Below, in pieces: positions 1-64,000 of a stretch of 64,000 nt of DNA. Positions within the stretch are counted from its first letter, which is position 1. Each line of letters opens with the position of its first letter. Origin of the DNA: Prostheceraeus crozeri. Its lineage: Eukaryota > Platyhelminthes > Polycladida > Euryleptidae. The stretch is taken from assembly GCA_907163375.1 (NCBI GenBank), contig CAJQUW010007090.1:372001-436000 (forward strand), written 5' to 3'. The notes under the pieces are model-generated. The model ran no database searches, had not been told where the DNA came from, and saw only the letters and a list, made by a program, of their open reading frames with translations. Position numbers and translations under genes: made by a program.

Positions 1-1733
1 TTCATGCAACCGCGTTAATTAATTGCAAATATGAAGCCCTTCATTAAGTTATTGTTGATGTTCACAATGTTTTTCATTTCACACCATTGAACATGCAGAA
101 TATTTCAAAAATGTGAAATTTGAAAACAAATACGTTAACTACAGATTATTTGCAGAACTTTATTACCAGATAGAAGCTGTGGCTATAACATACTTTCAAC
201 GAATAAAGCTACCACATACCTAATGCAAGCTTCGCTTTAATAGTCCTATGTCTTGTCACCGCATGATGTCATATCCATATCTAAATACTGCAATAACACT
301 TTGATATACCTGTGAATTATTTCAAATTACCACATAACATGCATGTAAATCCGTGCCTGTCGGGAGCGTCGAGAATTTCTTCTCGTGAAAAATATATTCC
401 CGACATAAAAATGGATCATTTTACAAATTTTAAATGCTAGATATATTTATTCATCGACGAATTTGTCGGAAGCATTTGATGCTTCCACAATAGTTATTTG
501 TGATGCAATTTGGATTTCTTAACTGAATTAAGGTTTAATTAAAGCTATCTGCTAATTGGATTTGTTAAGATTACAATACGTATTACTGTAATAATAATTA
601 TAATCATAAGAATATGTCATGATCATATTATGATTTGTTATTTGAATTATATTTTTTAAGTGGTAACTAAATCAAATAGAGAATTTCTTTAGTATGCTCA
701 TAAACGTATATCTTATGAGCACTAAAGTTGTAATGCTTTCGACGAATGGAAGCGTCGAAGCAAACAACAAAGCATTCTCAGATCTCCGTGAGCTATGTGA
801 GTTTCCACTCAGGAAAAATGAGCTAAAAACGAATGTTGCCTTTGAACACACAAAGAGAACTTCGTAACTTCACAAGAATTCTATGATAAAAGGTACATAT
901 TTTGCATTCTTTTCCAATGCTTCTACAGTTGCTTAAGTCATTTGTTCTCCATAATGCATGTCCAATAATACATTGATCATCATACCTTAAAATGAATTAT
1001 CTTTTAAAATATCTTTATCTTTTGAATCATTCTCATTACTTTCTTAAATTTGAATAGATGGAAAAGTTCTTCAATTTGAAGTTCAAGTGCGCTCGTTTTG
1101 TGAGAAATTAATCAAATGGAAATATCATTCCCATCGATCCATTCCACACAATCGGGATCTGTGCCCGTCAACTTGAATTTATATTGCATTCAATTGGAAG
1201 TAGGCCCGACTGTAACTGTAGATTGCTATGACCTCTTCTCCTGACTGCAAACACATAAAAATAATGCAATTGGCCATTCAAACCGATTTGGACTTCATAA
1301 ACCTTTCGTTAATTGTACAATTCCAAATACCTTGATATATGGTGATGGTAATGAACTGCAGTGAAATCTATTTACATCGGTAGGATATTGTAAAGCAAAT
1401 AACATACTGTATACGCAAGTAGATGTTTGCTTATTCCAAAGTAAGCATCTATCATTTAATGAAATCATGAAAGTGTACACATTTTAAGCTTCAAATAGCA
1501 ATTGAGTTCAACACATGTTGTGAACAAGCAAAACCGTGCTCTGCAGATGCAAAGATAGAAGTCCCTACAAGGAGTGACATGTGATAACAACTCAATGCAA
1601 TCTATATATAGAACAGAGATGAAAATTGTGTAAAGAGAGCTCTAAGCATAGTAGTCATCAGGAAGCTCTTAAATTTCGTGATTCGTCTGCATCATAAGTA
1701 TCTCTCATGTCATGCAAAAGACAATTCAAAATA
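1..1733. other. Non-coding AT-rich stretch
   Basis: No open frame with protein-like composition, no RNA gene and no clear repeat was recognised here. A few short hairpins occur, for example around 744-770 where TTCGACG is answered by CGTCGAA. The stretch lies downstream of the terminal exon of host gene 1 and may include its untranslated tail or intergenic DNA. Confidence 0.5.
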
Positions 1734-2011
1734 GTCCGGCAACCAGAACGAGTTTCTGCAGGGAACGAGGCTGAAAGTGAGACTTTCACAGGATGATGCA
1801 CACCCTATGCCTACTTCGAATTGGCACGTCTGCCGAGTTCTAGTGAGTTTCTCTTCTTGTTAGACAGGATCAAAGAAAAACACATGTAAATCCAATGGGA
1901 CGCAGATTGCAGTTTTTGGCTAAAATGAAATTTTGTATGTTTTCTCTGATTAGACAAAAAGTACTGAGCACAGAGTCATAATTTTTGGCATGGAATGTCT
2001 TCAGGTCATTT
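1734..2011 (+). repeat. Left terminal inverted repeat of MITE copy 1
   Basis: This arm pairs base for base with 2179-2456, with only a few mismatches (for example near the tip, CAACC against CATCC, and GCACAG against GCATAG inside). Confidence 0.85.
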
Positions 2012-2178
2012 GCTTTCATGTTCATGCACTCCTGTCTATATAGCTAAACGCATTTACATTTGGCGAGCCTCTTAATGTCGGCAAACACAAACATTTTGAG
2101 CTACTTTATCCACATTCAACCACATTCGCACATACATTGCCGATCAGAAGCATGATGACAGCATATGCACATCATAGG

Positions 2179-2456
2179 AAATGACCTGAAGACATTCCAT
2201 GCCAAAAATTATGATTCTATGCTCAGTACTTTTTGTCTAATCAGAGAAAACATACAAAATTTCATTTTAGCCAAAAACTGCAATCTGCGTCCCATTGGAT
2301 TTACATGTGTTTTTCTTTGATCCTGTCTAACAAGAAGAGAAACTCACTAGAACTCGGCAGACGTGCCAATTCGAAGTAGGCATAGGGTGTACATCATCCA
2401 GTGAAAGTCTCACTTTCAGCCTCGTTCCCTGCAGAAACTCGTTCTGGATGCCGAAC
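2179..2456 (-). repeat. Right terminal inverted repeat of MITE copy 1
   Basis: Inverted partner of 1734-2011. The inner boundary is marked by AAATGACCTGAAGACATTCC. The outer boundary abuts the TA duplication. Confidence 0.85.
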
Positions 2457-2596
2457 TAAAATGCTTCCTGATGAAAAATAAAATAAATTCTATATCTGAA
2501 AATGAACAGAAATTGGGATGAAAATAAGACTACAGTACGATGGTAAGCATTGGTTACAAGCATCGATATCTAAGGACGCATGCATTCCAACTCCAT

Positions 2597-3058
2597 CTAA
2601 GCTGACGCGTGCCCTAAAGGCCACATGAGAAAAATGCACCAGAGCAAGCGATCCGTGACTTTCCAAACCTTCTTGGATTTTGCTGCAGATTGCGAAGCCG
2701 TTCGCAATTCTTGTACAGAAGAGCTTCTTGTTGTGGATGCGGTTTCATGTAGGCTAGATTCCTCCCTTCTTTCAACAGAGCGAGTCGTCTGTTTTGATAG
2801 TTGTGTGCCTTCCGCTTCATTCCCTAAGTCTCCACTCCCCTCATCTGGTCCGTTTGTATGCTCCGATTCTTCACGCTCTTCAGTAACAGTGTCAACATGG
2901 TGAAAGGAATGAAGATCTGTCAATCCTACATCCAACTTCCCAATTGACATTGTCGAAATGGAATCAATCGGAGAGGAATGTCGAGTTAACAAGGTCCGTG
3001 ATCGTTCCGTTTGGAGCAATGAGCTACCAACAGACGTTTCAATGTCTCGCTTTCGCTC
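2597..3058 (-). CDS. Terminal exon of host gene 1 (unidentified protein)
   Basis: This is a 153-codon open stretch ending in a stop codon at its low-coordinate end. It is preceded on the minus strand by a strong 3' splice site (pyrimidine-rich tract, then CTATCTCAG, then GAGCGAAAG). It enters in phase 0 and so joins in frame with the phase-0 donor of the exon at 8135-8914. The peptide is hydrophilic, rich in Ser, Thr, Glu and Arg (probably disordered). It ends in a basic patch (KSKKVWK) followed by a short hydrophobic tail that finishes HASA. I do not recognise the family. No AATAAA is seen on the minus strand just downstream; the MITE at 1734-2456 sits there instead. An unseen exon between this and the 8.1-kb exon is possible. 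Confidence 0.6.
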   Translation of the reverse strand, partial: ERKRDIETSVGSSLLQTERSRTLLTRHSSPIDSISTMSIGKLDVGLTDLHSFHHVDTVTEEREESEHTNGPDEGSGDLGNEAEGTQLSKQTTRSVERREESSLHETASTTRSSSVQELRTASQSAAKSKKVWKVTDRLLWCIFLMWPLGHASA

Positions 3059-3198
3059 CTGAGATAGGGTAGAGAACGACATGCAAAGTATCAAGAATTG
3101 GAAATATTTTTCCTGAATCTGTATTATCATTTCAAATATGATTTCAAATCCACTGTCACATTTATATAGCGGGAAAACTCTTTATTACATTTAACAAT

Positions 3199-3372
3199 TC
3201 GATGCCTCGACTTTCACGAGGTCGAAATGATATTTCAATACGCCTTGCTATTGATAACACCATGAAAAATGGCTTGCCGGCTGGGAATCGAACCCAGTCC
3301 TCGAACTGTTAACGCGGCCAAGAAGAAGATCACCAAGACCAGCGAAGCACACCCTCCATGATAGTGTCAAGA
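3199..3372 (-). repeat. tRNA-like SINE-type repeat, copy 1
   Basis: Read on the minus strand, this contains a perfect tRNA B-box/T-arm (GGGTTCGATTCCC, at 3283-3295) ending in CCGGCAAGCC. It matches the opposite strand of 3594-3775 over about 170 bp, including the flanking motif TTTCACGAGGTCGAAATGAT. I could not find a convincing A box, so whether RNA polymerase III could transcribe it is unclear. Confidence 0.6.
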
Positions 3373-3550
3373 GCAAATAAAGGTTTCCGCGCGCATTATG
3401 ACGTCACATTCAGGGGCGACCGCACAGGAACATTGCTGGGCTAACAAATCTCTACCAGCAAGATTCACCCATTAAAATTACCGTGTCACTAACGACTCAC
3501 TATCTAACACTGTTACTGTGCTGTCGCCCCTGGTTTGTTTTTATAACAAT

Positions 3551-3810
3551 ACTGCTTCCGGGTGACCTCGGAGAATCGATCTAACAATCCAATGCCTCCG
3601 GCTTCCACGAGCTCTACTCTCTTGACACGATCGTCGAGGTTGTGCTTCACTGGTCTTGGTGATCTTCATGCCGCATTGACAGTTCGAGGACTGGGTTCGA
3701 TTTCCAGCCGGCAAGCCAAGAGCAAGGGGCATTGAAACATCATTTCGACCTCGTGAAACCCAAAGGCATTGAATTCTTTGATCGATTCTCCGAGGTCGCC
3801 GGGAAGCAGT
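3551..3810 (+). mobile_element. Small TIR element carrying tRNA-like repeat, copy 2
   Basis: The segment starts ACTGCTTCCGGGTGACCTCG and ends with the near-complement CGAGGTCGCCGGGAAGCAGT, giving inverted ends of about 55 bp. Inside is a tRNA-like T-arm (GGGTTCGATTTCC) in the opposite orientation to the copy at 3199-3372, so the two form a large inverted pair. No exact target-site duplication is visible. It is unusual to see a SINE-like B box enclosed by terminal inverted repeats. A chance nesting is possible. Confidence 0.6.
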
Positions 3811-4641
3811 TGATATTCTTATATAATTACTCGTATGAAGACATTCATAACATGAAATATTACCATGAGAAGACTGAAAATCAACAAAATGAACTGTTTA
3901 TTTACTTGCTTTGATATGAAATGCTCACATTTCATTTCATCTGGTACTACCTGCTAATTTTTTTTTAGTCCATGGAATTCTAACATGTTTCCCGGTTCGA
4001 TACAAGTCTATTAATCAAGAGGCCTTTTGACTGCTATAACCACCCTCGGGTGAAGTAGACAAGGCTACTAAGCAGAGGATATGTTACTGAGATGCGCTTT
4101 TCTTTACGGGAAGATTATCTTCGTTATGTCAAAGCCTCGCTTATTGAATTATGAAAATCTCCTAAAATGCTCCCATTACTTCAAGAAATTTTCAGCTGTA
4201 ATCTTTCCTTTTTCTCTACAGCATTCGTTCGTTCTCGTTCTCGTTGATACTAAGCGAATATCGCATCGAACGGCTGTCAGAAAAAGTGGAATGGAAGTAG
4301 ATTGTCACAAACTTAGTATCATTCAATATCTTGCAGCTCTTTACATTTTTATCAGTACAATAAAAAACACCAAACACGAATGGGTTGCTATTTTCTGCAT
4401 ATAGCCAACCATTATCAAACCATTAACTATCACTCAATGTAAAGCAGCTTTCAATAAATACAGTAAGCTTGCGAAGCCTTTGAAGCTTGAGTCCTTAATT
4501 TATTGTTGTCAAATTTATGAAACTTACTAAAAAATTGCCGCAAGCTTCAGCAGTGGGTGGCAGATATAACAGATGTCAAGAAATGCCTATCGGATTCTCT
4601 TACGCGGGTTCTTCAATTGGGGACTTATGTCGTTCTGTCGC

Positions 4642-4714
4642 TCGTCGATAGCTCAGTTGGTAGAGCGTTGGCCTAGAATGCCAGAGGTCGGTGGTTCAAA
4701 TCCACCAAGACGCG
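4642..4714 (+). tRNA. tRNA-like gene, anticodon loop CTAGAAT (AGA); possibly a pseudogene
   Basis: The cloverleaf can be drawn directly. It has D-stem GCTC/GAGC with loop AGTTGGTA, anticodon stem TTGGC/GCCAG around the 7-nt loop CTAGAAT, a 5-nt variable loop and T-stem GGTGG/CCACC with loop TTCAAAT. The anticodon by position would be AGA (serine), yet the short variable loop is class I, whereas true serine tRNAs have a long variable arm. The acceptor stem pairs at only four of seven positions (TCGTCGA against AAGACGC). It could be a decayed tRNA, a tRNA-derived repeat head, or a rare functional variant. It lies inside an intron of host gene 1, on the opposite strand. Confidence 0.6.
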
Positions 4715-6648
4715 CAGCTATTTTCCGTCTGTTAAAATTCCACAGAGAGAGAGTTTACTACTGCAAAATGCTTCAATTTCTATTGCCTGATTTGTTGAAC
4801 AAATGACGGTTTTGCGTTAAAAAGAAAGAACCTTGCCCTAAAAACTTATCTTACTGAAAATTTATTCTTCATTTCGCTGTGTAAAACTCAATTTTATGCT
4901 AACGTTTCCTTGCTCTGGTTATATAGCGCTCATCTTCTATGAGTCTAGACTGATAATGAATCTCATCTGTTGATCATTTTATCTTCTAATAATCGAAGCA
5001 ACATGCATAAAAGAGCTTCATTTCATATCCTACGTTCATTACAATTATGAACCGTTCTCATGGATTTTACTTTGCTTCGCGAATAGTTGTGATCCATTTA
5101 GATTGTGGAATACCGAGACGATCAGTCCAAATTTATTCATAGCAATGAGACATAAATTATCCACAATTGAGTCATGAACATGCAGGTCACTGGGATCTTC
5201 ATACTGAAGCAGACACAAAAAAACAGAAGAAACTATACAGAAAATAATTCAACACTTTGCATGTCAGTCAGTCTTCGTATTAATGTCACGCATAGAAAAC
5301 GAGAAAGTGAGTTCACGTCAATTCAAATGTCACATTTTCACCACATAATATTTCCAAATTTAACAAATGAATCGACAGCGTCCACATCAGTTTGAATGAT
5401 CCATGTCGATGAAAAAAAACACACCTGTCAAAACGCGCAGTTGTCAATTAAGTAACGAAACAAGAGTTCAATTAGTTCACAAACAATAATCCTTAGATAT
5501 CACTTTATCGCTCGTGACACTGTGACACTTAGAAGATTAATTGAGGATTTTCTGAAGACAATCCTTAGAGGCAGATTGGGAATAAATATATTTTGTGAAC
5601 TTCAGTTATTCACCGACTGACAGAATGAACTTCCGAGGAGGCGTGGCATCGGACTATGTCCTCGAACTTTGTCATTTACATGCAAAATTGTTAAATTGAA
5701 TCTTGTACTTATTATCAGTTTATCCTCCATTGATGTGCATGGCATTATTTCACGGCAGATTGCCAAATAATGATTAAAGAAATCAACTCACTTCATTTTC
5801 TTCATTTTGCGCAAGTAATTGACATAGATTTCTATATTGATGGTCTCATGCACACTCTGAATAAATTTTTGTGAAAATTCACTTTAACATTTAAATTCAA
5901 ATAGAAATGGAGATACTTCTGAAAAGTTTGCTGTCCAACTATCACAATGTAAAACGGTGGCTTATTTACATGGTTGTTTTTCCGTAAAGTTAAAAGTTTT
6001 CTTATTAAATTCTTACATGCATAACATCGCAAAAGAAAAGGTGTCCAGAAAAGTTTATAATGTCTTTCAGCATGGAGCACCCACGGCATAATCCATGATT
6101 TTAAGCAGACAAGTGTGACGAGTCATTTTAGAGACACCAATCATATGGTCATTTTAATATAGTAATGGCTCAATGAGTTACTTAGCACCATATGTGAATC
6201 AAATGGCTTCACATTATATTGAACAATAATCGCTGACACATTTGAATAATTTGTGGTAATTTTTATAGAGAATGTACCTATGATGTGAGGAAGTTGATTT
6301 ACTTCACTGTGAGGAAGTGAGATCGCATTTACTGAAATGGAAATACTTTTCTTCAGTTTAAAATGCAAGGGTGTCGATCATGGCGACATTTGTCATTGAA
6401 CTTAGACTTCAAAATTTCAAAGTTGTGCAGACTGACTCCTATCATAGTCAGATCTATGGTTATTATTAAATTATTACAGTTAATCGTAATTACCAATCTG
6501 TCATCATAGTAGGACAGATCAATTAGAAAAGTTCTGGACATCAGTGCGATAGTACAGATGATCCGAATAACTTCGTCTGAGGAGGCGTCATTGTTTTCCT
6601 TGGAGATGAATAACTCTAACGTGGTGAGAGTTATCAGCGTATGAAAGC

Positions 6649-6697
6649 TGCCCCACCCCTAACCTTCTAGATTGGCTTCATGCTTTGGGTGGGGCAG
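6649..6697. repeat. GC-rich inverted repeat (hairpin)
   Basis: CTGCCCCACCC is followed about 27 bases later by its exact complement GGGTGGGGCAG, standing out in AT-rich intron sequence. Just upstream (6608-6632) a second small inverted repeat pairs ATAACTCT with AGAGTTAT. Function unknown. It may be the relic of a small foldback element. Confidence 0.6.
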
Positions 6698-8134
6698 GAT
6701 GAATAGAAAGAAGTAGCATGCTTGAGAAGAAATATTTTCAATATGTATCTTTTAGCTTCTATTCACAAAGTAGTAAAAAGTTAATCTACGAAATCAATGA
6801 GAAGACATTCAATTCAAGAAAACTGTCAATGAGCTCCATGGAGTGTTGATGATTTTAAAGCTATTATCTTCAATACGAGTATACTTCTGCTACATTATAT
6901 TGGTTTTTCGATATCGTCTTTTTTCAACATTTATACTTCTAGACCTATTAGTTCTACACTCATGATTCATTGCATACCTAACCTCATTTTTCATCCCCAT
7001 ATTTCTCCATTCTTCTACTTATTTAATTTCCGTTTTTAGTGCTCCAAATTATTCAGTTGTGCAGTTAAATGACTGCATATACATTTTCTATACTTTTAAT
7101 TAGTCATTCAACTTAATTACCTCCATTTTTCTCTCTTCCTTTTCTTATTTCTTAGTTCTTTGTGTTCTACTGAGGGGTTTACCTTGGTGCATAGGTCCGT
7201 CATCGACCCTCAAGATTTTTAAAAGATCGTCTAAGAATTAATATAAATGTTATGAGCGATTAATGCAAAATGAAATTCTGCTGTAAATGGTAAGAACGCA
7301 AAGTAACGAAGTAAAAAGGCGATCAGAGGATTTTTCAGAAAACACTAGATTCCATGGTCCATACGTGTGAAAAAGTCATCACCTCTGGATGCAGTCTTGA
7401 AAATATTAGAAATTCTTCATATGAGCACAGTAAATGAAAAAGACGAAATAGGACATAAATTATCTCATGCTTTTCCCGAATAAGAGCAGTCAATATCATA
7501 GGACTGCCCTATGACAACCGATATCATAGTCATTATCATTACAACGCTAAACATTGTCTTTCTGAAAGATTTCCTTAAATCTATATACTTGATGTCTTAC
7601 AGAGGCATTTGAAACGCATTTGTTTAACAAGGTATTCGCCCTATCTTGGCGAGGCTTCAAAGTCAATTGGACGCATGCTTTTGCTGCAATTGGATTGAAA
7701 TTGCACGAAACTGTTATTTATCAGCAATCTCCTTAACTGTAAAAAATAATACCTCTGTCCACTTTACATTGTCTCTCGAAAGAAGCCTTAATTCATAATT
7801 AATTTCGAAGCATAGCATTATATTCGGAGATAAAGGCGCTTCCCATTGCCTGAATTAATATACGAATATACGTGTTAAATATACGAAGATCGTATGTCGC
7901 AGCCCTATAAGTTGGGGTCTCAATGCTTCAGCCGATGACTCGCACATTTTCAAGCGAAACCCGCTTCAACAACCTAAAGGGCTTAGTACATAGCATTGGA
8001 TCTTACATCAATTGGTGTGCTAAATACAATGTTGAAAATTTTTTTGGACAGGACAGTCGCCTTCAACTTGTTAGTATTTGGTAGTTGTCACGCAGGAACA
8101 TCAGACCAAACTTCACATTCTTTGAAGGACTTAC

Positions 8135-8914
8135 CTCTCCCACCATCCGTAAACACGACCAGCCAGGAAATAGATTCATCCCAGCTATGCCAAGTTTTTC
8201 TCTGAGTCTTGCATTCTTTTTCAAAGCTGTCAATACTGACGTCATTCGAAGTTGAAGGCCATCAGCAGCTTCAGCCAATAATGAGTCAACTGCACAAACC
8301 AAACGACAATTAAGTCGAGCTAATGGTGACAGGTCATTGGCTGATAACTGGCGCAATGATTCCTCCAATGACATAATGGCAGAGCTTATTTGCTCTGGTG
8401 ACCATACACTTTCATTTTCTGGGTTAATGATGTCATCTTCAATTGGGTCAGGCTTTTCATCCTTAAGAAGAGAATACAATGTATTTGACAATCGCCGACG
8501 GTTATGTTCTGCAATTCCTGCACTGCTGTTATCCACAGATGGTCTTGGGGAAGGTGGGCATTCGATCTCAGCATTGTCGTTATCTTCATCTTCATCTTGT
8601 CTCTCTTTAGCTATTTCTGTATCATCAACTGTCCGACCGTTTTCTGGAAACTCTGTTATAATGGGATCATTATTTTCTTCAGTTTTCTCTATTTCCTTTT
8701 TAGTTACTTCTTGTATGACTGCCCGAGACGTTTGTTCGCCGTCTGAGGGCAAATCTATATCAATTTCGTCTGATCGGGAACTTTCAGGTGTTACAATCAG
8801 AGCCATGGCAGATTTTGGACCTTGGCGGGTTGTTATAGGTGAACGGCACTTCGCCAAAAATGATTCAGTCCTGGCTCGCCCGTCAGATATTAACGGAGCC
8901 TGTTGTCGCCATTG
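8135..8914 (-). CDS. Large internal exon of host gene 1 (unidentified acidic/helical protein)
   Basis: This is an exon of 780 nt (260 codons) open throughout on the minus strand. It is bounded by a 3' splice site (TTTTCTTCCCTGAAAG) and a consensus donor (GAG|GTAAGT), and both ends are in phase 0. The protein has a disordered acidic middle (runs such as ERQDEDEDNDNAEIE), then a predicted helical part rich in Leu, Ala and Arg from about residue 150 (for example SLEESLRQLSAND and MTSVLTALKKNARLREKLG). I see no catalytic motif, signal peptide or membrane segment. The family is not recognised; a cytoskeletal or centrosomal adaptor would fit the composition, but that is inference. It would join upstream to the small exon at 15571-15654 and downstream to 2597-3058. 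Confidence 0.7.
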
Positions 8915-10206
8915 CTTTCAGGGAAGAAAATATACATTCAATGTAATAATTCATAAAATAGGCCTACTTTACACAAATGTAACTTTTTAAGCTTCAACTG
9001 ATACTATTCATGAAATCATTCAATACAATGTTTCTTCTGTTTGTTGGTGCATCACAGATAACTGTTGAAAAAACTTTGCACTCATACAACAGAATATTCA
9101 AATACGAAATCGATAAATGGTCCAGAATCGAGTGTAAATCTAAAAGCAAACACACATGATTGTAACATGAAAGTTGATGGCTGCATGCTTTGTTCTCTGA
9201 AGAACGTGTGTGTTACATGGAATAGCATGGTGTTGCATCGTCCATAGATTTAATATTCATATAACTTTTACTGGCAAGCAACTCATACACCTTGTTTCAT
9301 GGACATGATAGCTACCAATCTAGCAGAGCCGATATTCGTAATCAATATTGCAACCGTACCGCAAAATTTTGGTACATACGTGCATCTACTCAAAAGTTGA
9401 ATCGTATTGAGAAATCGGAATTCATTATGCCAAAATAAAACTCCCATCACTTTGATACTTATTTGACTTTTACTCGTAATTCATGAAGCTCAACCATAAG
9501 CTTCAATACACATTACATGTATCTTCGTGCAACTACAGCATATACATCGGAAAGCGCAGTTCCGCTAAAGTGAGAAATAAATCATGAACATTTTCTGGAT
9601 ACATAAAAATCTCAGCGGTTTAGTGGATGACTTTTATTCTGTGTCTACCGCTTCAAATAATTGTCTTATATTTCGATTTCCAAAATGATTAAATTTCCAG
9701 TTTTTAATCAGAAAAACTCCTGCATTGCTCAAATGTGATAGGCGATGCAATATCTGGCCAGAATGGTTCCGCGCAAACAGAAAGTGTAGGGGCTTAGTCT
9801 TCCTTTATCTTATTCCGCCAATAAAAAACAAGTCGCTGTCTTTATGTGCTTGGAAACAGAAGCAAACATCAAATATTTTATAGAACAATTCAAATACTCT
9901 TGGTGGTGGGAAATTGATGGAATGTAACAATAAGAATGACATAAGGCAGAAATTTATCATTCCGCATTATCTGGATCTTCGAGTGAGCCATTCTTACCAT
10001 TTGACGGCAGCTATCATAGAAATCATGATCAATGAATAGATATCTCATCACAATAATTGCCAGTCATGACAAGTGGCAGCAAAGGGAATAACATTCCAGC
10101 TAGCATTCAAAACCACCTCGTAAAACAATTCAATGTGAATAAATCAATAGACGTTCGATCAAATCAATGTATACCCCAAGTTATAGATCACATTGCCCTT
10201 GACAAC
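8915..10206 (-). other. Probable intron sequence of gene 1 upstream of the 260-codon exon
   Basis: AT-rich, without supported coding sequence or recognised repeats. It ends at the left target-site copy of the Gypsy-1 insertion. Confidence 0.5.
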
Positions 10207-10211
10207 ATTCT

Positions 10212-10509
10212 TGTTTTAGTCGAACAATAAAACAAATGCAAGTCGGATCAAGAGATGATTTTATTGATGAATTGCAAAGGTTTATATACAGAGGTTGGAA
10301 CACTTATGAGTGAACACAACTGGTGTCTTCATTTAAAGAAATTAAATAATTATATTCAAAAATTATGATGTCACAGTGCTTAGAAAATTCATTTAGAATT
10401 TTCTGGATTTTATTTAGAGATTTTTATCTCTTGAAATTATAACTTTGCGCGAACGCGCCAAATTCGAAATTTCGAGTTTCTACAAATTTTATTGTAACTT
10501 GCTGTTACA
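10212..10509 (-). repeat. Gypsy-1 3' LTR
   Basis: A 298-bp copy identical by eye to 15234-15531. It carries the same TATA-like and AATAAA-like signals on the minus strand as the other LTR. Confidence 0.93.
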
Positions 10510-10522
10510 ACTTCTTCCCATT
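10510..10522 (-). other. Gypsy-1 polypurine tract
   Basis: On the minus strand the bases just before the 3' LTR read AATGGGAAGAAGT, a purine run in the position where plus-strand DNA synthesis is primed. It overlaps the very end of the pol frame. Confidence 0.7.
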
Positions 10523-13500
10523 AAACGAAGTCGTTGTACTTCTCCGGCTTCTTGCGTATTCGATCACTCCTACGCAACGGTTGGGGCGAAGATATCGTAG
10601 TCGGAGATAACGGAGAGGAAGCAGTTGGCGGCGATAGATCGGCGACGGTGGGAGTTGGTGGAGTCTCATCGATTGGCGTGATTGAATTTTCAGGCGGCGA
10701 ATCGGTTGGGAGATGAGGAGTTAATGTCGGAGTGGATGGAGACGCGATTTCCGGGGATGGTGTCAGAGATGGAGGCGGAATAGTAATCTGGTCTCTGTGC
10801 CTTCGATGAACCGTATTGTCGGCGCAATCAAGAACGTGGAACATGTTAGCTCCGATGCGATTCAGAATTAATCCTTCGCTAACTCTTTGTTCATTTCCAC
10901 GGTAAAACTGGATTTCGGTGGTGTCCATCGCGTTCATTCGTAGGATTCGACCTTTGAATAATTGTGCGGGTATCTTCCCTGTTCCCAGATGTTTAGTATT
11001 CCGGTAGTATAGGAGGAATGTGTCGATGGCCTGGTTTAGCTCGTCAAGGGTGGTTGGCTGGGATGCTTTTATTGCGGCTTTGAGGGTACGGACAAAGTTT
11101 TCCGCTAGACCATTTGATTGCGGATGACGCGGTGCTATAGTCATTTGAATGCATCCAATTTGTTTGAGCCATTCCTTCAGGGATTTTGAGACAAACGGTG
11201 TACCATTGTCAGAAACAATAGTTTGAGCAACTCCTTCCCGTGCGAAGTACTTCCGAAGTGCGGACTTGACGAAATCAGAATTGGCGGATTTAGTTATCAA
11301 GACTTCAGGCCACTTGCTGTAGGCGTCAATTATGACGAGAGCTTCGTAATTATCCAAAAATGGTCCGCAAAAGTCGACATGGATTCTTTGTAGAGGTTTG
11401 AATGGAAGCGGCCAAGGTGCTAAACAGTTATGCGTCCGAGGTTTCCTGTGGCACGATTGACAAGACTCGATGTGTAAGGCAATGTCTATGGTTATTTTGG
11501 GCCACCAGCATACCATTCTTGACAAAGAAACCATCTTGTCCCGACCAAGATGAGAGTTATGAAGATACCGTAACATTGTCAGGCGTTGGTTAGAAGGAAT
11601 GAGGGGCAGATCGTGATACAAGATAACTCCATCGGCGGTGAGATTGAGGTGCTCGCGTTTTGCGTAGAGTTCAGGGAATTTCTTCTTAGCGCTGCTTGAC
11701 CAGCCTTGTCGTAACGCGGCGAGAATAGGCCCGTAAGCAATTTTTGTTTCTGATATAAGAGAATTGCGGGAGATTGGCAGGTACTCAGTTAAGGCGACGT
11801 CGAAGCATTGGGGTGCTGGTTCGAAGCTGGAATTTCTAGACAAATAGTCGGCGTGCTGAATCTGTTTCCCGGGTTTATGCTTGATATCAAAGTCGTAGCC
11901 GGACAAATCAATAGCCCATCGTTGAAGCATCCGCGATGTCACCTTAGAGAGGGCATGATCTCGATTGAAAATGTATTGAAGAGCACGATGGTCGGTAATG
12001 ACGGTGAAACGTTGGCCGTACAGGTATTTGTGCAGTCTTTCAATTGCCCAATGAATCGCTAAAGCCTCCTTCTGTGTTTGCGAGTAGTTAAGCTCTGATG
12101 TTGTAAGCTTCCTTGAGACACAGATGACGGGTCTTTCGTTTTGTTGGAGTATCGCACCGATGGCGTATTCAGAGGCATCTACTGTCAATTCAGTTGGGAG
12201 ACCGAGACTGTAACTTTTCAAAACCTTTCCGTGAAGCAATTCATGTAGCAGTTTGTTGTATGATTCGTTGGTTTTGGCCGACCATTTGAGTTCTGTCGTG
12301 CTTGAGTGCATAAAATCGTAGAGCGGAGTGACTAGAGATGCGAAGTTTGGCACGAACTTTGAATAGAATTGAGCGAAACCGAGGAATGAGTGCAGCTTCT
12401 CAGGAGTATCAGGCTTTGGGGCGTTCTTGACTGCTTTGATGCGGTCAATGTCTGCGGTAATGCCATTTCCGTCAAGGATGTATCCCAAATATTTCAGCTT
12501 AGTGACTGCAAATTCTGACTTATTCGCGTTGATGAGGACGTTGGCAGAGTTGAGAACTTCCAGTAGACGTGTTAGACGTTCATTATGGTCCTGTCGTGTA
12601 TCGGCTGAGACGATAATGTCATCTTGATATGCTCGTACGCCGGGTAGACCATTGATGACGCTATTGATTTCTCGTTGAAATATCCCAGGGCTGACATTTA
12701 GACCAAAAGGCAAGTTCTCATACTGGTACAGACCCCAAGGAGTATTTATTGTTGTCAACTCTTTGGCCTGTTCGTCGAGCGGGATTTGAAGGAAGGCATG
12801 CGATAAATCGATTTTACTGAAATATTGTCCGGATAATCCCTGGAACATGTCATCCACTGGAGGGGTGACGGTAGCCGTTTGACGGAGCTGTTTGTTTACG
12901 GTGGTTCGGTAATCACCGCAGATGCGTGGTTCGCCATTAGATTTGATTGGTGTGACGATCGGTGTGGCCCAGACCGAAGATTGCACTGGCTTTAGAATTC
13001 CCTCCTTAACCATGTTCTTCAGATTTTGTTCGACAGGACCTCGTAGTCCGTAGGACATTGGTCTGGCTCGGCAAAACTTAGGATCACCGGTGAAGTGCAA
13101 GGAGACTGGATTAATTTTCATACCACCGTGGTTGCGGCTGCATTGGTATATCAGTTCTTTGATGCGAGTGGGAAGAGGCTGAGGCGTTGCTTGAGGAAGC
13201 CGGATCGGACTAGAGGGTCTGTTAATCGGTGAGGTAAGGTTTCCATCTTGCGAAGTTGTGACTGGCATAGAGAGGACTGTCGGATCCACCTTCGACTGGA
13301 CGTTGAGGCGTATGGCTCGAATACCAGCAAGACCGAGAACAGCAGTGGGTCCAGAGTTGGTAATGTAAAATTTGTGGAAGACTATCCTATTCGGTCCCGT
13401 TTCCGTTTGCAAGCCTGCATTAATTTCTCCAAGAACAGACAGCTGATAACCGGCAACTCCCCTGATGATTGTTTTTGTAGGATGAAGATTTGCTTCAAGA

Positions 13501-14552
13501 CCAAGACGTTGTAGTTCTTTCTCGGTCATGAAAGATATTGGGCTCGCAGTGTCGACGAAGCAAGTGCTACAGGCGCCGTTGTTAAATCTGACCTCATGGA
13601 AGATGTATTCTCTGTCCATGCTGGTATTAATTGTGAAAACGAGGAAGTCTTCCGTAGTTTCTTCTGCTGGATCATCTGTTGTAGCCTCAACCAATTTGAC
13701 ATTCGTCACAGAGCGGCAGACTTTTGCGATGTGTCCTTTTTTCCGACATGAGTGACATACGGCTCTCCTAAACTTGCAAGTGAACCGCTGGTGGTTGCCA
13801 CCACAAGAATCACATTTATTCGAATTATTCGATTTGTGGTTTGAATTATGTATTGGTTGGGAATTATTCCGTTGTTGGTAGTGATGAGAGCGTTGCGATG
13901 GGTGATGGGACGTCGACTGCTGTTGAAAGTTAATTCGAGGCCGATGGTTATTCCAGTTAGTCGTCGAAGATTGATGTCCGGGTTTGGAATGATTATGTCG
14001 ATTAGGCTTGGAAACGTACAGTGGTTCAGCAACTGGGTGGATAGCAGAATTAACAGCATCCCACTCTTCAACGATGCTTTTTGCCTTGTTGAAATCGAGC
14101 GATGATTCCTTGCATAATTTTCTCTTTAATTCTGGATCTCGTACACCCGCAACAAGTCGATCGCGAAGTTGAGTAGGAAGGTCTGACCCGAACCCACATT
14201 TAGCAGCTTGGCGTTGTATCCGTAATGTAAACATCTTGTAGGTTTCTTCCGGTTTCTTTGTTAAATTGTGGTATTTCTCCCTTTCAACAAGTTCGATGTT
14301 GGGCGGAGATAAGTGGTTCTGGATAAGATCCTGAAGATCCTTTACTGGCATTGTTGTGACATCGTTGGGATGTGACAAATCCACCAAAAGTCGGAACGCC
14401 TGTTTACCAATAGAAGTAATATAATGCGCCGTCTCGTTTGAAGAATCGATCTTTGGGTTCGTTTTCACGTATTGAGAGAAACGAATATGCCATTCCTTTA
14501 TGCCGTTGACATCCGTAACGTCGAGCGGTTCCATTGGGTTGTGGTAAGCCAT
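10521..14552 (-). CDS. Gypsy-1 fused gag-pol polyprotein (1343 aa)
   Basis: A single uninterrupted frame encodes Gag and Pol without a frameshift. Domains in order: a capsid-like Gag region (about 1-180), a basic His/Asn/Gln-rich linker, and two zinc knuckles (about 248-280; CDSCGGNHQRFTC is atypical, CHSCRKKGHIAKVC is canonical CCHC). Then comes an aspartic protease with active-site FVDTAS near 333. Reverse transcriptase spans about 480-680 with the catalytic box YQDD near 641-644. RNase H starts near 789 (TVDASEYAIGA). Integrase has an HHCC zinc-binding motif (about 1000-1030) and a DDE core with VDF near 1057, SDNGTPF near 1117 and a catalytic Glu in GLAENFVR near 1153. The C-terminal tail is Pro/Ser/Thr-rich. 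The YQDD box is unusual, as Gypsy enzymes normally have Y/F-L/V-DD. The start ATG is the first in frame and the leader upstream is stop-rich. Confidence 0.93.
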   Translation of the reverse strand: MAYHNPMEPLDVTDVNGIKEWHIRFSQYVKTNPKIDSSNETAHYITSIGKQAFRLLVDLSHPNDVTTMPVKDLQDLIQNHLSPPNIELVEREKYHNLTKKPEETYKMFTLRIQRQAAKCGFGSDLPTQLRDRLVAGVRDPELKRKLCKESSLDFNKAKSIVEEWDAVNSAIHPVAEPLYVSKPNRHNHSKPGHQSSTTNWNNHRPRINFQQQSTSHHPSQRSHHYQQRNNSQPIHNSNHKSNNSNKCDSCGGNHQRFTCKFRRAVCHSCRKKGHIAKVCRSVTNVKLVEATTDDPAEETTEDFLVFTINTSMDREYIFHEVRFNNGACSTCFVDTASPISFMTEKELQRLGLEANLHPTKTIIRGVAGYQLSVLGEINAGLQTETGPNRIVFHKFYITNSGPTAVLGLAGIRAIRLNVQSKVDPTVLSMPVTTSQDGNLTSPINRPSSPIRLPQATPQPLPTRIKELIYQCSRNHGGMKINPVSLHFTGDPKFCRARPMSYGLRGPVEQNLKNMVKEGILKPVQSSVWATPIVTPIKSNGEPRICGDYRTTVNKQLRQTATVTPPVDDMFQGLSGQYFSKIDLSHAFLQIPLDEQAKELTTINTPWGLYQYENLPFGLNVSPGIFQREINSVINGLPGVRAYQDDIIVSADTRQDHNERLTRLLEVLNSANVLINANKSEFAVTKLKYLGYILDGNGITADIDRIKAVKNAPKPDTPEKLHSFLGFAQFYSKFVPNFASLVTPLYDFMHSSTTELKWSAKTNESYNKLLHELLHGKVLKSYSLGLPTELTVDASEYAIGAILQQNERPVICVSRKLTTSELNYSQTQKEALAIHWAIERLHKYLYGQRFTVITDHRALQYIFNRDHALSKVTSRMLQRWAIDLSGYDFDIKHKPGKQIQHADYLSRNSSFEPAPQCFDVALTEYLPISRNSLISETKIAYGPILAALRQGWSSSAKKKFPELYAKREHLNLTADGVILYHDLPLIPSNQRLTMLRYLHNSHLGRDKMVSLSRMVCWWPKITIDIALHIESCQSCHRKPRTHNCLAPWPLPFKPLQRIHVDFCGPFLDNYEALVIIDAYSKWPEVLITKSANSDFVKSALRKYFAREGVAQTIVSDNGTPFVSKSLKEWLKQIGCIQMTIAPRHPQSNGLAENFVRTLKAAIKASQPTTLDELNQAIDTFLLYYRNTKHLGTGKIPAQLFKGRILRMNAMDTTEIQFYRGNEQRVSEGLILNRIGANMFHVLDCADNTVHRRHRDQITIPPPSLTPSPEIASPSTPTLTPHLPTDSPPENSITPIDETPPTPTVADLSPPTASSPLSPTTISSPQPLRRSDRIRKKPEKYNDFV

Positions 14553-15233
14553 TGTAGTTTGAGGGTGTAGATCTTCGCAGGGTTGAATCTAAGGTCCTTA
14601 AATTTCCTTAAGTCCTTAAATTTTAATAAACCTTATGATCCTTAGATGTGGGTGTGTAAATTAGTAATGTCCTAGATCTTATACTAGGCCTCAGATCCCT
14701 AAAACTGATTTATATTAAGCCCTTACAGTGCAGTTCAGACTAGACTGGCTAGTGTGTTGTTGGCGTGTGTGGGACAGCACCGGACTCCGGATGGTGGCGG
14801 AGTGAAAGAATTAATTAACCGTACCGAGGTACTGAAGGAGTTTGAAGAAAGAAAGGATAGTTGGGGTGGGCGGAAAGTAAGTATGAATGCAATTTGAATT
14901 TCCTTTATGACCGGAAGGTCACCGCAAGGCCGGAAGAAGGCAGTAGATTGGCAGCAGAACTTCAAGACGAACAGGAAATTGCCAGACGATCCAGAACTTG
15001 ACGAATGAGCAGTATAGGCGAGTTCGACCTAGGAGCAGCAACAAGACTCCACGGTAGCGGCAACAGGGCGGCAGAAGACGGACCAAGGATACCAACACGG
15101 GCAGCACGATCAAGCCGTAGTATTAGGCACCAAAATTAGCAGCAGCAGCTCCAGTTGTCCACCATTCGTCAGTATGCTAGGCTATGCAAGGGCTGTACCA
15201 AGCAGGTAGGTAACTGCTCCGAGCGACGCCAGT
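14553..15233 (-). other. Gypsy-1 5' leader with primer-binding site
   Basis: About 680 bp between the 5' LTR and the gag-pol start. Two bases inside the LTR, the minus strand reads TGGCGTCGCTCGGAGC (15231-15216). This is complementary to a tRNA 3' end finishing in CCA, so it is the likely primer-binding site. Which tRNA is not determined. The remainder presumably holds the packaging signal. Short frames here are not supported as genes. Confidence 0.75.
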
Positions 15234-15531
15234 TGTTTTAGTCGAACAATAAAACAAATGCAAGTCGGATCAAGAGATGATTTTATTGATGAATTGCAAA
15301 GGTTTATATACAGAGGTTGGAACACTTATGAGTGAACACAACTGGTGTCTTCATTTAAAGAAATTAAATAATTATATTCAAAAATTATGATGTCACAGTG
15401 CTTAGAAAATTCATTTAGAATTTTCTGGATTTTATTTAGAGATTTTTATCTCTTGAAATTATAACTTTGCGCGAACGCGCCAAATTCGAAATTTCGAGTT
15501 TCTACAAATTTTATTGTAACTTGCTGTTACA
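15234..15531 (-). repeat. Gypsy-1 5' LTR
   Basis: A 298-bp LTR. Reading the minus strand, a TATA-like TGTATATAAACC (around 15300-15312) is followed by AATAAA around 15280-15285, giving a compact promoter and polyadenylation module. It sits only 34 bp inside the intron following the exon at 15571-15654. Confidence 0.93.
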
Positions 15532-15570
15532 ATTCTTTACAGCAATATAAAGTTTAAGTTGTTAACTTAC

Positions 15571-15654
15571 TTCGTAGGCAGATGTTATCGTAACTTTCTT
15601 CGATTTATTGGAAACTGAACGCGATAATTCTTTCTCCGGTTCAACTGCTGTCAT
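15571..15654 (-). CDS. Small exon of host gene 1 beginning with ATG
   Basis: An 84-nt, 28-codon exon between a strong 3' splice site (TTTTATCTTGCAG) and a consensus donor (GAA|GTAAGT) on the minus strand; both ends are phase 0. Its first codon is ATG directly after the AG. It is therefore either an internal exon following 15776-15811 or the translation start after cis- or trans-splicing. The peptide begins MTAVEPEKEL, continues with a Ser/Lys-rich stretch (NKSKKVTITS) and joins in frame to the exon at 8135-8914. No domain recognised. Confidence 0.65.
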
Positions 15655-15775
15655 CTGCAAGATAAAAGTTTCCTTAACAAAGTCAAATTCGCCGCTGTCT
15701 CGAAGATATTAGTGCTTAGGGTTCTTAATTATTGAAAAGTACATCTCAGCATGTGAATATCATTAAAAAACTTAC

Positions 15776-15811
15776 ATGAATTCCCCAAGGAAAAGTTGAG
15801 CAAGTACACAT
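15776..15811 (-). CDS. Possible first coding exon of host gene 1
   Basis: On the minus strand an ATG in a reasonable context (CCAACATG) opens 12 codons that run straight into a good donor (CAT|GTAAGTTTT) in phase 0, 120 bp upstream of the acceptor of the exon at 15571-15654. The peptide is MCTCSTFPWGIH. The fit of phase and short intron is suggestive. With only 12 codons, chance is a real alternative. Confidence 0.35.
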
Positions 15812-16785
15812 GTTGGTAGCGCAAAAAAATATGAATATAAGATGCAAAGTTTGAAAATCTGTCGTGGAAACTAAATTAGCTGAGTTTCTGTTCGCTATTT
15901 GATAAACACTTTTTCGTTGCAGATATGACGTCAGCAAAAAATCTGTTTGACCACAATTTAGCGGCTTTGACAAAGAAACGGAGCTTGCTACGACACTTCC
16001 ACCTTTCTGATTTCGTCAAATTTTTAGCAAATTTTCAACAATTTCACAAACCTATATATTTCTTTGATGCAGTGGCGGGAGCTGTTAATCGATTCCGTAC
16101 GATTAATCGTGCGACGGAATCAATCACGAGATTCTTGAATGACCAGCAATCGTGCGATTTGTTTTGCAATGTGACTTCTCAATGAAATTTGCTTGATGAG
16201 GTAACAACAATGTTTCTATTCACTCTTTCATCGTTTGAGATATTTGCAATGCGCGGCTGTTCGCTCCTGTGATCATGTATAACTAGAGAGTTGCCGCTTG
16301 AAATATCTATGGGAGTTCACCACACACATGGTCTTCAATACAATACCGCAGGAATGCGTTACTTTATACCACAGCATTAAACACGTTCGTTTAGGTCAGA
16401 TGTAGGTCACGATCTATGCAAATAATACATGCTGTGAAGGCAGTCAAGCATAGTAGGTCCCTATCATGCTTTGTACCATAGTTATGAGTTGTTCTTTCAT
16501 AGGACTTAAAAGAATAAATTTCTATTACTTCATAGTTTTGCTATGAAAGTGTGAAAATAATCGCAAACAGTGAAAATAACTGAAATGCTGATTTGTAAGA
16601 ATAGTTCAGTTATTTTCACACTTGATGATAGAGCATGCTCTATAGCAATATCACAATTGGTTCGATTCATATACTGGAAAAAAGGTGATATATACCATAT
16701 TAGAATAGTTAGTATTACGTAGCGTTGATATCACGATAGAATGCATTTCCTTGCTCCATTTGGTTTTCATTTGTTTACAGCCACT
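15812..16785. other. Intergenic or 5' region upstream of gene 1
   Basis: No coding exon supported. Two hairpins stand out. A near palindrome at about 16084-16128 is centred on CGATTAATCG. A perfect 15-bp inverted repeat pairs GTGAAAATAACTGAA with TTCAGTTATTTTCAC at about 16573-16622. The motif CAGTGGCGGGAGC near 16070 resembles CAGTGGTGGGCGC on the minus strand near 20390, so both may be ends of one short repeat family. Confidence 0.4.
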
Positions 16786-16787
16786 TA

Positions 16788-16927
16788 CGTGGTGTGATCC
16801 AAAATGTCCCGGACTAACCTACTTGCAGATAACCTGTGATAACGAATACTACTTCAGATGTAAATTTAGGTCTTTAAGGCATGAGAAATATGGTCGCCGA
16901 AATTTTTCCGGTCAGTTTTCTATTTTT
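16788..16927 (+). repeat. Mariner left TIR
   Basis: Inverted match of 18386-18525 with only one or two differences (TTTTTCCGG against TTTGTCCGG). Confidence 0.9.
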
Positions 16928-17084
16928 TCAAAATTTTCAAACATTTTTGTCTGAATTTCAAGATTTTCCTATAAATTCTAGCGATTTAGAATTAATATAT
17001 TTAGATTAACTTGACAGTTAAGCTATCACTAATAACCTGACTAATAATTAACGGAAAAACAAATGTTTTGTTCCAGAAAACAGT

Positions 17085-18140
17085 TTACTTTTCAATGTAT
17101 GAGCCGTTAGCATTCGTCACTTTTTGCCAACGAAGTCTCAATTCACAAAAAGCTTTATGAAAAAATTCTGGTGTCAAAGAATCAAAAAACTCAGTAACTG
17201 CATCCCGCAGTTCAACTGGCGATTCAAAGTGGTGTCCACGAAGATGCTTTTTGAGGAATCTAAACAGATAGAAATCACTTGGGGCCAAGTCAGGTGAATA
17301 AGGAGGATGGCTCAATAGTTGAAATCCGTTTCTCGTTAAGGCATTGGTTGTCTCCTGCGAGGTGTGAATCGGAGCATTGTCATGAAGCAAGTAGAGGGGA
17401 ATGTTTCGTGGCTTTCTTATTTTCTTCCTCGCTTCAGATAACAGATTGGAATAATATTCGCTATTGATTCTTACTCCTTTATCCGCAAAGTCAACCAGTT
17501 GGATTCCCGAAGCGTTCCAAAAGACCGTCAGCATCAACGACCGGCGATGTGATGTTCCGGATCGCATTTTCAAAGGGGCAGACTTGCCTGATTTTCGCCA
17601 CTCTGCAGATTCTCGCTTACTTTGAGGCAGATACAAACTTAAAGGTGTTTCATCCTCTGTAAGGATGCAGTTCAGAAACTGATCTCCGTGCATTTCGAGG
17701 AGATCCAAATTTGACTGTGCCGCCAGAAGTCTGTTCTCCTTCATTTCAGGTGACAGAAACTTCGGTACGAAACGTGATGCCAGTTTGCGATATCCAAGTC
17801 TTTCGATGATGTCATGACAGGAGTGATAACTGATTCGCAACTCTCTTGACAACTCACGGATGGTTATCCTTCTGTGTGCTGTAATCACTTCATCGCACTG
17901 ACTCGATTTCTCGTCCGGAATCTCCTGCGGCCGACCAACAGTTGAAAAATCTTGCTCCACAGATTGTCTTCCGCGTTTAAATTCGCTTATCCAGAAATAA
18001 GCAGTAGTTCTCGATGGAGCTTTGCTTCCATATGCCAGGCTTAATTCCTTTAGAATGTCACCATTAGCGAAGCCGCGGATCAGGAGGTATCGTATCACAC
18101 TGCGATATTCGACTGAAGACACGCTTGTCACATCCATCAT
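17085..18140 (-). CDS. Mariner transposase (351 aa, DD34D)
   Basis: Cut-and-paste transposase. The N-terminal half has a helix-turn-helix DNA-binding region (about 10-115), including a GRPQEI AT-hook-like linker near 69. The linker motif RFVPKFL (about 123-129) corresponds to the WVPHEL motif of the family. The catalytic triad is visible: Asp163 in LTEDET, Asp254 in HDNAPIHTS and Asp289 in YSPDLAPSDFYLF. There are 34 residues between the last two, which defines mariner DD34D. Length is typical of the family (about 345-355 aa). No stop or frameshift is seen. It lies between the inverted repeats with 157-245 bp of untranslated DNA on each side, upstream of gene 1. Confidence 0.92.
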   Translation of the reverse strand: MMDVTSVSSVEYRSVIRYLLIRGFANGDILKELSLAYGSKAPSRTTAYFWISEFKRGRQSVEQDFSTVGRPQEIPDEKSSQCDEVITAHRRITIRELSRELRISYHSCHDIIERLGYRKLASRFVPKFLSPEMKENRLLAAQSNLDLLEMHGDQFLNCILTEDETPLSLYLPQSKRESAEWRKSGKSAPLKMRSGTSHRRSLMLTVFWNASGIQLVDFADKGVRINSEYYSNLLSEARKKIRKPRNIPLYLLHDNAPIHTSQETTNALTRNGFQLLSHPPYSPDLAPSDFYLFRFLKKHLRGHHFESPVELRDAVTEFFDSLTPEFFHKAFCELRLRWQKVTNANGSYIEK

Positions 18141-18385
18141 GAAAACTGATAGAACAAAGAACCATCGTTGACACGGATTTCTTAATGAATGCGTGCTGAA
18201 TGAACTTCACTGATTGATATCGTAACACATGAAGCAATTAACAAAAGACGTGCAATATTCATGGCAAAGATATCCGTCAAATAAGGTACAAATCAAAATC
18301 AATCTAACTATAACAATAAGACAAATCGGATCTCGATCAATTCAGAAAATACAGAAATTCATGTTAAAATGTAAAAATATTTTTT

Positions 18386-18525
18386 AAAAATAGAAAACTG
18401 ACCGGACAAATTTCGGCGACCATATTTCTCATGCCTTAAAGACCTAAATTTACATCTGAAGTAGTATTCGTTATCACAGGTTATCTGCAAGTAGGTTAGT
18501 CCGGGACATTTTGGATCACACCACG
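18386..18525 (-). repeat. Mariner right TIR
   Basis: Inverted partner of 16788-16927, ending at the TA duplication. Confidence 0.9.
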
Positions 18526-18527
18526 TA

Positions 18528-21500
18528 TTTCTCATTCTTCATCGGTCTAGCATTAGAAGAAGCCAGAATCTGGCTTTCCGGATTTGAACATAAAATTGTC
18601 CAGTTAATTCAACTTAACTTGCTAATTTGTGTTACTGTTTTGGTTATCTTTGATAGCTTATTACTTAAGATTGTTTGCTTGGGAAACAAATTATATTTCT
18701 TTGAATTTTTGTGAACAATTTTGTGGCAGTTTTCTTGCTGATTATAGCTCCATTAGTTACCATTATTACATTTGAAGGTCATTAATTGCTTCATCAGTGT
18801 TTCCTGTAAATTCGAAAACGATTTTAGTGCTGTCTTCTTAATTGAAATTTCTACTGTTCTAAACCTTCATTATTCATCGCACATGTTGAGATACAAAATT
18901 TGATTGGTGCTGGCGCATCACCCAAGAAAATTTCCTCGACCTCTTTTACAATCTTCCTGGTGTGTGGTTAAGTCTTCATTAGGCCTAGTGTTTTATTATG
19001 CTTTGGCTTTGTTAATTCCTGTCATTCATGCGTCAATGGCACAATCATCAAATTGAGCAAAGCAGAATTGTATCTTGAACTAACTACTTCCACAGCTGAA
19101 TCAAAAACTGTGAAAGTAACTGACTTTTGAATAAGAAGGTAAAAATCATAGAACTAGGCTATGCAAAATAGTTATACTATAGACAAATATGATGCATGGA
19201 GATTTTCATAGTTTCAAAACACTCGTATTCTGCATAGATCACTCGCTAAAGCTCGTGATCTATGTAGAATACTCATGTTTTGAAACTATGAAAATAAATC
19301 TCCATACACCACATTTGTGTACGGTATGACTACTACATATTTTCCAATGAAATCACATAAATACATAGATAGCAATGCGTATCAATGCCTGATTTACAAT
19401 AAAAATGCATACTATGAACATAACCCGGTGACATATTGCACTTGCATATTTGCTAATTATGAAGATTGTAAAGATGTGGAGATGTCTTCAGACCAGAACT
19501 ATTTAAGTTTTGAGCACATGCATTTCTTGGCAGAAGAGACTGCGCTTTTTTCTCTATAAGGAATTTTCAGTATGGCTGGAAATGACTTAGCAATCTAAAG
19601 GACTGTACAACGGACTGCTCTGTGTCTATCTATCCTGGTTTTGTCGTGTGGCTGATTATCATAAAGATGTAGAGAACCAGTTCTATATATGTTAAGCTAT
19701 TTTGGACCATTCCGAGTCATGCTGACGAACCCTGGTAGGGCAAAGCTCAGTGTCTAGGGCTGCCACAATTTTTGTGCTTAAAACTGTTCGTCTACGGACT
19801 CTATCAGATTTTCTAATGTTTTGCAAACGTGCAAGTTTTATAGTATGATTTAATTGATACATAATAATGCTTATTTCAGGACTGATGGAAGAAACGGCAT
19901 ATGCCTACACTCCTACAGATATGTTCGAAAAAATACGTTTGATAAAGACCAAAAGAACCAAAGCTGCCAGGAGATAGAATATTTATAATATACTTTATAG
20001 TAGTAAATGTACATGATACACTTGCAGTACTTCTATGATTGCAGATTTGAAGTAGAATCTTATAAACAAATTGTTACCACTTTCATTCCTTGTTTGCGAC
20101 TTTTTATGTGTTCTGATTAATTATGAGGTTTTCCCAAACATTTGCCATTTGAGTACCGCATTAATTAATAGGGTAGATATAATTTCAGTCTAAATGGACT
20201 ATGACTATTTCAGTCACATGCTCTCAATTTTAATGGAGATTATCAAACTTATAATGCAAAACGGTCTAGAAATGAAAAAGAATGCAAGCGAGAATAACTG
20301 CAAACTTTTAGTCACTGAATCTCAAATATTCAGAATCACGCGATTTTCGATTAATGGTGCGCTGAGTCGCACGATTCGAAATCGCGCCCACCACTGCGAT
20401 GCAAAAAAATACATTTTAGAGAAAGTAAGTTAACTGCAAAGTCGAGATATAAGTATAATACTGCAAATAACAATAAGGGACTAATAACGACGACATTAAA
20501 GAAAATCCATGAAGTTAAATGTTGAAAACAAATCAATGGATTCATCATCCTTGTGGCAGAGCAATGACTCATAAGAGTGTTTTCTTTCTCCATCAAAACC
20601 GTGTAAAAACCGACACCGCAAACTGCTACTTTGTTAAACTTTGATAATTACTTTATTCAACATGCCAAAATATTGAATGCTGATAATGAGATTGTTAATG
20701 ATAAATTGAATATTACTGCTAATACGTTGTCATCATCGAAATTGCTTGTCTAGTAGATCCTGTCAGAAAAATATAATAGAAGATAATGAAAATACATGCT
20801 TATTAATTTTAATTTAACTGAGTATTCATTGCATTTTATCTGTATTTGTTATAATACAAAAAGGCGAATTTATGAATTACTGAGGTATAATTTAATCACA
20901 CAATGACATAAAAGTAAAAAGAAATTTCTGAAGAATTATTTTCTAAGAAAACAAAAAAATGCTAAAGCAATGAAATGACTTTATTTAGATACTTGCGAAG
21001 CTTCACATATTTTTGATGCTCTATTAACAAGCCTGTTCACAGATTCTTATCTCATCAGAATTTTTATTCTTTTCAATAACTTTCCTCCGCTTCTGTACAG
21101 TAACTAATCACAGTATAGACAAGGGTTAATAAGTTCATCATGCTTGAATTGCATTTCATCTAAATTAACTTCAAGAACGTGAAGGCATTTGAAACTGGTT
21201 GTCATTGAGTAAAATATTCCAACTTCACCTATCTATCATTTTCGTGCTAGATCTTCACTTCAATGTCATGTCCAAAACATATTGCTTTGATTCAAGCACA
21301 GCGTGAATGTAATTACTGTCGCTAGCAGATCGCCTGAACACATCTACATTTATGAAATGCCTTAAAGTTTCGAAAAGAAACTGTCTTTACCAGACGAAGG
21401 AGTTTGTTTCTGAGATTTTAAGCATTTGTCTCTTATCATTGATTCTATACCACTGAAGAATCAGAATATTAATTTATAAAGTTGGTGGACAGCACAAAAA

Positions 21501-21561
21501 GGAGTGAAGACATTGACTTAAGTGCTATAGTGATTTACAACATTCTATATTAGATGAGAAA
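18528..21561. other. Gene-poor stretch with a foldback element
   Basis: AT-rich, with no exon supported. The only clear structure is the foldback at 19182-19319. A plus-strand frame near 20194-20433 runs into GTAAGT, but it overlaps a minus-strand repeat-like motif (CAGTGGTGGGCGC...) and has no good acceptor, so it is not annotated as an exon. Confidence 0.4.
19182..19319. repeat. Short foldback element (about 62-bp arms)
   Basis: 19182-19243 and 19253-19319 are inverted copies separated by about 9 bp (TCGCTAAAGCT region), with a few mismatches and a 3-base length difference. The core TTTTCATAGTTTCAAAACA is repeated exactly in inverted form. A transcript would fold into a long hairpin, so it could be a small MITE or a hairpin RNA source. 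Confidence 0.75.
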
Positions 21562-21773
21562 TGATGATGATGGTTTAAAGTCACTACTCCCCGCATTAGC
21601 ACTTGGATACTGGGGGCTTGGACAGTGATGACATAGTGAGACTCTTATCAGGAGAGTTGTGATCTTTTTAGCAAGGAAACCCTTCCTGCCGACTTCCTTT
21701 CACACTTTCGGGGCTCGAACACTGAAGCGATAGATCACTAGGCCAAACACTTAGCCACTGTGCCACGGATCAC
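21562..21773 (-). mobile_element. tRNA-derived SINE with A and B boxes
   Basis: Read on the minus strand, the element opens GTGATCCGTGGCACAGTGG and contains a perfect A box (TGGCACAGTGG, 21765-21755) and B box (GTTCGAGCCCC, 21720-21710) spaced as in a tRNA. A roughly 135-bp unrelated body follows, ending in a CATCATCATCAT tail. AGAAA flanks both ends (21557-21561 and 21774-21778) as a short target duplication. It is mobilised by a LINE or other retroelement in trans. This is the clearest SINE in the window. Confidence 0.85.
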
Positions 21774-21778
21774 AGAAA

Positions 21779-22592
21779 AGCATTAAGATTCAAAATATTT
21801 GTCTATAAAGCTTGCACCTGGTTTTAATTCACTGTCATTTTATAGGAAATTGCTGAAAATCAATTTGATTCATCACATGTAATGATAAGACCTTTAAGTT
21901 TTGTTTACAGCAACAGGTTTCAAACAAACTGCTAAATGCTGAGTCAAATACCTGACATTGCATAACTCCGGTCATATGAGTTTCTCGTAGACAATGCACA
22001 CTTATCGTTCATCATTCTAAGCATATCCTCGATTTATGTTTTTCCTTATCAAAAATTACTCGTGTAGTAGGAGTGCTGTACAGAAAATTTTAAAAATTGA
22101 ACAGAAAATAAGGGAAAATTCAAATTAGTTATTTGTGTGCGAATTTATGTTGATTCAAGTTACGGGAAGCGTTGCAATTCCTGCCGTAAAGCCGACTCAT
22201 GATGACCATACCAACATTGTGATACTCATTTCGAAGCTGGATTCTGTTGTAATGGTTGAGCGTCAATTAACGAGAGAGGAGACAAAATGTGAGCGCACAT
22301 TCCTACACAAACTATAAACTAATGATGTCAATTCGCGCGAAGTTCAAAGAAACAGATTCAGTTGACTTTGTTCTGGGGAACCTAGCGTAGGATAAAATCG
22401 AACAAATTCGTGAAGTCTTAGAAGAGTTAATTCAACATCAATCGCTCATAGACTGAGATTCTATGGAGTGCTACTACATAAAACAATAAAGAAAAACCTT
22501 GCGCTGTATGAAAATTTCTATTCTTAACAACCATAAGCCTGCGAATATGATAAAATGACCTGGATTGTTATGTGGAATGATTTTTATAAGCT
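21779..22592. other. Non-coding stretch
   Basis: AT-rich, no exon, RNA gene or repeat recognised. Confidence 0.4.
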
Positions 22593-23110
22593 TATTCATT
22601 CTGACGACGGATTTTTATCACAACTATGCCGCCTGACTCAGCAACTTTCACTCTGTAGGAATGTCAACCGGCACAATTGGAGGAGCAGAGGGCCTAACCG
22701 TGTCACTGAGGTACAGTGTGGTGCGCATTGTTTCATTATGCGATCAATTGCCCTAATTTCTTTTATGTTGTTATCAAAAAGCAACGCTCGAACCGCGATG
22801 CTCGAACCCAACCCCATATCAAAAAGCGATGCTCGAACCCATTTTTATTTTCAAATTGAGAGATGAAGACAGCTCAAATCCACGTCGTTCAAACATGAAT
22901 ATGACCCCTTTCACTGAATTTTCAAAGTACGAGGATTTCTAACCGACAAGTTTCCCAGAAAATGGATTGGGAGCGATGGCGATTCTCCAGATAGCCAGAA
23001 CCCCCAATTGAACACCTCTGGATTTTATGTTTGTTGGTATGTCGCATCCACTGAGGAAGACCCATGGGAAGACCTCACTGACTTAGCCATGGAGGTCGGA
23101 TTATTAGCTA
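22593..23110 (+). pseudogene. Decayed Tc1/mariner-superfamily transposase fragment
   Basis: Several plus-strand pieces match, in order, a transposase family common in arthropods and other invertebrates (recognised by pattern). One is LCRNVNRHNWRSRGPNR near 22650-22700, equivalent to the 'VNRHN-R-WG-EN' block. Then HFYFQIER near 22840, equivalent to the 'F-QQDGAPPH' block with the catalytic Asp lost. Then FLTDKFPRKWIG near 22937-22975, and finally LNTSGFYVCWYV near 23010-23050, equivalent to 'SPDLTPLDFFLWGYV'. The frame changes and key aspartates are missing, so it is dead. No terminal repeats were identified. Confidence 0.65.
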
Positions 23111-25313
23111 TCTTCGCTAACTATTAGCTTTGATATCTGTCCTCTGACTAGGCAAACTTGTTCAATTCATCGAAAAAATAAGCCTCGGCTATATCATCCG
23201 AAACCAATGTAATGTATAGTATTTAAATACTTGATTTCACACGTTTAAGCCCCATCTCTAAACTTCAACCCTCATGAGTAGAAAGTCACTTTCAACATTG
23301 TTGGCAACGTGATGAGTATTATTCTTTTCATAACAAAATATCATGAATATTTCTTTCGTTTTTTCATGCGTAAATAACAGGCATTAGCGAATGGCTTTAC
23401 TAAGGGACATCTTACATTTGAAAATAATCGTCCATTGAACTAACTTCTAACGTCAGGTGTTCATCAAAATGCTGCTGAGAGACGTTCTGAGCTAGTCACA
23501 GATATTTGACATTTTGTTGTTGCTATAAACAAATCTCAAAGGCCTCATTACGGCGTGTAATGAATCAAATTTGAATTTAAACATTTTGTTTCAAAATGAC
23601 GGAGGGCCAAAACCAGGCACAAGCTTTATGGGCATGGGCATCCTGTATATCAAACGTATACCCAATAATATTTAATTGACAGGGCATCCCTTAAGTAACA
23701 TGAACAACGATTAAATTGATGGTAATCATTACCAGTAATGCAATTAATAAAAATCACTGGAGGGTAAAATTGTTCAATATGTATTTAAGACTAGAAGACA
23801 ATACAATCAATCTGCTGAAACCAACGAGTATATCACGTAAATCTGATTCACGTTCGCTGTTTCTCAACCTGTTCACGTATTAACTTTGATTCAGTTTCCT
23901 CGAGTTGGAACAGGCTCATATCAGGTGCCATCTGATATCTCACCATCCGATGGCTTTCATCTACTCATGTTTCGTCTTCAAAGTGATACATCGAAATGTT
24001 GGAACACTTGTCCTCGCAAATTTTCCTCTCAATCAGCCTACAGGAAACAGACTTTTCAACCCCTTTTTTCATCGGCACTGATAGAAATAATGATTGTTGT
24101 GATCGTCTGCAAAGATCTACATGAACGACAGTGCTCTTTGATTTTAATCAAAGTTTGTGATGCTTGCGAATCCTCCTGCATGGTTCATATTATTTAACAT
24201 TCATAAATACATGTAAACAATAATCTAATATCAATGTTTGTGTAAAATTCAGTGTCTCTTGGACTAAAAAATCCACATCAAAGTGCGACTAGATTCGCAT
24301 CTACATTTATATATTTTTTGTTAAAATTACTTTGAATTACGAGTGTGGCATTGGCAGAAGCTACAGCAACTTGACTACAATGGGCATACTTTTCGTTTAA
24401 TTTTAGAAAAAAAACTGCGGAACATGTCAAACTAGATTCTAGCTCGCCACTTCAAAATGTTGGGAAGCACCGCTCTGAACAAATACTTCGCAATATATTA
24501 CTTATTTTCAAGTTTCCTCATAAATCCGATCGCGTATCGTGTATTGATTAGTCACATACATGCATAATAGTCACTTGAATTTCTCAGTTGAATAAAACGA
24601 TAGCGTTGTATGCTATTTTAAAAATCTGTTTACTTAAATCTGTTATCACAGCAAATATCTATTTTGGTTCAGCCGTTTAACCGCCCCCACCTGTAATCTC
24701 GAGACAGCAGATGTTCAAATACTTTTTTATTAATGTGCCCTCTGAACCTTCTTTCTCCGCATTTCTAGTTATGTCCTTTGCCATTTATCCACAGGACCAT
24801 GAAGGTAATGTATCTGATTGCGTTACGAGGCGTGAGAAATTACAGAAAACCAGCTTCAAAATTATTAAATGAAGACGGTGACTGGTGAAATTGTATCTCA
24901 AATGATTTTATTTTATTAATCTGTTTCTTTACCCATCTTTTAATCATGTCATACTATGTTATGTACATATACACATGCACATGCAATAGATATTTTACTC
25001 GTATGATTTCAGATTGATTGAAAAAAATGATGAATGCACTAATGTTTATTTCTATATCACATATGAATGCGCTTCATTACCCATTGCTATTTCAGATCAT
25101 GTCGTGAATGCTTCGATTTCTGTTGCAGATTGTCTTGATTGCTTCTGAATAAATTTCACTCTGCAAACTTGATGTAATGTATCAAATTTATAATATATAC
25201 TGACTTCCAATAGGTAATTGATAACTATCAAATTCTGTCAAAGGAGTTAAATGGGTATAAAAGTTTTTAAAAAAATGAAGAGCTGCGATTTATTAGGTGA
25301 GAATGGATGACTT
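23111..25313. other. Intergenic DNA beyond the 3' end of gene 2
   Basis: No supported gene. The minus-strand polyadenylation signal of gene 2 lies at its right edge. Confidence 0.4.
25289..25294 (-). terminator. Polyadenylation signal AATAAA of host gene 2
   Basis: AATAAA on the minus strand begins about 20 bases after the gene 2 stop codon (25314-25316), so the 3' untranslated region would be very short. Confidence 0.6.
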
Positions 25314-25601
25314 TTACTCGCTAAACCATGATTCTAAAGCCCTTTTTTTCTTGCAGTCACATTTTTCTAAACGTGTCATGAGTGCGTCTTGAATTTCGTT
25401 AGCATTTACCTCCTCATCATCACTCTCTTCAGCATCTTGCCTCTTCTGCTGCTCGATAAGTTGAGACTCGAAGTTCTCGGCCATTTCTTTAGCACGCTCG
25501 AGTTTCTCCACCAAATCTGCGTTCGAAATCTCTAGTGCGGATACGCGTGCCCGCATTACAGACTCACGCTCTGATGGTTCTGTCAAAGTTGACATAGAAT
25601 T
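25314..25601 (-). CDS. Host gene 2, terminal exon (coiled coil, 95 codons)
   Basis: Follows a strong 3' splice site (CGTATTTCAG|AATTC) and runs open in phase 0 to a TAA stop. The peptide is strongly helical with heptad spacing (RARVSALEISNADLVEKLERAKEMAENFESQL), then an acidic patch (DAEESDDEEVNANE), and ends CDCKKKRALESWFSE. This continues the coiled coil of the preceding exon at 25661-25894. A minus-strand AATAAA follows. The protein is not recognised; a structural, ciliary or centrosomal coiled-coil protein would fit but is only inference. Confidence 0.8.
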   Translation of the reverse strand, partial: NSMSTLTEPSERESVMRARVSALEISNADLVEKLERAKEMAENFESQLIEQQKRQDAEESDDEEVNANEIQDALMTRLEKCDCKKKRALESWFSE

Positions 25602-25660
25602 CTGAAATACGATTGCATCATGTAGATAAGTCATTCAATAGGCACATATAATACGCTTAC

Positions 25661-25894
25661 TTGCTGCTCTGCGGTAGCAATCATTGTTTCCATTTGATCC
25701 ACCGCCTTCTCGGCGAAGCCTTGGGCAACTTCCCTATGATTTTCACTTGAATCAATTGCGCGAAGGAGAATTTCTCTTTCTTTCATCCATCTGGCTTTGT
25801 GCTCTTGGAACTGACCTTTAAGAGTCTGGATTTTCCGGTCGGTAACTTTTTTTAATGCATCCATCCGGTCACCAGATTGCCGGACAGAAGCCGT
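25661..25894 (-). CDS. Host gene 2, exon 7 of the visible set (coiled coil, 78 codons)
   Basis: A 234-nt exon between TTCTCTCACAG and CAA|GTAAGC, both phase 0. It encodes a charged helical segment (TDRKIQTLKGQFQEHKARW, then KEREILLRAIDSSE) ending in Ala/Met/Gln-rich helix, consistent with a parallel coiled coil. It joins in frame to 25314-25601 across a 59-bp intron. Confidence 0.8.
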
Positions 25895-26320
25895 CTGTGA
25901 GAGAAGACATTTTCATTGCAGCTGGCCGCCGATTCATCATTCCAATTCATTAATTGTGCTTTAAATCTATATTACTTGTTAATCAAATAAGTAATACATT
26001 TTAAAATGCTAAATTGAGTTATGTAGCTAATCTCTCAAAAAATTGAAAATGATTAAATTTGAAATCTGAACCTCAAATTGCCAGTAAAATTTCTGAAGAT
26101 TCATCGCATTCCGTGAATCAACTATAAACAAGTACTATATGCATTATAGCAATATCATACATGAAAAGTTTCATCCTTGTTCTGAAAAAATGCCCATTGA
26201 AAAACTGGCGAAATAGACTCGGGGACTAGATTAGAACAAATGCTGTGACTGTGATAGATTAGAACAAATGCTTCATTGCAAATGACTATCAAATTAGCGA
26301 ATGAGAAATGTAGGACTTAC
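25895..26320 (-). other. Intron of host gene 2
   Basis: A 426-bp AT-rich intron between the donor after 26321 and the acceptor before 25894. Nothing else recognised. Confidence 0.7.
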
Positions 26321-26374
26321 CAGGTTTCGGTATTGTCTGAAGCGACCAATAACGTGATGCCTCGGAACTGAGTC
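26321..26374 (-). CDS. Host gene 2, exon 6 of the visible set (18 codons)
   Basis: A 54-nt micro-exon with excellent signals (CCATTTTCAG|GAC and CTG|GTAAGT), phase 0 at both ends. The peptide is DSVPRHHVIGRFRQYRNL, basic and aromatic. It bridges the acidic part of the protein (31703-31849) and the coiled coil. Confidence 0.8.
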
Positions 26375-26561
26375 CTGAAAATGGTAAAGTTTTGTTTAAA
26401 AAAATGGTTAAGAAAACTAAAGATTAGTATTGTTCTCTTCTATTATCAGAATTCAGTCCATTAATTGTTTTCATGTTCTTTACAGTTCTATAGAGCCATT
26501 AGCAGTGCATTCCTTATTCGCATAGTTAATGTGAGCAGCAAATGACGATTGTTGAAGCTAT

Positions 26562-27407
26562 TGCAGCCACAGAATTAGATTGTTTAATCGTATCTCTTTG
26601 CTAGAAGTGCAAACTCATTCAAACAGATGGCACATGCAAGAACTTAATAAGTGGCCAAAAAGAAATTTTTAATACCTTGCAGAGATAGGAAAAACAGTCG
26701 TGCGTCGCTTGCGGATTGCTCTGAATTCCTTCAAAATGCTCCGATCGCCACGACTCCTTCAGATTCGAAGAATTCAGATCATTGCGCAAAAGTCTTCTCG
26801 ATAATGTTGGGCACTCCGATCATTTTAAAAAAAGTTAGCAGGCGCATGAAAAAACGTTCACAAACTTCTCTGTAGAACTTGACATCGTCTGTGTCTCTTT
26901 GCTGTGTGATTCGTTTGATAACAGTCACTGAAACTTTGCACAATTTGGCGTGTTTAATGTTGAACTGGCTGCTCATTGTTCGATTGCTATGGTATTTAGT
27001 CAGCAGATTGTGCCATTTCATTTACGTTACATGTTCTGATGTTTCCCTTCTAGTCAAACAGAAGGAGAAACGACCTGTCTAATTCTGTGATTGCAGCCTT
27101 ACGAATTATGCCCACTTTACACTGGCAGTCGCTGCAGTTGCAGCCACAAAATTAGACAGGTCGTCTCTTCTTCCGTTAGACTAGAAGGGAAGCATTGCAA
27201 TATGTAGCGTAAACACGCCAAATTGTGTGAAGTTTCAGTGACTGTTATCAACCGGATCACACAGCAAAGAGATTTTTCCTATCTCTGCAAGGTATTAAAA
27301 ATTTCTTTTTGCCCACTTATTAAGTTCCTGCGTGTGTCATTGTTTTGAATCAGTATGCACTTCTAACAAAGTGATGCGATTAAATAATCTAAATCTGTGG
27401 TTGCAGC
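26562..27407. mobile_element. Foldback/MITE element with nested inverted arms
   Basis: Outer arms 26562-26694 and 27273-27407 are inverted copies containing ACTTAATAAGTGG and AAATTTTTAATACCTTGCAG. Inner arms about 26895-27097 and 27139-27271 are also inverted copies (CTTTGCTGTGTGAT, GATAACAGTCACTGAAACTT, CGACCTGTCTAATT). The left side carries about 200 bp (26695-26894) lacking on the right. Together they form an almost whole-element palindrome centred near 27118. No coding sequence and no confident target duplication. Confidence 0.75.
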
Positions 27408-29805
27408 AGACGAGTGACACGCCCGTCACGTGATTGAAACGCAGCATGACATAGCTATGAAAAATAACTGCATGTGCAGCACCTAATTTACATTGCAAAC
27501 AGTAAGACAGCAAGTCAGTTGCTGCACTGTCTAACCAAAGTGGGTAATGGAAAATAACGAGGTCATCTTCGTCATCTGCACAGCACATGAACTGCCAGTG
27601 CAAAGCAGGACTTAATCATCAAATTAATCTCATTAAACTCATTAATCTGTCTAAAAGCATGCATCTATGCAAAGACATGCATAGAGTTCTACAGGTAGAA
27701 CGACAGAATGAATAATGATACTTAATTTTCTTTCAATTGAAATAATGTGCAAAATGAATTCCAATAATGCACACACTTTGCTTTTGCTTGGTGCGCACAA
27801 CTCACGAGAATGCTATTTCATATATATTTGAAGGACAACTATACTCCTTTTTATAATGAAAAAGTTCACAACCAGGCATTCAAAATTGTCATGACATTGC
27901 CACATAGCTAATAATGAGAATATTGAAATCATCAAGTCACATTATTTGTAATTAGGGAAGAACAATTACACTTGAAATTTTTAGTCAAATAACTTGTCGT
28001 ATCCATAAGAAGCAATCAAAATTGCGCAGCATGAATAATGAAAATACGTAGTGAAATGCTCATAAACAGTTCTACCAGAGTTAAGCGCATTTGAAAGTTC
28101 AAACAATAAGGAACAATTCAGCAATGCAACACAAAATGCATCGTACTTTTATGTCAAATTTTGATTCAAAGTTAAGACCATCACGATTTCATCTCCTATT
28201 GGACCGGGTTTATGAGAGTAGGATGGCATTTAGTGCGCTGATGTAAGAATGTAATGGTATAACGTGAATCTATCTATATATCTATCTTTATCTAACTTGA
28301 ATACATATAATGGCATAGCTTGGATTCATTACATATGCTTCACAAATTTGTGCCACAAAAATTGAGATACCGAACTGAAGAGATCGAGAACAAAATCACC
28401 CGAGTAGAGGTCGGTCACAAATTCCTCAACAGTGTGAAAAATGATAAAATACAATGGATTTTATTAGAAAAGTCGCTTCATAGTGATAAGTAACTATTTA
28501 TTCAGCAAAACTGCTGACTACAAAACTATAAACCATGGTAGAAAAACATGTGTAATGAAGGAAATTCCATTCATTTCTCGATTTTTGTTAAACAGACGAA
28601 GTGAAGTATTTGAGACGAACAGATTTCGTGCGCATTCAGATGGTTAAAAATCTACATTATCATTTTATGACTATTTTGATGCCTTGCTATCCACGGAAGG
28701 ATTGACAAAATGATGGAAACCCTTTCCACTTTCCGATGTCTAGGAAGCACCGAGCAAACTGTCTCCGACATTAAAGTAGCTGACATCTCCCTCGCAGAAG
28801 ACATCTGCGCCCTACGAGCACGGCAATTGTGGACATTCCACCGTCCAGATATACATATATTATCACTAGTGCGCTAGAAAAGCCAGAGTGCTGTATAACT
28901 TGTATAGGACTAGTAATGCTAGTGATCGATACAATGGACTTATAGTACAATGCTCGCTTTTGCATCCCACGGTCCTGAGTTGTATTTCTGATCGGAGAAA
29001 ATAGATGATTTGTGCGGGTATTGGTCAAAAATGAAATACCAGCAAAATAAATGAACACCATTTTTTCCTGGGCATGTTTATTGTACTAGCAGGGCAGGAA
29101 CCGGCCGCTGTCCACGCCGGTTCCAACCTATTTGTTACAATATGTGTCTAAAAAAACAAGTTGAATTTGGCAAATATCGGGAAACGAGGAATCATCCGTC
29201 AAACAGGCGTTGCTATCGTGATTATTCGAAATTTTGATTTCTAGTTCATCAACGACACAGCATAAAATCTCAGGCGACTCATTCTTGCGTTGCGACCCTG
29301 CAACGGGGAAACGCTAGTGCAATCGATAATAGAGAAGTGGCCCTCGTCTTCTATCAGAATCCAGTCCATCGTACCAGGCCACCTTTAGCCCCCAGGCTGT
29401 GATCTGATCTTTCTCATAGCGCCCTTTTGAATCGACTGCGATCAAGATATGGCAGACTTCAGTGCCATATCAGCATCAAATGGCCGCTATGTACGTGCAT
29501 GTGGATATCAACCAAAGTAAGTATGCAAGTGTACTTTGACCTCAACAGACAAGCGATCATGGTATCCACTGTAAGAAGATTGGTATGGAGGCCGGAGCGT
29601 GAGGATATTACATGCCGAGAAAGATGATTGTAGAAAGTGGTTACATTTCACCTTCTTGAAACTTACGAACACTCATTCTACAAGTATTCATTCTTCTATA
29701 CTTTTCAATTTTCTATTAAAATTTCTCATACGAATACGGTCCCTCGATATCGCATACGCATGCAAGCAATAGCATATCAATCATATGAATAATGTGACTC
29801 CTTTG

Positions 29806-31213
29806 CAGGGGTGAGCCGCCACATTTGGATCTGTGACACATTTTGTCACACTTTAATATTCAAGATTTGTCACATTTTGTCACACATCGATGGGCGCTAA
29901 TGTCATATTTTGTCACATGCACATTGACATAAATGTCACATTTCGTCACATGCTAATGGAAACATATGTAAAAATTATGACACATGATGATGTGCAGGAA
30001 ATTGGCCGCTTTCGAAATTGAATTTTTTGCTGCCCTATCAATGAATGCATATCAAGCGCGTTATAGTGGGACAAGATCGAGAAATCTTTAATTTATTATT
30101 ACTACTTCTTTTCATTTAAGGAGTTTCATAGAAATTGCCATTGAAGATATCATCTAACAGTTGCCCCCAGATTTGTGGCGACAGCAAAACAAACCAAGGG
30201 TAAGACCATGACACCTTTATTTTTGTTTTAAGTGAAAAATTACACTAAAACGTTGTAGTCTTATTACAATTATGATTATTTTTAATGTTTTTAAATCCAT
30301 TTTGATAGTAAACAATAAGCACGCATTCGGAAAAAATTCAACAAAATGAATTCACAGACAATATCATTTCGCACAAAAAAGAGCACTTTTACTCGTAATT
30401 CTGTTTTCAGTGAAGAAATATCACTGAGTTCTGTTACAATTGCTATTATTCCTTGGATTGTGTGCATTATCGGAACTACAACTTCGCAAGGACCCCTGCG
30501 ATATGGAAATGACAATCGAAAAACTTATGACCAAATGGAATGAATGTTGCAATTGGGCCATCAAGCTCAAAGTCAACTTTAAACAAGCGAACTAGTAGCA
30601 TCACGATTTACCTGGTGGAAGTGCAAGTCGCCAATGGGAGTACGGAGAAACACACTGTAAACTGTAGGGCACTGACTTAGGCACGAAGCCGAAATTTCGT
30701 GCCAGTTAGCGCCTAGTTAGTGCCTTTCTAGTGCCTCGAGGCACAAGCAGGCGCCACTAGGCACTAATAGGCATCAAACCAAATATTTGCTTATCCAATG
30801 AAATCGAAAGAAAAATCAATGTGCACGAACTCAGTACTATGAACTTCGTGCCTACTCGTGCCTTGTGTTGGTTAGAATTGATGCCTAAATTTCGTGCCTA
30901 ATTCAAGCAAAATTTCGTGCCCTGGAGTTTACAGGGCATATCTATCTTGCATATTCCGAGTACAAATCAAACTCATAGAAAGAAGTTGTCATTATTTCAC
31001 TCATACGAAGTTGATGCTCCTCTGTGACTTAACACCTCATTATACTATGTCATACTACCGTAAAAACATTGCTTCTGTCAAATTATTTTTCTGGTTATGT
31101 GAATTTGTCACATTTTGTAACAAGAAAAATGAAAAATACACAGTATGGCACATTTTACTTTGAGATGAAAAAATGTCACATACTGTCACATTTTGTCACA
31201 TCGGCCCACCCCT
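29806..31213. mobile_element. hAT-like non-autonomous element, about 1.4 kb
   Basis: The left end opens CAGGGGTGAGCCG and the right end closes CGGCCCACCCCT, the CAGGGGTG type of terminus common in hAT elements. Subterminal regions at both ends are crowded with repeats of TGTCACATTTTGTCACA in both orientations, resembling transposase-binding arrays. CCTTTG flanks both ends, suggesting a partly decayed 8-bp target duplication. No transposase is encoded. A second inverted-repeat element is nested at 30655-30934. Confidence 0.65.
30655..30934. mobile_element. Nested MITE made of GTGCC/GGCAC repeats
   Basis: Begins CTGTAAACTGTAGGGCAC and ends with the near-complement GTGCCCTGGAGTTTACAG. The interior is full of short AATTTCGTGCC / GGCACGAA units in both orientations. 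It sits inside the hAT-like element, so it inserted later or is its core. No coding capacity. Confidence 0.65.
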
Positions 31214-31702
31214 ACCTTTGAGACGGCACTTCTCAACAATCTCATGCGCAAAATGATCCGATAGTATGATATGTGGATATGTGGAGTTAAATGAATAAAC
31301 TTAGATCAAATTGCCATGCAAAAGATGCAAAAGATTTGCGCCTAGAACCCTTATTCAAGTCCGTTATCATAACCTGTTACTCTAATCAAATGAGAATGAT
31401 GCAGTATTCATGAATTTTCTAATTACATTTCATAAACTTCAGATAGCTGACTACTTTACACCCTCATACTTTGTTCTCATCAAATCTCAGCATTCTACCA
31501 AATTGGCTACAATGCAATGACATGAAGATAAAGACAAAGACTTGAAGGTTCTGGTGTTGTAGCTCTCCATAATGTTTTGTGATTCAATGCAACCCAGTGA
31601 CCAGGTTTAGCTTTTAACATCTTAAAATACATGATTTATCTATTGCTCGTATTAATAGTACGCAACATTTTAAAAATGACCACAAACGTCAACAAAACTT
31701 AC

Positions 31703-31849
31703 CCAAGCTTCCTCGTTTTCTAGATCAAAAGCATCATCAAATTCCAGAACGTCGGATTCTTGAGCTATGCTTTGTTTTGGACTCTTCAAAAGCTCTTTCG
31801 TATTGCGCGAAGGTTCTTTTAAAGTAGAGGCTCTGGATTTGTGAACATC
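31703..31849 (-). CDS. Host gene 2, exon 5 of the visible set (49 codons, acidic)
   Basis: A 147-nt exon between CATTTTGTAG|GAT and TGG|GTAAGT, phase 0 at both ends. The peptide has a basic Ser/Lys-rich first half and an acidic second half (SDVLEFDDAFDLENEEAW). The acidic/aromatic tail could be a protein-binding linear motif (inference). It joins in frame to 26321-26374. Confidence 0.82.
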
Positions 31850-34514
31850 CTACAAAATGTATAAAATTTTGGATTTAAGAGGCAATATTCAGCGCGAACG
31901 ACTTAATTATCATTGCACAATATATTTTGGACTATACCGCCATGAAATTATACTTTATTCTAGACTAAGAGGAAATCGAAAACTTGCTCTACCATAGAAG
32001 GGAGGCATTTAATAGAGACAATTCTAATACGTCGAGCATCTCATTTTTTCACAAACTCAACTTCAGCCTGCAGGTCTTTTTTAAACTTAGTATTATGCGC
32101 ACACACTGATTGTCGCATAAACAAACTATGTCAATTGAACATTACCTGTGAAAATATATGACAGAAGACATAAAACCAAATTACATTGAATCAATCGAAA
32201 TACAATTAATAAACTATTTCTTGATCATCCTTCGACTTGACGTTCAAATGGAGATTTAAAATATACAGTTCGAAAGTTATAGACCTATGTTAGGGAATGA
32301 ATAATTTCTTCGATAGCGTTGCTTATATTCATAAAACGTTGCTATATTTGTTAAATGCTGCATTATACTCGCGTAGTGTACATTAATTACATCTTATTAC
32401 ATAATGATTTTGCTATAAGCATCAGAAATTTCTATTTGATTTTACATATGGCGTGATTCAGTTTGGCCTGTCTTCACGAATTTGAATTTAATTTTTCTCA
32501 TATTTACAGCAGCAGCAATTATATACACATTCAAATATATTCCGGACATTTAAAGCTATCTTTCCTGTTTTCACCACTGAAGAATTCTGAATCATTTATT
32601 GTGCGAGTATTTCACTCTGATTGTATTGCTGACAGTGATAGTGAAACATTAATTTCATCTAGTACAAGAGTATGAAAACAAGTATCATGCAAACTTAATC
32701 AAAATTCATATAATTTGAAGAATGATAGCAAGAACAATAGAAAATACATAAAAACGTAGAAAACTTCAAACTTTAGCGCTCAAATCTAACAACAATAACC
32801 TTTTTAGACGACTAAATCAAGCGACATTTTAACTATCCTAAATATGGGACAGGTCTGAATCGAGATTTCAATAAATATGATAGACATGCAAATATAACGC
32901 AGGAATTAGTGATGATGACATCTTCATGCAAAAAACAAGCGCTTCTGTGAATCAGAGTTAGACTAACTTCCATCTTGTCGTGACGAACTGAGCGTGACTT
33001 CATAGTTTAAAGTATAATCTTCGTATTTTCTATCAATTGTCTGCATCTGTTCCAAGGGGTAATTACTAATTGTGACAATGACAATTAAGAAAGAAGTTCT
33101 TCAAATGATGCTTATCAGTACATTCTTCATAAAGCTGATGTCTTCAACTATACCAGCTAACTCTAAAGAGTCCTTATCACGCACAATGAACGGAACTAAG
33201 AGGAATCTACTGAAATGAAAATATTGGTTTCTTTATAACAAGTATTTTCTCGAATGGAACCTGCACCTAAATTGCAAAGAAGAATACAAAACTCTCGGCT
33301 TATATTCGAGAAAATACAATGTAAGAAAGTGTGGAATAACACAGTCAGTCATCCGGTGGGTCTCTAATGATACCCTTGCATTGTGAAAATTCGCGATGGA
33401 CTCTGTTCCGGTCTGCTTCAGCCTGCTTAAGTTAGAACATCCGTTTCCCAATCGAAGAACGGTTGTGTATCTATCAGACTTGCGAACTAAATTATAATTC
33501 CTGAAGATTATCAGTAACCTTTGTTCTATTAAGTCAACACATTTGTGTTCATCAGCAGCATTTCATTCAAAACTTTCAATATAATCTCATGAGACTTTTA
33601 TGTGAATACACAGAAATTATTGTACGTTTTTTCTCAGATCTCGTATTCTTCGATTCTCAAATGCTACCGTATCAAAAATCAATCGAACAATTAGAGCAAT
33701 GCAATCAATCAAGCTGAGGATTTCTTTTAAATACTTCTGGTCAATGGTACATATCCATTTCAAATGCAAGAATTGATGATTCAATTTATCAAGGCCTCAA
33801 TTTCCGAAAATTTCATGACCGCTGGTAATTGGAGAGATTTTCCTCTCGGAAATCATTGCTCATTCAAATCAACAAAATTCTTTACATTCTAAGATAAATA
33901 TGCAATCAACATGAAACGCAGTGGACTAACATGAACTATTCTTCTCATATGAATATTCTGATATCCCGTAATTTATGCAGCATGTAGCTGTGATAACAAA
34001 CAGAAAGCTTTGGAAAATCATGTTGGCATGCTGGACATTATTTTCAAATGCTTTTAGATTATCTAAGCTGTCACAAAATGGAGGCTCATCATCACGATGG
34101 AGCAGAGCCCGAAGACATTTAAAGCATAAATATGTTTTGACGCTCATTTATCAATGCCAATATACTGACTGCTAGACCTCGGTGTATGCTGAACAGCTTC
34201 AAACATCTAAATGTGTTAAACATGAGAATACATGTAGTATAAAGACAACATCAGATTATCATCGAAAAAGCGGTTAGGCAATTAATATCATATGACCCAT
34301 AAAACCCATATGACATCGGTATTTGAATAGCAATAAGCAGTCTGTGAGTGAAAAAGAAATTTGAAAGCATCTTTAGTGATAGGATATCAGTCGCAACGCA
34401 ACAAAAATACATCAAAATGACTAAGAAAATATGTTAAATCAGACAAAGTGAGTGCCGATTTTGATGCGGGATAGCTGTGTAATACACAAGTGAAATACCA
34501 AGATCCAAACCTAC
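31850..34514 (-). other. Intron of host gene 2
   Basis: AT-rich; no exon or repeat with adequate support. A possible 20-nt exon near 32970 was rejected because it would break the frame. Confidence 0.5.
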
Positions 34515-34568
34515 GTCAGCTGTAGCCTCCGCCGTTGGTTCGATATCCTCATCTAAGTTAGCAGAGGA
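34515..34568 (-). CDS. Host gene 2, exon 4 of the visible set (18 codons)
   Basis: A 54-nt micro-exon with acceptor TTTCTTTTTCAAG and donor GAC|GTAGGT, phase 0. The peptide SSANLDEDIEPTAEATAD is acidic and low-complexity. Confidence 0.75.
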
Positions 34569-36635
34569 CTTGAAAAAGAAACGATCAACAAATCAACCAA
34601 CTTTGTCAAAATTCGATAACATGAGAGAAAATGCACATAATAACCAAACTCGTTACAAGAATGCATATATACATAACACCAGTAGAAACTACAAGTAGCA
34701 AAAAAATAAAATCTAGAATAATAAACATTGTGCAATGTTTATCTACAGAAAGCGTTCCTGTTTAAGACAAACATTATAAGACAAACACATTTTGAATGAA
34801 TATCAATCTAATACTTTGTACTAAAGATAAATGTTCAATCGTTACAACAAATCGGCTGACATCGGTTATGCACGCATTCTTGAGGCAACTGTTTTCCTAA
34901 TTAAAAAATAAATGAAACTTCGAAATAACATGTTTATGGAAGTACAAGCAAGGTGTGTCAAATGGTAAACTTGAATATGATGTAGTAAATCTCTCAAGAT
35001 ATCGCTTGAATTCTATAAGTCTTCAGCTGATATAATGATCCCTATTTTCATCCCTAAATTGTGAGAGGTATCATTTTCGAATTGTGTTGTTGGTTCGTGT
35101 TATCGTGACATCATGCAATAGATGCAATAGTGTACGCAAATATAGTACTTGCTACCAGCATGTTTAATAATGCCTCACTAAAAATCTTCCAAAAACACAA
35201 AGTTAACAAGCGAATTATGAGTGTAAAATTGCTTTCTAAATATAAATACTTGAAAAGAATTGGTAGACTTTGCAAAACAATTCATGCCTAAGTTGATGTT
35301 TGACTTTACAGAAACATTATTTCAATACAACGATAAACGACTGTTATCAAAGAGTCAAATTTCTAGCCAGATTACCAAAGAGAATATAATTGAAGCAAAT
35401 TGACCTAAGGAAAATGGCTTGCATTGTTTTTGACTACAAGTTGAAAATGGAGATTGATAATGTAATACAATTCTCATCAATCTTAGGAATGTTCTGTTTA
35501 TTCATGAAAAATTCGAATGGAATGTTATTCGCAAACTCATGTCATAAAAGGCAAAAAACTTAAAGAATATTAGATTTTCTCAATTAACGACACGTTCGTA
35601 ATGAACACTTCTTGAAAGATAGTACTACATTAACTTCTGCTTTGAAACTATAACATTATGCATTTTCCAGTCGTTGAGTTTTTCATATAACATACTTTAA
35701 GGGAGACACCTTCAACCCTGCAACAGCCAGCAGAATAATGGCGATATGATTCATCATTACAGTTATTGGCAGCTATTATTTTCAAAGCAAATATCAGGCA
35801 AAACGGTGCCATAATTTGCGAGGCCTTCCGCCATTATGGATCGAATGACTGCATTGAAGGCGAAAATAGGCGAAACGCAAAACCAACAAAATGAAAAAAG
35901 GATGTAGAAATGTATCATTTGTCTCATTTTCTCGCATTTTCAATCACTCCATTTGATTTTTCTCGCCCATTTTCTGAAAATTTGAATTGAAAGGCCGGGC
36001 AATGAGTAGGCGCAGGCCTTTAACGCATAGGCTTTATCATTGATGGAGGCATTGGGTAAGAGCGGGGAATGACTCGAACATGTGACCATACACCTGATAT
36101 TTACACCGATTAATACCGATTAACCCGGGCACATGTCCAAGTCGACTGGCTTGCTTCTGCGGTGTATGCATGTCAGTATCCGGGTCCGGTCGTGTATCAA
36201 ATCGAATACCCGGACATGGAGGCGATTCGGTTGCACTAAAAATCGAATACCCGTTACGGCAATATTTCCAGGGGCGATCGATCACTAGTACTGCTGTAGA
36301 TCGCCTGCACTTGTTTTTCATCAGTCATTGCGACAGCGGATCCTTGAGTGGTCGAATTGGACCCTTGGCGGTGGAGAAGACGGTAGTGTGCTAAATGGCA
36401 TAGAATGCCAACGGACTCTTATTCTCAGTTCACTTGAGAATTGATCTCATCATTGTATTAACATCTTCGAGCATTGAGCCGTTGAGAGGATGCTATTCAA
36501 AGAATCTTTTATATCGTATCAAGTAATACGCATGACAATAACTAACAACCGCATTAAGACGACTTCGAGAAATAGCTTAAAGAATTTGATAGTATAGTGA
36601 GTTGTGTCGTAAAACAACTATGAGAAATGTTTAAT

Positions 36636-36700
36636 CAGGTGGGAATCGAACCCTGTCATTAAACGGCTAACGCAGCGTGATGACAACCGCGGATAGATCC
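36636..36700 (-). repeat. tRNA-like fragment with B box
   Basis: On the minus strand it contains the B-box/T-arm GGGTTCGATTCCC (36653-36641), preceded by a GCGTTAGCCG anticodon-arm-like segment. It is similar in layout to the repeat at 3199-3372 and is probably a degraded SINE. Confidence 0.5.
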
Positions 36701-37439
36701 ATGATTCTGTCAGGAATAAATGCAGGTTAACGTCCAGGCATTAAATAACATTCCTGACATTGCAAAGCCTGAATTATGCTCTCACTTTCTTGTCTATAAA
36801 CGTACCTGGTAATGCGCATATTTCTCCGAGACGTGGTTGTAATAACAGAAATTACAACTATATGATAGTGCATTTAGTTGTTTCCCGTGTAAGATGATCG
36901 CGGCAAGTTTTGCTGCATTTGCTTGATCTGGCTAGTCGTGCACATGAAACAGTCACACTTGCGGCAGTTTCGTTGGAATCGCAACTATTTCAGTTACTGC
37001 ACGCAACAGTAGAACAATCATTTCTGCTGACTGCCGACTTTCTTGTCTATTACCACTGACAGAGAATATGAATTTTGAGACCTGCTTGCTATCTCTGATG
37101 AAAATTTTCAAGCTAAAATAATGTTTCATAGAATATAGATATTTTATATCCCCATATGTTTTTGAAATCCTTCGTTGTGGTCTGAATTAGTTTTCATCCA
37201 CATTAATGACAAAACTCAATGCTCAATCCAAGTTTCAACCACAGTGCAATCGCTTGTGTTATTGGATGGCGACCCGAAATAGCAGCCTGCTTCGACAAAT
37301 ATTTGAAGCCAGCAGTTTAGGATCCCCTTCCAATAATGCAATTAATGCGTCATTCACTACAATCACCTAATTTTCACGAATTATAAATCTGTTCTTCCAC
37401 AAAGAACACGTTTGTCTGATGAGCGTGCTCGTAAGGCTT

Positions 37440-37560
37440 GCAATCATTTTTTGTGTAGAGGTGACCAAAAATCCGTTGATGTCAGGCAAAATAGCTTTAT
37501 TGCTTTCAAGGCGCACCGCACCCCGTCATCAGAAGAATGACTCAAGGTTTCAAGGTTTGC
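37440..37560 (-). mobile_element. Penelope-type hammerhead ribozyme-like remnant
   Basis: On the minus strand a canonical CTGATGA box (37532-37526) is followed by a stem II (GGGGTGC, loop GGT, GCGCCTT) and then GAAA. A 3-bp stem III candidate is AGC...GCT around AATAAA. This is the core order of a type I hammerhead as found at the ends of Penelope-like elements. I cannot draw a good stem I, so it is probably inactive. No flanking duplication found. Confidence 0.45.
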
Positions 37561-38114
37561 AATAATGGAATGAACGCTAGTTACAAGTTCAACAATCTCG
37601 TAAATATGACCAGCCTCGAAAGATCTATGTTGTTTCATATCTAGCTTGCTTTTTGTTTTGCACGAAATGAGGATTTCTGAATGAATTGTAAAAGAATGTC
37701 AATAAGGGTGTTGAGATTTCTCAAATATGTGTCTGCATTTATTTCCATCTTAGTGCACTAATGCAATTATTTGAATTTTGATGTATTTATACATAAATTT
37801 TAGAAATCATTTGATATAAATGAGGTAAGATTTCGAGTTCAGAATCTTGTGGAAAGATATCCATGGGCTCGGCTTCTGCTAGCAATTCATAAACCAGGTC
37901 CAATCCTATCCCAAATTGGACCATTCTATTATCATAGAATTTTATTCCAAACGAAGACAATATAGATTGGAATATATACAACAGGGTAGGCTACAGAATG
38001 ACAAACGTCAATAATATATGAAGATAACAACGAATATATCGACGAAATAGAAGTGTACAAAATGAGATCGAAATGAATATATACGCAACACTGATGATAA
38101 CCGGAGGATGATAC

Positions 38115-38162
38115 CTTCCCTTTCCTCTTTGGTTTCTTCAGTTTCTTTCCATTTTTGTTTTT
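38115..38162 (-). CDS. Host gene 2, exon 3 of the visible set (16 codons, highly basic)
   Basis: A 48-nt micro-exon after TTTTCAATTGAAG, with donor AAG|GTATCA, phase 0. The peptide KNKNGKKLKKPKRKGK is almost entirely basic, resembling a bipartite nuclear/nucleolar localisation or nucleic-acid/microtubule-binding segment. The short exon with a weaker donor could be alternatively spliced. Confidence 0.6.
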
Positions 38163-38603
38163 CTTCAATTGAAAATCAAGACAACTTAGCACATTTTCAG
38201 AATTCATGAATTTCTACCAATTATTCACATTGCTCTGTACTTTATCAATAAATTTCCATTTGTTATCTATTTCTGCATATTCTATTTTCATAATCGTCCT
38301 GTTGCAATCAATGTATCAGTTTTAATGGCGATCACAAAAATATAGACACTGTGCCAATCGTATTATGAAAATTAGCTGATTAACTTGACAAGTAAAATTC
38401 CATTAAAAACTCAATATCTGAAAGGTTCATTTTGTGGATGTACCTGACTGGAATTCCTGGGTGAATGGTGACGTCGACTGATGCAATGGTGAAGCAATTC
38501 ATTGATGTATTTTAGCGTTACAATATTGTTAAAAGCAAAGTAGGAAGGTTATTAAGACCTTTATAATGCTTCATTAACTCATTGACAAATCATATTCACT
38601 CAC

Positions 38604-38711
38604 CGATCGGCTTTGAGACTTTGATTTGTAAACAGCCTCCTCATCGTCATCCGACATCCATTTAGTTACGGCATTTTCATCAAAATAACTGTCTCGAGAT
38701 TCTCCACCATG
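38604..38711 (-). CDS. Host gene 2, exon 2 of the visible set (36 codons)
   Basis: A 108-nt exon between TTTTCATTGTAG and TCG|GTGAGT, phase 0. The peptide has a conserved-looking core (DSYFDENAVTKWMSDDDEE) followed by a Ser/Lys/Arg tail. No domain recognised. Confidence 0.8.
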
Positions 38712-39850
38712 CTACAATGAAAATTACAATCATTAAATCCCTGAGTAATAACGTACTAGACATATAAATGAGTGACAGTTGATTGTTGAAAACGATATGA
38801 CTGGAACTCAAACTGCATCAAAAGTTAATGCAATTAAAGCCACGGAGTACTATGAGTACAAGCGGTTACCATTTTATGTTACGGGAGAGCACCTGAATGG
38901 CAATGGTTATGATACACAAGCAGGTATGAAGTGTTCATATTACAATTAGTTAAGGCAGATTTCTGTGACAGCAAAATATCAAAGATGCTTGATTTAATTC
39001 GACAAGATTTTCATTAAACAAAAGCAACCTTGCAAAAATCTCAACCAAAAAACCCCCCATCTCAAAATTAACGCTGTGAATATAACGAGGCTCTATAGAT
39101 TTAGACTATATTACCAATTTTTTTATGATAAATTTCAATAGTCAATGAAGATCGTCAGATCTCACCAACTATGTTTTCAATCAGAAAAATGAGTTGTTGG
39201 CAAACATACATTAGGAAAAAGGCACAACAAAAATAGCAGAAAAAACATGTTTCACTCATATCAGCTATTCAAATTCACTATTATCCCAACTGTCTCGTTT
39301 ATGTCCAGACAAACTGCTGTTCTGCAATTTCTAATAGTTTCACTCACTAACAGATTAGTTTTATAGATTCGACTCAATGCGCATACATACTCGTTGAAAT
39401 ATGAATTAAATGTACATGTACAATTTCTAGAAAGCACATCTAAACCACAGCAGGACGGAGCAATTCTCTAGCAATTTCATGAAGCGGCTAAAATAGTTAT
39501 ATCGATGTATTGAAATGAAATGCATCTTGTGTTACTATTGTATGAAAAGTACAAACAAGATTTCTTCAAAGCATGAACCTCACACTTCATGTCATGTATT
39601 ACCTCTGACAATTTGAGTTAGGAGAAAAGTGCTTATTTATGCATGTCACATAAGTTGCAAAATCAAAATGTGGTAGCACCTGCATAAATAACAAACAGCT
39701 CTGTTTTCATGCACACATGATTTTCACAAGAGCATTTACAAACCTCCGTCCCGTAGAAAGCATTGCTTGGATGTAGATTGTGCATGTAAGATAATGAATG
39801 ATATATTCACAAGACATTCTAGGAGGCGGGGACACTTCCTTTGTTTTTAC
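38712..39850 (-). other. Intron of host gene 2
   Basis: AT-rich, nothing else recognised. Confidence 0.6.
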
Positions 39851-39922
39851 CTCACTTAGCGGAGACCTATTCAACGGAAAGTCAGGATAGAGGAAAGCCT
39901 CATCCACTGTCTCATCTATGGT
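39851..39922 (-). CDS. Host gene 2, most upstream visible exon (24 codons)
   Basis: A 72-nt exon after GTTCGATAG with donor GAG|GTAAAA, phase 0. The peptide is TIDETVDEAF, then LYPDFPLNRSPLSE. It does not begin with Met, so at least one earlier exon must exist, probably between here and 40.9 kb. I could not identify it. Confidence 0.7.
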
Positions 39923-40932
39923 CTATCGAACACATTAACATTTACATACGGGCATAATGTAGCCTACTTTATGTAGAGAGTAAACCGCGAAGGAGAAGGA
40001 CCGCATATATTCTACAACATTTGATCAAAACATGAATCGGAATGACGCGCAGAAGGATTGATTAAGTATTTCGTACTTGGTGTGTTCTTTATCCTTATTA
40101 CAATAAATCAAGTGTTTGATGTTCTTCTTAAACATTTTCTCTTGATTGCACGATGTCTTGCATGCTTCAAAATTTAAAATTTTGACTCATTGCAACGGTA
40201 TTTTCATTGATGTGTTATAGGTGAAGTAGGTGAAGTAGGTGAAACATGTTAAGAGTCAATGAGAGTTTGCAGAGCTGATCACAGGTGCTAACAATTGATC
40301 TATGGACAGCACCTTCAAAGATGGGACCATTGCCCTTTATCGATGGCCACACATACTTCACAGTGCAAGCTACATCATGTACATGTCTGCATGATTGATT
40401 GACCATAGACGAGACAGTGGACGAGACTTTTCAACATGTGTGCCGATTCGCCTACTTCAGATGATCAGCAGACTTTGGAAGTATGTGCATGATTTCTCAT
40501 TTTTGAGATGCTTTCATAATACATAGTTCATATAATGTACGAGTGACTGAAAGCATCCAAATGAGCTATCATGATCATTTTCAATGACACCTAAAAAATG
40601 GCGCTCAAGGGAAGCAGAATGCAGCACATGGCACTGTGGGTCATGCCTGGATTCAACCTACGAGTATCATGTGTAACTAAATATTTGTCACTCTATACAC
40701 TTACCATTAATATCGTAGCTTCTGGACAGCGTGACATAGACACAGCTCAGCGGACGATAAATAATAAGAAAAACAATAGTGTCAAATAAAACTATGGATT
40801 TGCATAAGCCTACACCAACTCGCACGATGTTGACAAACACACATGAATAAATGAAAGACCGTGCCATACAAATGTAAATTAAATATGGTATCGAATGATT
40901 GACTATCAACGAACAAAAAAACACGTCTTTCA
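39923..40932. other. Unassigned stretch, expected to hold the first exon of gene 2
   Basis: Contains a short tandem repeat (AGGTGAAGT units near 40219-40245). No start exon could be supported. The minus-strand frame at 40215-40406 has no splice signals that fit. Confidence 0.4.
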
Positions 40933-40992
40933 CTAAGGCTTGAAGATCACGAAATTGATATTATCTGAACCGTCACCATCAAACGTATCCCA
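40933..40992 (-). CDS. Candidate terminal exon of host gene 3
   Basis: After an excellent 3' splice site (TTTCATTTCATCTTCTCAG) the minus strand is open for 19 codons to TAG when read in phase 0 (WDTFDGDGSDNINFVIFKP). The nearest upstream candidate exon ends in phase 1, which would give a different, shorter tail. So either an exon is missing or one assignment is wrong. Confidence 0.4.
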   Translation of the reverse strand, partial: WDTFDGDGSDNINFVIFKP

Positions 40993-41072
40993 CTGAGAAG
41001 ATGAAATGAAAATTGAAATTATGTAAATGAAAGCAATTTCGTGAAGCATTTTGATAATGTGCCTTTCTTTAC

Positions 41073-41205
41073 CGAAGTGAAGTGTATTGATGTCGACTTC
41101 TGTTAGAAGCCTTAGAGATTCATCTGCACCACGAGAGAGACTGTTGAGATTAATGCGATCACTGACCGTTATTAACATCAACCCATTATCGATGATCCGA
41201 TCTCT
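41073..41205 (-). CDS. Candidate exon of host gene 3
   Basis: The minus strand is open for 44 codons between a modest acceptor (CACTAAAG) and a donor TTCG|GTAAAG. The peptide looks like a folded protein (RDRIIDNGLMLITVSDRINL, then SLSRGADESLRLLTEVDINTLHF). Family not recognised. Confidence 0.45.
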
Positions 41206-41835
41206 CTTTAGTGACGCTTAATTTATTCGACAACAATCATTAATGTCACATTCAAAAACAGTTGTGCTGATATCTGATTTCACAAGTCATTGCCCACCTT
41301 TGCTACCTCAAAAGCCCTTGAAATTCAAATTTCATCCAGTGATTTAAAAATGCATCATTTCCGTCATTGATAATTCCTCCAGATTTATGCTAGTCAAAAT
41401 AAAACATTAGGAAAGTGACACTCTTAATTATTTCAAAAACCAAGCTACGGATTCTCTTATGTTTAGCGGAAAATCAGAAAGCTGATTGCATATTAATGAA
41501 GAATTGAAAGATAAGCTTGGACAAAGTTGCTTCAAAAGTTATAGATTAGACATGCGACTTCACTTAACATGTCCTACTCATGTATTGCAATATTTGAAGT
41601 TCCATGGCACAGACGTTAATTAAATGAACGAGAAATTAATGAGTAGAGGTTGAATTATAACCAAAAACCAAAACTCATTGAGGGGGAAGAATCTAGAGGT
41701 CCTCCTCCTAAACAATACGATCGGAGGAAACTAAACTACATTTTGCTCCGCCAAGCTTGGTCGCCCGAAATTGAATGTGACAAAATATAGGAGATAAAGA
41801 AGTCGGATTACCTATCTGATCAGTCGTAGAGATAC

Positions 41836-41931
41836 AAGATCATGAGATGCAAGTTCATCTTGTCTTGGGCCATAGAAGGTCCGCAAGGCACGACGTTCGA
41901 CATCAACGCTATAGTTGTTGCTAAATTCTTT
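41836..41931 (-). CDS. Candidate exon of host gene 3
   Basis: Following TTTTTATGAGAGCAG the minus strand encodes 32 codons in phase 0 (KEFSNNYSVDVERRALRTFY, then GPRQDELASHDL) up to a weak donor GTATCT. The stronger donor AG|GTAATC at 41810 lies after an in-frame TAG, so the exon could instead be terminal. It joins in phase with the candidate at 41073-41205. Confidence 0.4.
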
Positions 41932-42859
41932 CTGCTCTCATAAAAATATGCTGCTTTTACTGTGGTGAAAATTTTATAAGGAAAGCGAAATAGCTTTTTG
42001 TAATAACGATCAGTTTCTTGGCTTTCATCGTTCATGAATAAAGTCTTAAATTTCACATCACATAATCAGCTACAAGCGATTTTTCGAAATGTTTATGCTT
42101 TTTTTACTTTCAAGGTTTGAGATACCTCTTATCTTTGACACTCGCTCAGGAGTTCATTTAAGATCACTAGAAAATGATAGAGAAGACTAAATAACCAGCG
42201 GGCCCATAATTTGAAAAAAAATTGTAAAATATATTGCATCCATTCGAGTATACCGCGACTTCACTGAGATTAAGTTTCACTAATTTAGAAAAATAATGTC
42301 TTTTTTGAGTGCCGGAGTACCAGTGCAAAAACAGCAAGAATCAGACCCTTTAAAAAGGCAATAAATTCCGATGACACAACCACAATTGTCTAGCAGCTCT
42401 TATTTCTTTGAGACAAATTGTCTAAAAACAAGTAAGAGAAGTGCCAAAAACGTACGAAATATTTCTTTCATGAAGTGGATGGAAAGACTCTTTGAAATTT
42501 TTTCCTACTGTAGGTTAAATTTACTATCATGAGAGAGATATGAACACATCAAGAAACAGTTGACATCAAAAGTAAGAAAAGCTATATGTACGTATAGCAG
42601 GGCTAGAGGAGTTTTCAGCACGCATTCGCCATTGCCAATTTGCACTGCGATGACGAAACGTTGACGAAATACAGTGTAGAGTTCGTGACTTCATCAATAT
42701 AGCCGATGTGGGAGCTAAACAATCTCAAAAATATTGAAGATGAGTCTCCAAGGCCGCCAAAAGTTTCAATAGATATTTACTAAACGACTAAGTCTGCGGA
42801 CAGATCAGCATACTTCGATAATTCTCTGTTTTCGACCGAAGAAGCAACAGAGGACTCAC

Positions 42860-42901
42860 GTCACAAAGTAGAGGGATGCCAGGATTTTGGGAGGAGATGA
42901 G
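42860..42901 (-). CDS. Candidate micro-exon of host gene 3
   Basis: A 42-nt segment between ACTTTATGCGCACAG and GAC|GTGAGT on the minus strand. It is open in phase 0 (LISSQNPGIPLLCD) and also in a second frame. A neighbouring open stretch at about 42622-42716 reads SHIGYIDEVTNSTLYFV and would fit the second frame, but it has no usable donor. Confidence 0.35.
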
Positions 42902-44253
42902 CTGTGCGCATAAAGTAACATCCCAAGCAAGGGGCTTGCCGCGAAACCAGGATGACAGAGTTATAACCGTCCGCTTTTATAATACGCGAAGCAGACCCAA
43001 CGACTCTTTAACGACGGCTTATTAATTAATGTGTTAATAATAAGTTGCATCGTTATTGAACCCACTTAATCGTTTTATATTCAAATTCTGTTTCGTCTTC
43101 TGGTATTCACATTGATGACGTATGAATTCTGAAGGCATCGGATAAACTATAAATAAGTACACTACCCCCACGAACTGTTGATGCTCAACTTTAACATGAG
43201 TTCACCTGCGTTCACCTCAAGTTTCAAAATATATATCCGTAGATAGACAACTGGATTGAGAATGTCAAAAAATTTGCAATTAGAGAGTAAGAATGGCTTT
43301 CAAGAAGTCTAGTCATTTAAACAATAGAAACTCCGAGACAGGAGCGTGACTGAAAGGCAAGTTTCCTTCGTGATATGAAAATTGAGACTGAAACCGGCGT
43401 TGTTAAGGAAGATGAAGACATGTAGTGCTACCTCTCTCTCTCTTCTGCATGACCGAGTTATGACAGAGAAATATTTCTTCAGCAACAGAAATCAGAAATT
43501 GTATTGATGTGGTCAAGAAATTGGAATAACATTATTGATATTATGAAATGTCTAATTCACCGAATCAAATTATGTGCTAGCGAACTTGGTAGGGCCTAAC
43601 AGAGAGACAAAACCAGCCGTTGGCGTGAAAATGCATTGCCTTAGCCTGGATGGCTGATAATCAGAGACATATTGGTGAGACAATATTACCCCTAACTTAC
43701 AAGACCTATGCATTTGTCTTATTGGCTGTAGTTCAAAGTACACTGCAAAGCCGAGTGATTCTTAATCATAATCGTGTCAAGATGATTTAAATATCAATAT
43801 GAAATCATATCATTTGAATTTGCATAGGTCGGAAGAGAAATTGACACTATTAGCGCCATTGTCCCTGAAATTTTCCAAAAGAATAACAGTCAAAATGATG
43901 ATCTAAGAATCATGCCCATTTCGAACATGATTACATTACATGTAAAACTACAGGGTGCTCCAAGGAGTCCCAAATGTAGCTTTATAACGTTTTTCGTGCT
44001 TTACTTTGTAAAGGAATCATGAATTGCCATCAAATTTTAACATCATATACGTATATTTATCATTAAAAAGAGTTAAAGGGACTCTTTTTGACACCAGAAT
44101 CACTTCTAAAGACCAAATATAACTACAGTTACAAACATTTTGAAATAGTATTCGCTTGTGTAAGATGACATTTTTTTCTCACATTGAATTTAGACAATAC
44201 TTAGGTCTACTTTAAGTTAGCTGTGCTATAATTTTATCGAATAATTATAAATA
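42902..44253. other. Mostly non-coding stretch
   Basis: Apart from the candidate micro-exon at 43701-43742 nothing is supported. There is a short CT microsatellite near 43430-43445. Confidence 0.4.
43701..43742 (-). CDS. Candidate micro-exon, host gene 3 or unrelated
   Basis: A 42-nt segment with a strong acceptor (CACTCGGCTTTGCAG) and donor (CTT|GTAAGT), open only as a phase-1 symmetric exon (YFELQPIRQMHRS). It does not fit the phase of the next candidate downstream, so support is weak. Confidence 0.3.
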
Positions 44254-45105
44254 GTTTAGCAGCCAGAAAGAGTTTCTGCAGGGAACGAGGCGAAAGAGAA
44301 TTTCATTACAGTAAAATTTATGCTTGCTACGAATCTGCGCGTCTGGCGAGTTCAATTTGGTTCCTCTAATTTCCGGACAAGATCAAAGAAAAACACATGT
44401 AATTCCAACTGGAGGCAGACTGACGTATCCACAAAAATGTGGTTTTCTATCTGGTTCTCTGATAAAGCGAATTCTCTGATAATCCAAATCCACAACTTCT
44501 GACATGGAATGACTTGGGGTCATTTCCTATCAAATGAATGTGTCATTATCATTCTGATCTGCAATGGATGCGAGAATGTGTCTAAAATGTGTAAAATGTT
44601 GTGTTAACCACTATTGGAATGGTTACAAAATCTCATTGTCTCATTGTGTCTATCTTCGTTGACAACATGAACATGAAAAGAAATAACCTGCAGACACTTC
44701 ATGTCAAAATCATGGCTTTGAATTAGTTAGCATTTTTATTGCTGCCTTACCTTGAGAAAGGGTTTAGACCCGAAACGTCGGCTGTGTATATATTTTTTAT
44801 TCGTAATTATTTGTTGGCATTAAAATTACTCGGGAGAGAAAACTGATATCTTTCGCATTATTGATTCTTTGAATTAGCATTTCTTACTCTATGAATGAAA
44901 ACAAAGAAAATCTTATTTTAACCAAAAACTTTGATAAGGGTCCTATTGGATTTTCATGTGTTCTTCTTTGATCCTTTCTAGCAAGAGAGGGACCGGATAA
45001 AACTCGGCAGACGTGCGGATTCGCAGCAGCCATAAGGTGCGCATCGCTCTGTAAAAGTCCCATCTTCGACCTCGCTCCCGCCAGAATTCATCCTGTCTAC
45101 CGCAC
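44254..45105. mobile_element. MITE family M, copy 2 (older, with nested insertion)
   Basis: Both ends match the MITE at 1734-2456: left TAGTTTAGCAGCCAG against TAGTCCGGCAACCAG, right CTACCGCACTA against ATGCCGAACTA. Further in, CGAGTT, GATCAAAGAAAAACACATGT and GACATGGAATG blocks are shared. TA flanks the ends (44252-44253 and 45106-45107). Many substitutions and indels make it older than copy 1. The right arm is interrupted by a 140-bp insert with an 11-bp duplication. No coding capacity. Confidence 0.75.
44716..44877 (+). mobile_element. Nested Penelope-type fragment with hammerhead-like core and 11-bp TSD
   Basis: The 11-mer CTTTGAATTAG occurs exactly at 44716-44726 and 44867-44877, bracketing a 140-bp insert. 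The insert contains CTTGAGAAAGGGTTTAGACCCGAAACGTCGG (44751-44781, two overlapping parts: CTTGAGA box, GGGT...ACCC stem II, CGAAACGTC). This is the arrangement of the type I hammerhead motifs known at Penelope-like element ends. The CTTGAGA box deviates from CTGATGA and a full stem I is not evident, so cleavage activity is doubtful. Confidence 0.7.
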
Positions 45106-45107
45106 TA

Positions 45108-46249
45108 TAGTTGGTGTGAAGTGAATACCAAGATTTAATTCTGGGTTTCCAAAGATAATTGTGATTTGCATAATTGTATCGCATTATTTCCAGATTCGCA
45201 TTATCACGATAAGAACAAGTTTTCGATTCGCGTGATTCGTTGATGTGTGATTCACACAGCAGGAATGTGTGTATTTACATTGACCCCAACATGAAGTAAT
45301 TTGCATAAGATCTTTCCTAACAAAATAATCTAATTTACTTATTTTCACATTTTCTCAAGTAAAAGTATATCATTTTTCATTCTCGGCCCGGACGCGTTTC
45401 TGTTCGATTATACCAGACCCGCATAATGCCCGTTGCACTTAGAAGTGTGATCACTCCTTAACCCAGAGATGGGTAATGTTCGCGGGTCAAGGGAAGCATT
45501 TTCAATAGGATTGTAATGGCAAATAAATCAAATACATCGATGCGCATCTAGTCGTACATTAATGCAAACTTAACGATTCAATAATTATCGCAACAAAATT
45601 TATGCAGAGCAACAGCTAACAGAAATCTTATTACAGATTTCATCTGTAGATAGCAGGCCAGACAGTTGCAAGACAGCTGATGAATGACAATCTCAATTCT
45701 ACGCCAGAATCCTGAGAATGAATATTACAGAGATAAGACATCTTTCAAGTGCAATTTGAAAGCAATGATTTCAAGAAGTATGTACATAGAACGTGGCCGG
45801 TTTCTGTGTTTACTAGTTGTCGTCGAACAACCTTATATAAATAAGACGATTAATTTTGAACTGCAACTAGCACTGAGCACTCTGTTATCACATTATGAAG
45901 TTTGCTGAGCTCATGTAGAGAAACATTGTTACCGTTTTACCGATTGCCGATATCTGCTTAATTAATTACAACATGCGTTTTTAGAATACAAACAATAAAA
46001 TAAGATCTAAGAAGTTTCAACTTTCTTAGATATTCATAACTTATGTGATAAAGATTTCATCAAAAGTGTGTCAAAATCAATGAGTTCATGTTGGTATCGT
46101 TCTGCATAATGGGTGATGCTATAGTTACGGGTTATTATTTTCTTAATATTCCCAAAACATATGTTTGAAAAATGTAAATGAAAAATGTGGATAAATTATA
46201 TTGTGAAAATAAATAAATGGTGCAAACAGCCCTCATAAGGACAGATGGT
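45108..46249. other. Non-coding stretch
   Basis: AT-rich, no gene or repeat recognised. Confidence 0.4.
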
Positions 46250-46510
46250 ACGTTCACAGTTATAAGACAGTCACAGCACCAACAGAGTCTCCAGATTCTT
46301 CCAGGACCACAAGCCGTGGTGATCACGTCCGCAGCAGTTCGATGATAGTTCGCACACAGAAGATAGGCTGCAACACCGTCAACGGCTCTCGCCGACAACT
46401 TCGCTTGGAGAGACCAGAATGCGTTAGCGGCCGTTGTTCATGCCGCGTTAAATACGTCTGTGAAGATTCGCTCACGGTCAGCTACCAATTGTTTGTTCAT
46501 CCATTGTCTG
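46250..46510 (-). pseudogene. Decayed retrotransposon gag-like fragment
   Basis: The minus strand encodes, across one frame change or stop, a segment like LQAKLSARAVDGVAAY followed by CANYHRTAADVITTACGPGR. The pattern of Leu-x-x-x-Leu-Ser-x-x-Ala and then a 'NY..A..ll...G' block recalls the DUF1759-type Gag of BEL/Pao and some Gypsy elements. It is short and broken. Assignment is by pattern only and could be wrong. Confidence 0.35.
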
Positions 46511-46657
46511 ATGACATGAGATGTCTACTGTCAGTCATGTACCGTAGATAGCTGACAAGCTGGACTTTTGCATGACATTGGAACTTGAAATGCATTCCGC
46601 GGAAAAGTTATTGCTCTAACAATGGAATGGAGATTGCTCTCACCAAAACAATAAAAC

Positions 46658-46978
46658 TGTCTGAATAAACCCTGTGTCATCATTAATTCAAGTTTGCGGA
46701 GCCAGGGTAACCAAAGGTCTTCGGTTGAGTAAAAACGTCATCTCATGCGTACGATGCATTTCGCTTGCCACCGGCAAGCATGGTCACGTTCTGAATTGAC
46801 AAATCATGTACAGACAAAATAAACGCTAGAAATTCCATGCATGATCAATAATCAACAAAGGTCAAAAAGATAAGTGTCCGAAGACTCTATGAAATCGATC
46901 TGTACAAAGTTACTACTCATTTTAGTCAAAAGTAAAATAAGGAAAAGTTAAAATGAAATGAAAGACAAAAATGAAAGT
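46658..46978 (-). repeat. Penelope 3' untranslated/pseudo-LTR, left end
   Basis: About 296 bp of spacer downstream of copy A, followed at the extreme left by about 25 bp that repeat the very start of the coding frame (ATGATGACACAGGGTTTATT...). The right end of the block lacks that 25-bp overhang. Confidence 0.85.
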
Positions 46979-49381
46979 CTAAAGCACTCCATTCCAAGCC
47001 GTACCGATATTGAAGTCACATTTGTTAACGCTGTTGTACTTCCTAGACCATAGTGATTCCTTGATGAGACGTCTACGATGAAACGGCTCCCGATCCAGCG
47101 TCTCGCAATGTTCCCAGTCGATTCCATGGCCGGTGTCAAGAACATGGGCGGCGACTTCTGAATGTGTAGCAACATTTCTCACGTTACGTCGATGTTCTTT
47201 CACACGTTCCTCCACCGTTCTCGAGCTCTCTCCCACATATGACCATCCGCAGCAGTCATCAGTACAGTTGAGGCGATAAACCACTCCGAACTGTTTGGGC
47301 TGTGTAGGTCTCTTCTTAACCAGCATATTCCTCAAGGTGGATACTGGTTTGTAAAAGGTCTTTATACCAAGTTTCTTCAGAGTACCTGAAATATTCTCTG
47401 CAAGTCGAGGGATGTATGGAATAATACATACATCAGCCACACTATTACCACCATCTTCGTCCTGTACATGCATATCACTGGATGTTGGAAGCTCAAATAC
47501 ACGCCTACTCTCACTTGAACTAAATCCATTCATCCGAAAAATTCTTTCCAAGTTACGGAGCTCACTGTCAAGTAATTCCGGAGAACAAATCGACCTAGCT
47601 CTGTGGCACATCGTCCGGACGAGTCCCTTGAAAACACTTGGATGATGACAAGACGAACGGTTTAGATATAAATTTGTGTGAGTTGGCTTTCTATACACTT
47701 GATAAACAAGCCCGCCTTCATTCTTCTGGATCAGGATGTCAAGGAAAGGAAGAGTCGAATCCACCTCAAGCTCCACAACAAACTGAATAGAAGGCCGCAG
47801 AGCGTTCAAAAACTCCACAAAGTCATTCAGTTCTTCCAGAGACAGAGTCCAGTGTACGATGATGTCATCCACGTAGCGATACCATAATTTAGGGAAATGG
47901 CGATTATGGTTGAGCGCTGACTCCTTAGCCACTTTCTCGAAATGATGCATATAAATGTTAGCCAAACTGCAGCTCAGACTACTTCCCATGGCTATACCGT
48001 CCGTCTGTAAATATAGATGGTCGCCAAATTGAAAGTATGAATGCTTCACACACATATACAATACACTGATGAACTCATCCACCGTCAAAGGACAAATCGC
48101 ACCAAAAGCATCGTCATTTCTTATTATGTCGGAAACCACCATCAATGATTCATCCAAAGGGACATTCGTAAATAAGGAGTTGATGTCCAAACTCAACAGT
48201 AAGCCATGATTCAAATCATCGATCGATCCCAACTTCTGTATCAAATCTGAGGAATCCTTGATATATGAAGGACCTTTAGTAGCGAAAGGACGCAAATATT
48301 CTGCCAACATCTTTGAGACCGGTGCCAAAAGCGATCCCAGTGTACTAATTATTAGACGAAGAGGATTGCCAGTCTTGTGCACCTTTGGCAGTCCGTATAA
48401 ATGTGGTATTTGGTAATGTGTCGGACACCACTTCAACATAGTTGGTCTGGATATTCGTCCGCTTTCCACTGCAGATTTTAAAAAACCATGAAGTTCTCTT
48501 CTCCATTTCTGCGAAGGATCTGTCGACAACCGCAAATAGGGACCTGTACAGATCAATTGCTGGAGTTTGTGATGATATTCTGTCTTGTTCATTATTACCA
48601 CGGCATTACCCTTGTCAGCAGGCAGGATGATTATATCATCATTACTTCTCAAGGTTTTGATTGCCAGAGATTCACCCCTCGATAGGTTCATCTTCCTGGG
48701 TGGCTTGGTCCTTCTGACGGCTGCAGATATTTCTGTTCGAGCCCAAGACTTCAAATCGTTAGGCTGCTTGTAGATCGCACTCTCCACACTCGCTATAATA
48801 TCACTGACAGGAATATGCTTAGGAGTAACGGCGAAGTTCAAGCCCTTGCTTAAAAGGCTTGTCTCAAATTCATTGAGTTCGTAATCACTTAAATTGATCA
48901 CAACATTTGATCCAGTGTCAGTCTCCACGGCTTCATCTTTTCCATAAAGATAGCGTAATCGACTTAAGCGTCTCTCCAGGTACTTAGAGTGGCCACATTC
49001 CGCTTGATTTCGACTCATAGACAGAAAATCCCGAATACGTTCATTGTCCTGCGAATCGCACACCATATGCAATAGACATGCACGGCGCGTTTTTAACTCG
49101 ATATGCAGTCGATCAAAGTTGCCTTTAAGACGTGACCTTTCCTTCTTGACCATCATATTGCCAACTTTAGATTGTAACTTTTTATCATGTCTGAACCGTC
49201 CAGGTAAAGAACACCAGAGAGACCGTGGAACCATTCCTTCAGTTGCACAACTTTGAAACAATTTCAAACGTGATTTAAGTTTTATTAATTCAATTTCCTC
49301 TTTGATAACTGTTCGGAAGATGAGAACACACCTGCTCCCGTAGGTGTCCGTCAAGTGTCTGAATAAACCCTGTGTCATCAT
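46979..49381 (-). CDS. Penelope-like copy A: reverse transcriptase + GIY-YIG endonuclease (800 aa, intact)
   Basis: This is the only copy with a completely open frame ending at the normal stop. It copies element RNA at a nicked target, using its own endonuclease. Residues 1-280: N-terminal region without known domain, containing the PADKGNAVVIMN block. RT: YGLPKVHKTGNPLR (about 340-355), motif A LLLSLDINSLFTNVP (about 397-411), motif B QTDGIAMGSSLSCSLANIYM (about 455-475) and catalytic YVDD at about 502-505. Then YRKPTHTNLYLNRSSCHHPS. The C-terminal GIY-YIG domain (about 697-790) has GVVYRLNC, SYVGESSRTVEERVKEHRR and a late Asn. It carries a unique Pro-to-Leu change in LRLIIST (the others have LRPIIST). 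Shares the HGFLKS and NDDAFG variants with copy B. Confidence 0.92.
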   Translation of the reverse strand: MMTQGLFRHLTDTYGSRCVLIFRTVIKEEIELIKLKSRLKLFQSCATEGMVPRSLWCSLPGRFRHDKKLQSKVGNMMVKKERSRLKGNFDRLHIELKTRRACLLHMVCDSQDNERIRDFLSMSRNQAECGHSKYLERRLSRLRYLYGKDEAVETDTGSNVVINLSDYELNEFETSLLSKGLNFAVTPKHIPVSDIIASVESAIYKQPNDLKSWARTEISAAVRRTKPPRKMNLSRGESLAIKTLRSNDDIIILPADKGNAVVIMNKTEYHHKLQQLICTGPYLRLSTDPSQKWRRELHGFLKSAVESGRISRPTMLKWCPTHYQIPHLYGLPKVHKTGNPLRLIISTLGSLLAPVSKMLAEYLRPFATKGPSYIKDSSDLIQKLGSIDDLNHGLLLSLDINSLFTNVPLDESLMVVSDIIRNDDAFGAICPLTVDEFISVLYMCVKHSYFQFGDHLYLQTDGIAMGSSLSCSLANIYMHHFEKVAKESALNHNRHFPKLWYRYVDDIIVHWTLSLEELNDFVEFLNALRPSIQFVVELEVDSTLPFLDILIQKNEGGLVYQVYRKPTHTNLYLNRSSCHHPSVFKGLVRTMCHRARSICSPELLDSELRNLERIFRMNGFSSSESRRVFELPTSSDMHVQDEDGGNSVADVCIIPYIPRLAENISGTLKKLGIKTFYKPVSTLRNMLVKKRPTQPKQFGVVYRLNCTDDCCGWSYVGESSRTVEERVKEHRRNVRNVATHSEVAAHVLDTGHGIDWEHCETLDREPFHRRRLIKESLWSRKYNSVNKCDFNIGTAWNGVL

Positions 49382-49676
49382 TAATTCAAGTTTGCGGAGC
49401 CAGGGTAACCAAAGGTCTTCGGTTGAGTAAAAACGTCATCTCATGCGTACGATGCATTTCGCTTGCCACCGGCAAGCATGGTCACGTTCTGAATTGACAA
49501 ATCATGTACAGACAAAATAAACGCTAGAAATTCCATGCATGATCAATAATCAACAAAGGTCAAAAAGATAAGTGTCCGAAGACTCTATGAAATCGATCTG
49601 TACAAAGTTACTACTCATTTTAGTCAAAAGTAAAATAAGGAAAAGTTAAAATGAAATGAAAGACAAAAATGAAAGT
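49382..49676 (-). repeat. Penelope inter-copy spacer (pseudo-LTR) between A and B
   Basis: A 295-bp untranslated segment nearly identical to 52116-52412, 54820-55114 and the two outer ends. It presumably contains both the promoter for the downstream copy and the 3' end signals of the upstream copy. It holds the same three-helix fold described for 55008-55064. Confidence 0.85.
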
Positions 49677-52080
49677 CTAAAGCACTCCATTCCAAGCCGT
49701 ACCGATATTGAAGTCACATTTGTTAACGCTGTTGTACTTCCTAGACCATAGTGATTCCTTGATGAGACGTCTACGATGAAACGGCTCCCGATCCAGCGTC
49801 TCGCAATGTTCCCAGTCGATTCCATGGCCGGTGTCAAGAACATGGGCGGCGACTTCTGAATGTGTAGCAACATTTCTCACGTTACGTCGATGTTCTTTCA
49901 CACGTTCCTCCACCGTTCTCGAGCTCTCTCCCACATATGACCATCCGCAGCAGTCATCAGTACAGTTGAGGCGATAAACCACTCCGAACTGTTTGGGCTG
50001 TGTAGGTCTCTTCTTAACCAGCATATTCCTCAAGGTGGATACTGGTTTGTAAAAGGTCTTTATACCAAGTTTCTTCAGAGTACCTGAAATATTCTCTGCA
50101 AGTCGAGGGATGTATGGAATAATACATACATCAGCCACACTATTACCACCATCTTCGTCCTGTACATGCATATCACTGGATGTTGGAAGCTCAAATACAC
50201 GCCTACTCTCACTTGAACTAAATCCATTCATCCGAAAAATTCTTTCCAAGTTACGGAGCTCACTGTCAAGTAATTCCGGAGAACAAATCGACCTAGCTCT
50301 GTGGCACATCGTCCGGACGAGTCCCTTGAAAACACTTGGATGATGACAAGACGAACGGTTTAGATATAAATTTGTGTGAGTTGGCTTTCTATACACTTGA
50401 TAAACAAGCCCGCCTTCATTCTTCTGGATCAGGATGTCAAGGAAAGGAAGAGTCGAATCCACCTCAAGCTCCACAACAAACTGAATAGAAGGCCGCAGAG
50501 CGTTCAAAAACTCCACAAAGTCATTCAGTTCTTCCAGAGACAGAGTCCAGTGTACGATGATGTCATCCACGTAGCGATACCATAATTTAGGGAAATGGCG
50601 ATTATGGTTGAGCGCTGACTCCTTAGCCACTTTCTCGAAATGATGCATATAAATGTTAGCCAAACTGCAGCTCAGACTACTTCCCATGGCTATACCGTCC
50701 GTCTGTAAATATAGATGGTCGCCAAATTGAAAGTATGAATGCTTCACACACATATACAATACACTGATGAACTCATCCACCGTCAAAGGACAAATCGCAC
50801 CAAAAGCATCGTCATTTCTTATTATGTCGGAAACCACCATCAATGATTCATCCAAAGGGACATTCGTAAAATAAGGAGTTGATGTCCAAACTCAACAGTA
50901 AGCCATGATTCAAATCATCGATCGATCCCAACTTCTGTATCAAATCTGAGGAATCCTTGATATATGAAGGACCTTTAGTAGCGAAAGGACGCAAATATTC
51001 TGCCAACATCTTTGAGACCGGTGCCAAAAGCGATCCCAGTGTACTAATTATTGGACGAAGAGGATTGCCAGTCTTGTGCACCTTTGGCAGTCCGTATAAA
51101 TGTGGTATTTGGTAATGTGTCGGACACCACTTCAACATAGTTGGTCTGGATATTCGTCCGCTTTCCACTGCAGATTTTAAAAAACCATGAAGTTCTCTTC
51201 TCCATTTCTGCGAAGGATCTGTCGACAACCGCAAATAGGGACCTGTACAGATCAATTGCTGGAGTTTGTGATGATATTCTGTCTTGTTCATTATTACCAC
51301 GGCATTACCCTTGTCAGCAGGCAGGATGATTATATCATCATTACTTCTCAAGGTTTTGATTGCCAGAGATTCACCCCTCGATAGGTTCATCTTCCTGGGT
51401 GGCTTGGTCCTTCTGACGGCTGCAGATATTTCTGTTCGAGCCCAAGACTTCAAATCGTTAGGCTGCTTGTAGATCGCACTCTCCACACTCGCTATAATAT
51501 CACTGACAGGAATATGCTTAGGAGTAACGGCGAAGTTCAAGCCCTTGCTTAAAAGGCTTGTCTCAAATTCATTGAGTTCGTAATCACTTAAATTGATCAC
51601 AACATTTGATCCAGTGTCAGTCTCCACGGCTTCATCTTTTCCATAAAGATAGCGTAATCGACTTAAGCGTCTCTCCAGGTACTTAGAGTGGCCACATTCC
51701 GCTTGATTTCGACTCATAGACAGAAAATCCCGAATACGTTCATTGTCCTGCGAATCGCACACCATATGCAATAGACATGCACGGCGCGTTTTTAACTCGA
51801 TATGCAGTCGATCAAAGTTGCCTTTAAGACGTGACCTTTCCTTCTTGACCATCATATTGCCAACTTTAGATTGTAACTTTTTATCATGTCTGAACCGTCC
51901 AGGTAAAGAACACCAGAGAGACCGTGGAACCATTCCTTCAGTTGCACAACTTTGAAACAATTTCAAACGTGATTTAAGTTTTATTAATTCAATTTCCTCT
52001 TTGATAACTGTTCGGAAGATGAGAACACACCTGCTCCCGTAGGTGTCCGTCAAGTGTCTGAATAAACCCTGTGTCATCAT
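49677..52080 (-). pseudogene. Penelope-like copy B: RT + GIY-YIG, one frameshift
   Basis: Nearly identical to copy A, but one extra A in the run at 50868-50871 splits the frame. The upstream part is 50848-52080 (410 codons before stop) and the downstream part is 49677-50855. The break falls just after RT motif A, so the catalytic domain is disrupted as written. Otherwise complete. It shares the diagnostic variants of copy A and has the usual Pro in LRPIIST. The indel is in a homopolymer and could be a sequencing or assembly artefact. Confidence 0.9.
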
Positions 52081-52101
52081 TAATTCAAGTGGTGAATGAA
52101 T
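52081..52101. other. Inversion junction of the Penelope block
   Basis: The leader of copy B ends at about 52090 (TTAATTCAAGT). An 11-base stretch GGTGAATGAAT follows, and then plus-strand sequence starts at about 52102 with GAATGGAGTGCTTTAG, the last 14-16 bases of the coding frame, leading into a spacer and copy C. The filler consists of GAAT repeats also found at the edge of both partners, pointing to template switching with slippage or microhomology joining. Confidence 0.75.
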
Positions 52102-52412
52102 GAATGGAGTGCTTTAGACTTTCATTTTTGTCTTTCATTTCATTTTAACTTTTCCTTATTTTACTTTTGACTAAAATGAGTAGTAACTTTGTACAGATCG
52201 ATTTCATAGAGTCTTCGGACACTTATCTTTTTGACCTTTGTTGATTATTGATCATGCATGGAATTTCTAGCGTTTATTTTGTCTGTACATGATTTGTCAA
52301 TTCAGAACGTGACCATGCTTGCCGGTGGCAAGCGAAATGCATCGTACGCATGAGATGACGTTTTTACTCAACCGAAGACCTTTGGTTACCCTGGCTCCGC
52401 AAACTTGAATTA
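52102..52412 (+). repeat. Penelope pseudo-LTR upstream of copy C
   Basis: Contains the last bases of a coding frame, its stop codon and a full 297-bp spacer. So copy C is preceded by the 3' end of a further truncated copy, as in the usual tandem Penelope form. Confidence 0.85.
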
Positions 52413-54819
52413 ATGATGACACAGGGTTTATTCAGACACTTGACGGACACCTACGGGAGCAGGTGTGTTCTCATCTTCCGAACAGTTATCAAAGAGGAAA
52501 TTGAATTAATAAAACTTAAATCACGTTTGAAATTGTTTCAAAGTTGTGCAACTGAAGGAATGGTTCCACGGTCTCTCTGGTGTTCTTTACCTGGACGGTT
52601 CAGACATGATAAAAAGTTACAATCTAAAGTTGGCAATATGATGGTCAAGAAGGAAAGGTCACGTCTTAAAGGCAACTTTGATCGACTGCATATCGAGTTA
52701 AAAACGCGCCGTGCATGTCTATTGCATATGGTGTGCGATTCGCAGGACAATGAACGTATTCGGGATTTTCTGTCTATGAGTCGAAATCAAGCGGAATGTG
52801 GCCACTCTAAGTACCTGGAGAGACGCTTAAGTCGATTACGCTATCTTTATGGAAAAGATGAAGCCGTGGAGACTGACACTGGATCAAATGTTGTGATCAA
52901 TTTAAGTGATTACGAACTCAATGAATTTGAGACAAGCCTTTTAAGCAAGGGCTTGAACTTCGCCGTTACTCCTAAGCATATTCCTGTCAGTGATATTATA
53001 GCGAGTGTGGAGAGTGCGATCTACAAGCAGCCTAACGATTTGAAGTCTTGGGCTCGAACAGAAATATCTGCAGCCGTCAGAAGGACCAAGCCACCCAGGA
53101 AGATGAACCTATCGAGGGGTGAATCTCTGGCAATCAAAACCTTGAGAAGTAATGATGATATAATCATCCTGCCTGCTGACAAGGGTAATGCCGTGGTAAT
53201 AATGAACAAGACAGAATATCATCACAAACTCCAGCAATTGATCTGTACAGGTCCCTATTTGCGGTTGTCGACAGATCCTTCGCAGAAATGGAGAAGAGAA
53301 CTTCTTGGTTTTTTTTTAAAATCTGCAGTGGAAAGCGGACGAATATCCAGACCAACTATGTTGAAGTGGTGTCCGACACATTACCAAATACCACATTTAT
53401 ACGGACTGCCAAAGGTGCACAAGACTGGCAATCCTCTTCGTCCAATAATTAGTACACTGGGATCGCTTTTGGCACCGGTCTCAAAGATGTTGGCAGAATA
53501 TTTGCGTCCTTTCGCTACTAAAGGTCCTTCATATATCAAGGATTCCTCAGATTTGATACAGAAGTTTGGGATCGATCGATGATTTGAATCATGGCTTACT
53601 GTTGAGTTTGGACATCAACTCCTTATTTACGAATGTCCCTTTGGATGAATCATTGATGGTGGTTTCCGACATAATAAGAAATGACGATCCTTTTGGTGCG
53701 ATTTGTCCTTTGACGGTGGATGAGTTCATCAGTGTATTGTATATGTGTGTGAAGCATTCATACTTTCAATTTGGCGACCATCTATATTTACAGACGGACG
53801 GTATAGCCATGGGAAGTAGTCTGAGCTGCAGTTTGGCTAACATTTATATGCATCATTTCGAGAAAGTGGCTAAGGAGTCAGCGCTCAACCATAATCGCCA
53901 TTTCCCTAAATTATGGTATCGCTACGTGGATGACATCATCGTACACTGGACTCTGTCTCTGGAAGAACTGAATGACTTTGTGGAGTTTTTGAACGCTCTG
54001 CGGCCTTCTATTCAGTTTGTTGTGGAGCTTGAGGTGGATTCGACTCTTCCTTTCCTTGACATCCTGATCCAGAAGAATGAAGGCGGGCTTGTTTATCAAG
54101 TGTATAGAAAGCCAACTCACACAAATTTATATCTAAACCGTTCGTCTTGTCATCATCCAAGTGTTTTCAAGGGACTCGTCCGGACGATGTGCCACAGAGC
54201 TAGGTCGATTTGTTCTCCGGAATTACTTGACAGTGAGCTCCGTAACTTGGAAAGAATTTTTCGGATGAATGGATTTAGTTCAAGTGAGAGTAGGCGTGTA
54301 TTTGAGCTTCCAACATCCAGTGATATGCATGTACAGGACGAAGATGGTGGTAATAGTGTGGCTGATGTATGTATTATTCCATACATCCCTCGACTTGCAG
54401 AGAATATTTCAGGTACTCTGAAGAAACTTGGTATAAAGACCTTTTACAAACCAGTATCCACCTTGAGGAATATGCTGGTTAAGAAGAGACCTACACAGCC
54501 CAAACAGTTCGGAGTGGTTTATCGCCTCAACTGTACTGATGACTGCTGCGGATGGTCATATGTGGGAGAGAGCTCGAGAACGGTGGAGGAACGTGTGAAA
54601 GAACATCGACGTAACGTGAGAAATGTTGCTACACATTCAGAAGTCGCCGCCCATGTTCTTGACACCGGCCATGGAATCGACTGGGAACATTGCGAGACGC
54701 TGGATCGGGAGCCGTTTCATCGTAGACGTCTCATCAAGGAATCACTATGGTCTAGGAAGTACAACAGCGTTAACAAATGTGACTTCAATATCGGTACGGC
54801 TTGGAATGGAGTGCTTTAG
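52413..54819 (+). pseudogene. Penelope-like copy C: RT + GIY-YIG, one frameshift
   Basis: Same architecture as copy A, on the plus strand. The frame breaks near 53565-53567, where TTT replaces TT (first part 52413-53582, second part 53566-54819), just before RT motif A. It shares with copy D a 3-base longer T-run around 53309-53317 (LGFFLKS instead of HGFLKS) and Pro in NDDPFG. The GIY-YIG domain and stop codon are intact. The frameshift is again at a homopolymer. Confidence 0.9.
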
Positions 54820-55114
54820 ACTTTCATTTTTGTCTTTCATTTCATTTTAAACTTTTCCTTATTTTACTTTTGACTAAAATGAGTAGTAACTTTGTACAGA
54901 TCGATTTCATAGAGTCTTCGGACACTTATCTTTTTGACCTTTGTTGATTATTGATCATGCAAGAATTTCTAGCGTTTATTTTGTCTGTACATGATTTGTC
55001 AATTCAGAACGTGACCATGCTTGCCGGTGGCAAGCGAAATGCATCGTACGCATGAGATGACGTTTTTACTCAACCGAAGACCTTTGGTTACCCTGGCTCC
55101 GCAAACTTGAATTA
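54820..55114 (+). repeat. Penelope inter-copy spacer (pseudo-LTR) between C and D
   Basis: A 295-bp spacer with small indels relative to the others (TTTTAAAC for TTTTAAC near 54849; GCAAGAATTT for GCATGGAATTT near 54960). Contains the ribozyme-like fold at 55008-55064. Confidence 0.85.
55008..55064 (+). ncRNA. Three-way-junction fold resembling a diverged hammerhead ribozyme
   Basis: An outer helix pairs AACGT (55008-55012) with ACGTT (55060-55064). Inside are a 7-bp hairpin GCTTGCC-GGT-GGCAAGC (55019-55035), then GAAA, then a 4-bp hairpin ATGC...GCAT (55039-55053). This is the helix order and GAAA spacing of a hammerhead. The box before stem II reads GTGACCAT instead of CTGATGA. If aligned as G-TGA-C-CA, positions 3 and 8 would be swapped from C-G to G-C, a pair-preserving change, with one extra base. 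The base after stem III is G, which canonical hammerheads do not cleave. The same fold is present in every spacer of the block. Confidence 0.4.
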
Positions 55115-57550
55115 ATGATGACACAGGGTTTATTCAGACACTTGACGGACACCTACGGGAGCAGGTGTGTTCTCATCTTCCGAACAGTTATCAAAGAGGA
55201 AATTGAATTAATAAAACTTAAATCACGTTTGAAATTGTTTCAAAGTTGTGCAACTGAAGGAATGGTTCCACGGTCTCTCTGGTGTTCTTTACCTGGACGG
55301 TTCAGACATGATAAAAAGTTACAATCTAAAGTTGGCAATATGATGGTCAAGAAGGAAAGGTCACGTCTTAAAGGCAACTTTGATCGACTGCATATCGAGT
55401 TAAAAACGCGCCGTGCATGTCTGTTGCATATGGTGTGCGATTCGCAGGACAATGAACGTATTCGGGATTTTCTGTCTATGAGTCGAAATCAAGCGGAATG
55501 TGGCCACTCTAAGTACCTGGAGAGACGCTTAAGTCGATTACGCTATCTTTATGGAAAAGATGAAGCCGTGGAGACTGACACTGGATCAAATGTTGTGATC
55601 AATTTAAGTGATTACGAACTCAATGAATTTGAGACAAGCCTTTTAAGCAAGGGCTTGAACTTCGCCGTTACTCCTAAGCATATTCCTGTCAGTGATATTA
55701 TAGCGAGTGTGGAGAGTGCGATCTACAAGCAGCCTAACGATTTGAAGTCTTGGGCTCGAACAGAAATATCTGCAGCCGTCAGAAGGACCAAGCCACCCAG
55801 GAAGATGAACCTATCGAGGGGTGAATCTCTGGCAATCAAAACCTTGAGAAGTAATGATGATATAATCATCCTGCCTGCTGACAAGGGTAATGCCGTGGTA
55901 ATAATGAACAAGACAGAATATCATCACAAACTCCAGCAATTGATCTGTACAGGTCCCTATTTGCGGTTGTCGACAGATCCTTCGCAGAAATGGAGAAGAG
56001 AACTTCTTGGTTTTTTTTTAAAATCTGCAGTGGAAAGCGGACGAATATCCAGACCAACTATGTTGAAGTGGTGTCCGACACATTACCAAATACCACATTT
56101 ATACGGACTGCCAAAGGTGCAAAAGACTGGCAATCCTCTTCGTCCAATAATTAGTACACTGGGATCGCTTTTGGCACCGGTCTCAAAGATGTTGGCAGAA
56201 TATTTGCGTCCTTTCGCTACTAAAGGTCCTTCATATATCAAGGATTCCTCAGATTTGATACAGAAGTTGGGATCGATCGATGATTTGAATCATGGCTTAC
56301 TGTTGAGTTTGGACATCAACTCCTTATTTACGAATGTCCCTTTGGATGAATCATTGATGGTGGTTTCCGACATAATAAGAAATGACGATCCTTTTGGTGC
56401 GATTTGTCCTTTGACGGTGGATGAGTTCATCAGTGTATTGTATATGTGTGTGAAGCATTCATACTTTCAATTTGGCGACCATCTATATTTACAGACGGAC
56501 GGTATAGCCATGGGAAGTAGTCTGAGCTGCAGTTTGGCTAACATTTATATGCATCATTTCGAGAAAGTGGCTAAGGAGTCAGCGCTCAACCATAATCGCC
56601 ATTTCCCTAAATTATGGTATCGCTACGTGGATGACATCATCGTACACTGGACTCTGTCTCTGGAAGAACTGAATGACTTTGTGGAGTTTTTGAACGCTCT
56701 GCGGCCTTCTATTCAGTTTGTTGTGGAGCTTGAGGTGGATTCGACTCTTCCTTTCCTTGACATCCTGATCCAGAAGAATGAAGGCGGGCTTGTTTATCAA
56801 GTGTATAGAAAGCCAACTCACACAAATTTATATCTAAACCGTTCGTCTTGTCATCATCCAAGTGTTTTCAAGGGACTCGTCCGGACGATGTGCCACAGAG
56901 CTAGGTCGATTTGTTCTCCGGAATTACTTGACAGTGAGCTCCGTAACTTGGAAAGAATTTTTCGGATGAATGGATTTAGTTCAAGTGAGAGTAGGCGTGT
57001 ATTTGAGCTTCCAACATCCAGTGATATGCATGTACAGGACGAAGATGGTGGTAATAGTGTGGCTGATGTATGTATTATTCCATACATCCCTCGACTTGCA
57101 GAGAATATTTCAGGTACTCTGAAGAAACTTGGTATAAAGACCTTTTACAAACCAGTATCCACCTTGAGGAATATGCTGGTTAAGAAGAGACCTACACAGC
57201 CCAAACAGTTCGGAGTGGTTTATCGCCTCAACTGTACTGATGACTGCTGCGGATGGTCATATGTGGGAGAGAGCTCGAGAACGGTGGAGGAACGTGTGAA
57301 AGAACATCGACGTAACGTGAGAAATGTTGCTACACATTCAGAAGTCGCCGCCCATGTTCTTGACACCGGCCATGGAATCGACTGGGAACATTGCGAGGTG
57401 CTGGATCGGAGCCGTTTCATCGTAGACGTCTCATCAAGGAATCACTATGGTCTAGGAAGTACAACAGCGTTAACAAATGTGACTTCAATATCGGTACGGC
57501 TTGGAATGGAGTGCTTTAGACTTTCATTTTTGTCTTTCATTTCATTTTAA
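55115..57550 (+). pseudogene. Penelope-like copy D: RT + GIY-YIG, C-terminus frameshifted
   Basis: The RT domain is fully open. One G is missing near 57408 (ATCGGAGCC where copy C has ATCGGGAGCC), and GAGGTGC replaces GAGACGC just before. The last 35 or so residues of the GIY-YIG domain are therefore replaced by a shifted reading that runs past the normal stop (57517-57519) to 57550. A private change gives KVQKTG instead of KVHKTG. It shares LGFFLKS and NDDPFG with copy C. The RT could work, but the endonuclease C-terminus is altered as written. Confidence 0.9.
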
Positions 57551-57811
57551 CTTTTCCTTATTTTACTTTTGACTAAAATGAGTAGTAACTTTGTACAGAT
57601 CGATTTCATAGTCTTCGGACACTTATCTTTTTGACCTTTGTTGATTATTGATCATGCATGGAATTTCTAGCGTTTATTTTGTCTGTACATGATTTGTCAA
57701 TTCAGAACGTGACCATGCTTGCCGGTGGCAAGCGAAATGCATCGTACGCATGAGATGACGTTTTTACTCAACCGAAGACCTTTGGTTACCCTGGCTCCGC
57801 AAACTTGAATT
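57520..57811 (+). repeat. Penelope 3' untranslated/pseudo-LTR, right end
   Basis: 292-bp tail of copy D, ending CTTGAATTA directly at the right copy of the 13-bp duplication. Lacks two bases near 57609 relative to the other spacers. Confidence 0.85.
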
Positions 57812-57867
57812 AAAACAATAAAACGCATAACAAAGCAAGAAGACAAACTGCCTAGCACACAACACTA

Positions 57868-58048
57868 TGTACTGAAAACCACGCATTAGAACCTTTGGAC
57901 AGTTGTAATTAGACAATGGCATTTAAATACGATACGGAACATAAATGAACAGAAGTCAGCAATCGAACCGAAGAAATAAGTCATGAGTCCAAATAGGCAG
58001 GCTGGACTTCCAATCACAATGCAGTAATTGTAAGTCCAAAACACAACA
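57868..58048 (-). repeat. Gypsy-2 3' LTR
   Basis: 181-bp copy. On the minus strand it is directly preceded by the purine tract at 58049-58064. Confidence 0.9.
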
Positions 58049-58058
58049 TTCTTCCCTC

Positions 58059-60575
58059 CTACCGGGAGGAATAGTTCAGCCTGTCAGGAGGCTTTGATCT
58101 CCGACTCGATCGTCTTGGTCCTGAATCCGATGGTGAATTCTGCACCCGGGAGTTTCTCGAATATTGAGAAGGCATTGATCGACCCGAGGTTTTCCGTAGT
58201 TGATCAAGATGCCGCATCCACCGAAAACCGTCTGTCGTGGTCACCTCGAACGTCCTTGAACCTCCGACTCGCGTGATGATACCGGAAGCCCATTTATTGG
58301 ATCCCCGATAGTCTCTTGCAAGAACATGGTCACCCAGATTGAGCTTCCGCATTGATTGACTTGAAGGCGGCGACTGTTCTTGATAACTCTTTACCCGATC
58401 CTCCACGCTTGGTCGTATCGCATCCAAGCGACTTCGAATTTGACGTTTGAACATCAGCATTGAAGGTGACTCTCCTGTCACAGCGTGTGGTGTAAGGCGA
58501 TATCGCAAAAGGAACCGAGCTAGAGATCGCTCGGAGTCGGGATCTTCGTCAGACCGTAAGGCTTCTTTGAGAGTCCTGACAAAACCGCTCCGCTTGACCG
58601 TTTGTTGCTGGGAAGTGAGGTGGTGATCGCAGATGCCGCACGTTCATTGATTCGAGCCATAATTGGAATGTTCTTGACGTGCTCCGTAGCATTTCGATTG
58701 TCTTTTCTGTAGTAATTGAATTCGTCTGGATCACTTCGGGCCATTTGCTATAGGCGTCTACACACACCAGGTACCAGTAGCCATTTAGTGGACCAGCATA
58801 GTCGATATGTACTCTTTCCCAAGGTTGAGACGGGAATTCCCAGGTTGCAGGAGAAGCAGGAGAAGGAATTGCTTGAAGTTGGCGGCATTGAGGGCAGTCA
58901 TTAACCAAGCGTTCTATGTCAGCCGTAATTCGGGGCCACCATAAATAACTGCGTGCGATTGCCTTCATGTTAACGATCCCTTGATGAGTCTCATGAAGCT
59001 CATTGAGTAATCTCCGCCGCAATGGTTCAGGAACAACAACTTGGATTCCCCTCAGAAGGCAGCCATCAACACAGGTCAACTCGTTTCGGTAGCGCTTGAA
59101 ATCTGCGTAGATAGGACTAATATGATTTGGCCAACCAGTCTGTACGAACACCAGTACTTGCCGTAAAATTGAATCTCTGGACGTTGCTGCACGGACATCC
59201 TTTGCTGTCACCGAGCTTGGATATTCCTCCAAAAAAAGCGATTGAACCACTTGATCATCTTCGAGATTGTCCAATTCTTCCAGTAGGGGAACCCGCGACA
59301 ACGCGTCGCAGTCACCATGGTCACGACTCTTCCTGTAGTGTATGTCGTAGGAGAATCCGGACATGAAGATCGCCCAACGCTGGATTCTGGCAGCAGCATG
59401 CTCTGGAATTGATCGGTCCGACCCGAATAGAGCGAGTAGAGGTTTGTGATCGGTATTGATCTTGAAATGATGTCCCAAGAGGTATTGGCGGAATCGCTTG
59501 AGACCGAAGATGATTGCCAAAGCCTCGCGCTCCAGCTGACTGTATCGGCGCTGGGTCTTCGTCATAGTCTTAAAAGCGAACGCAATTGGTCTTATGGCAC
59601 CATCGATTTCGTGTGAAAGAACGGCTCCAACCCCGTATGAAGATGCATCGCAGGATAAGACGATAGGAAGTTGAGGATTGAAATGGAGAAGAAATCCCGC
59701 ATTTGTTATCAATTCTTTGGCCTTGGAGACAGCTGCTTCTTCGTCCTTGGACCATTTCCATGGAACGCCTTTCCGTCGCAAGTTGTGCAATGGCTCGAGG
59801 ACTGTTGACATATTGGGCAGGAACCTTGAATAGTAAGTCAATAGCCCGATGAACGATTCGAGCTGTGTTCTGTCTCTTGGTGCAGGAGCATTCAGGATTG
59901 CTTCTATTCGCGATTTCAAAGGATGTAAACCATCTTTATCGATTCGATGGCCGAGGTATTCCACCGACTCTTCCATGAACCGGCACTTGTCTTTCTTGAG
60001 ACGAAATCCGACCTCTTCAAGGCGCTTGAATACTTGTTCCAGATTGTGAAGATGTTCGGGAGCATCTTTCCCCGTAACGATAATGTCGTCCAGGAAAACT
60101 TGAACACCTTGCAAACCATTAAGAGCAGCTTCAATGGTTCGTTGGAATATGGCAGGAGCTGACGAAATACCAAACGCAGCCGGAGATGCTGGAACAGGCC
60201 CATGTGCGTATTGATTGTCGTAAGTTCGGCAGATTCCTCGTCCAACTCTAATTGATTGTACGCCATTCGCATGTCTAGAGTTGAATAGTGGGTTCCTTGC
60301 CCGAGAGTTGCGAACAGATCTTCAATCCTTGGAATAGGAAATTGCTCGGTAGGTGACGACCGGTTCACCGAAACTTTGAAATCGCCACACAACCGAATAC
60401 TGTCATCTTTTTTAATAACAGGATGAATTGGTGTTGCCCAGTTAGAGTGCTTGACGGACTTCAGGATTCCCAACTTCACGAGCCGACCGATTTCTTCCTC
60501 CACTTTGTCTTTCAGAGCGTAAGGCAGCCGTCTTGCTTTGCAGAACCTTGGGATTGCATCGGGCGATTTAAGAAT
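58059..60575 (-). pseudogene. Gypsy-2 pol (reverse transcriptase, RNase H, integrase), disrupted
   Basis: Recognisable in three frames. RT begins just after the TGA at 60576-60578, in the same frame as gag (60503 down to about 60177), with SNWATPIHPVIKKDDSIRLC and YSTLDMRMAYNQL. A missing base near 60177 moves the reading to the next frame, where VFLDDIIV (catalytic box), FLGHRI-type thumb sequence, RNase H (LSCDASSYGVGAVL) and the integrase zinc finger (HQGIVNMKAIARS...CPQCRQLQ) follow. The integrase core has HIDYAGPLNG, but the stretch that should hold the second catalytic Asp (SDNG block) is deleted. It then continues at HFPATNGQAERF. An extra base at 58581-58584 shifts into the C-terminal frame (58059-58508), which is Ser/Arg-rich. 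Confidence 0.88.
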
Positions 60576-61817
60576 TCAAACTTTGCCTTGATTGTAACGG
60601 CCCAACCTTTCATCGAACAGAGCTGTGTGCTGGACCAAGAGATCAGATAATTGAGATTGGCAATTGAAGAATTGTAGAATTGCTGTTCTCCATTCCTTGC
60701 CGAAGAAGCTGTTCAACCAGTTTCGACCGAATAGCGGAGAATGCCCAGTCGTAGATACGTATATTGGGAGCTGCTTGACCATCGACCGTACTTCCACAGA
60801 GACTGTCACCTTCCCACATAGTGTCACTGGTGTACCCGTGTATGCGAACAATTGATCACCAGGTTGTTGAAGCGGAATTGAGGGAAAGTTACGTTTAAAC
60901 CAGGTCTCGGGTACCACGCTTGTAACGCTTCCCGAGTCTAGCTCCATCTCTACCATTTTTCCGTTAATGCGTGTTGCAATATGGAGGGGCTCATTGTAGT
61001 TGCCTGAAACGCTATTGATGTGGTCACTCGTGACTTGATTGGTTCGAGCTTGTTCTTGAAATTGCTTGGAACGGCAAACGGCTTGAAGATGACCTTTCTT
61101 TTGACATGAGCGGCAAATTGCTTCCTTGAAAGGACAGTCTTTCCTCCAATGACCGGTTTTACCACAACCATGACATGGCCGCGGCGCATTACATGTCTTT
61201 GCACCGCCTTGACGATTGGCCTTCACGTTGTGATCTGGCTTGGGCCGGAACTGCACCTTGTGAACATTAGAAGGCTGCATCTGAGTTTGAATTTCATTGG
61301 ATTGACAATGCGAGGTCTCCCAAGTATTCGCGAATTTCATGGCATCAGCGTAATTGATAGTCTCCACCCGAAGGAGCTCTGAACGTAAATCCGGATCTCG
61401 TAACCCGAACGTGAATTGATCGCGCATTGCTTCCTCATTTGAGTCTGGAAGCAACTTATCGCTGAATTTGCAGAACCTTGCCCCTTTCTCTACACGAGCA
61501 GCAAAGTCGCGAATCGATTCTCCAGAGTCTTGCCGCAACTGCCTGAAGAGAAACCTTTCATGTAATGCTGAAGGTTGCTTGTCATAGAACTTTTGAAGTG
61601 CTGATTTCAGCTCTGCAAGCGATTTCTTTGCTGGATCAATTGGTCTGAAGTGATTGAATAGGCGCTCATACGCTTCTTCACCGATCAATGACAACCAGAC
61701 ATCCACTCGTTGTTTGTCCTGTATTTTGTTTGCTCGGAAGAATGCTTCTAATCGTGCGTAATATGAATCGAAATCACATGTTGAAGTGAGAGCGGCTATT
61801 GTTCCGTACTTTGGCAT
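60576..61817 (-). CDS. Gypsy-2 gag and protease (413 aa)
   Basis: The intact first frame starts at the ATG about 8 bases after the primer-binding site. Capsid-like region about 1-170, then two zinc knuckles: CHGCGKTGHWRKDC (canonical CCHC) and CRSCQKKGHLQAVC. An aspartic protease follows with active site ELDSGSVTSVV near 292 and flap/end LFGRNWL near 370. The frame ends at TGA (60576-60578), and RT continues in the same frame immediately afterwards. So the TGA is either a nonsense mutation, an error, or a leaky stop separating Gag-Pro from Pol. Confidence 0.9.
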   Translation of the reverse strand: MPKYGTIAALTSTCDFDSYYARLEAFFRANKIQDKQRVDVWLSLIGEEAYERLFNHFRPIDPAKKSLAELKSALQKFYDKQPSALHERFLFRQLRQDSGESIRDFAARVEKGARFCKFSDKLLPDSNEEAMRDQFTFGLRDPDLRSELLRVETINYADAMKFANTWETSHCQSNEIQTQMQPSNVHKVQFRPKPDHNVKANRQGGAKTCNAPRPCHGCGKTGHWRKDCPFKEAICRSCQKKGHLQAVCRSKQFQEQARTNQVTSDHINSVSGNYNEPLHIATRINGKMVEMELDSGSVTSVVPETWFKRNFPSIPLQQPGDQLFAYTGTPVTLCGKVTVSVEVRSMVKQLPIYVSTTGHSPLFGRNWLNSFFGKEWRTAILQFFNCQSQLSDLLVQHTALFDERLGRYNQGKV

Positions 61818-61842
61818 GACAATTACCTCGTCGCCAGTGCTA

Positions 61843-62023
61843 TGTACTGAAAACCACGCATTAGAACCTTTGGACAGTTGTAATTAGACAATGGCATTTA
61901 AATACGATACGGAACATAAATGAACAGAAGTCAGCAATCGAACCGAAGAAATAAGTCATGAGTCCAAATAGGCAGGCTGGACTTCCAATCACAATGCAGT
62001 AATTGTAAGTCCAAAACACAACA
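61843..62023 (-). repeat. Gypsy-2 5' LTR
   Basis: 181-bp copy identical by eye to the 3' LTR. On the minus strand it is followed by TAGCAC and then the primer-binding site. Confidence 0.9.
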
Positions 62024-64000
62024 GGTGATGACAATCAAGTTTCTTCCTAAGCTCTTCAATGTGGATCGTTCTCATATTTTCTCTTGAGCATGCGCAGTTT
62101 AAGTCACGAGAGCTGTCATTAACAGCACTAATGATAAAACAGCAGTAACTATTCTTTTATCTTGAATATTAGCATACTTATTACTTCAGCTTGACAAGAT
62201 AATAGCTACATTGCACTCATGATCCTTGAAATTTCTGTAAAACCTGTCGACGTTTTATTTATGCAAGTTGAATCATTGTCAAAATTTAATTTGAAAGAAA
62301 ATTGCATTAATATTTAGAAATCCCAGAAATGCATGGCAAGTTACATCAATAACTGCTCCATTTCATAGGATAACGAAGACAATTTTACAAAGAAAATACA
62401 TAATTATAATGACATCCAAGACTGCATTTTCGATGGATTTTCATGTGAGTAACAATGTTTTTACTCGTGGTTTGGACAAAATTATGTATTTGAATAATAA
62501 TTGAACCAATTTAGGTCTAAAAATAAACTTATTCTCCTCCAAAAGGTGATTCAAAAATAATGCTAGCTACCAGTTAGTGAGGCTTGCTCATTTATCTCAA
62601 CAAAATGCTGAACTATCGAACTTAATATCAAATGATTCTGAATAAAACTGTAACCCAGTGATTTGAATAACCGACTGTCTAAGTCACCGAATGCCGAGAG
62701 TTTGAGATTGGATGTTGAGTTCGAGTGTTTCACTACATGAATAACATGGATGTTTGCATGTTAGTACTATTGAATAATACACTAATGCCATGTTAACCTT
62801 TCCATGATTTCTGTCAGGATTTTAAAATAATATCAGTTGATATTGGTTATTTGATAACCAAATATCAAGCTCTTGATTTTTTCATGCAGTATATGTAAAA
62901 TATTGAACAATATAATGGAAGAAAGTTACAAGAAATTAAAGCAACAAGTAATGAGTTTATCATTCATGCGAACCGCAACCGTCTTAGGGATTAAAACTGT
63001 CGCTGGCGCAAATCTAAGTGAATTCTTTCTAATTACAGTGCGAATATAGAGCTGAGCTCAATTAAATCATGCGAAGATATTCAGAATTTACCATATTTTT
63101 GTCGGTGCATGTAATCGTTGATAAGTTTACTTGTACATGCAGGTCAATATGTTGAATTGGAATCATCAATATGTGCGATTAGCGGAATTATCTCGGACAT
63201 CCATTTCATCATTCATCAACAGACAACTGGCAAATCACAAAGATAGCTGTTTGGTAGTAATTAATCTTTAAGAAATTGAATCTTTTTTGTGGAGTTGCAT
63301 CCTCAGATTAAAAAATGCTCCAGAGAAAGCCCGGTAATTCTTAATTCTACTTACAAAGATAATAATCACTTTCTCAAATAACGTATTCCAATGGTCCAAA
63401 CTTTAATAATTTAGTAGATCTATAAATTCGTCTACTATTCCTTCATTCAATCCGGGACTCATTTAGTCTATCAGAAAACGATATCTAACCAATTACTGTG
63501 CTTTTGTGTTCGCAGCTCTACTACGTCAGATGACAGCTTATTATCGAATTAGTTAAAGTTTGTTATACTAAAACTGTATTCTTTCACGAGTATTTCCTGC
63601 GGATGCCTTCGGATTCCCGGTAAAATGATACTTGAATTGAAGAACAAGACTCAATCAATGCATTTCATGTAATTTTATGTAATAAAATTTCATGTCGCTT
63701 ACAAGATCATATTTCAAGTAGTAACTGATAGGTGGTCTTACGAAATTGTGTCCAAATTCATCATGTAAATGGGAATGCTTTTGTTTTCCAATCAACGTAG
63801 TCATAGAATCCGATATCATTCCTTCAGACAATGACAAATACGAAAAATTTGTATGGAACTATTGTTAACACGAATTTGAAAGCTTTTTTTGCATTCCGAT
63901 TCCGTCAAAATTGAGAATAAGGTCCGAGTTAAGAAATTTATCGGAAATAAACATTGTGTATTAGTTACATACATTGAGGCAAAAAGTCTTCGTTTCTAAT
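62024..64000. other. Non-coding stretch
   Basis: AT-rich with no supported exon, RNA gene or repeat. Confidence 0.4.

Follow-up and report, generated by a model that had tools for sequence, protein, structure and literature searches.

A head-to-head 2+2 block of Penelope-like units under a single target site duplication in the polyclad flatworm Prostheceraeus crozeri

A head-to-head block of Penelope units, two on each side and all under one target site duplication (TSD), was confirmed in the assembled sequence of Prostheceraeus crozeri (GCA_907163375.1; 2.05 Gb in 14,165 contigs). The block is situated in a stretch of 64,000 bp (contig CAJQUW010007090.1, positions 372,001–436,000), the whole of which is referred to as the window, and it probably arose in a single insertion event, in which the two strands at a staggered cut both primed reverse transcription of an EN+ Penelope-like element (PLE), a case of target-primed reverse transcription (TPRT). 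It is an unusually large and extreme case of a known type of PLE insertion, and what sets it apart is that each arm extends over two units.

Unit alignment of window positions 46658–57811, with unit position 1 set at ACTTGAATTAATG in sense orientation, revealed ~4.1 units of one 2.7-kb element in two arms that abut head to head at 52090/52102, the outward end of each arm being the sense 3' end. The minus arm (2.01 units; in sense orientation unit positions 1–2699, 1–2699 and 1–36) consists of a junction-proximal unit (49392–52090, minus strand), a tail-proximal unit (46694–49391, minus strand) and, at its outer sense 3' end, a 36-nt tail of unit positions 1–36 (46658–46693, minus strand); the minus-strand alignment reaches 46655, yet the bases 46655–46657 are part of the duplication. 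An 11-bp filler (52091–52101) separates this arm from the plus arm (2.12 units; positions 2399–2699, 1–2699, 1–2699 and 1–9), which contains a partial upstream unit with the ORF end and the pLTR (positions 2399–2699; 52102–52402, plus strand), a first and a second complete unit (52403–55104 and 55105–57802, plus strand) and an outer sense 3' end without tail at position 9 (ACTTGAATT; 57803–57811, plus strand). The units in the block are 99.5–99.9% identical and the seams between them are without scar in the alignment. A previous sequence-only reading had described four near full-length copies, two inverted and two direct, of which the 2+2 structure stands while the exact content is ~4.1 units.

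The 13-bp sequence AAAACAATAAAAC adjoins both ends of the block directly, with the left copy at 46645–46657 and the right copy at 57812–57824. A 13-mer search found just two occurrences in the window, at 46645 and 57812, bearing out the perfect repeat said to bracket the block, and its reverse complement is absent from the whole window. When chance was controlled for, none of 200,000 random position pairs had a common 13-mer, and 14 of 50,000 random pairs of 40-base stretches had any common 12-mer. Four separate or nested insertions were ruled out, the single 13-bp TSD being outside the block and the units joining directly.

Judged from its predicted protein and its organisation, the element of the block is an EN+ PLE, with an RT domain, a C-terminal GIY-YIG, pLTR/tandem organisation (tandem or partial tandem at the window, C13150, C11919 and C6982), a tail of ~36 nt at one end and a variable short TSD. 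The only fully open RT + GIY-YIG frame among the four belongs to the tail-proximal minus unit (46979–49435, minus strand, 818 aa stop to stop). In the second complete plus unit the frame at 55061–57550 is open for 829 aa, a 1-base deletion (position 2302) having shifted its C-terminus and swapped the last ~36 original amino acids, C-terminal to the GIY-YIG match, and the other two frames are each broken by a 1-base insertion, at unit position 1220 in the junction-proximal minus unit and at position 1159 in the first complete plus unit. Complete or nearly complete frames had been proposed for all four copies; one is fully open and one open with an altered C-terminus, but two are split. RVT_1 was matched above cut-off (E = 1.6e-8 for the frame 46979–49435, and 7e-9), while the GIY-YIG Pfam match (E = 0.007, residues 716–757 of the frame 46979–49435) is below the cut-off, which an aligned relative, P0112, clears. 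In an alignment of seven sequences the RT residues YVDD and ADKG as well as the GIY-YIG residues Y719, Y732-x-G734, R743 and H747 are invariant. A protein search gave 542 proteins at E ≤ 0.001 among 7,993 candidates scored, the best match showing 43% identity over 97% of the query and a protein of Anolis carolinensis (P0034) 34% identity over 95%.

Other insertions of the same family, here named family A, were collected with a 333-nt pLTR query, for which 40 of 374 candidates were scored, giving 43 matches. The family-A set consists of 29 loci, corresponding to 28 insertions (C3717 and C5407 are one), not all of which were read to both ends. Two opposed measurable arms were present in 18 of the 28 insertions, the window counted in, and in all 18 the tail is found on exactly one arm, reaching position 34–45. 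The partner arm has, again in 18 of 18, a no-tail end ~27 nt earlier, near position 7–9 where both end and duplication were read (the no-tail end of C3493 was taken from the match limits of the pLTR query). Left out of the pairs were a small rearranged copy (C9669) and C3717/C5407, with a second arm of ~10 nt, both of which obey the one-tail rule, together with C9839, which is faced by a divergent 83% piece, and seven insertions in a single orientation (C4226, C11851, C12457, C13867, C13150, C11919 and C6982). The head-to-head junctions of the 18 pairs showed overlapping bases in nine cases, filler in seven and a blunt join in two.

Direct repeats of at least 11 bp were identified at the ends of 21 of 27 loci (26 insertions; 13/17 and 8/10 in two batches, C3493 and C9839 omitted), and 17 of these 21 are 12–14 bp, lengths that may include element-end bases as the longest three (20, 18 and 17 bp) clearly include such bases or local repeat. 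The six loci without such a repeat are C1518 (8 bp), C13150 (6 bp), C6982, C4226, C13867 and C3717 (9 bp), the last having a duplicate, C5407, with a 12-bp repeat. The 13-bp TSD of the window and its tail and no-tail ends are, as they appear in the assembly, those of one ordinary family-A insertion. Since the TSD is typical of the family and every two-armed insertion has exactly one tail, the block is best taken for a single two-sided, target-primed insertion instead of four, and the suggestion that it entered the genome as one unit under one TSD gains support from the family-typical duplication length and outer ends.

For this insertion we infer a staggered double cut, two RNAs, multimeric transcripts and end joining. 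One target 3' end would prime cDNA at unit position ~36, resulting in the tail, and the opposite target 3' end would prime cDNA at position ~9. Each cDNA would span about two units of multimeric RNA and halt close to an RNA 5' end within the pLTR. Head-to-head joining of the cDNAs would follow, with 11 bp of filler between them, and fill-in of the stagger would yield the 13-bp duplication.

The lengths of the arms were compared with that of the unit. Five family-A arms exceed one unit, and the remainder upstream of their whole units is, out of 2699 nt, 0 (window minus arm), 30 (C11919), 169 (C6982), 248 (C13150) and 301 nt (window plus arm), and with a uniform stop all five would be ≤ 301 nt with p = 1.8e-5 (the set being the two window arms and three loci from an ORF query that ends short of the upstream remainder). 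Remainders of this size indicate that family-A arms are made of whole units plus up to one pLTR. RT would begin at one of the first three start sites of a longer RNA and proceed as far as an RNA 5' end within the pLTR. That arm 5' ends cluster at 2397–2460 was considered as a sign of the RNA 5' end but set aside, the pLTR query being biased to arms of at least ~290 nt.

Both plus units share 903 A>T, a TTT insertion at 906 and 1284 G>C, which neither minus unit does, and these alleles are missing at all other covering loci (6/6, 6/6 and 9/9, respectively). All four units of the block have 970G, which is C at 6/6 other loci. The three plus-arm differences together with the common 970G suggest that two closely related templates were used, both with a length of at least two units. 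A replication mode that makes long multimers had been put forward in the sequence-only reading and is supported in part; templates two units long agree with it, while the 2+2 shape otherwise corresponds to two-sided priming, which is common in the family. As to the routes then named, repeated template jumping, random end to end, is disfavoured by the scarless seams, and a second strand made on a new inverted copy is disfavoured by the differences confined to the plus units. Multimeric RNA, circular RNA and pLTR-mediated strand transfer are each compatible with what the block shows. No family-A locus with at least two units besides the window was present among the loci found (23/23 candidates scored; the counts are lower bounds), and the source of the two-unit transcript was thereby not found.

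In comparison, other insertions mostly show little sequence difference between their two arms. Among 16 other pairs (window and C5649 excluded) the arms differ at four places or fewer in 12, and a locus-private allele is common to both arms in eight. Of the few arm differences for which both alleles are known from other loci, those in C8872 and the inserted bases of C13951 and C1518 resemble alternative gap placement, which leaves single substitutions at 2323 (C5571) and 2605 (C13951, C1518). With arms elsewhere mostly alike, it is the window block that speaks for two different RNAs. Different sources for the two arms as a general rule were also considered and found unsupported, few of the arm-differing places in the 16 pairs having both alleles elsewhere.

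Likeness between arms would be expected if one arm were copied from the other by self-priming or fold-back, as proposed for Adineta vaga Penelope (PMC3846280). Several other insertions have arms of near-equal length (760/760, 702/712 and 730/713), and over the 18 pairs the match in length is closer than after permutation (p = 0.0003 for a median absolute log ratio of 0.197), also without the window (p = 0.006) and without both the window and a 600–850 nt cluster (p = 0.007 for the median and 0.048 for the mean of 12 pairs). Ranked by length, however, the arms of a pair correlate weakly, with a Spearman value of 0.47 (p = 0.049) for the 18 pairs, 0.37 (p = 0.14) without the window and 0.18 (p = 0.57) when the cluster is removed too. 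In the block itself the two plus units are set off from the two minus units by the three differences listed above, the 5' ends of the arms lie ~300 nt from each other, and fold-back leaves the recurrent no-tail end near position 9 unexplained, making this origin extremely improbable.

A sister family, B, with a unit of 2677 bp and ~70–76% identity to family A where alignable, shows the same insertion plan at four loci (C12301, L016, L017 and L019), while L018 is irregular. The long and short ends are near positions 60 and 33 in L016 and L017, that is 26–28 nt apart, compared with 36 and 9 in family A; L019 is an exception with both arms long-tailed. C12301 is a head-to-head block with arms of 3.33 and 0.95 units, its short side ending at 0, and a TSD looked for at its block ends was not found. 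The arms of L017 are 1.32 and 0.86 units. Two long arms in family B do not end near a whole number of units and have nearly one 5' end, their remainders (867 and 873 nt) exceeding the family-A values and being outside a 300-nt pLTR. At 13 of 27 variable places in C12301 the plus arm is set apart from all minus units, nearly always by a plus-arm change, whereas the other 14 differ among units, with three patterns (549, 1157–1162 and 1570) in conflict. Owing to these conflicting variants among units of one arm, recombination or gene conversion may have acted in C12301.

Such mosaic variants would also fit a later enlargement of the window block, in which a smaller head-to-head insertion with about one unit per arm had its arms doubled by unequal exchange or gene conversion between direct repeats. 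This accounts for the arm-specific differences common to the plus units and for the two-unit source not being found. The doubling would nevertheless be needed independently in both arms, and the plus arm would have had to collect 11 changes in total, compared with 2 for the minus arm, over equal time (one-sided p = 0.011, to which assembly errors could contribute), so that we regard this course of events as unlikely. Counting private changes alone, the plus arm has 8 events and the minus arm 2 (one-sided p = 0.055). Five of the eight private plus-arm changes are or include indels, some of which may be assembly errors.

By hand, a hammerhead-like hairpin, GTGACCATG-stem II-CGAAATGCATC, was identified in the pLTR from unit position 2606 (55011–55045, plus strand). 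It recurs in four lineages with compensatory changes, and positions 3 and 8 of its core are G and C, respectively. A canonical hammerhead ribozyme was tried and rejected, with 0 Rfam matches in 45500–59000 (E ≤ 1) and in 54800–55200 (E ≤ 10). A hammerhead ribozyme motif in the pLTR has been reported for PLEs, though not for all. The conserved hairpin, the scarless seams and the presence of one kind of unit per arm at the three diagnostic places all fit an origin of each arm by rolling-circle RT of a monomeric circular RNA freed by a hammerhead-like ribozyme in the pLTR, and for retrozymes, of which PLEs are candidate mobilisers, circRNA templates giving tandem cDNA have been proposed (PMC7229834). 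Against it, the hairpin lacks an Rfam hammerhead match and has the G3/C8 core, ribozyme mutants of the Anolis element PAc retain RNA insertion in vitro (PMC11167929), and units of the same arm in C12301 differ at sites also variable at other loci, conflicting patterns that one circle would not give. A rolling circle is therefore held to be quite unlikely.

An assembly artefact, with the unit number or the inverted join made in assembly, is very improbable. The plus arm does have several private indels, and duplicate contigs carry at least one insertion (C3717/C5407), but the two flanks of the block differ, the TSD has the family length, the one-tail rule is kept and the differences between the arms are phased.

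In LINE-1 twin priming both target strands prime, giving inverted segments within one TSD. The block differs in that both of its arms begin in about the same 3' region of the element and not at different places along one RNA.

Likenesses are also found among PLEs. In A. vaga Penelope head-to-head is the most frequently observed arrangement, self-priming being favoured by the authors, and as in the block there are head-to-head pLTRs, an optional tail on one inverted pLTR, short TSDs (8, 9 and 10 bp are quoted, some copies being without), partial tandems and 'long tandem/inverted repeat structures' (PMC3846280). The block differs from these by having two complete units on each side and arm-specific variants, which misfit self-priming. 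The Poseidon/PAc PLE of Anolis carolinensis resembles family A in its RT + C-terminal GIY-YIG frame, tandem units and 30–40 nt tail, and its ribozyme motif at the pLTR-ORF junction may have a counterpart in the hammerhead-like hairpin; its protein cleaves and extends both target strands, RT starts at two adjacent internal sites, which define the tail, and multi-unit transcripts are proposed by its authors (PMC11167929). For PAc no start-site difference between the strands is reported in vitro (PMC11167929), in contrast to one of each end per insertion (18/18) in family A, and the hammerhead-like core differs here by its G3/C8. The Anolis protein P0034, 34% identical, need not be PAc itself. 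Retrozymes share the tandem units and have a hammerhead motif, to which the hairpin may correspond, and PLEs have been proposed as their mobilisers, but they are short and non-autonomous (PMC7229834). Neither a 2+2 block nor a strict one-tail rule is described in the available parts of the PLE literature covered, mostly open-access (including PMC11167929, PMC3846280, PMC7229834 and PMC8969392). A two-sided insertion agrees with the published biology of PLEs, both for A. vaga Penelope and for Anolis PAc.

More tentatively, it is possible that PLE integration is normally a two-strand, two-template TPRT, in which each strand has its own start site, ~27 nt apart, the two cDNAs come out at similar lengths and long templates yield symmetrical multimers, the 2+2 block, with a template lineage of its own in each arm, then being a record of two RNAs in one integration complex. 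The origin of the tandem and inverted copies of PLEs has been a matter of self-priming, as proposed for A. vaga, and of the purified PAc protein, which extends both strands. To this the genome of P. crozeri adds a natural series, with a single tail on each insertion, ends offset by ~27 nt in both families, TSDs of ~13 bp and one block with arm-specific variants, and the series gives concrete predictions for an in vitro PLE system. A single event can leave four nearly complete copies, which would otherwise be counted as four insertions.

The Penelope-like elements (PLEs) carry a hammerhead-like hairpin, GTGA-N-CATG-stem II-CGAAATGCAT, which is situated at window positions 55011–55045, starting from unit position 2606, and was not recognised when the window was searched with Rfam. 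The hairpin is kept across four PLE lineages of the P. crozeri genome (the window; loci L014–L019, L022 and L023), and compensatory changes among these lineages are found in its stem. In the core, position 3 is a G and position 8 a C (the numbering is our own), the same exchange as the engineered C3G/G8C of PMC11167929, which that paper describes as partially active.

Elsewhere in the window, a Ty3/gypsy-type element (57865–62023), whose minus strand encodes RT, RNase H and an integrase zinc finger between identical 184-bp terminal repeats, is located 40 bp from the block. An apparent LTR retrotransposon at 10211–15537, with ~305-bp repeats that are 99.7% identical, harbours a single minus-strand frame of 1355 aa (10521–14588) which by our reading is gag-pol-like. 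At 16786–18527, inverted repeats of ~160–180 bp, 92–96% identical, flank a 373-aa minus-strand open frame (17085–18206) that, as we read it, resembles a mariner-type transposase.

In the assembly searched, contigs C3717 and C5407 hold one PLE insertion with identical flanks in opposite orientation, and the assembly therefore includes duplicate or allelic contigs. The sister family includes a head-to-head block (G000:C12301:8238-19746, loci L014/L015) consisting of 3.33 units and 0.95 unit, with variants that conflict from unit to unit.

When comparing the 18 head-to-head family-A insertions, the arm lengths within one insertion were better matched than permuted pairs, although their rank correlation was weak. 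The arms are matched as if both cDNAs had halted together, or as if one template limit had been common to both.
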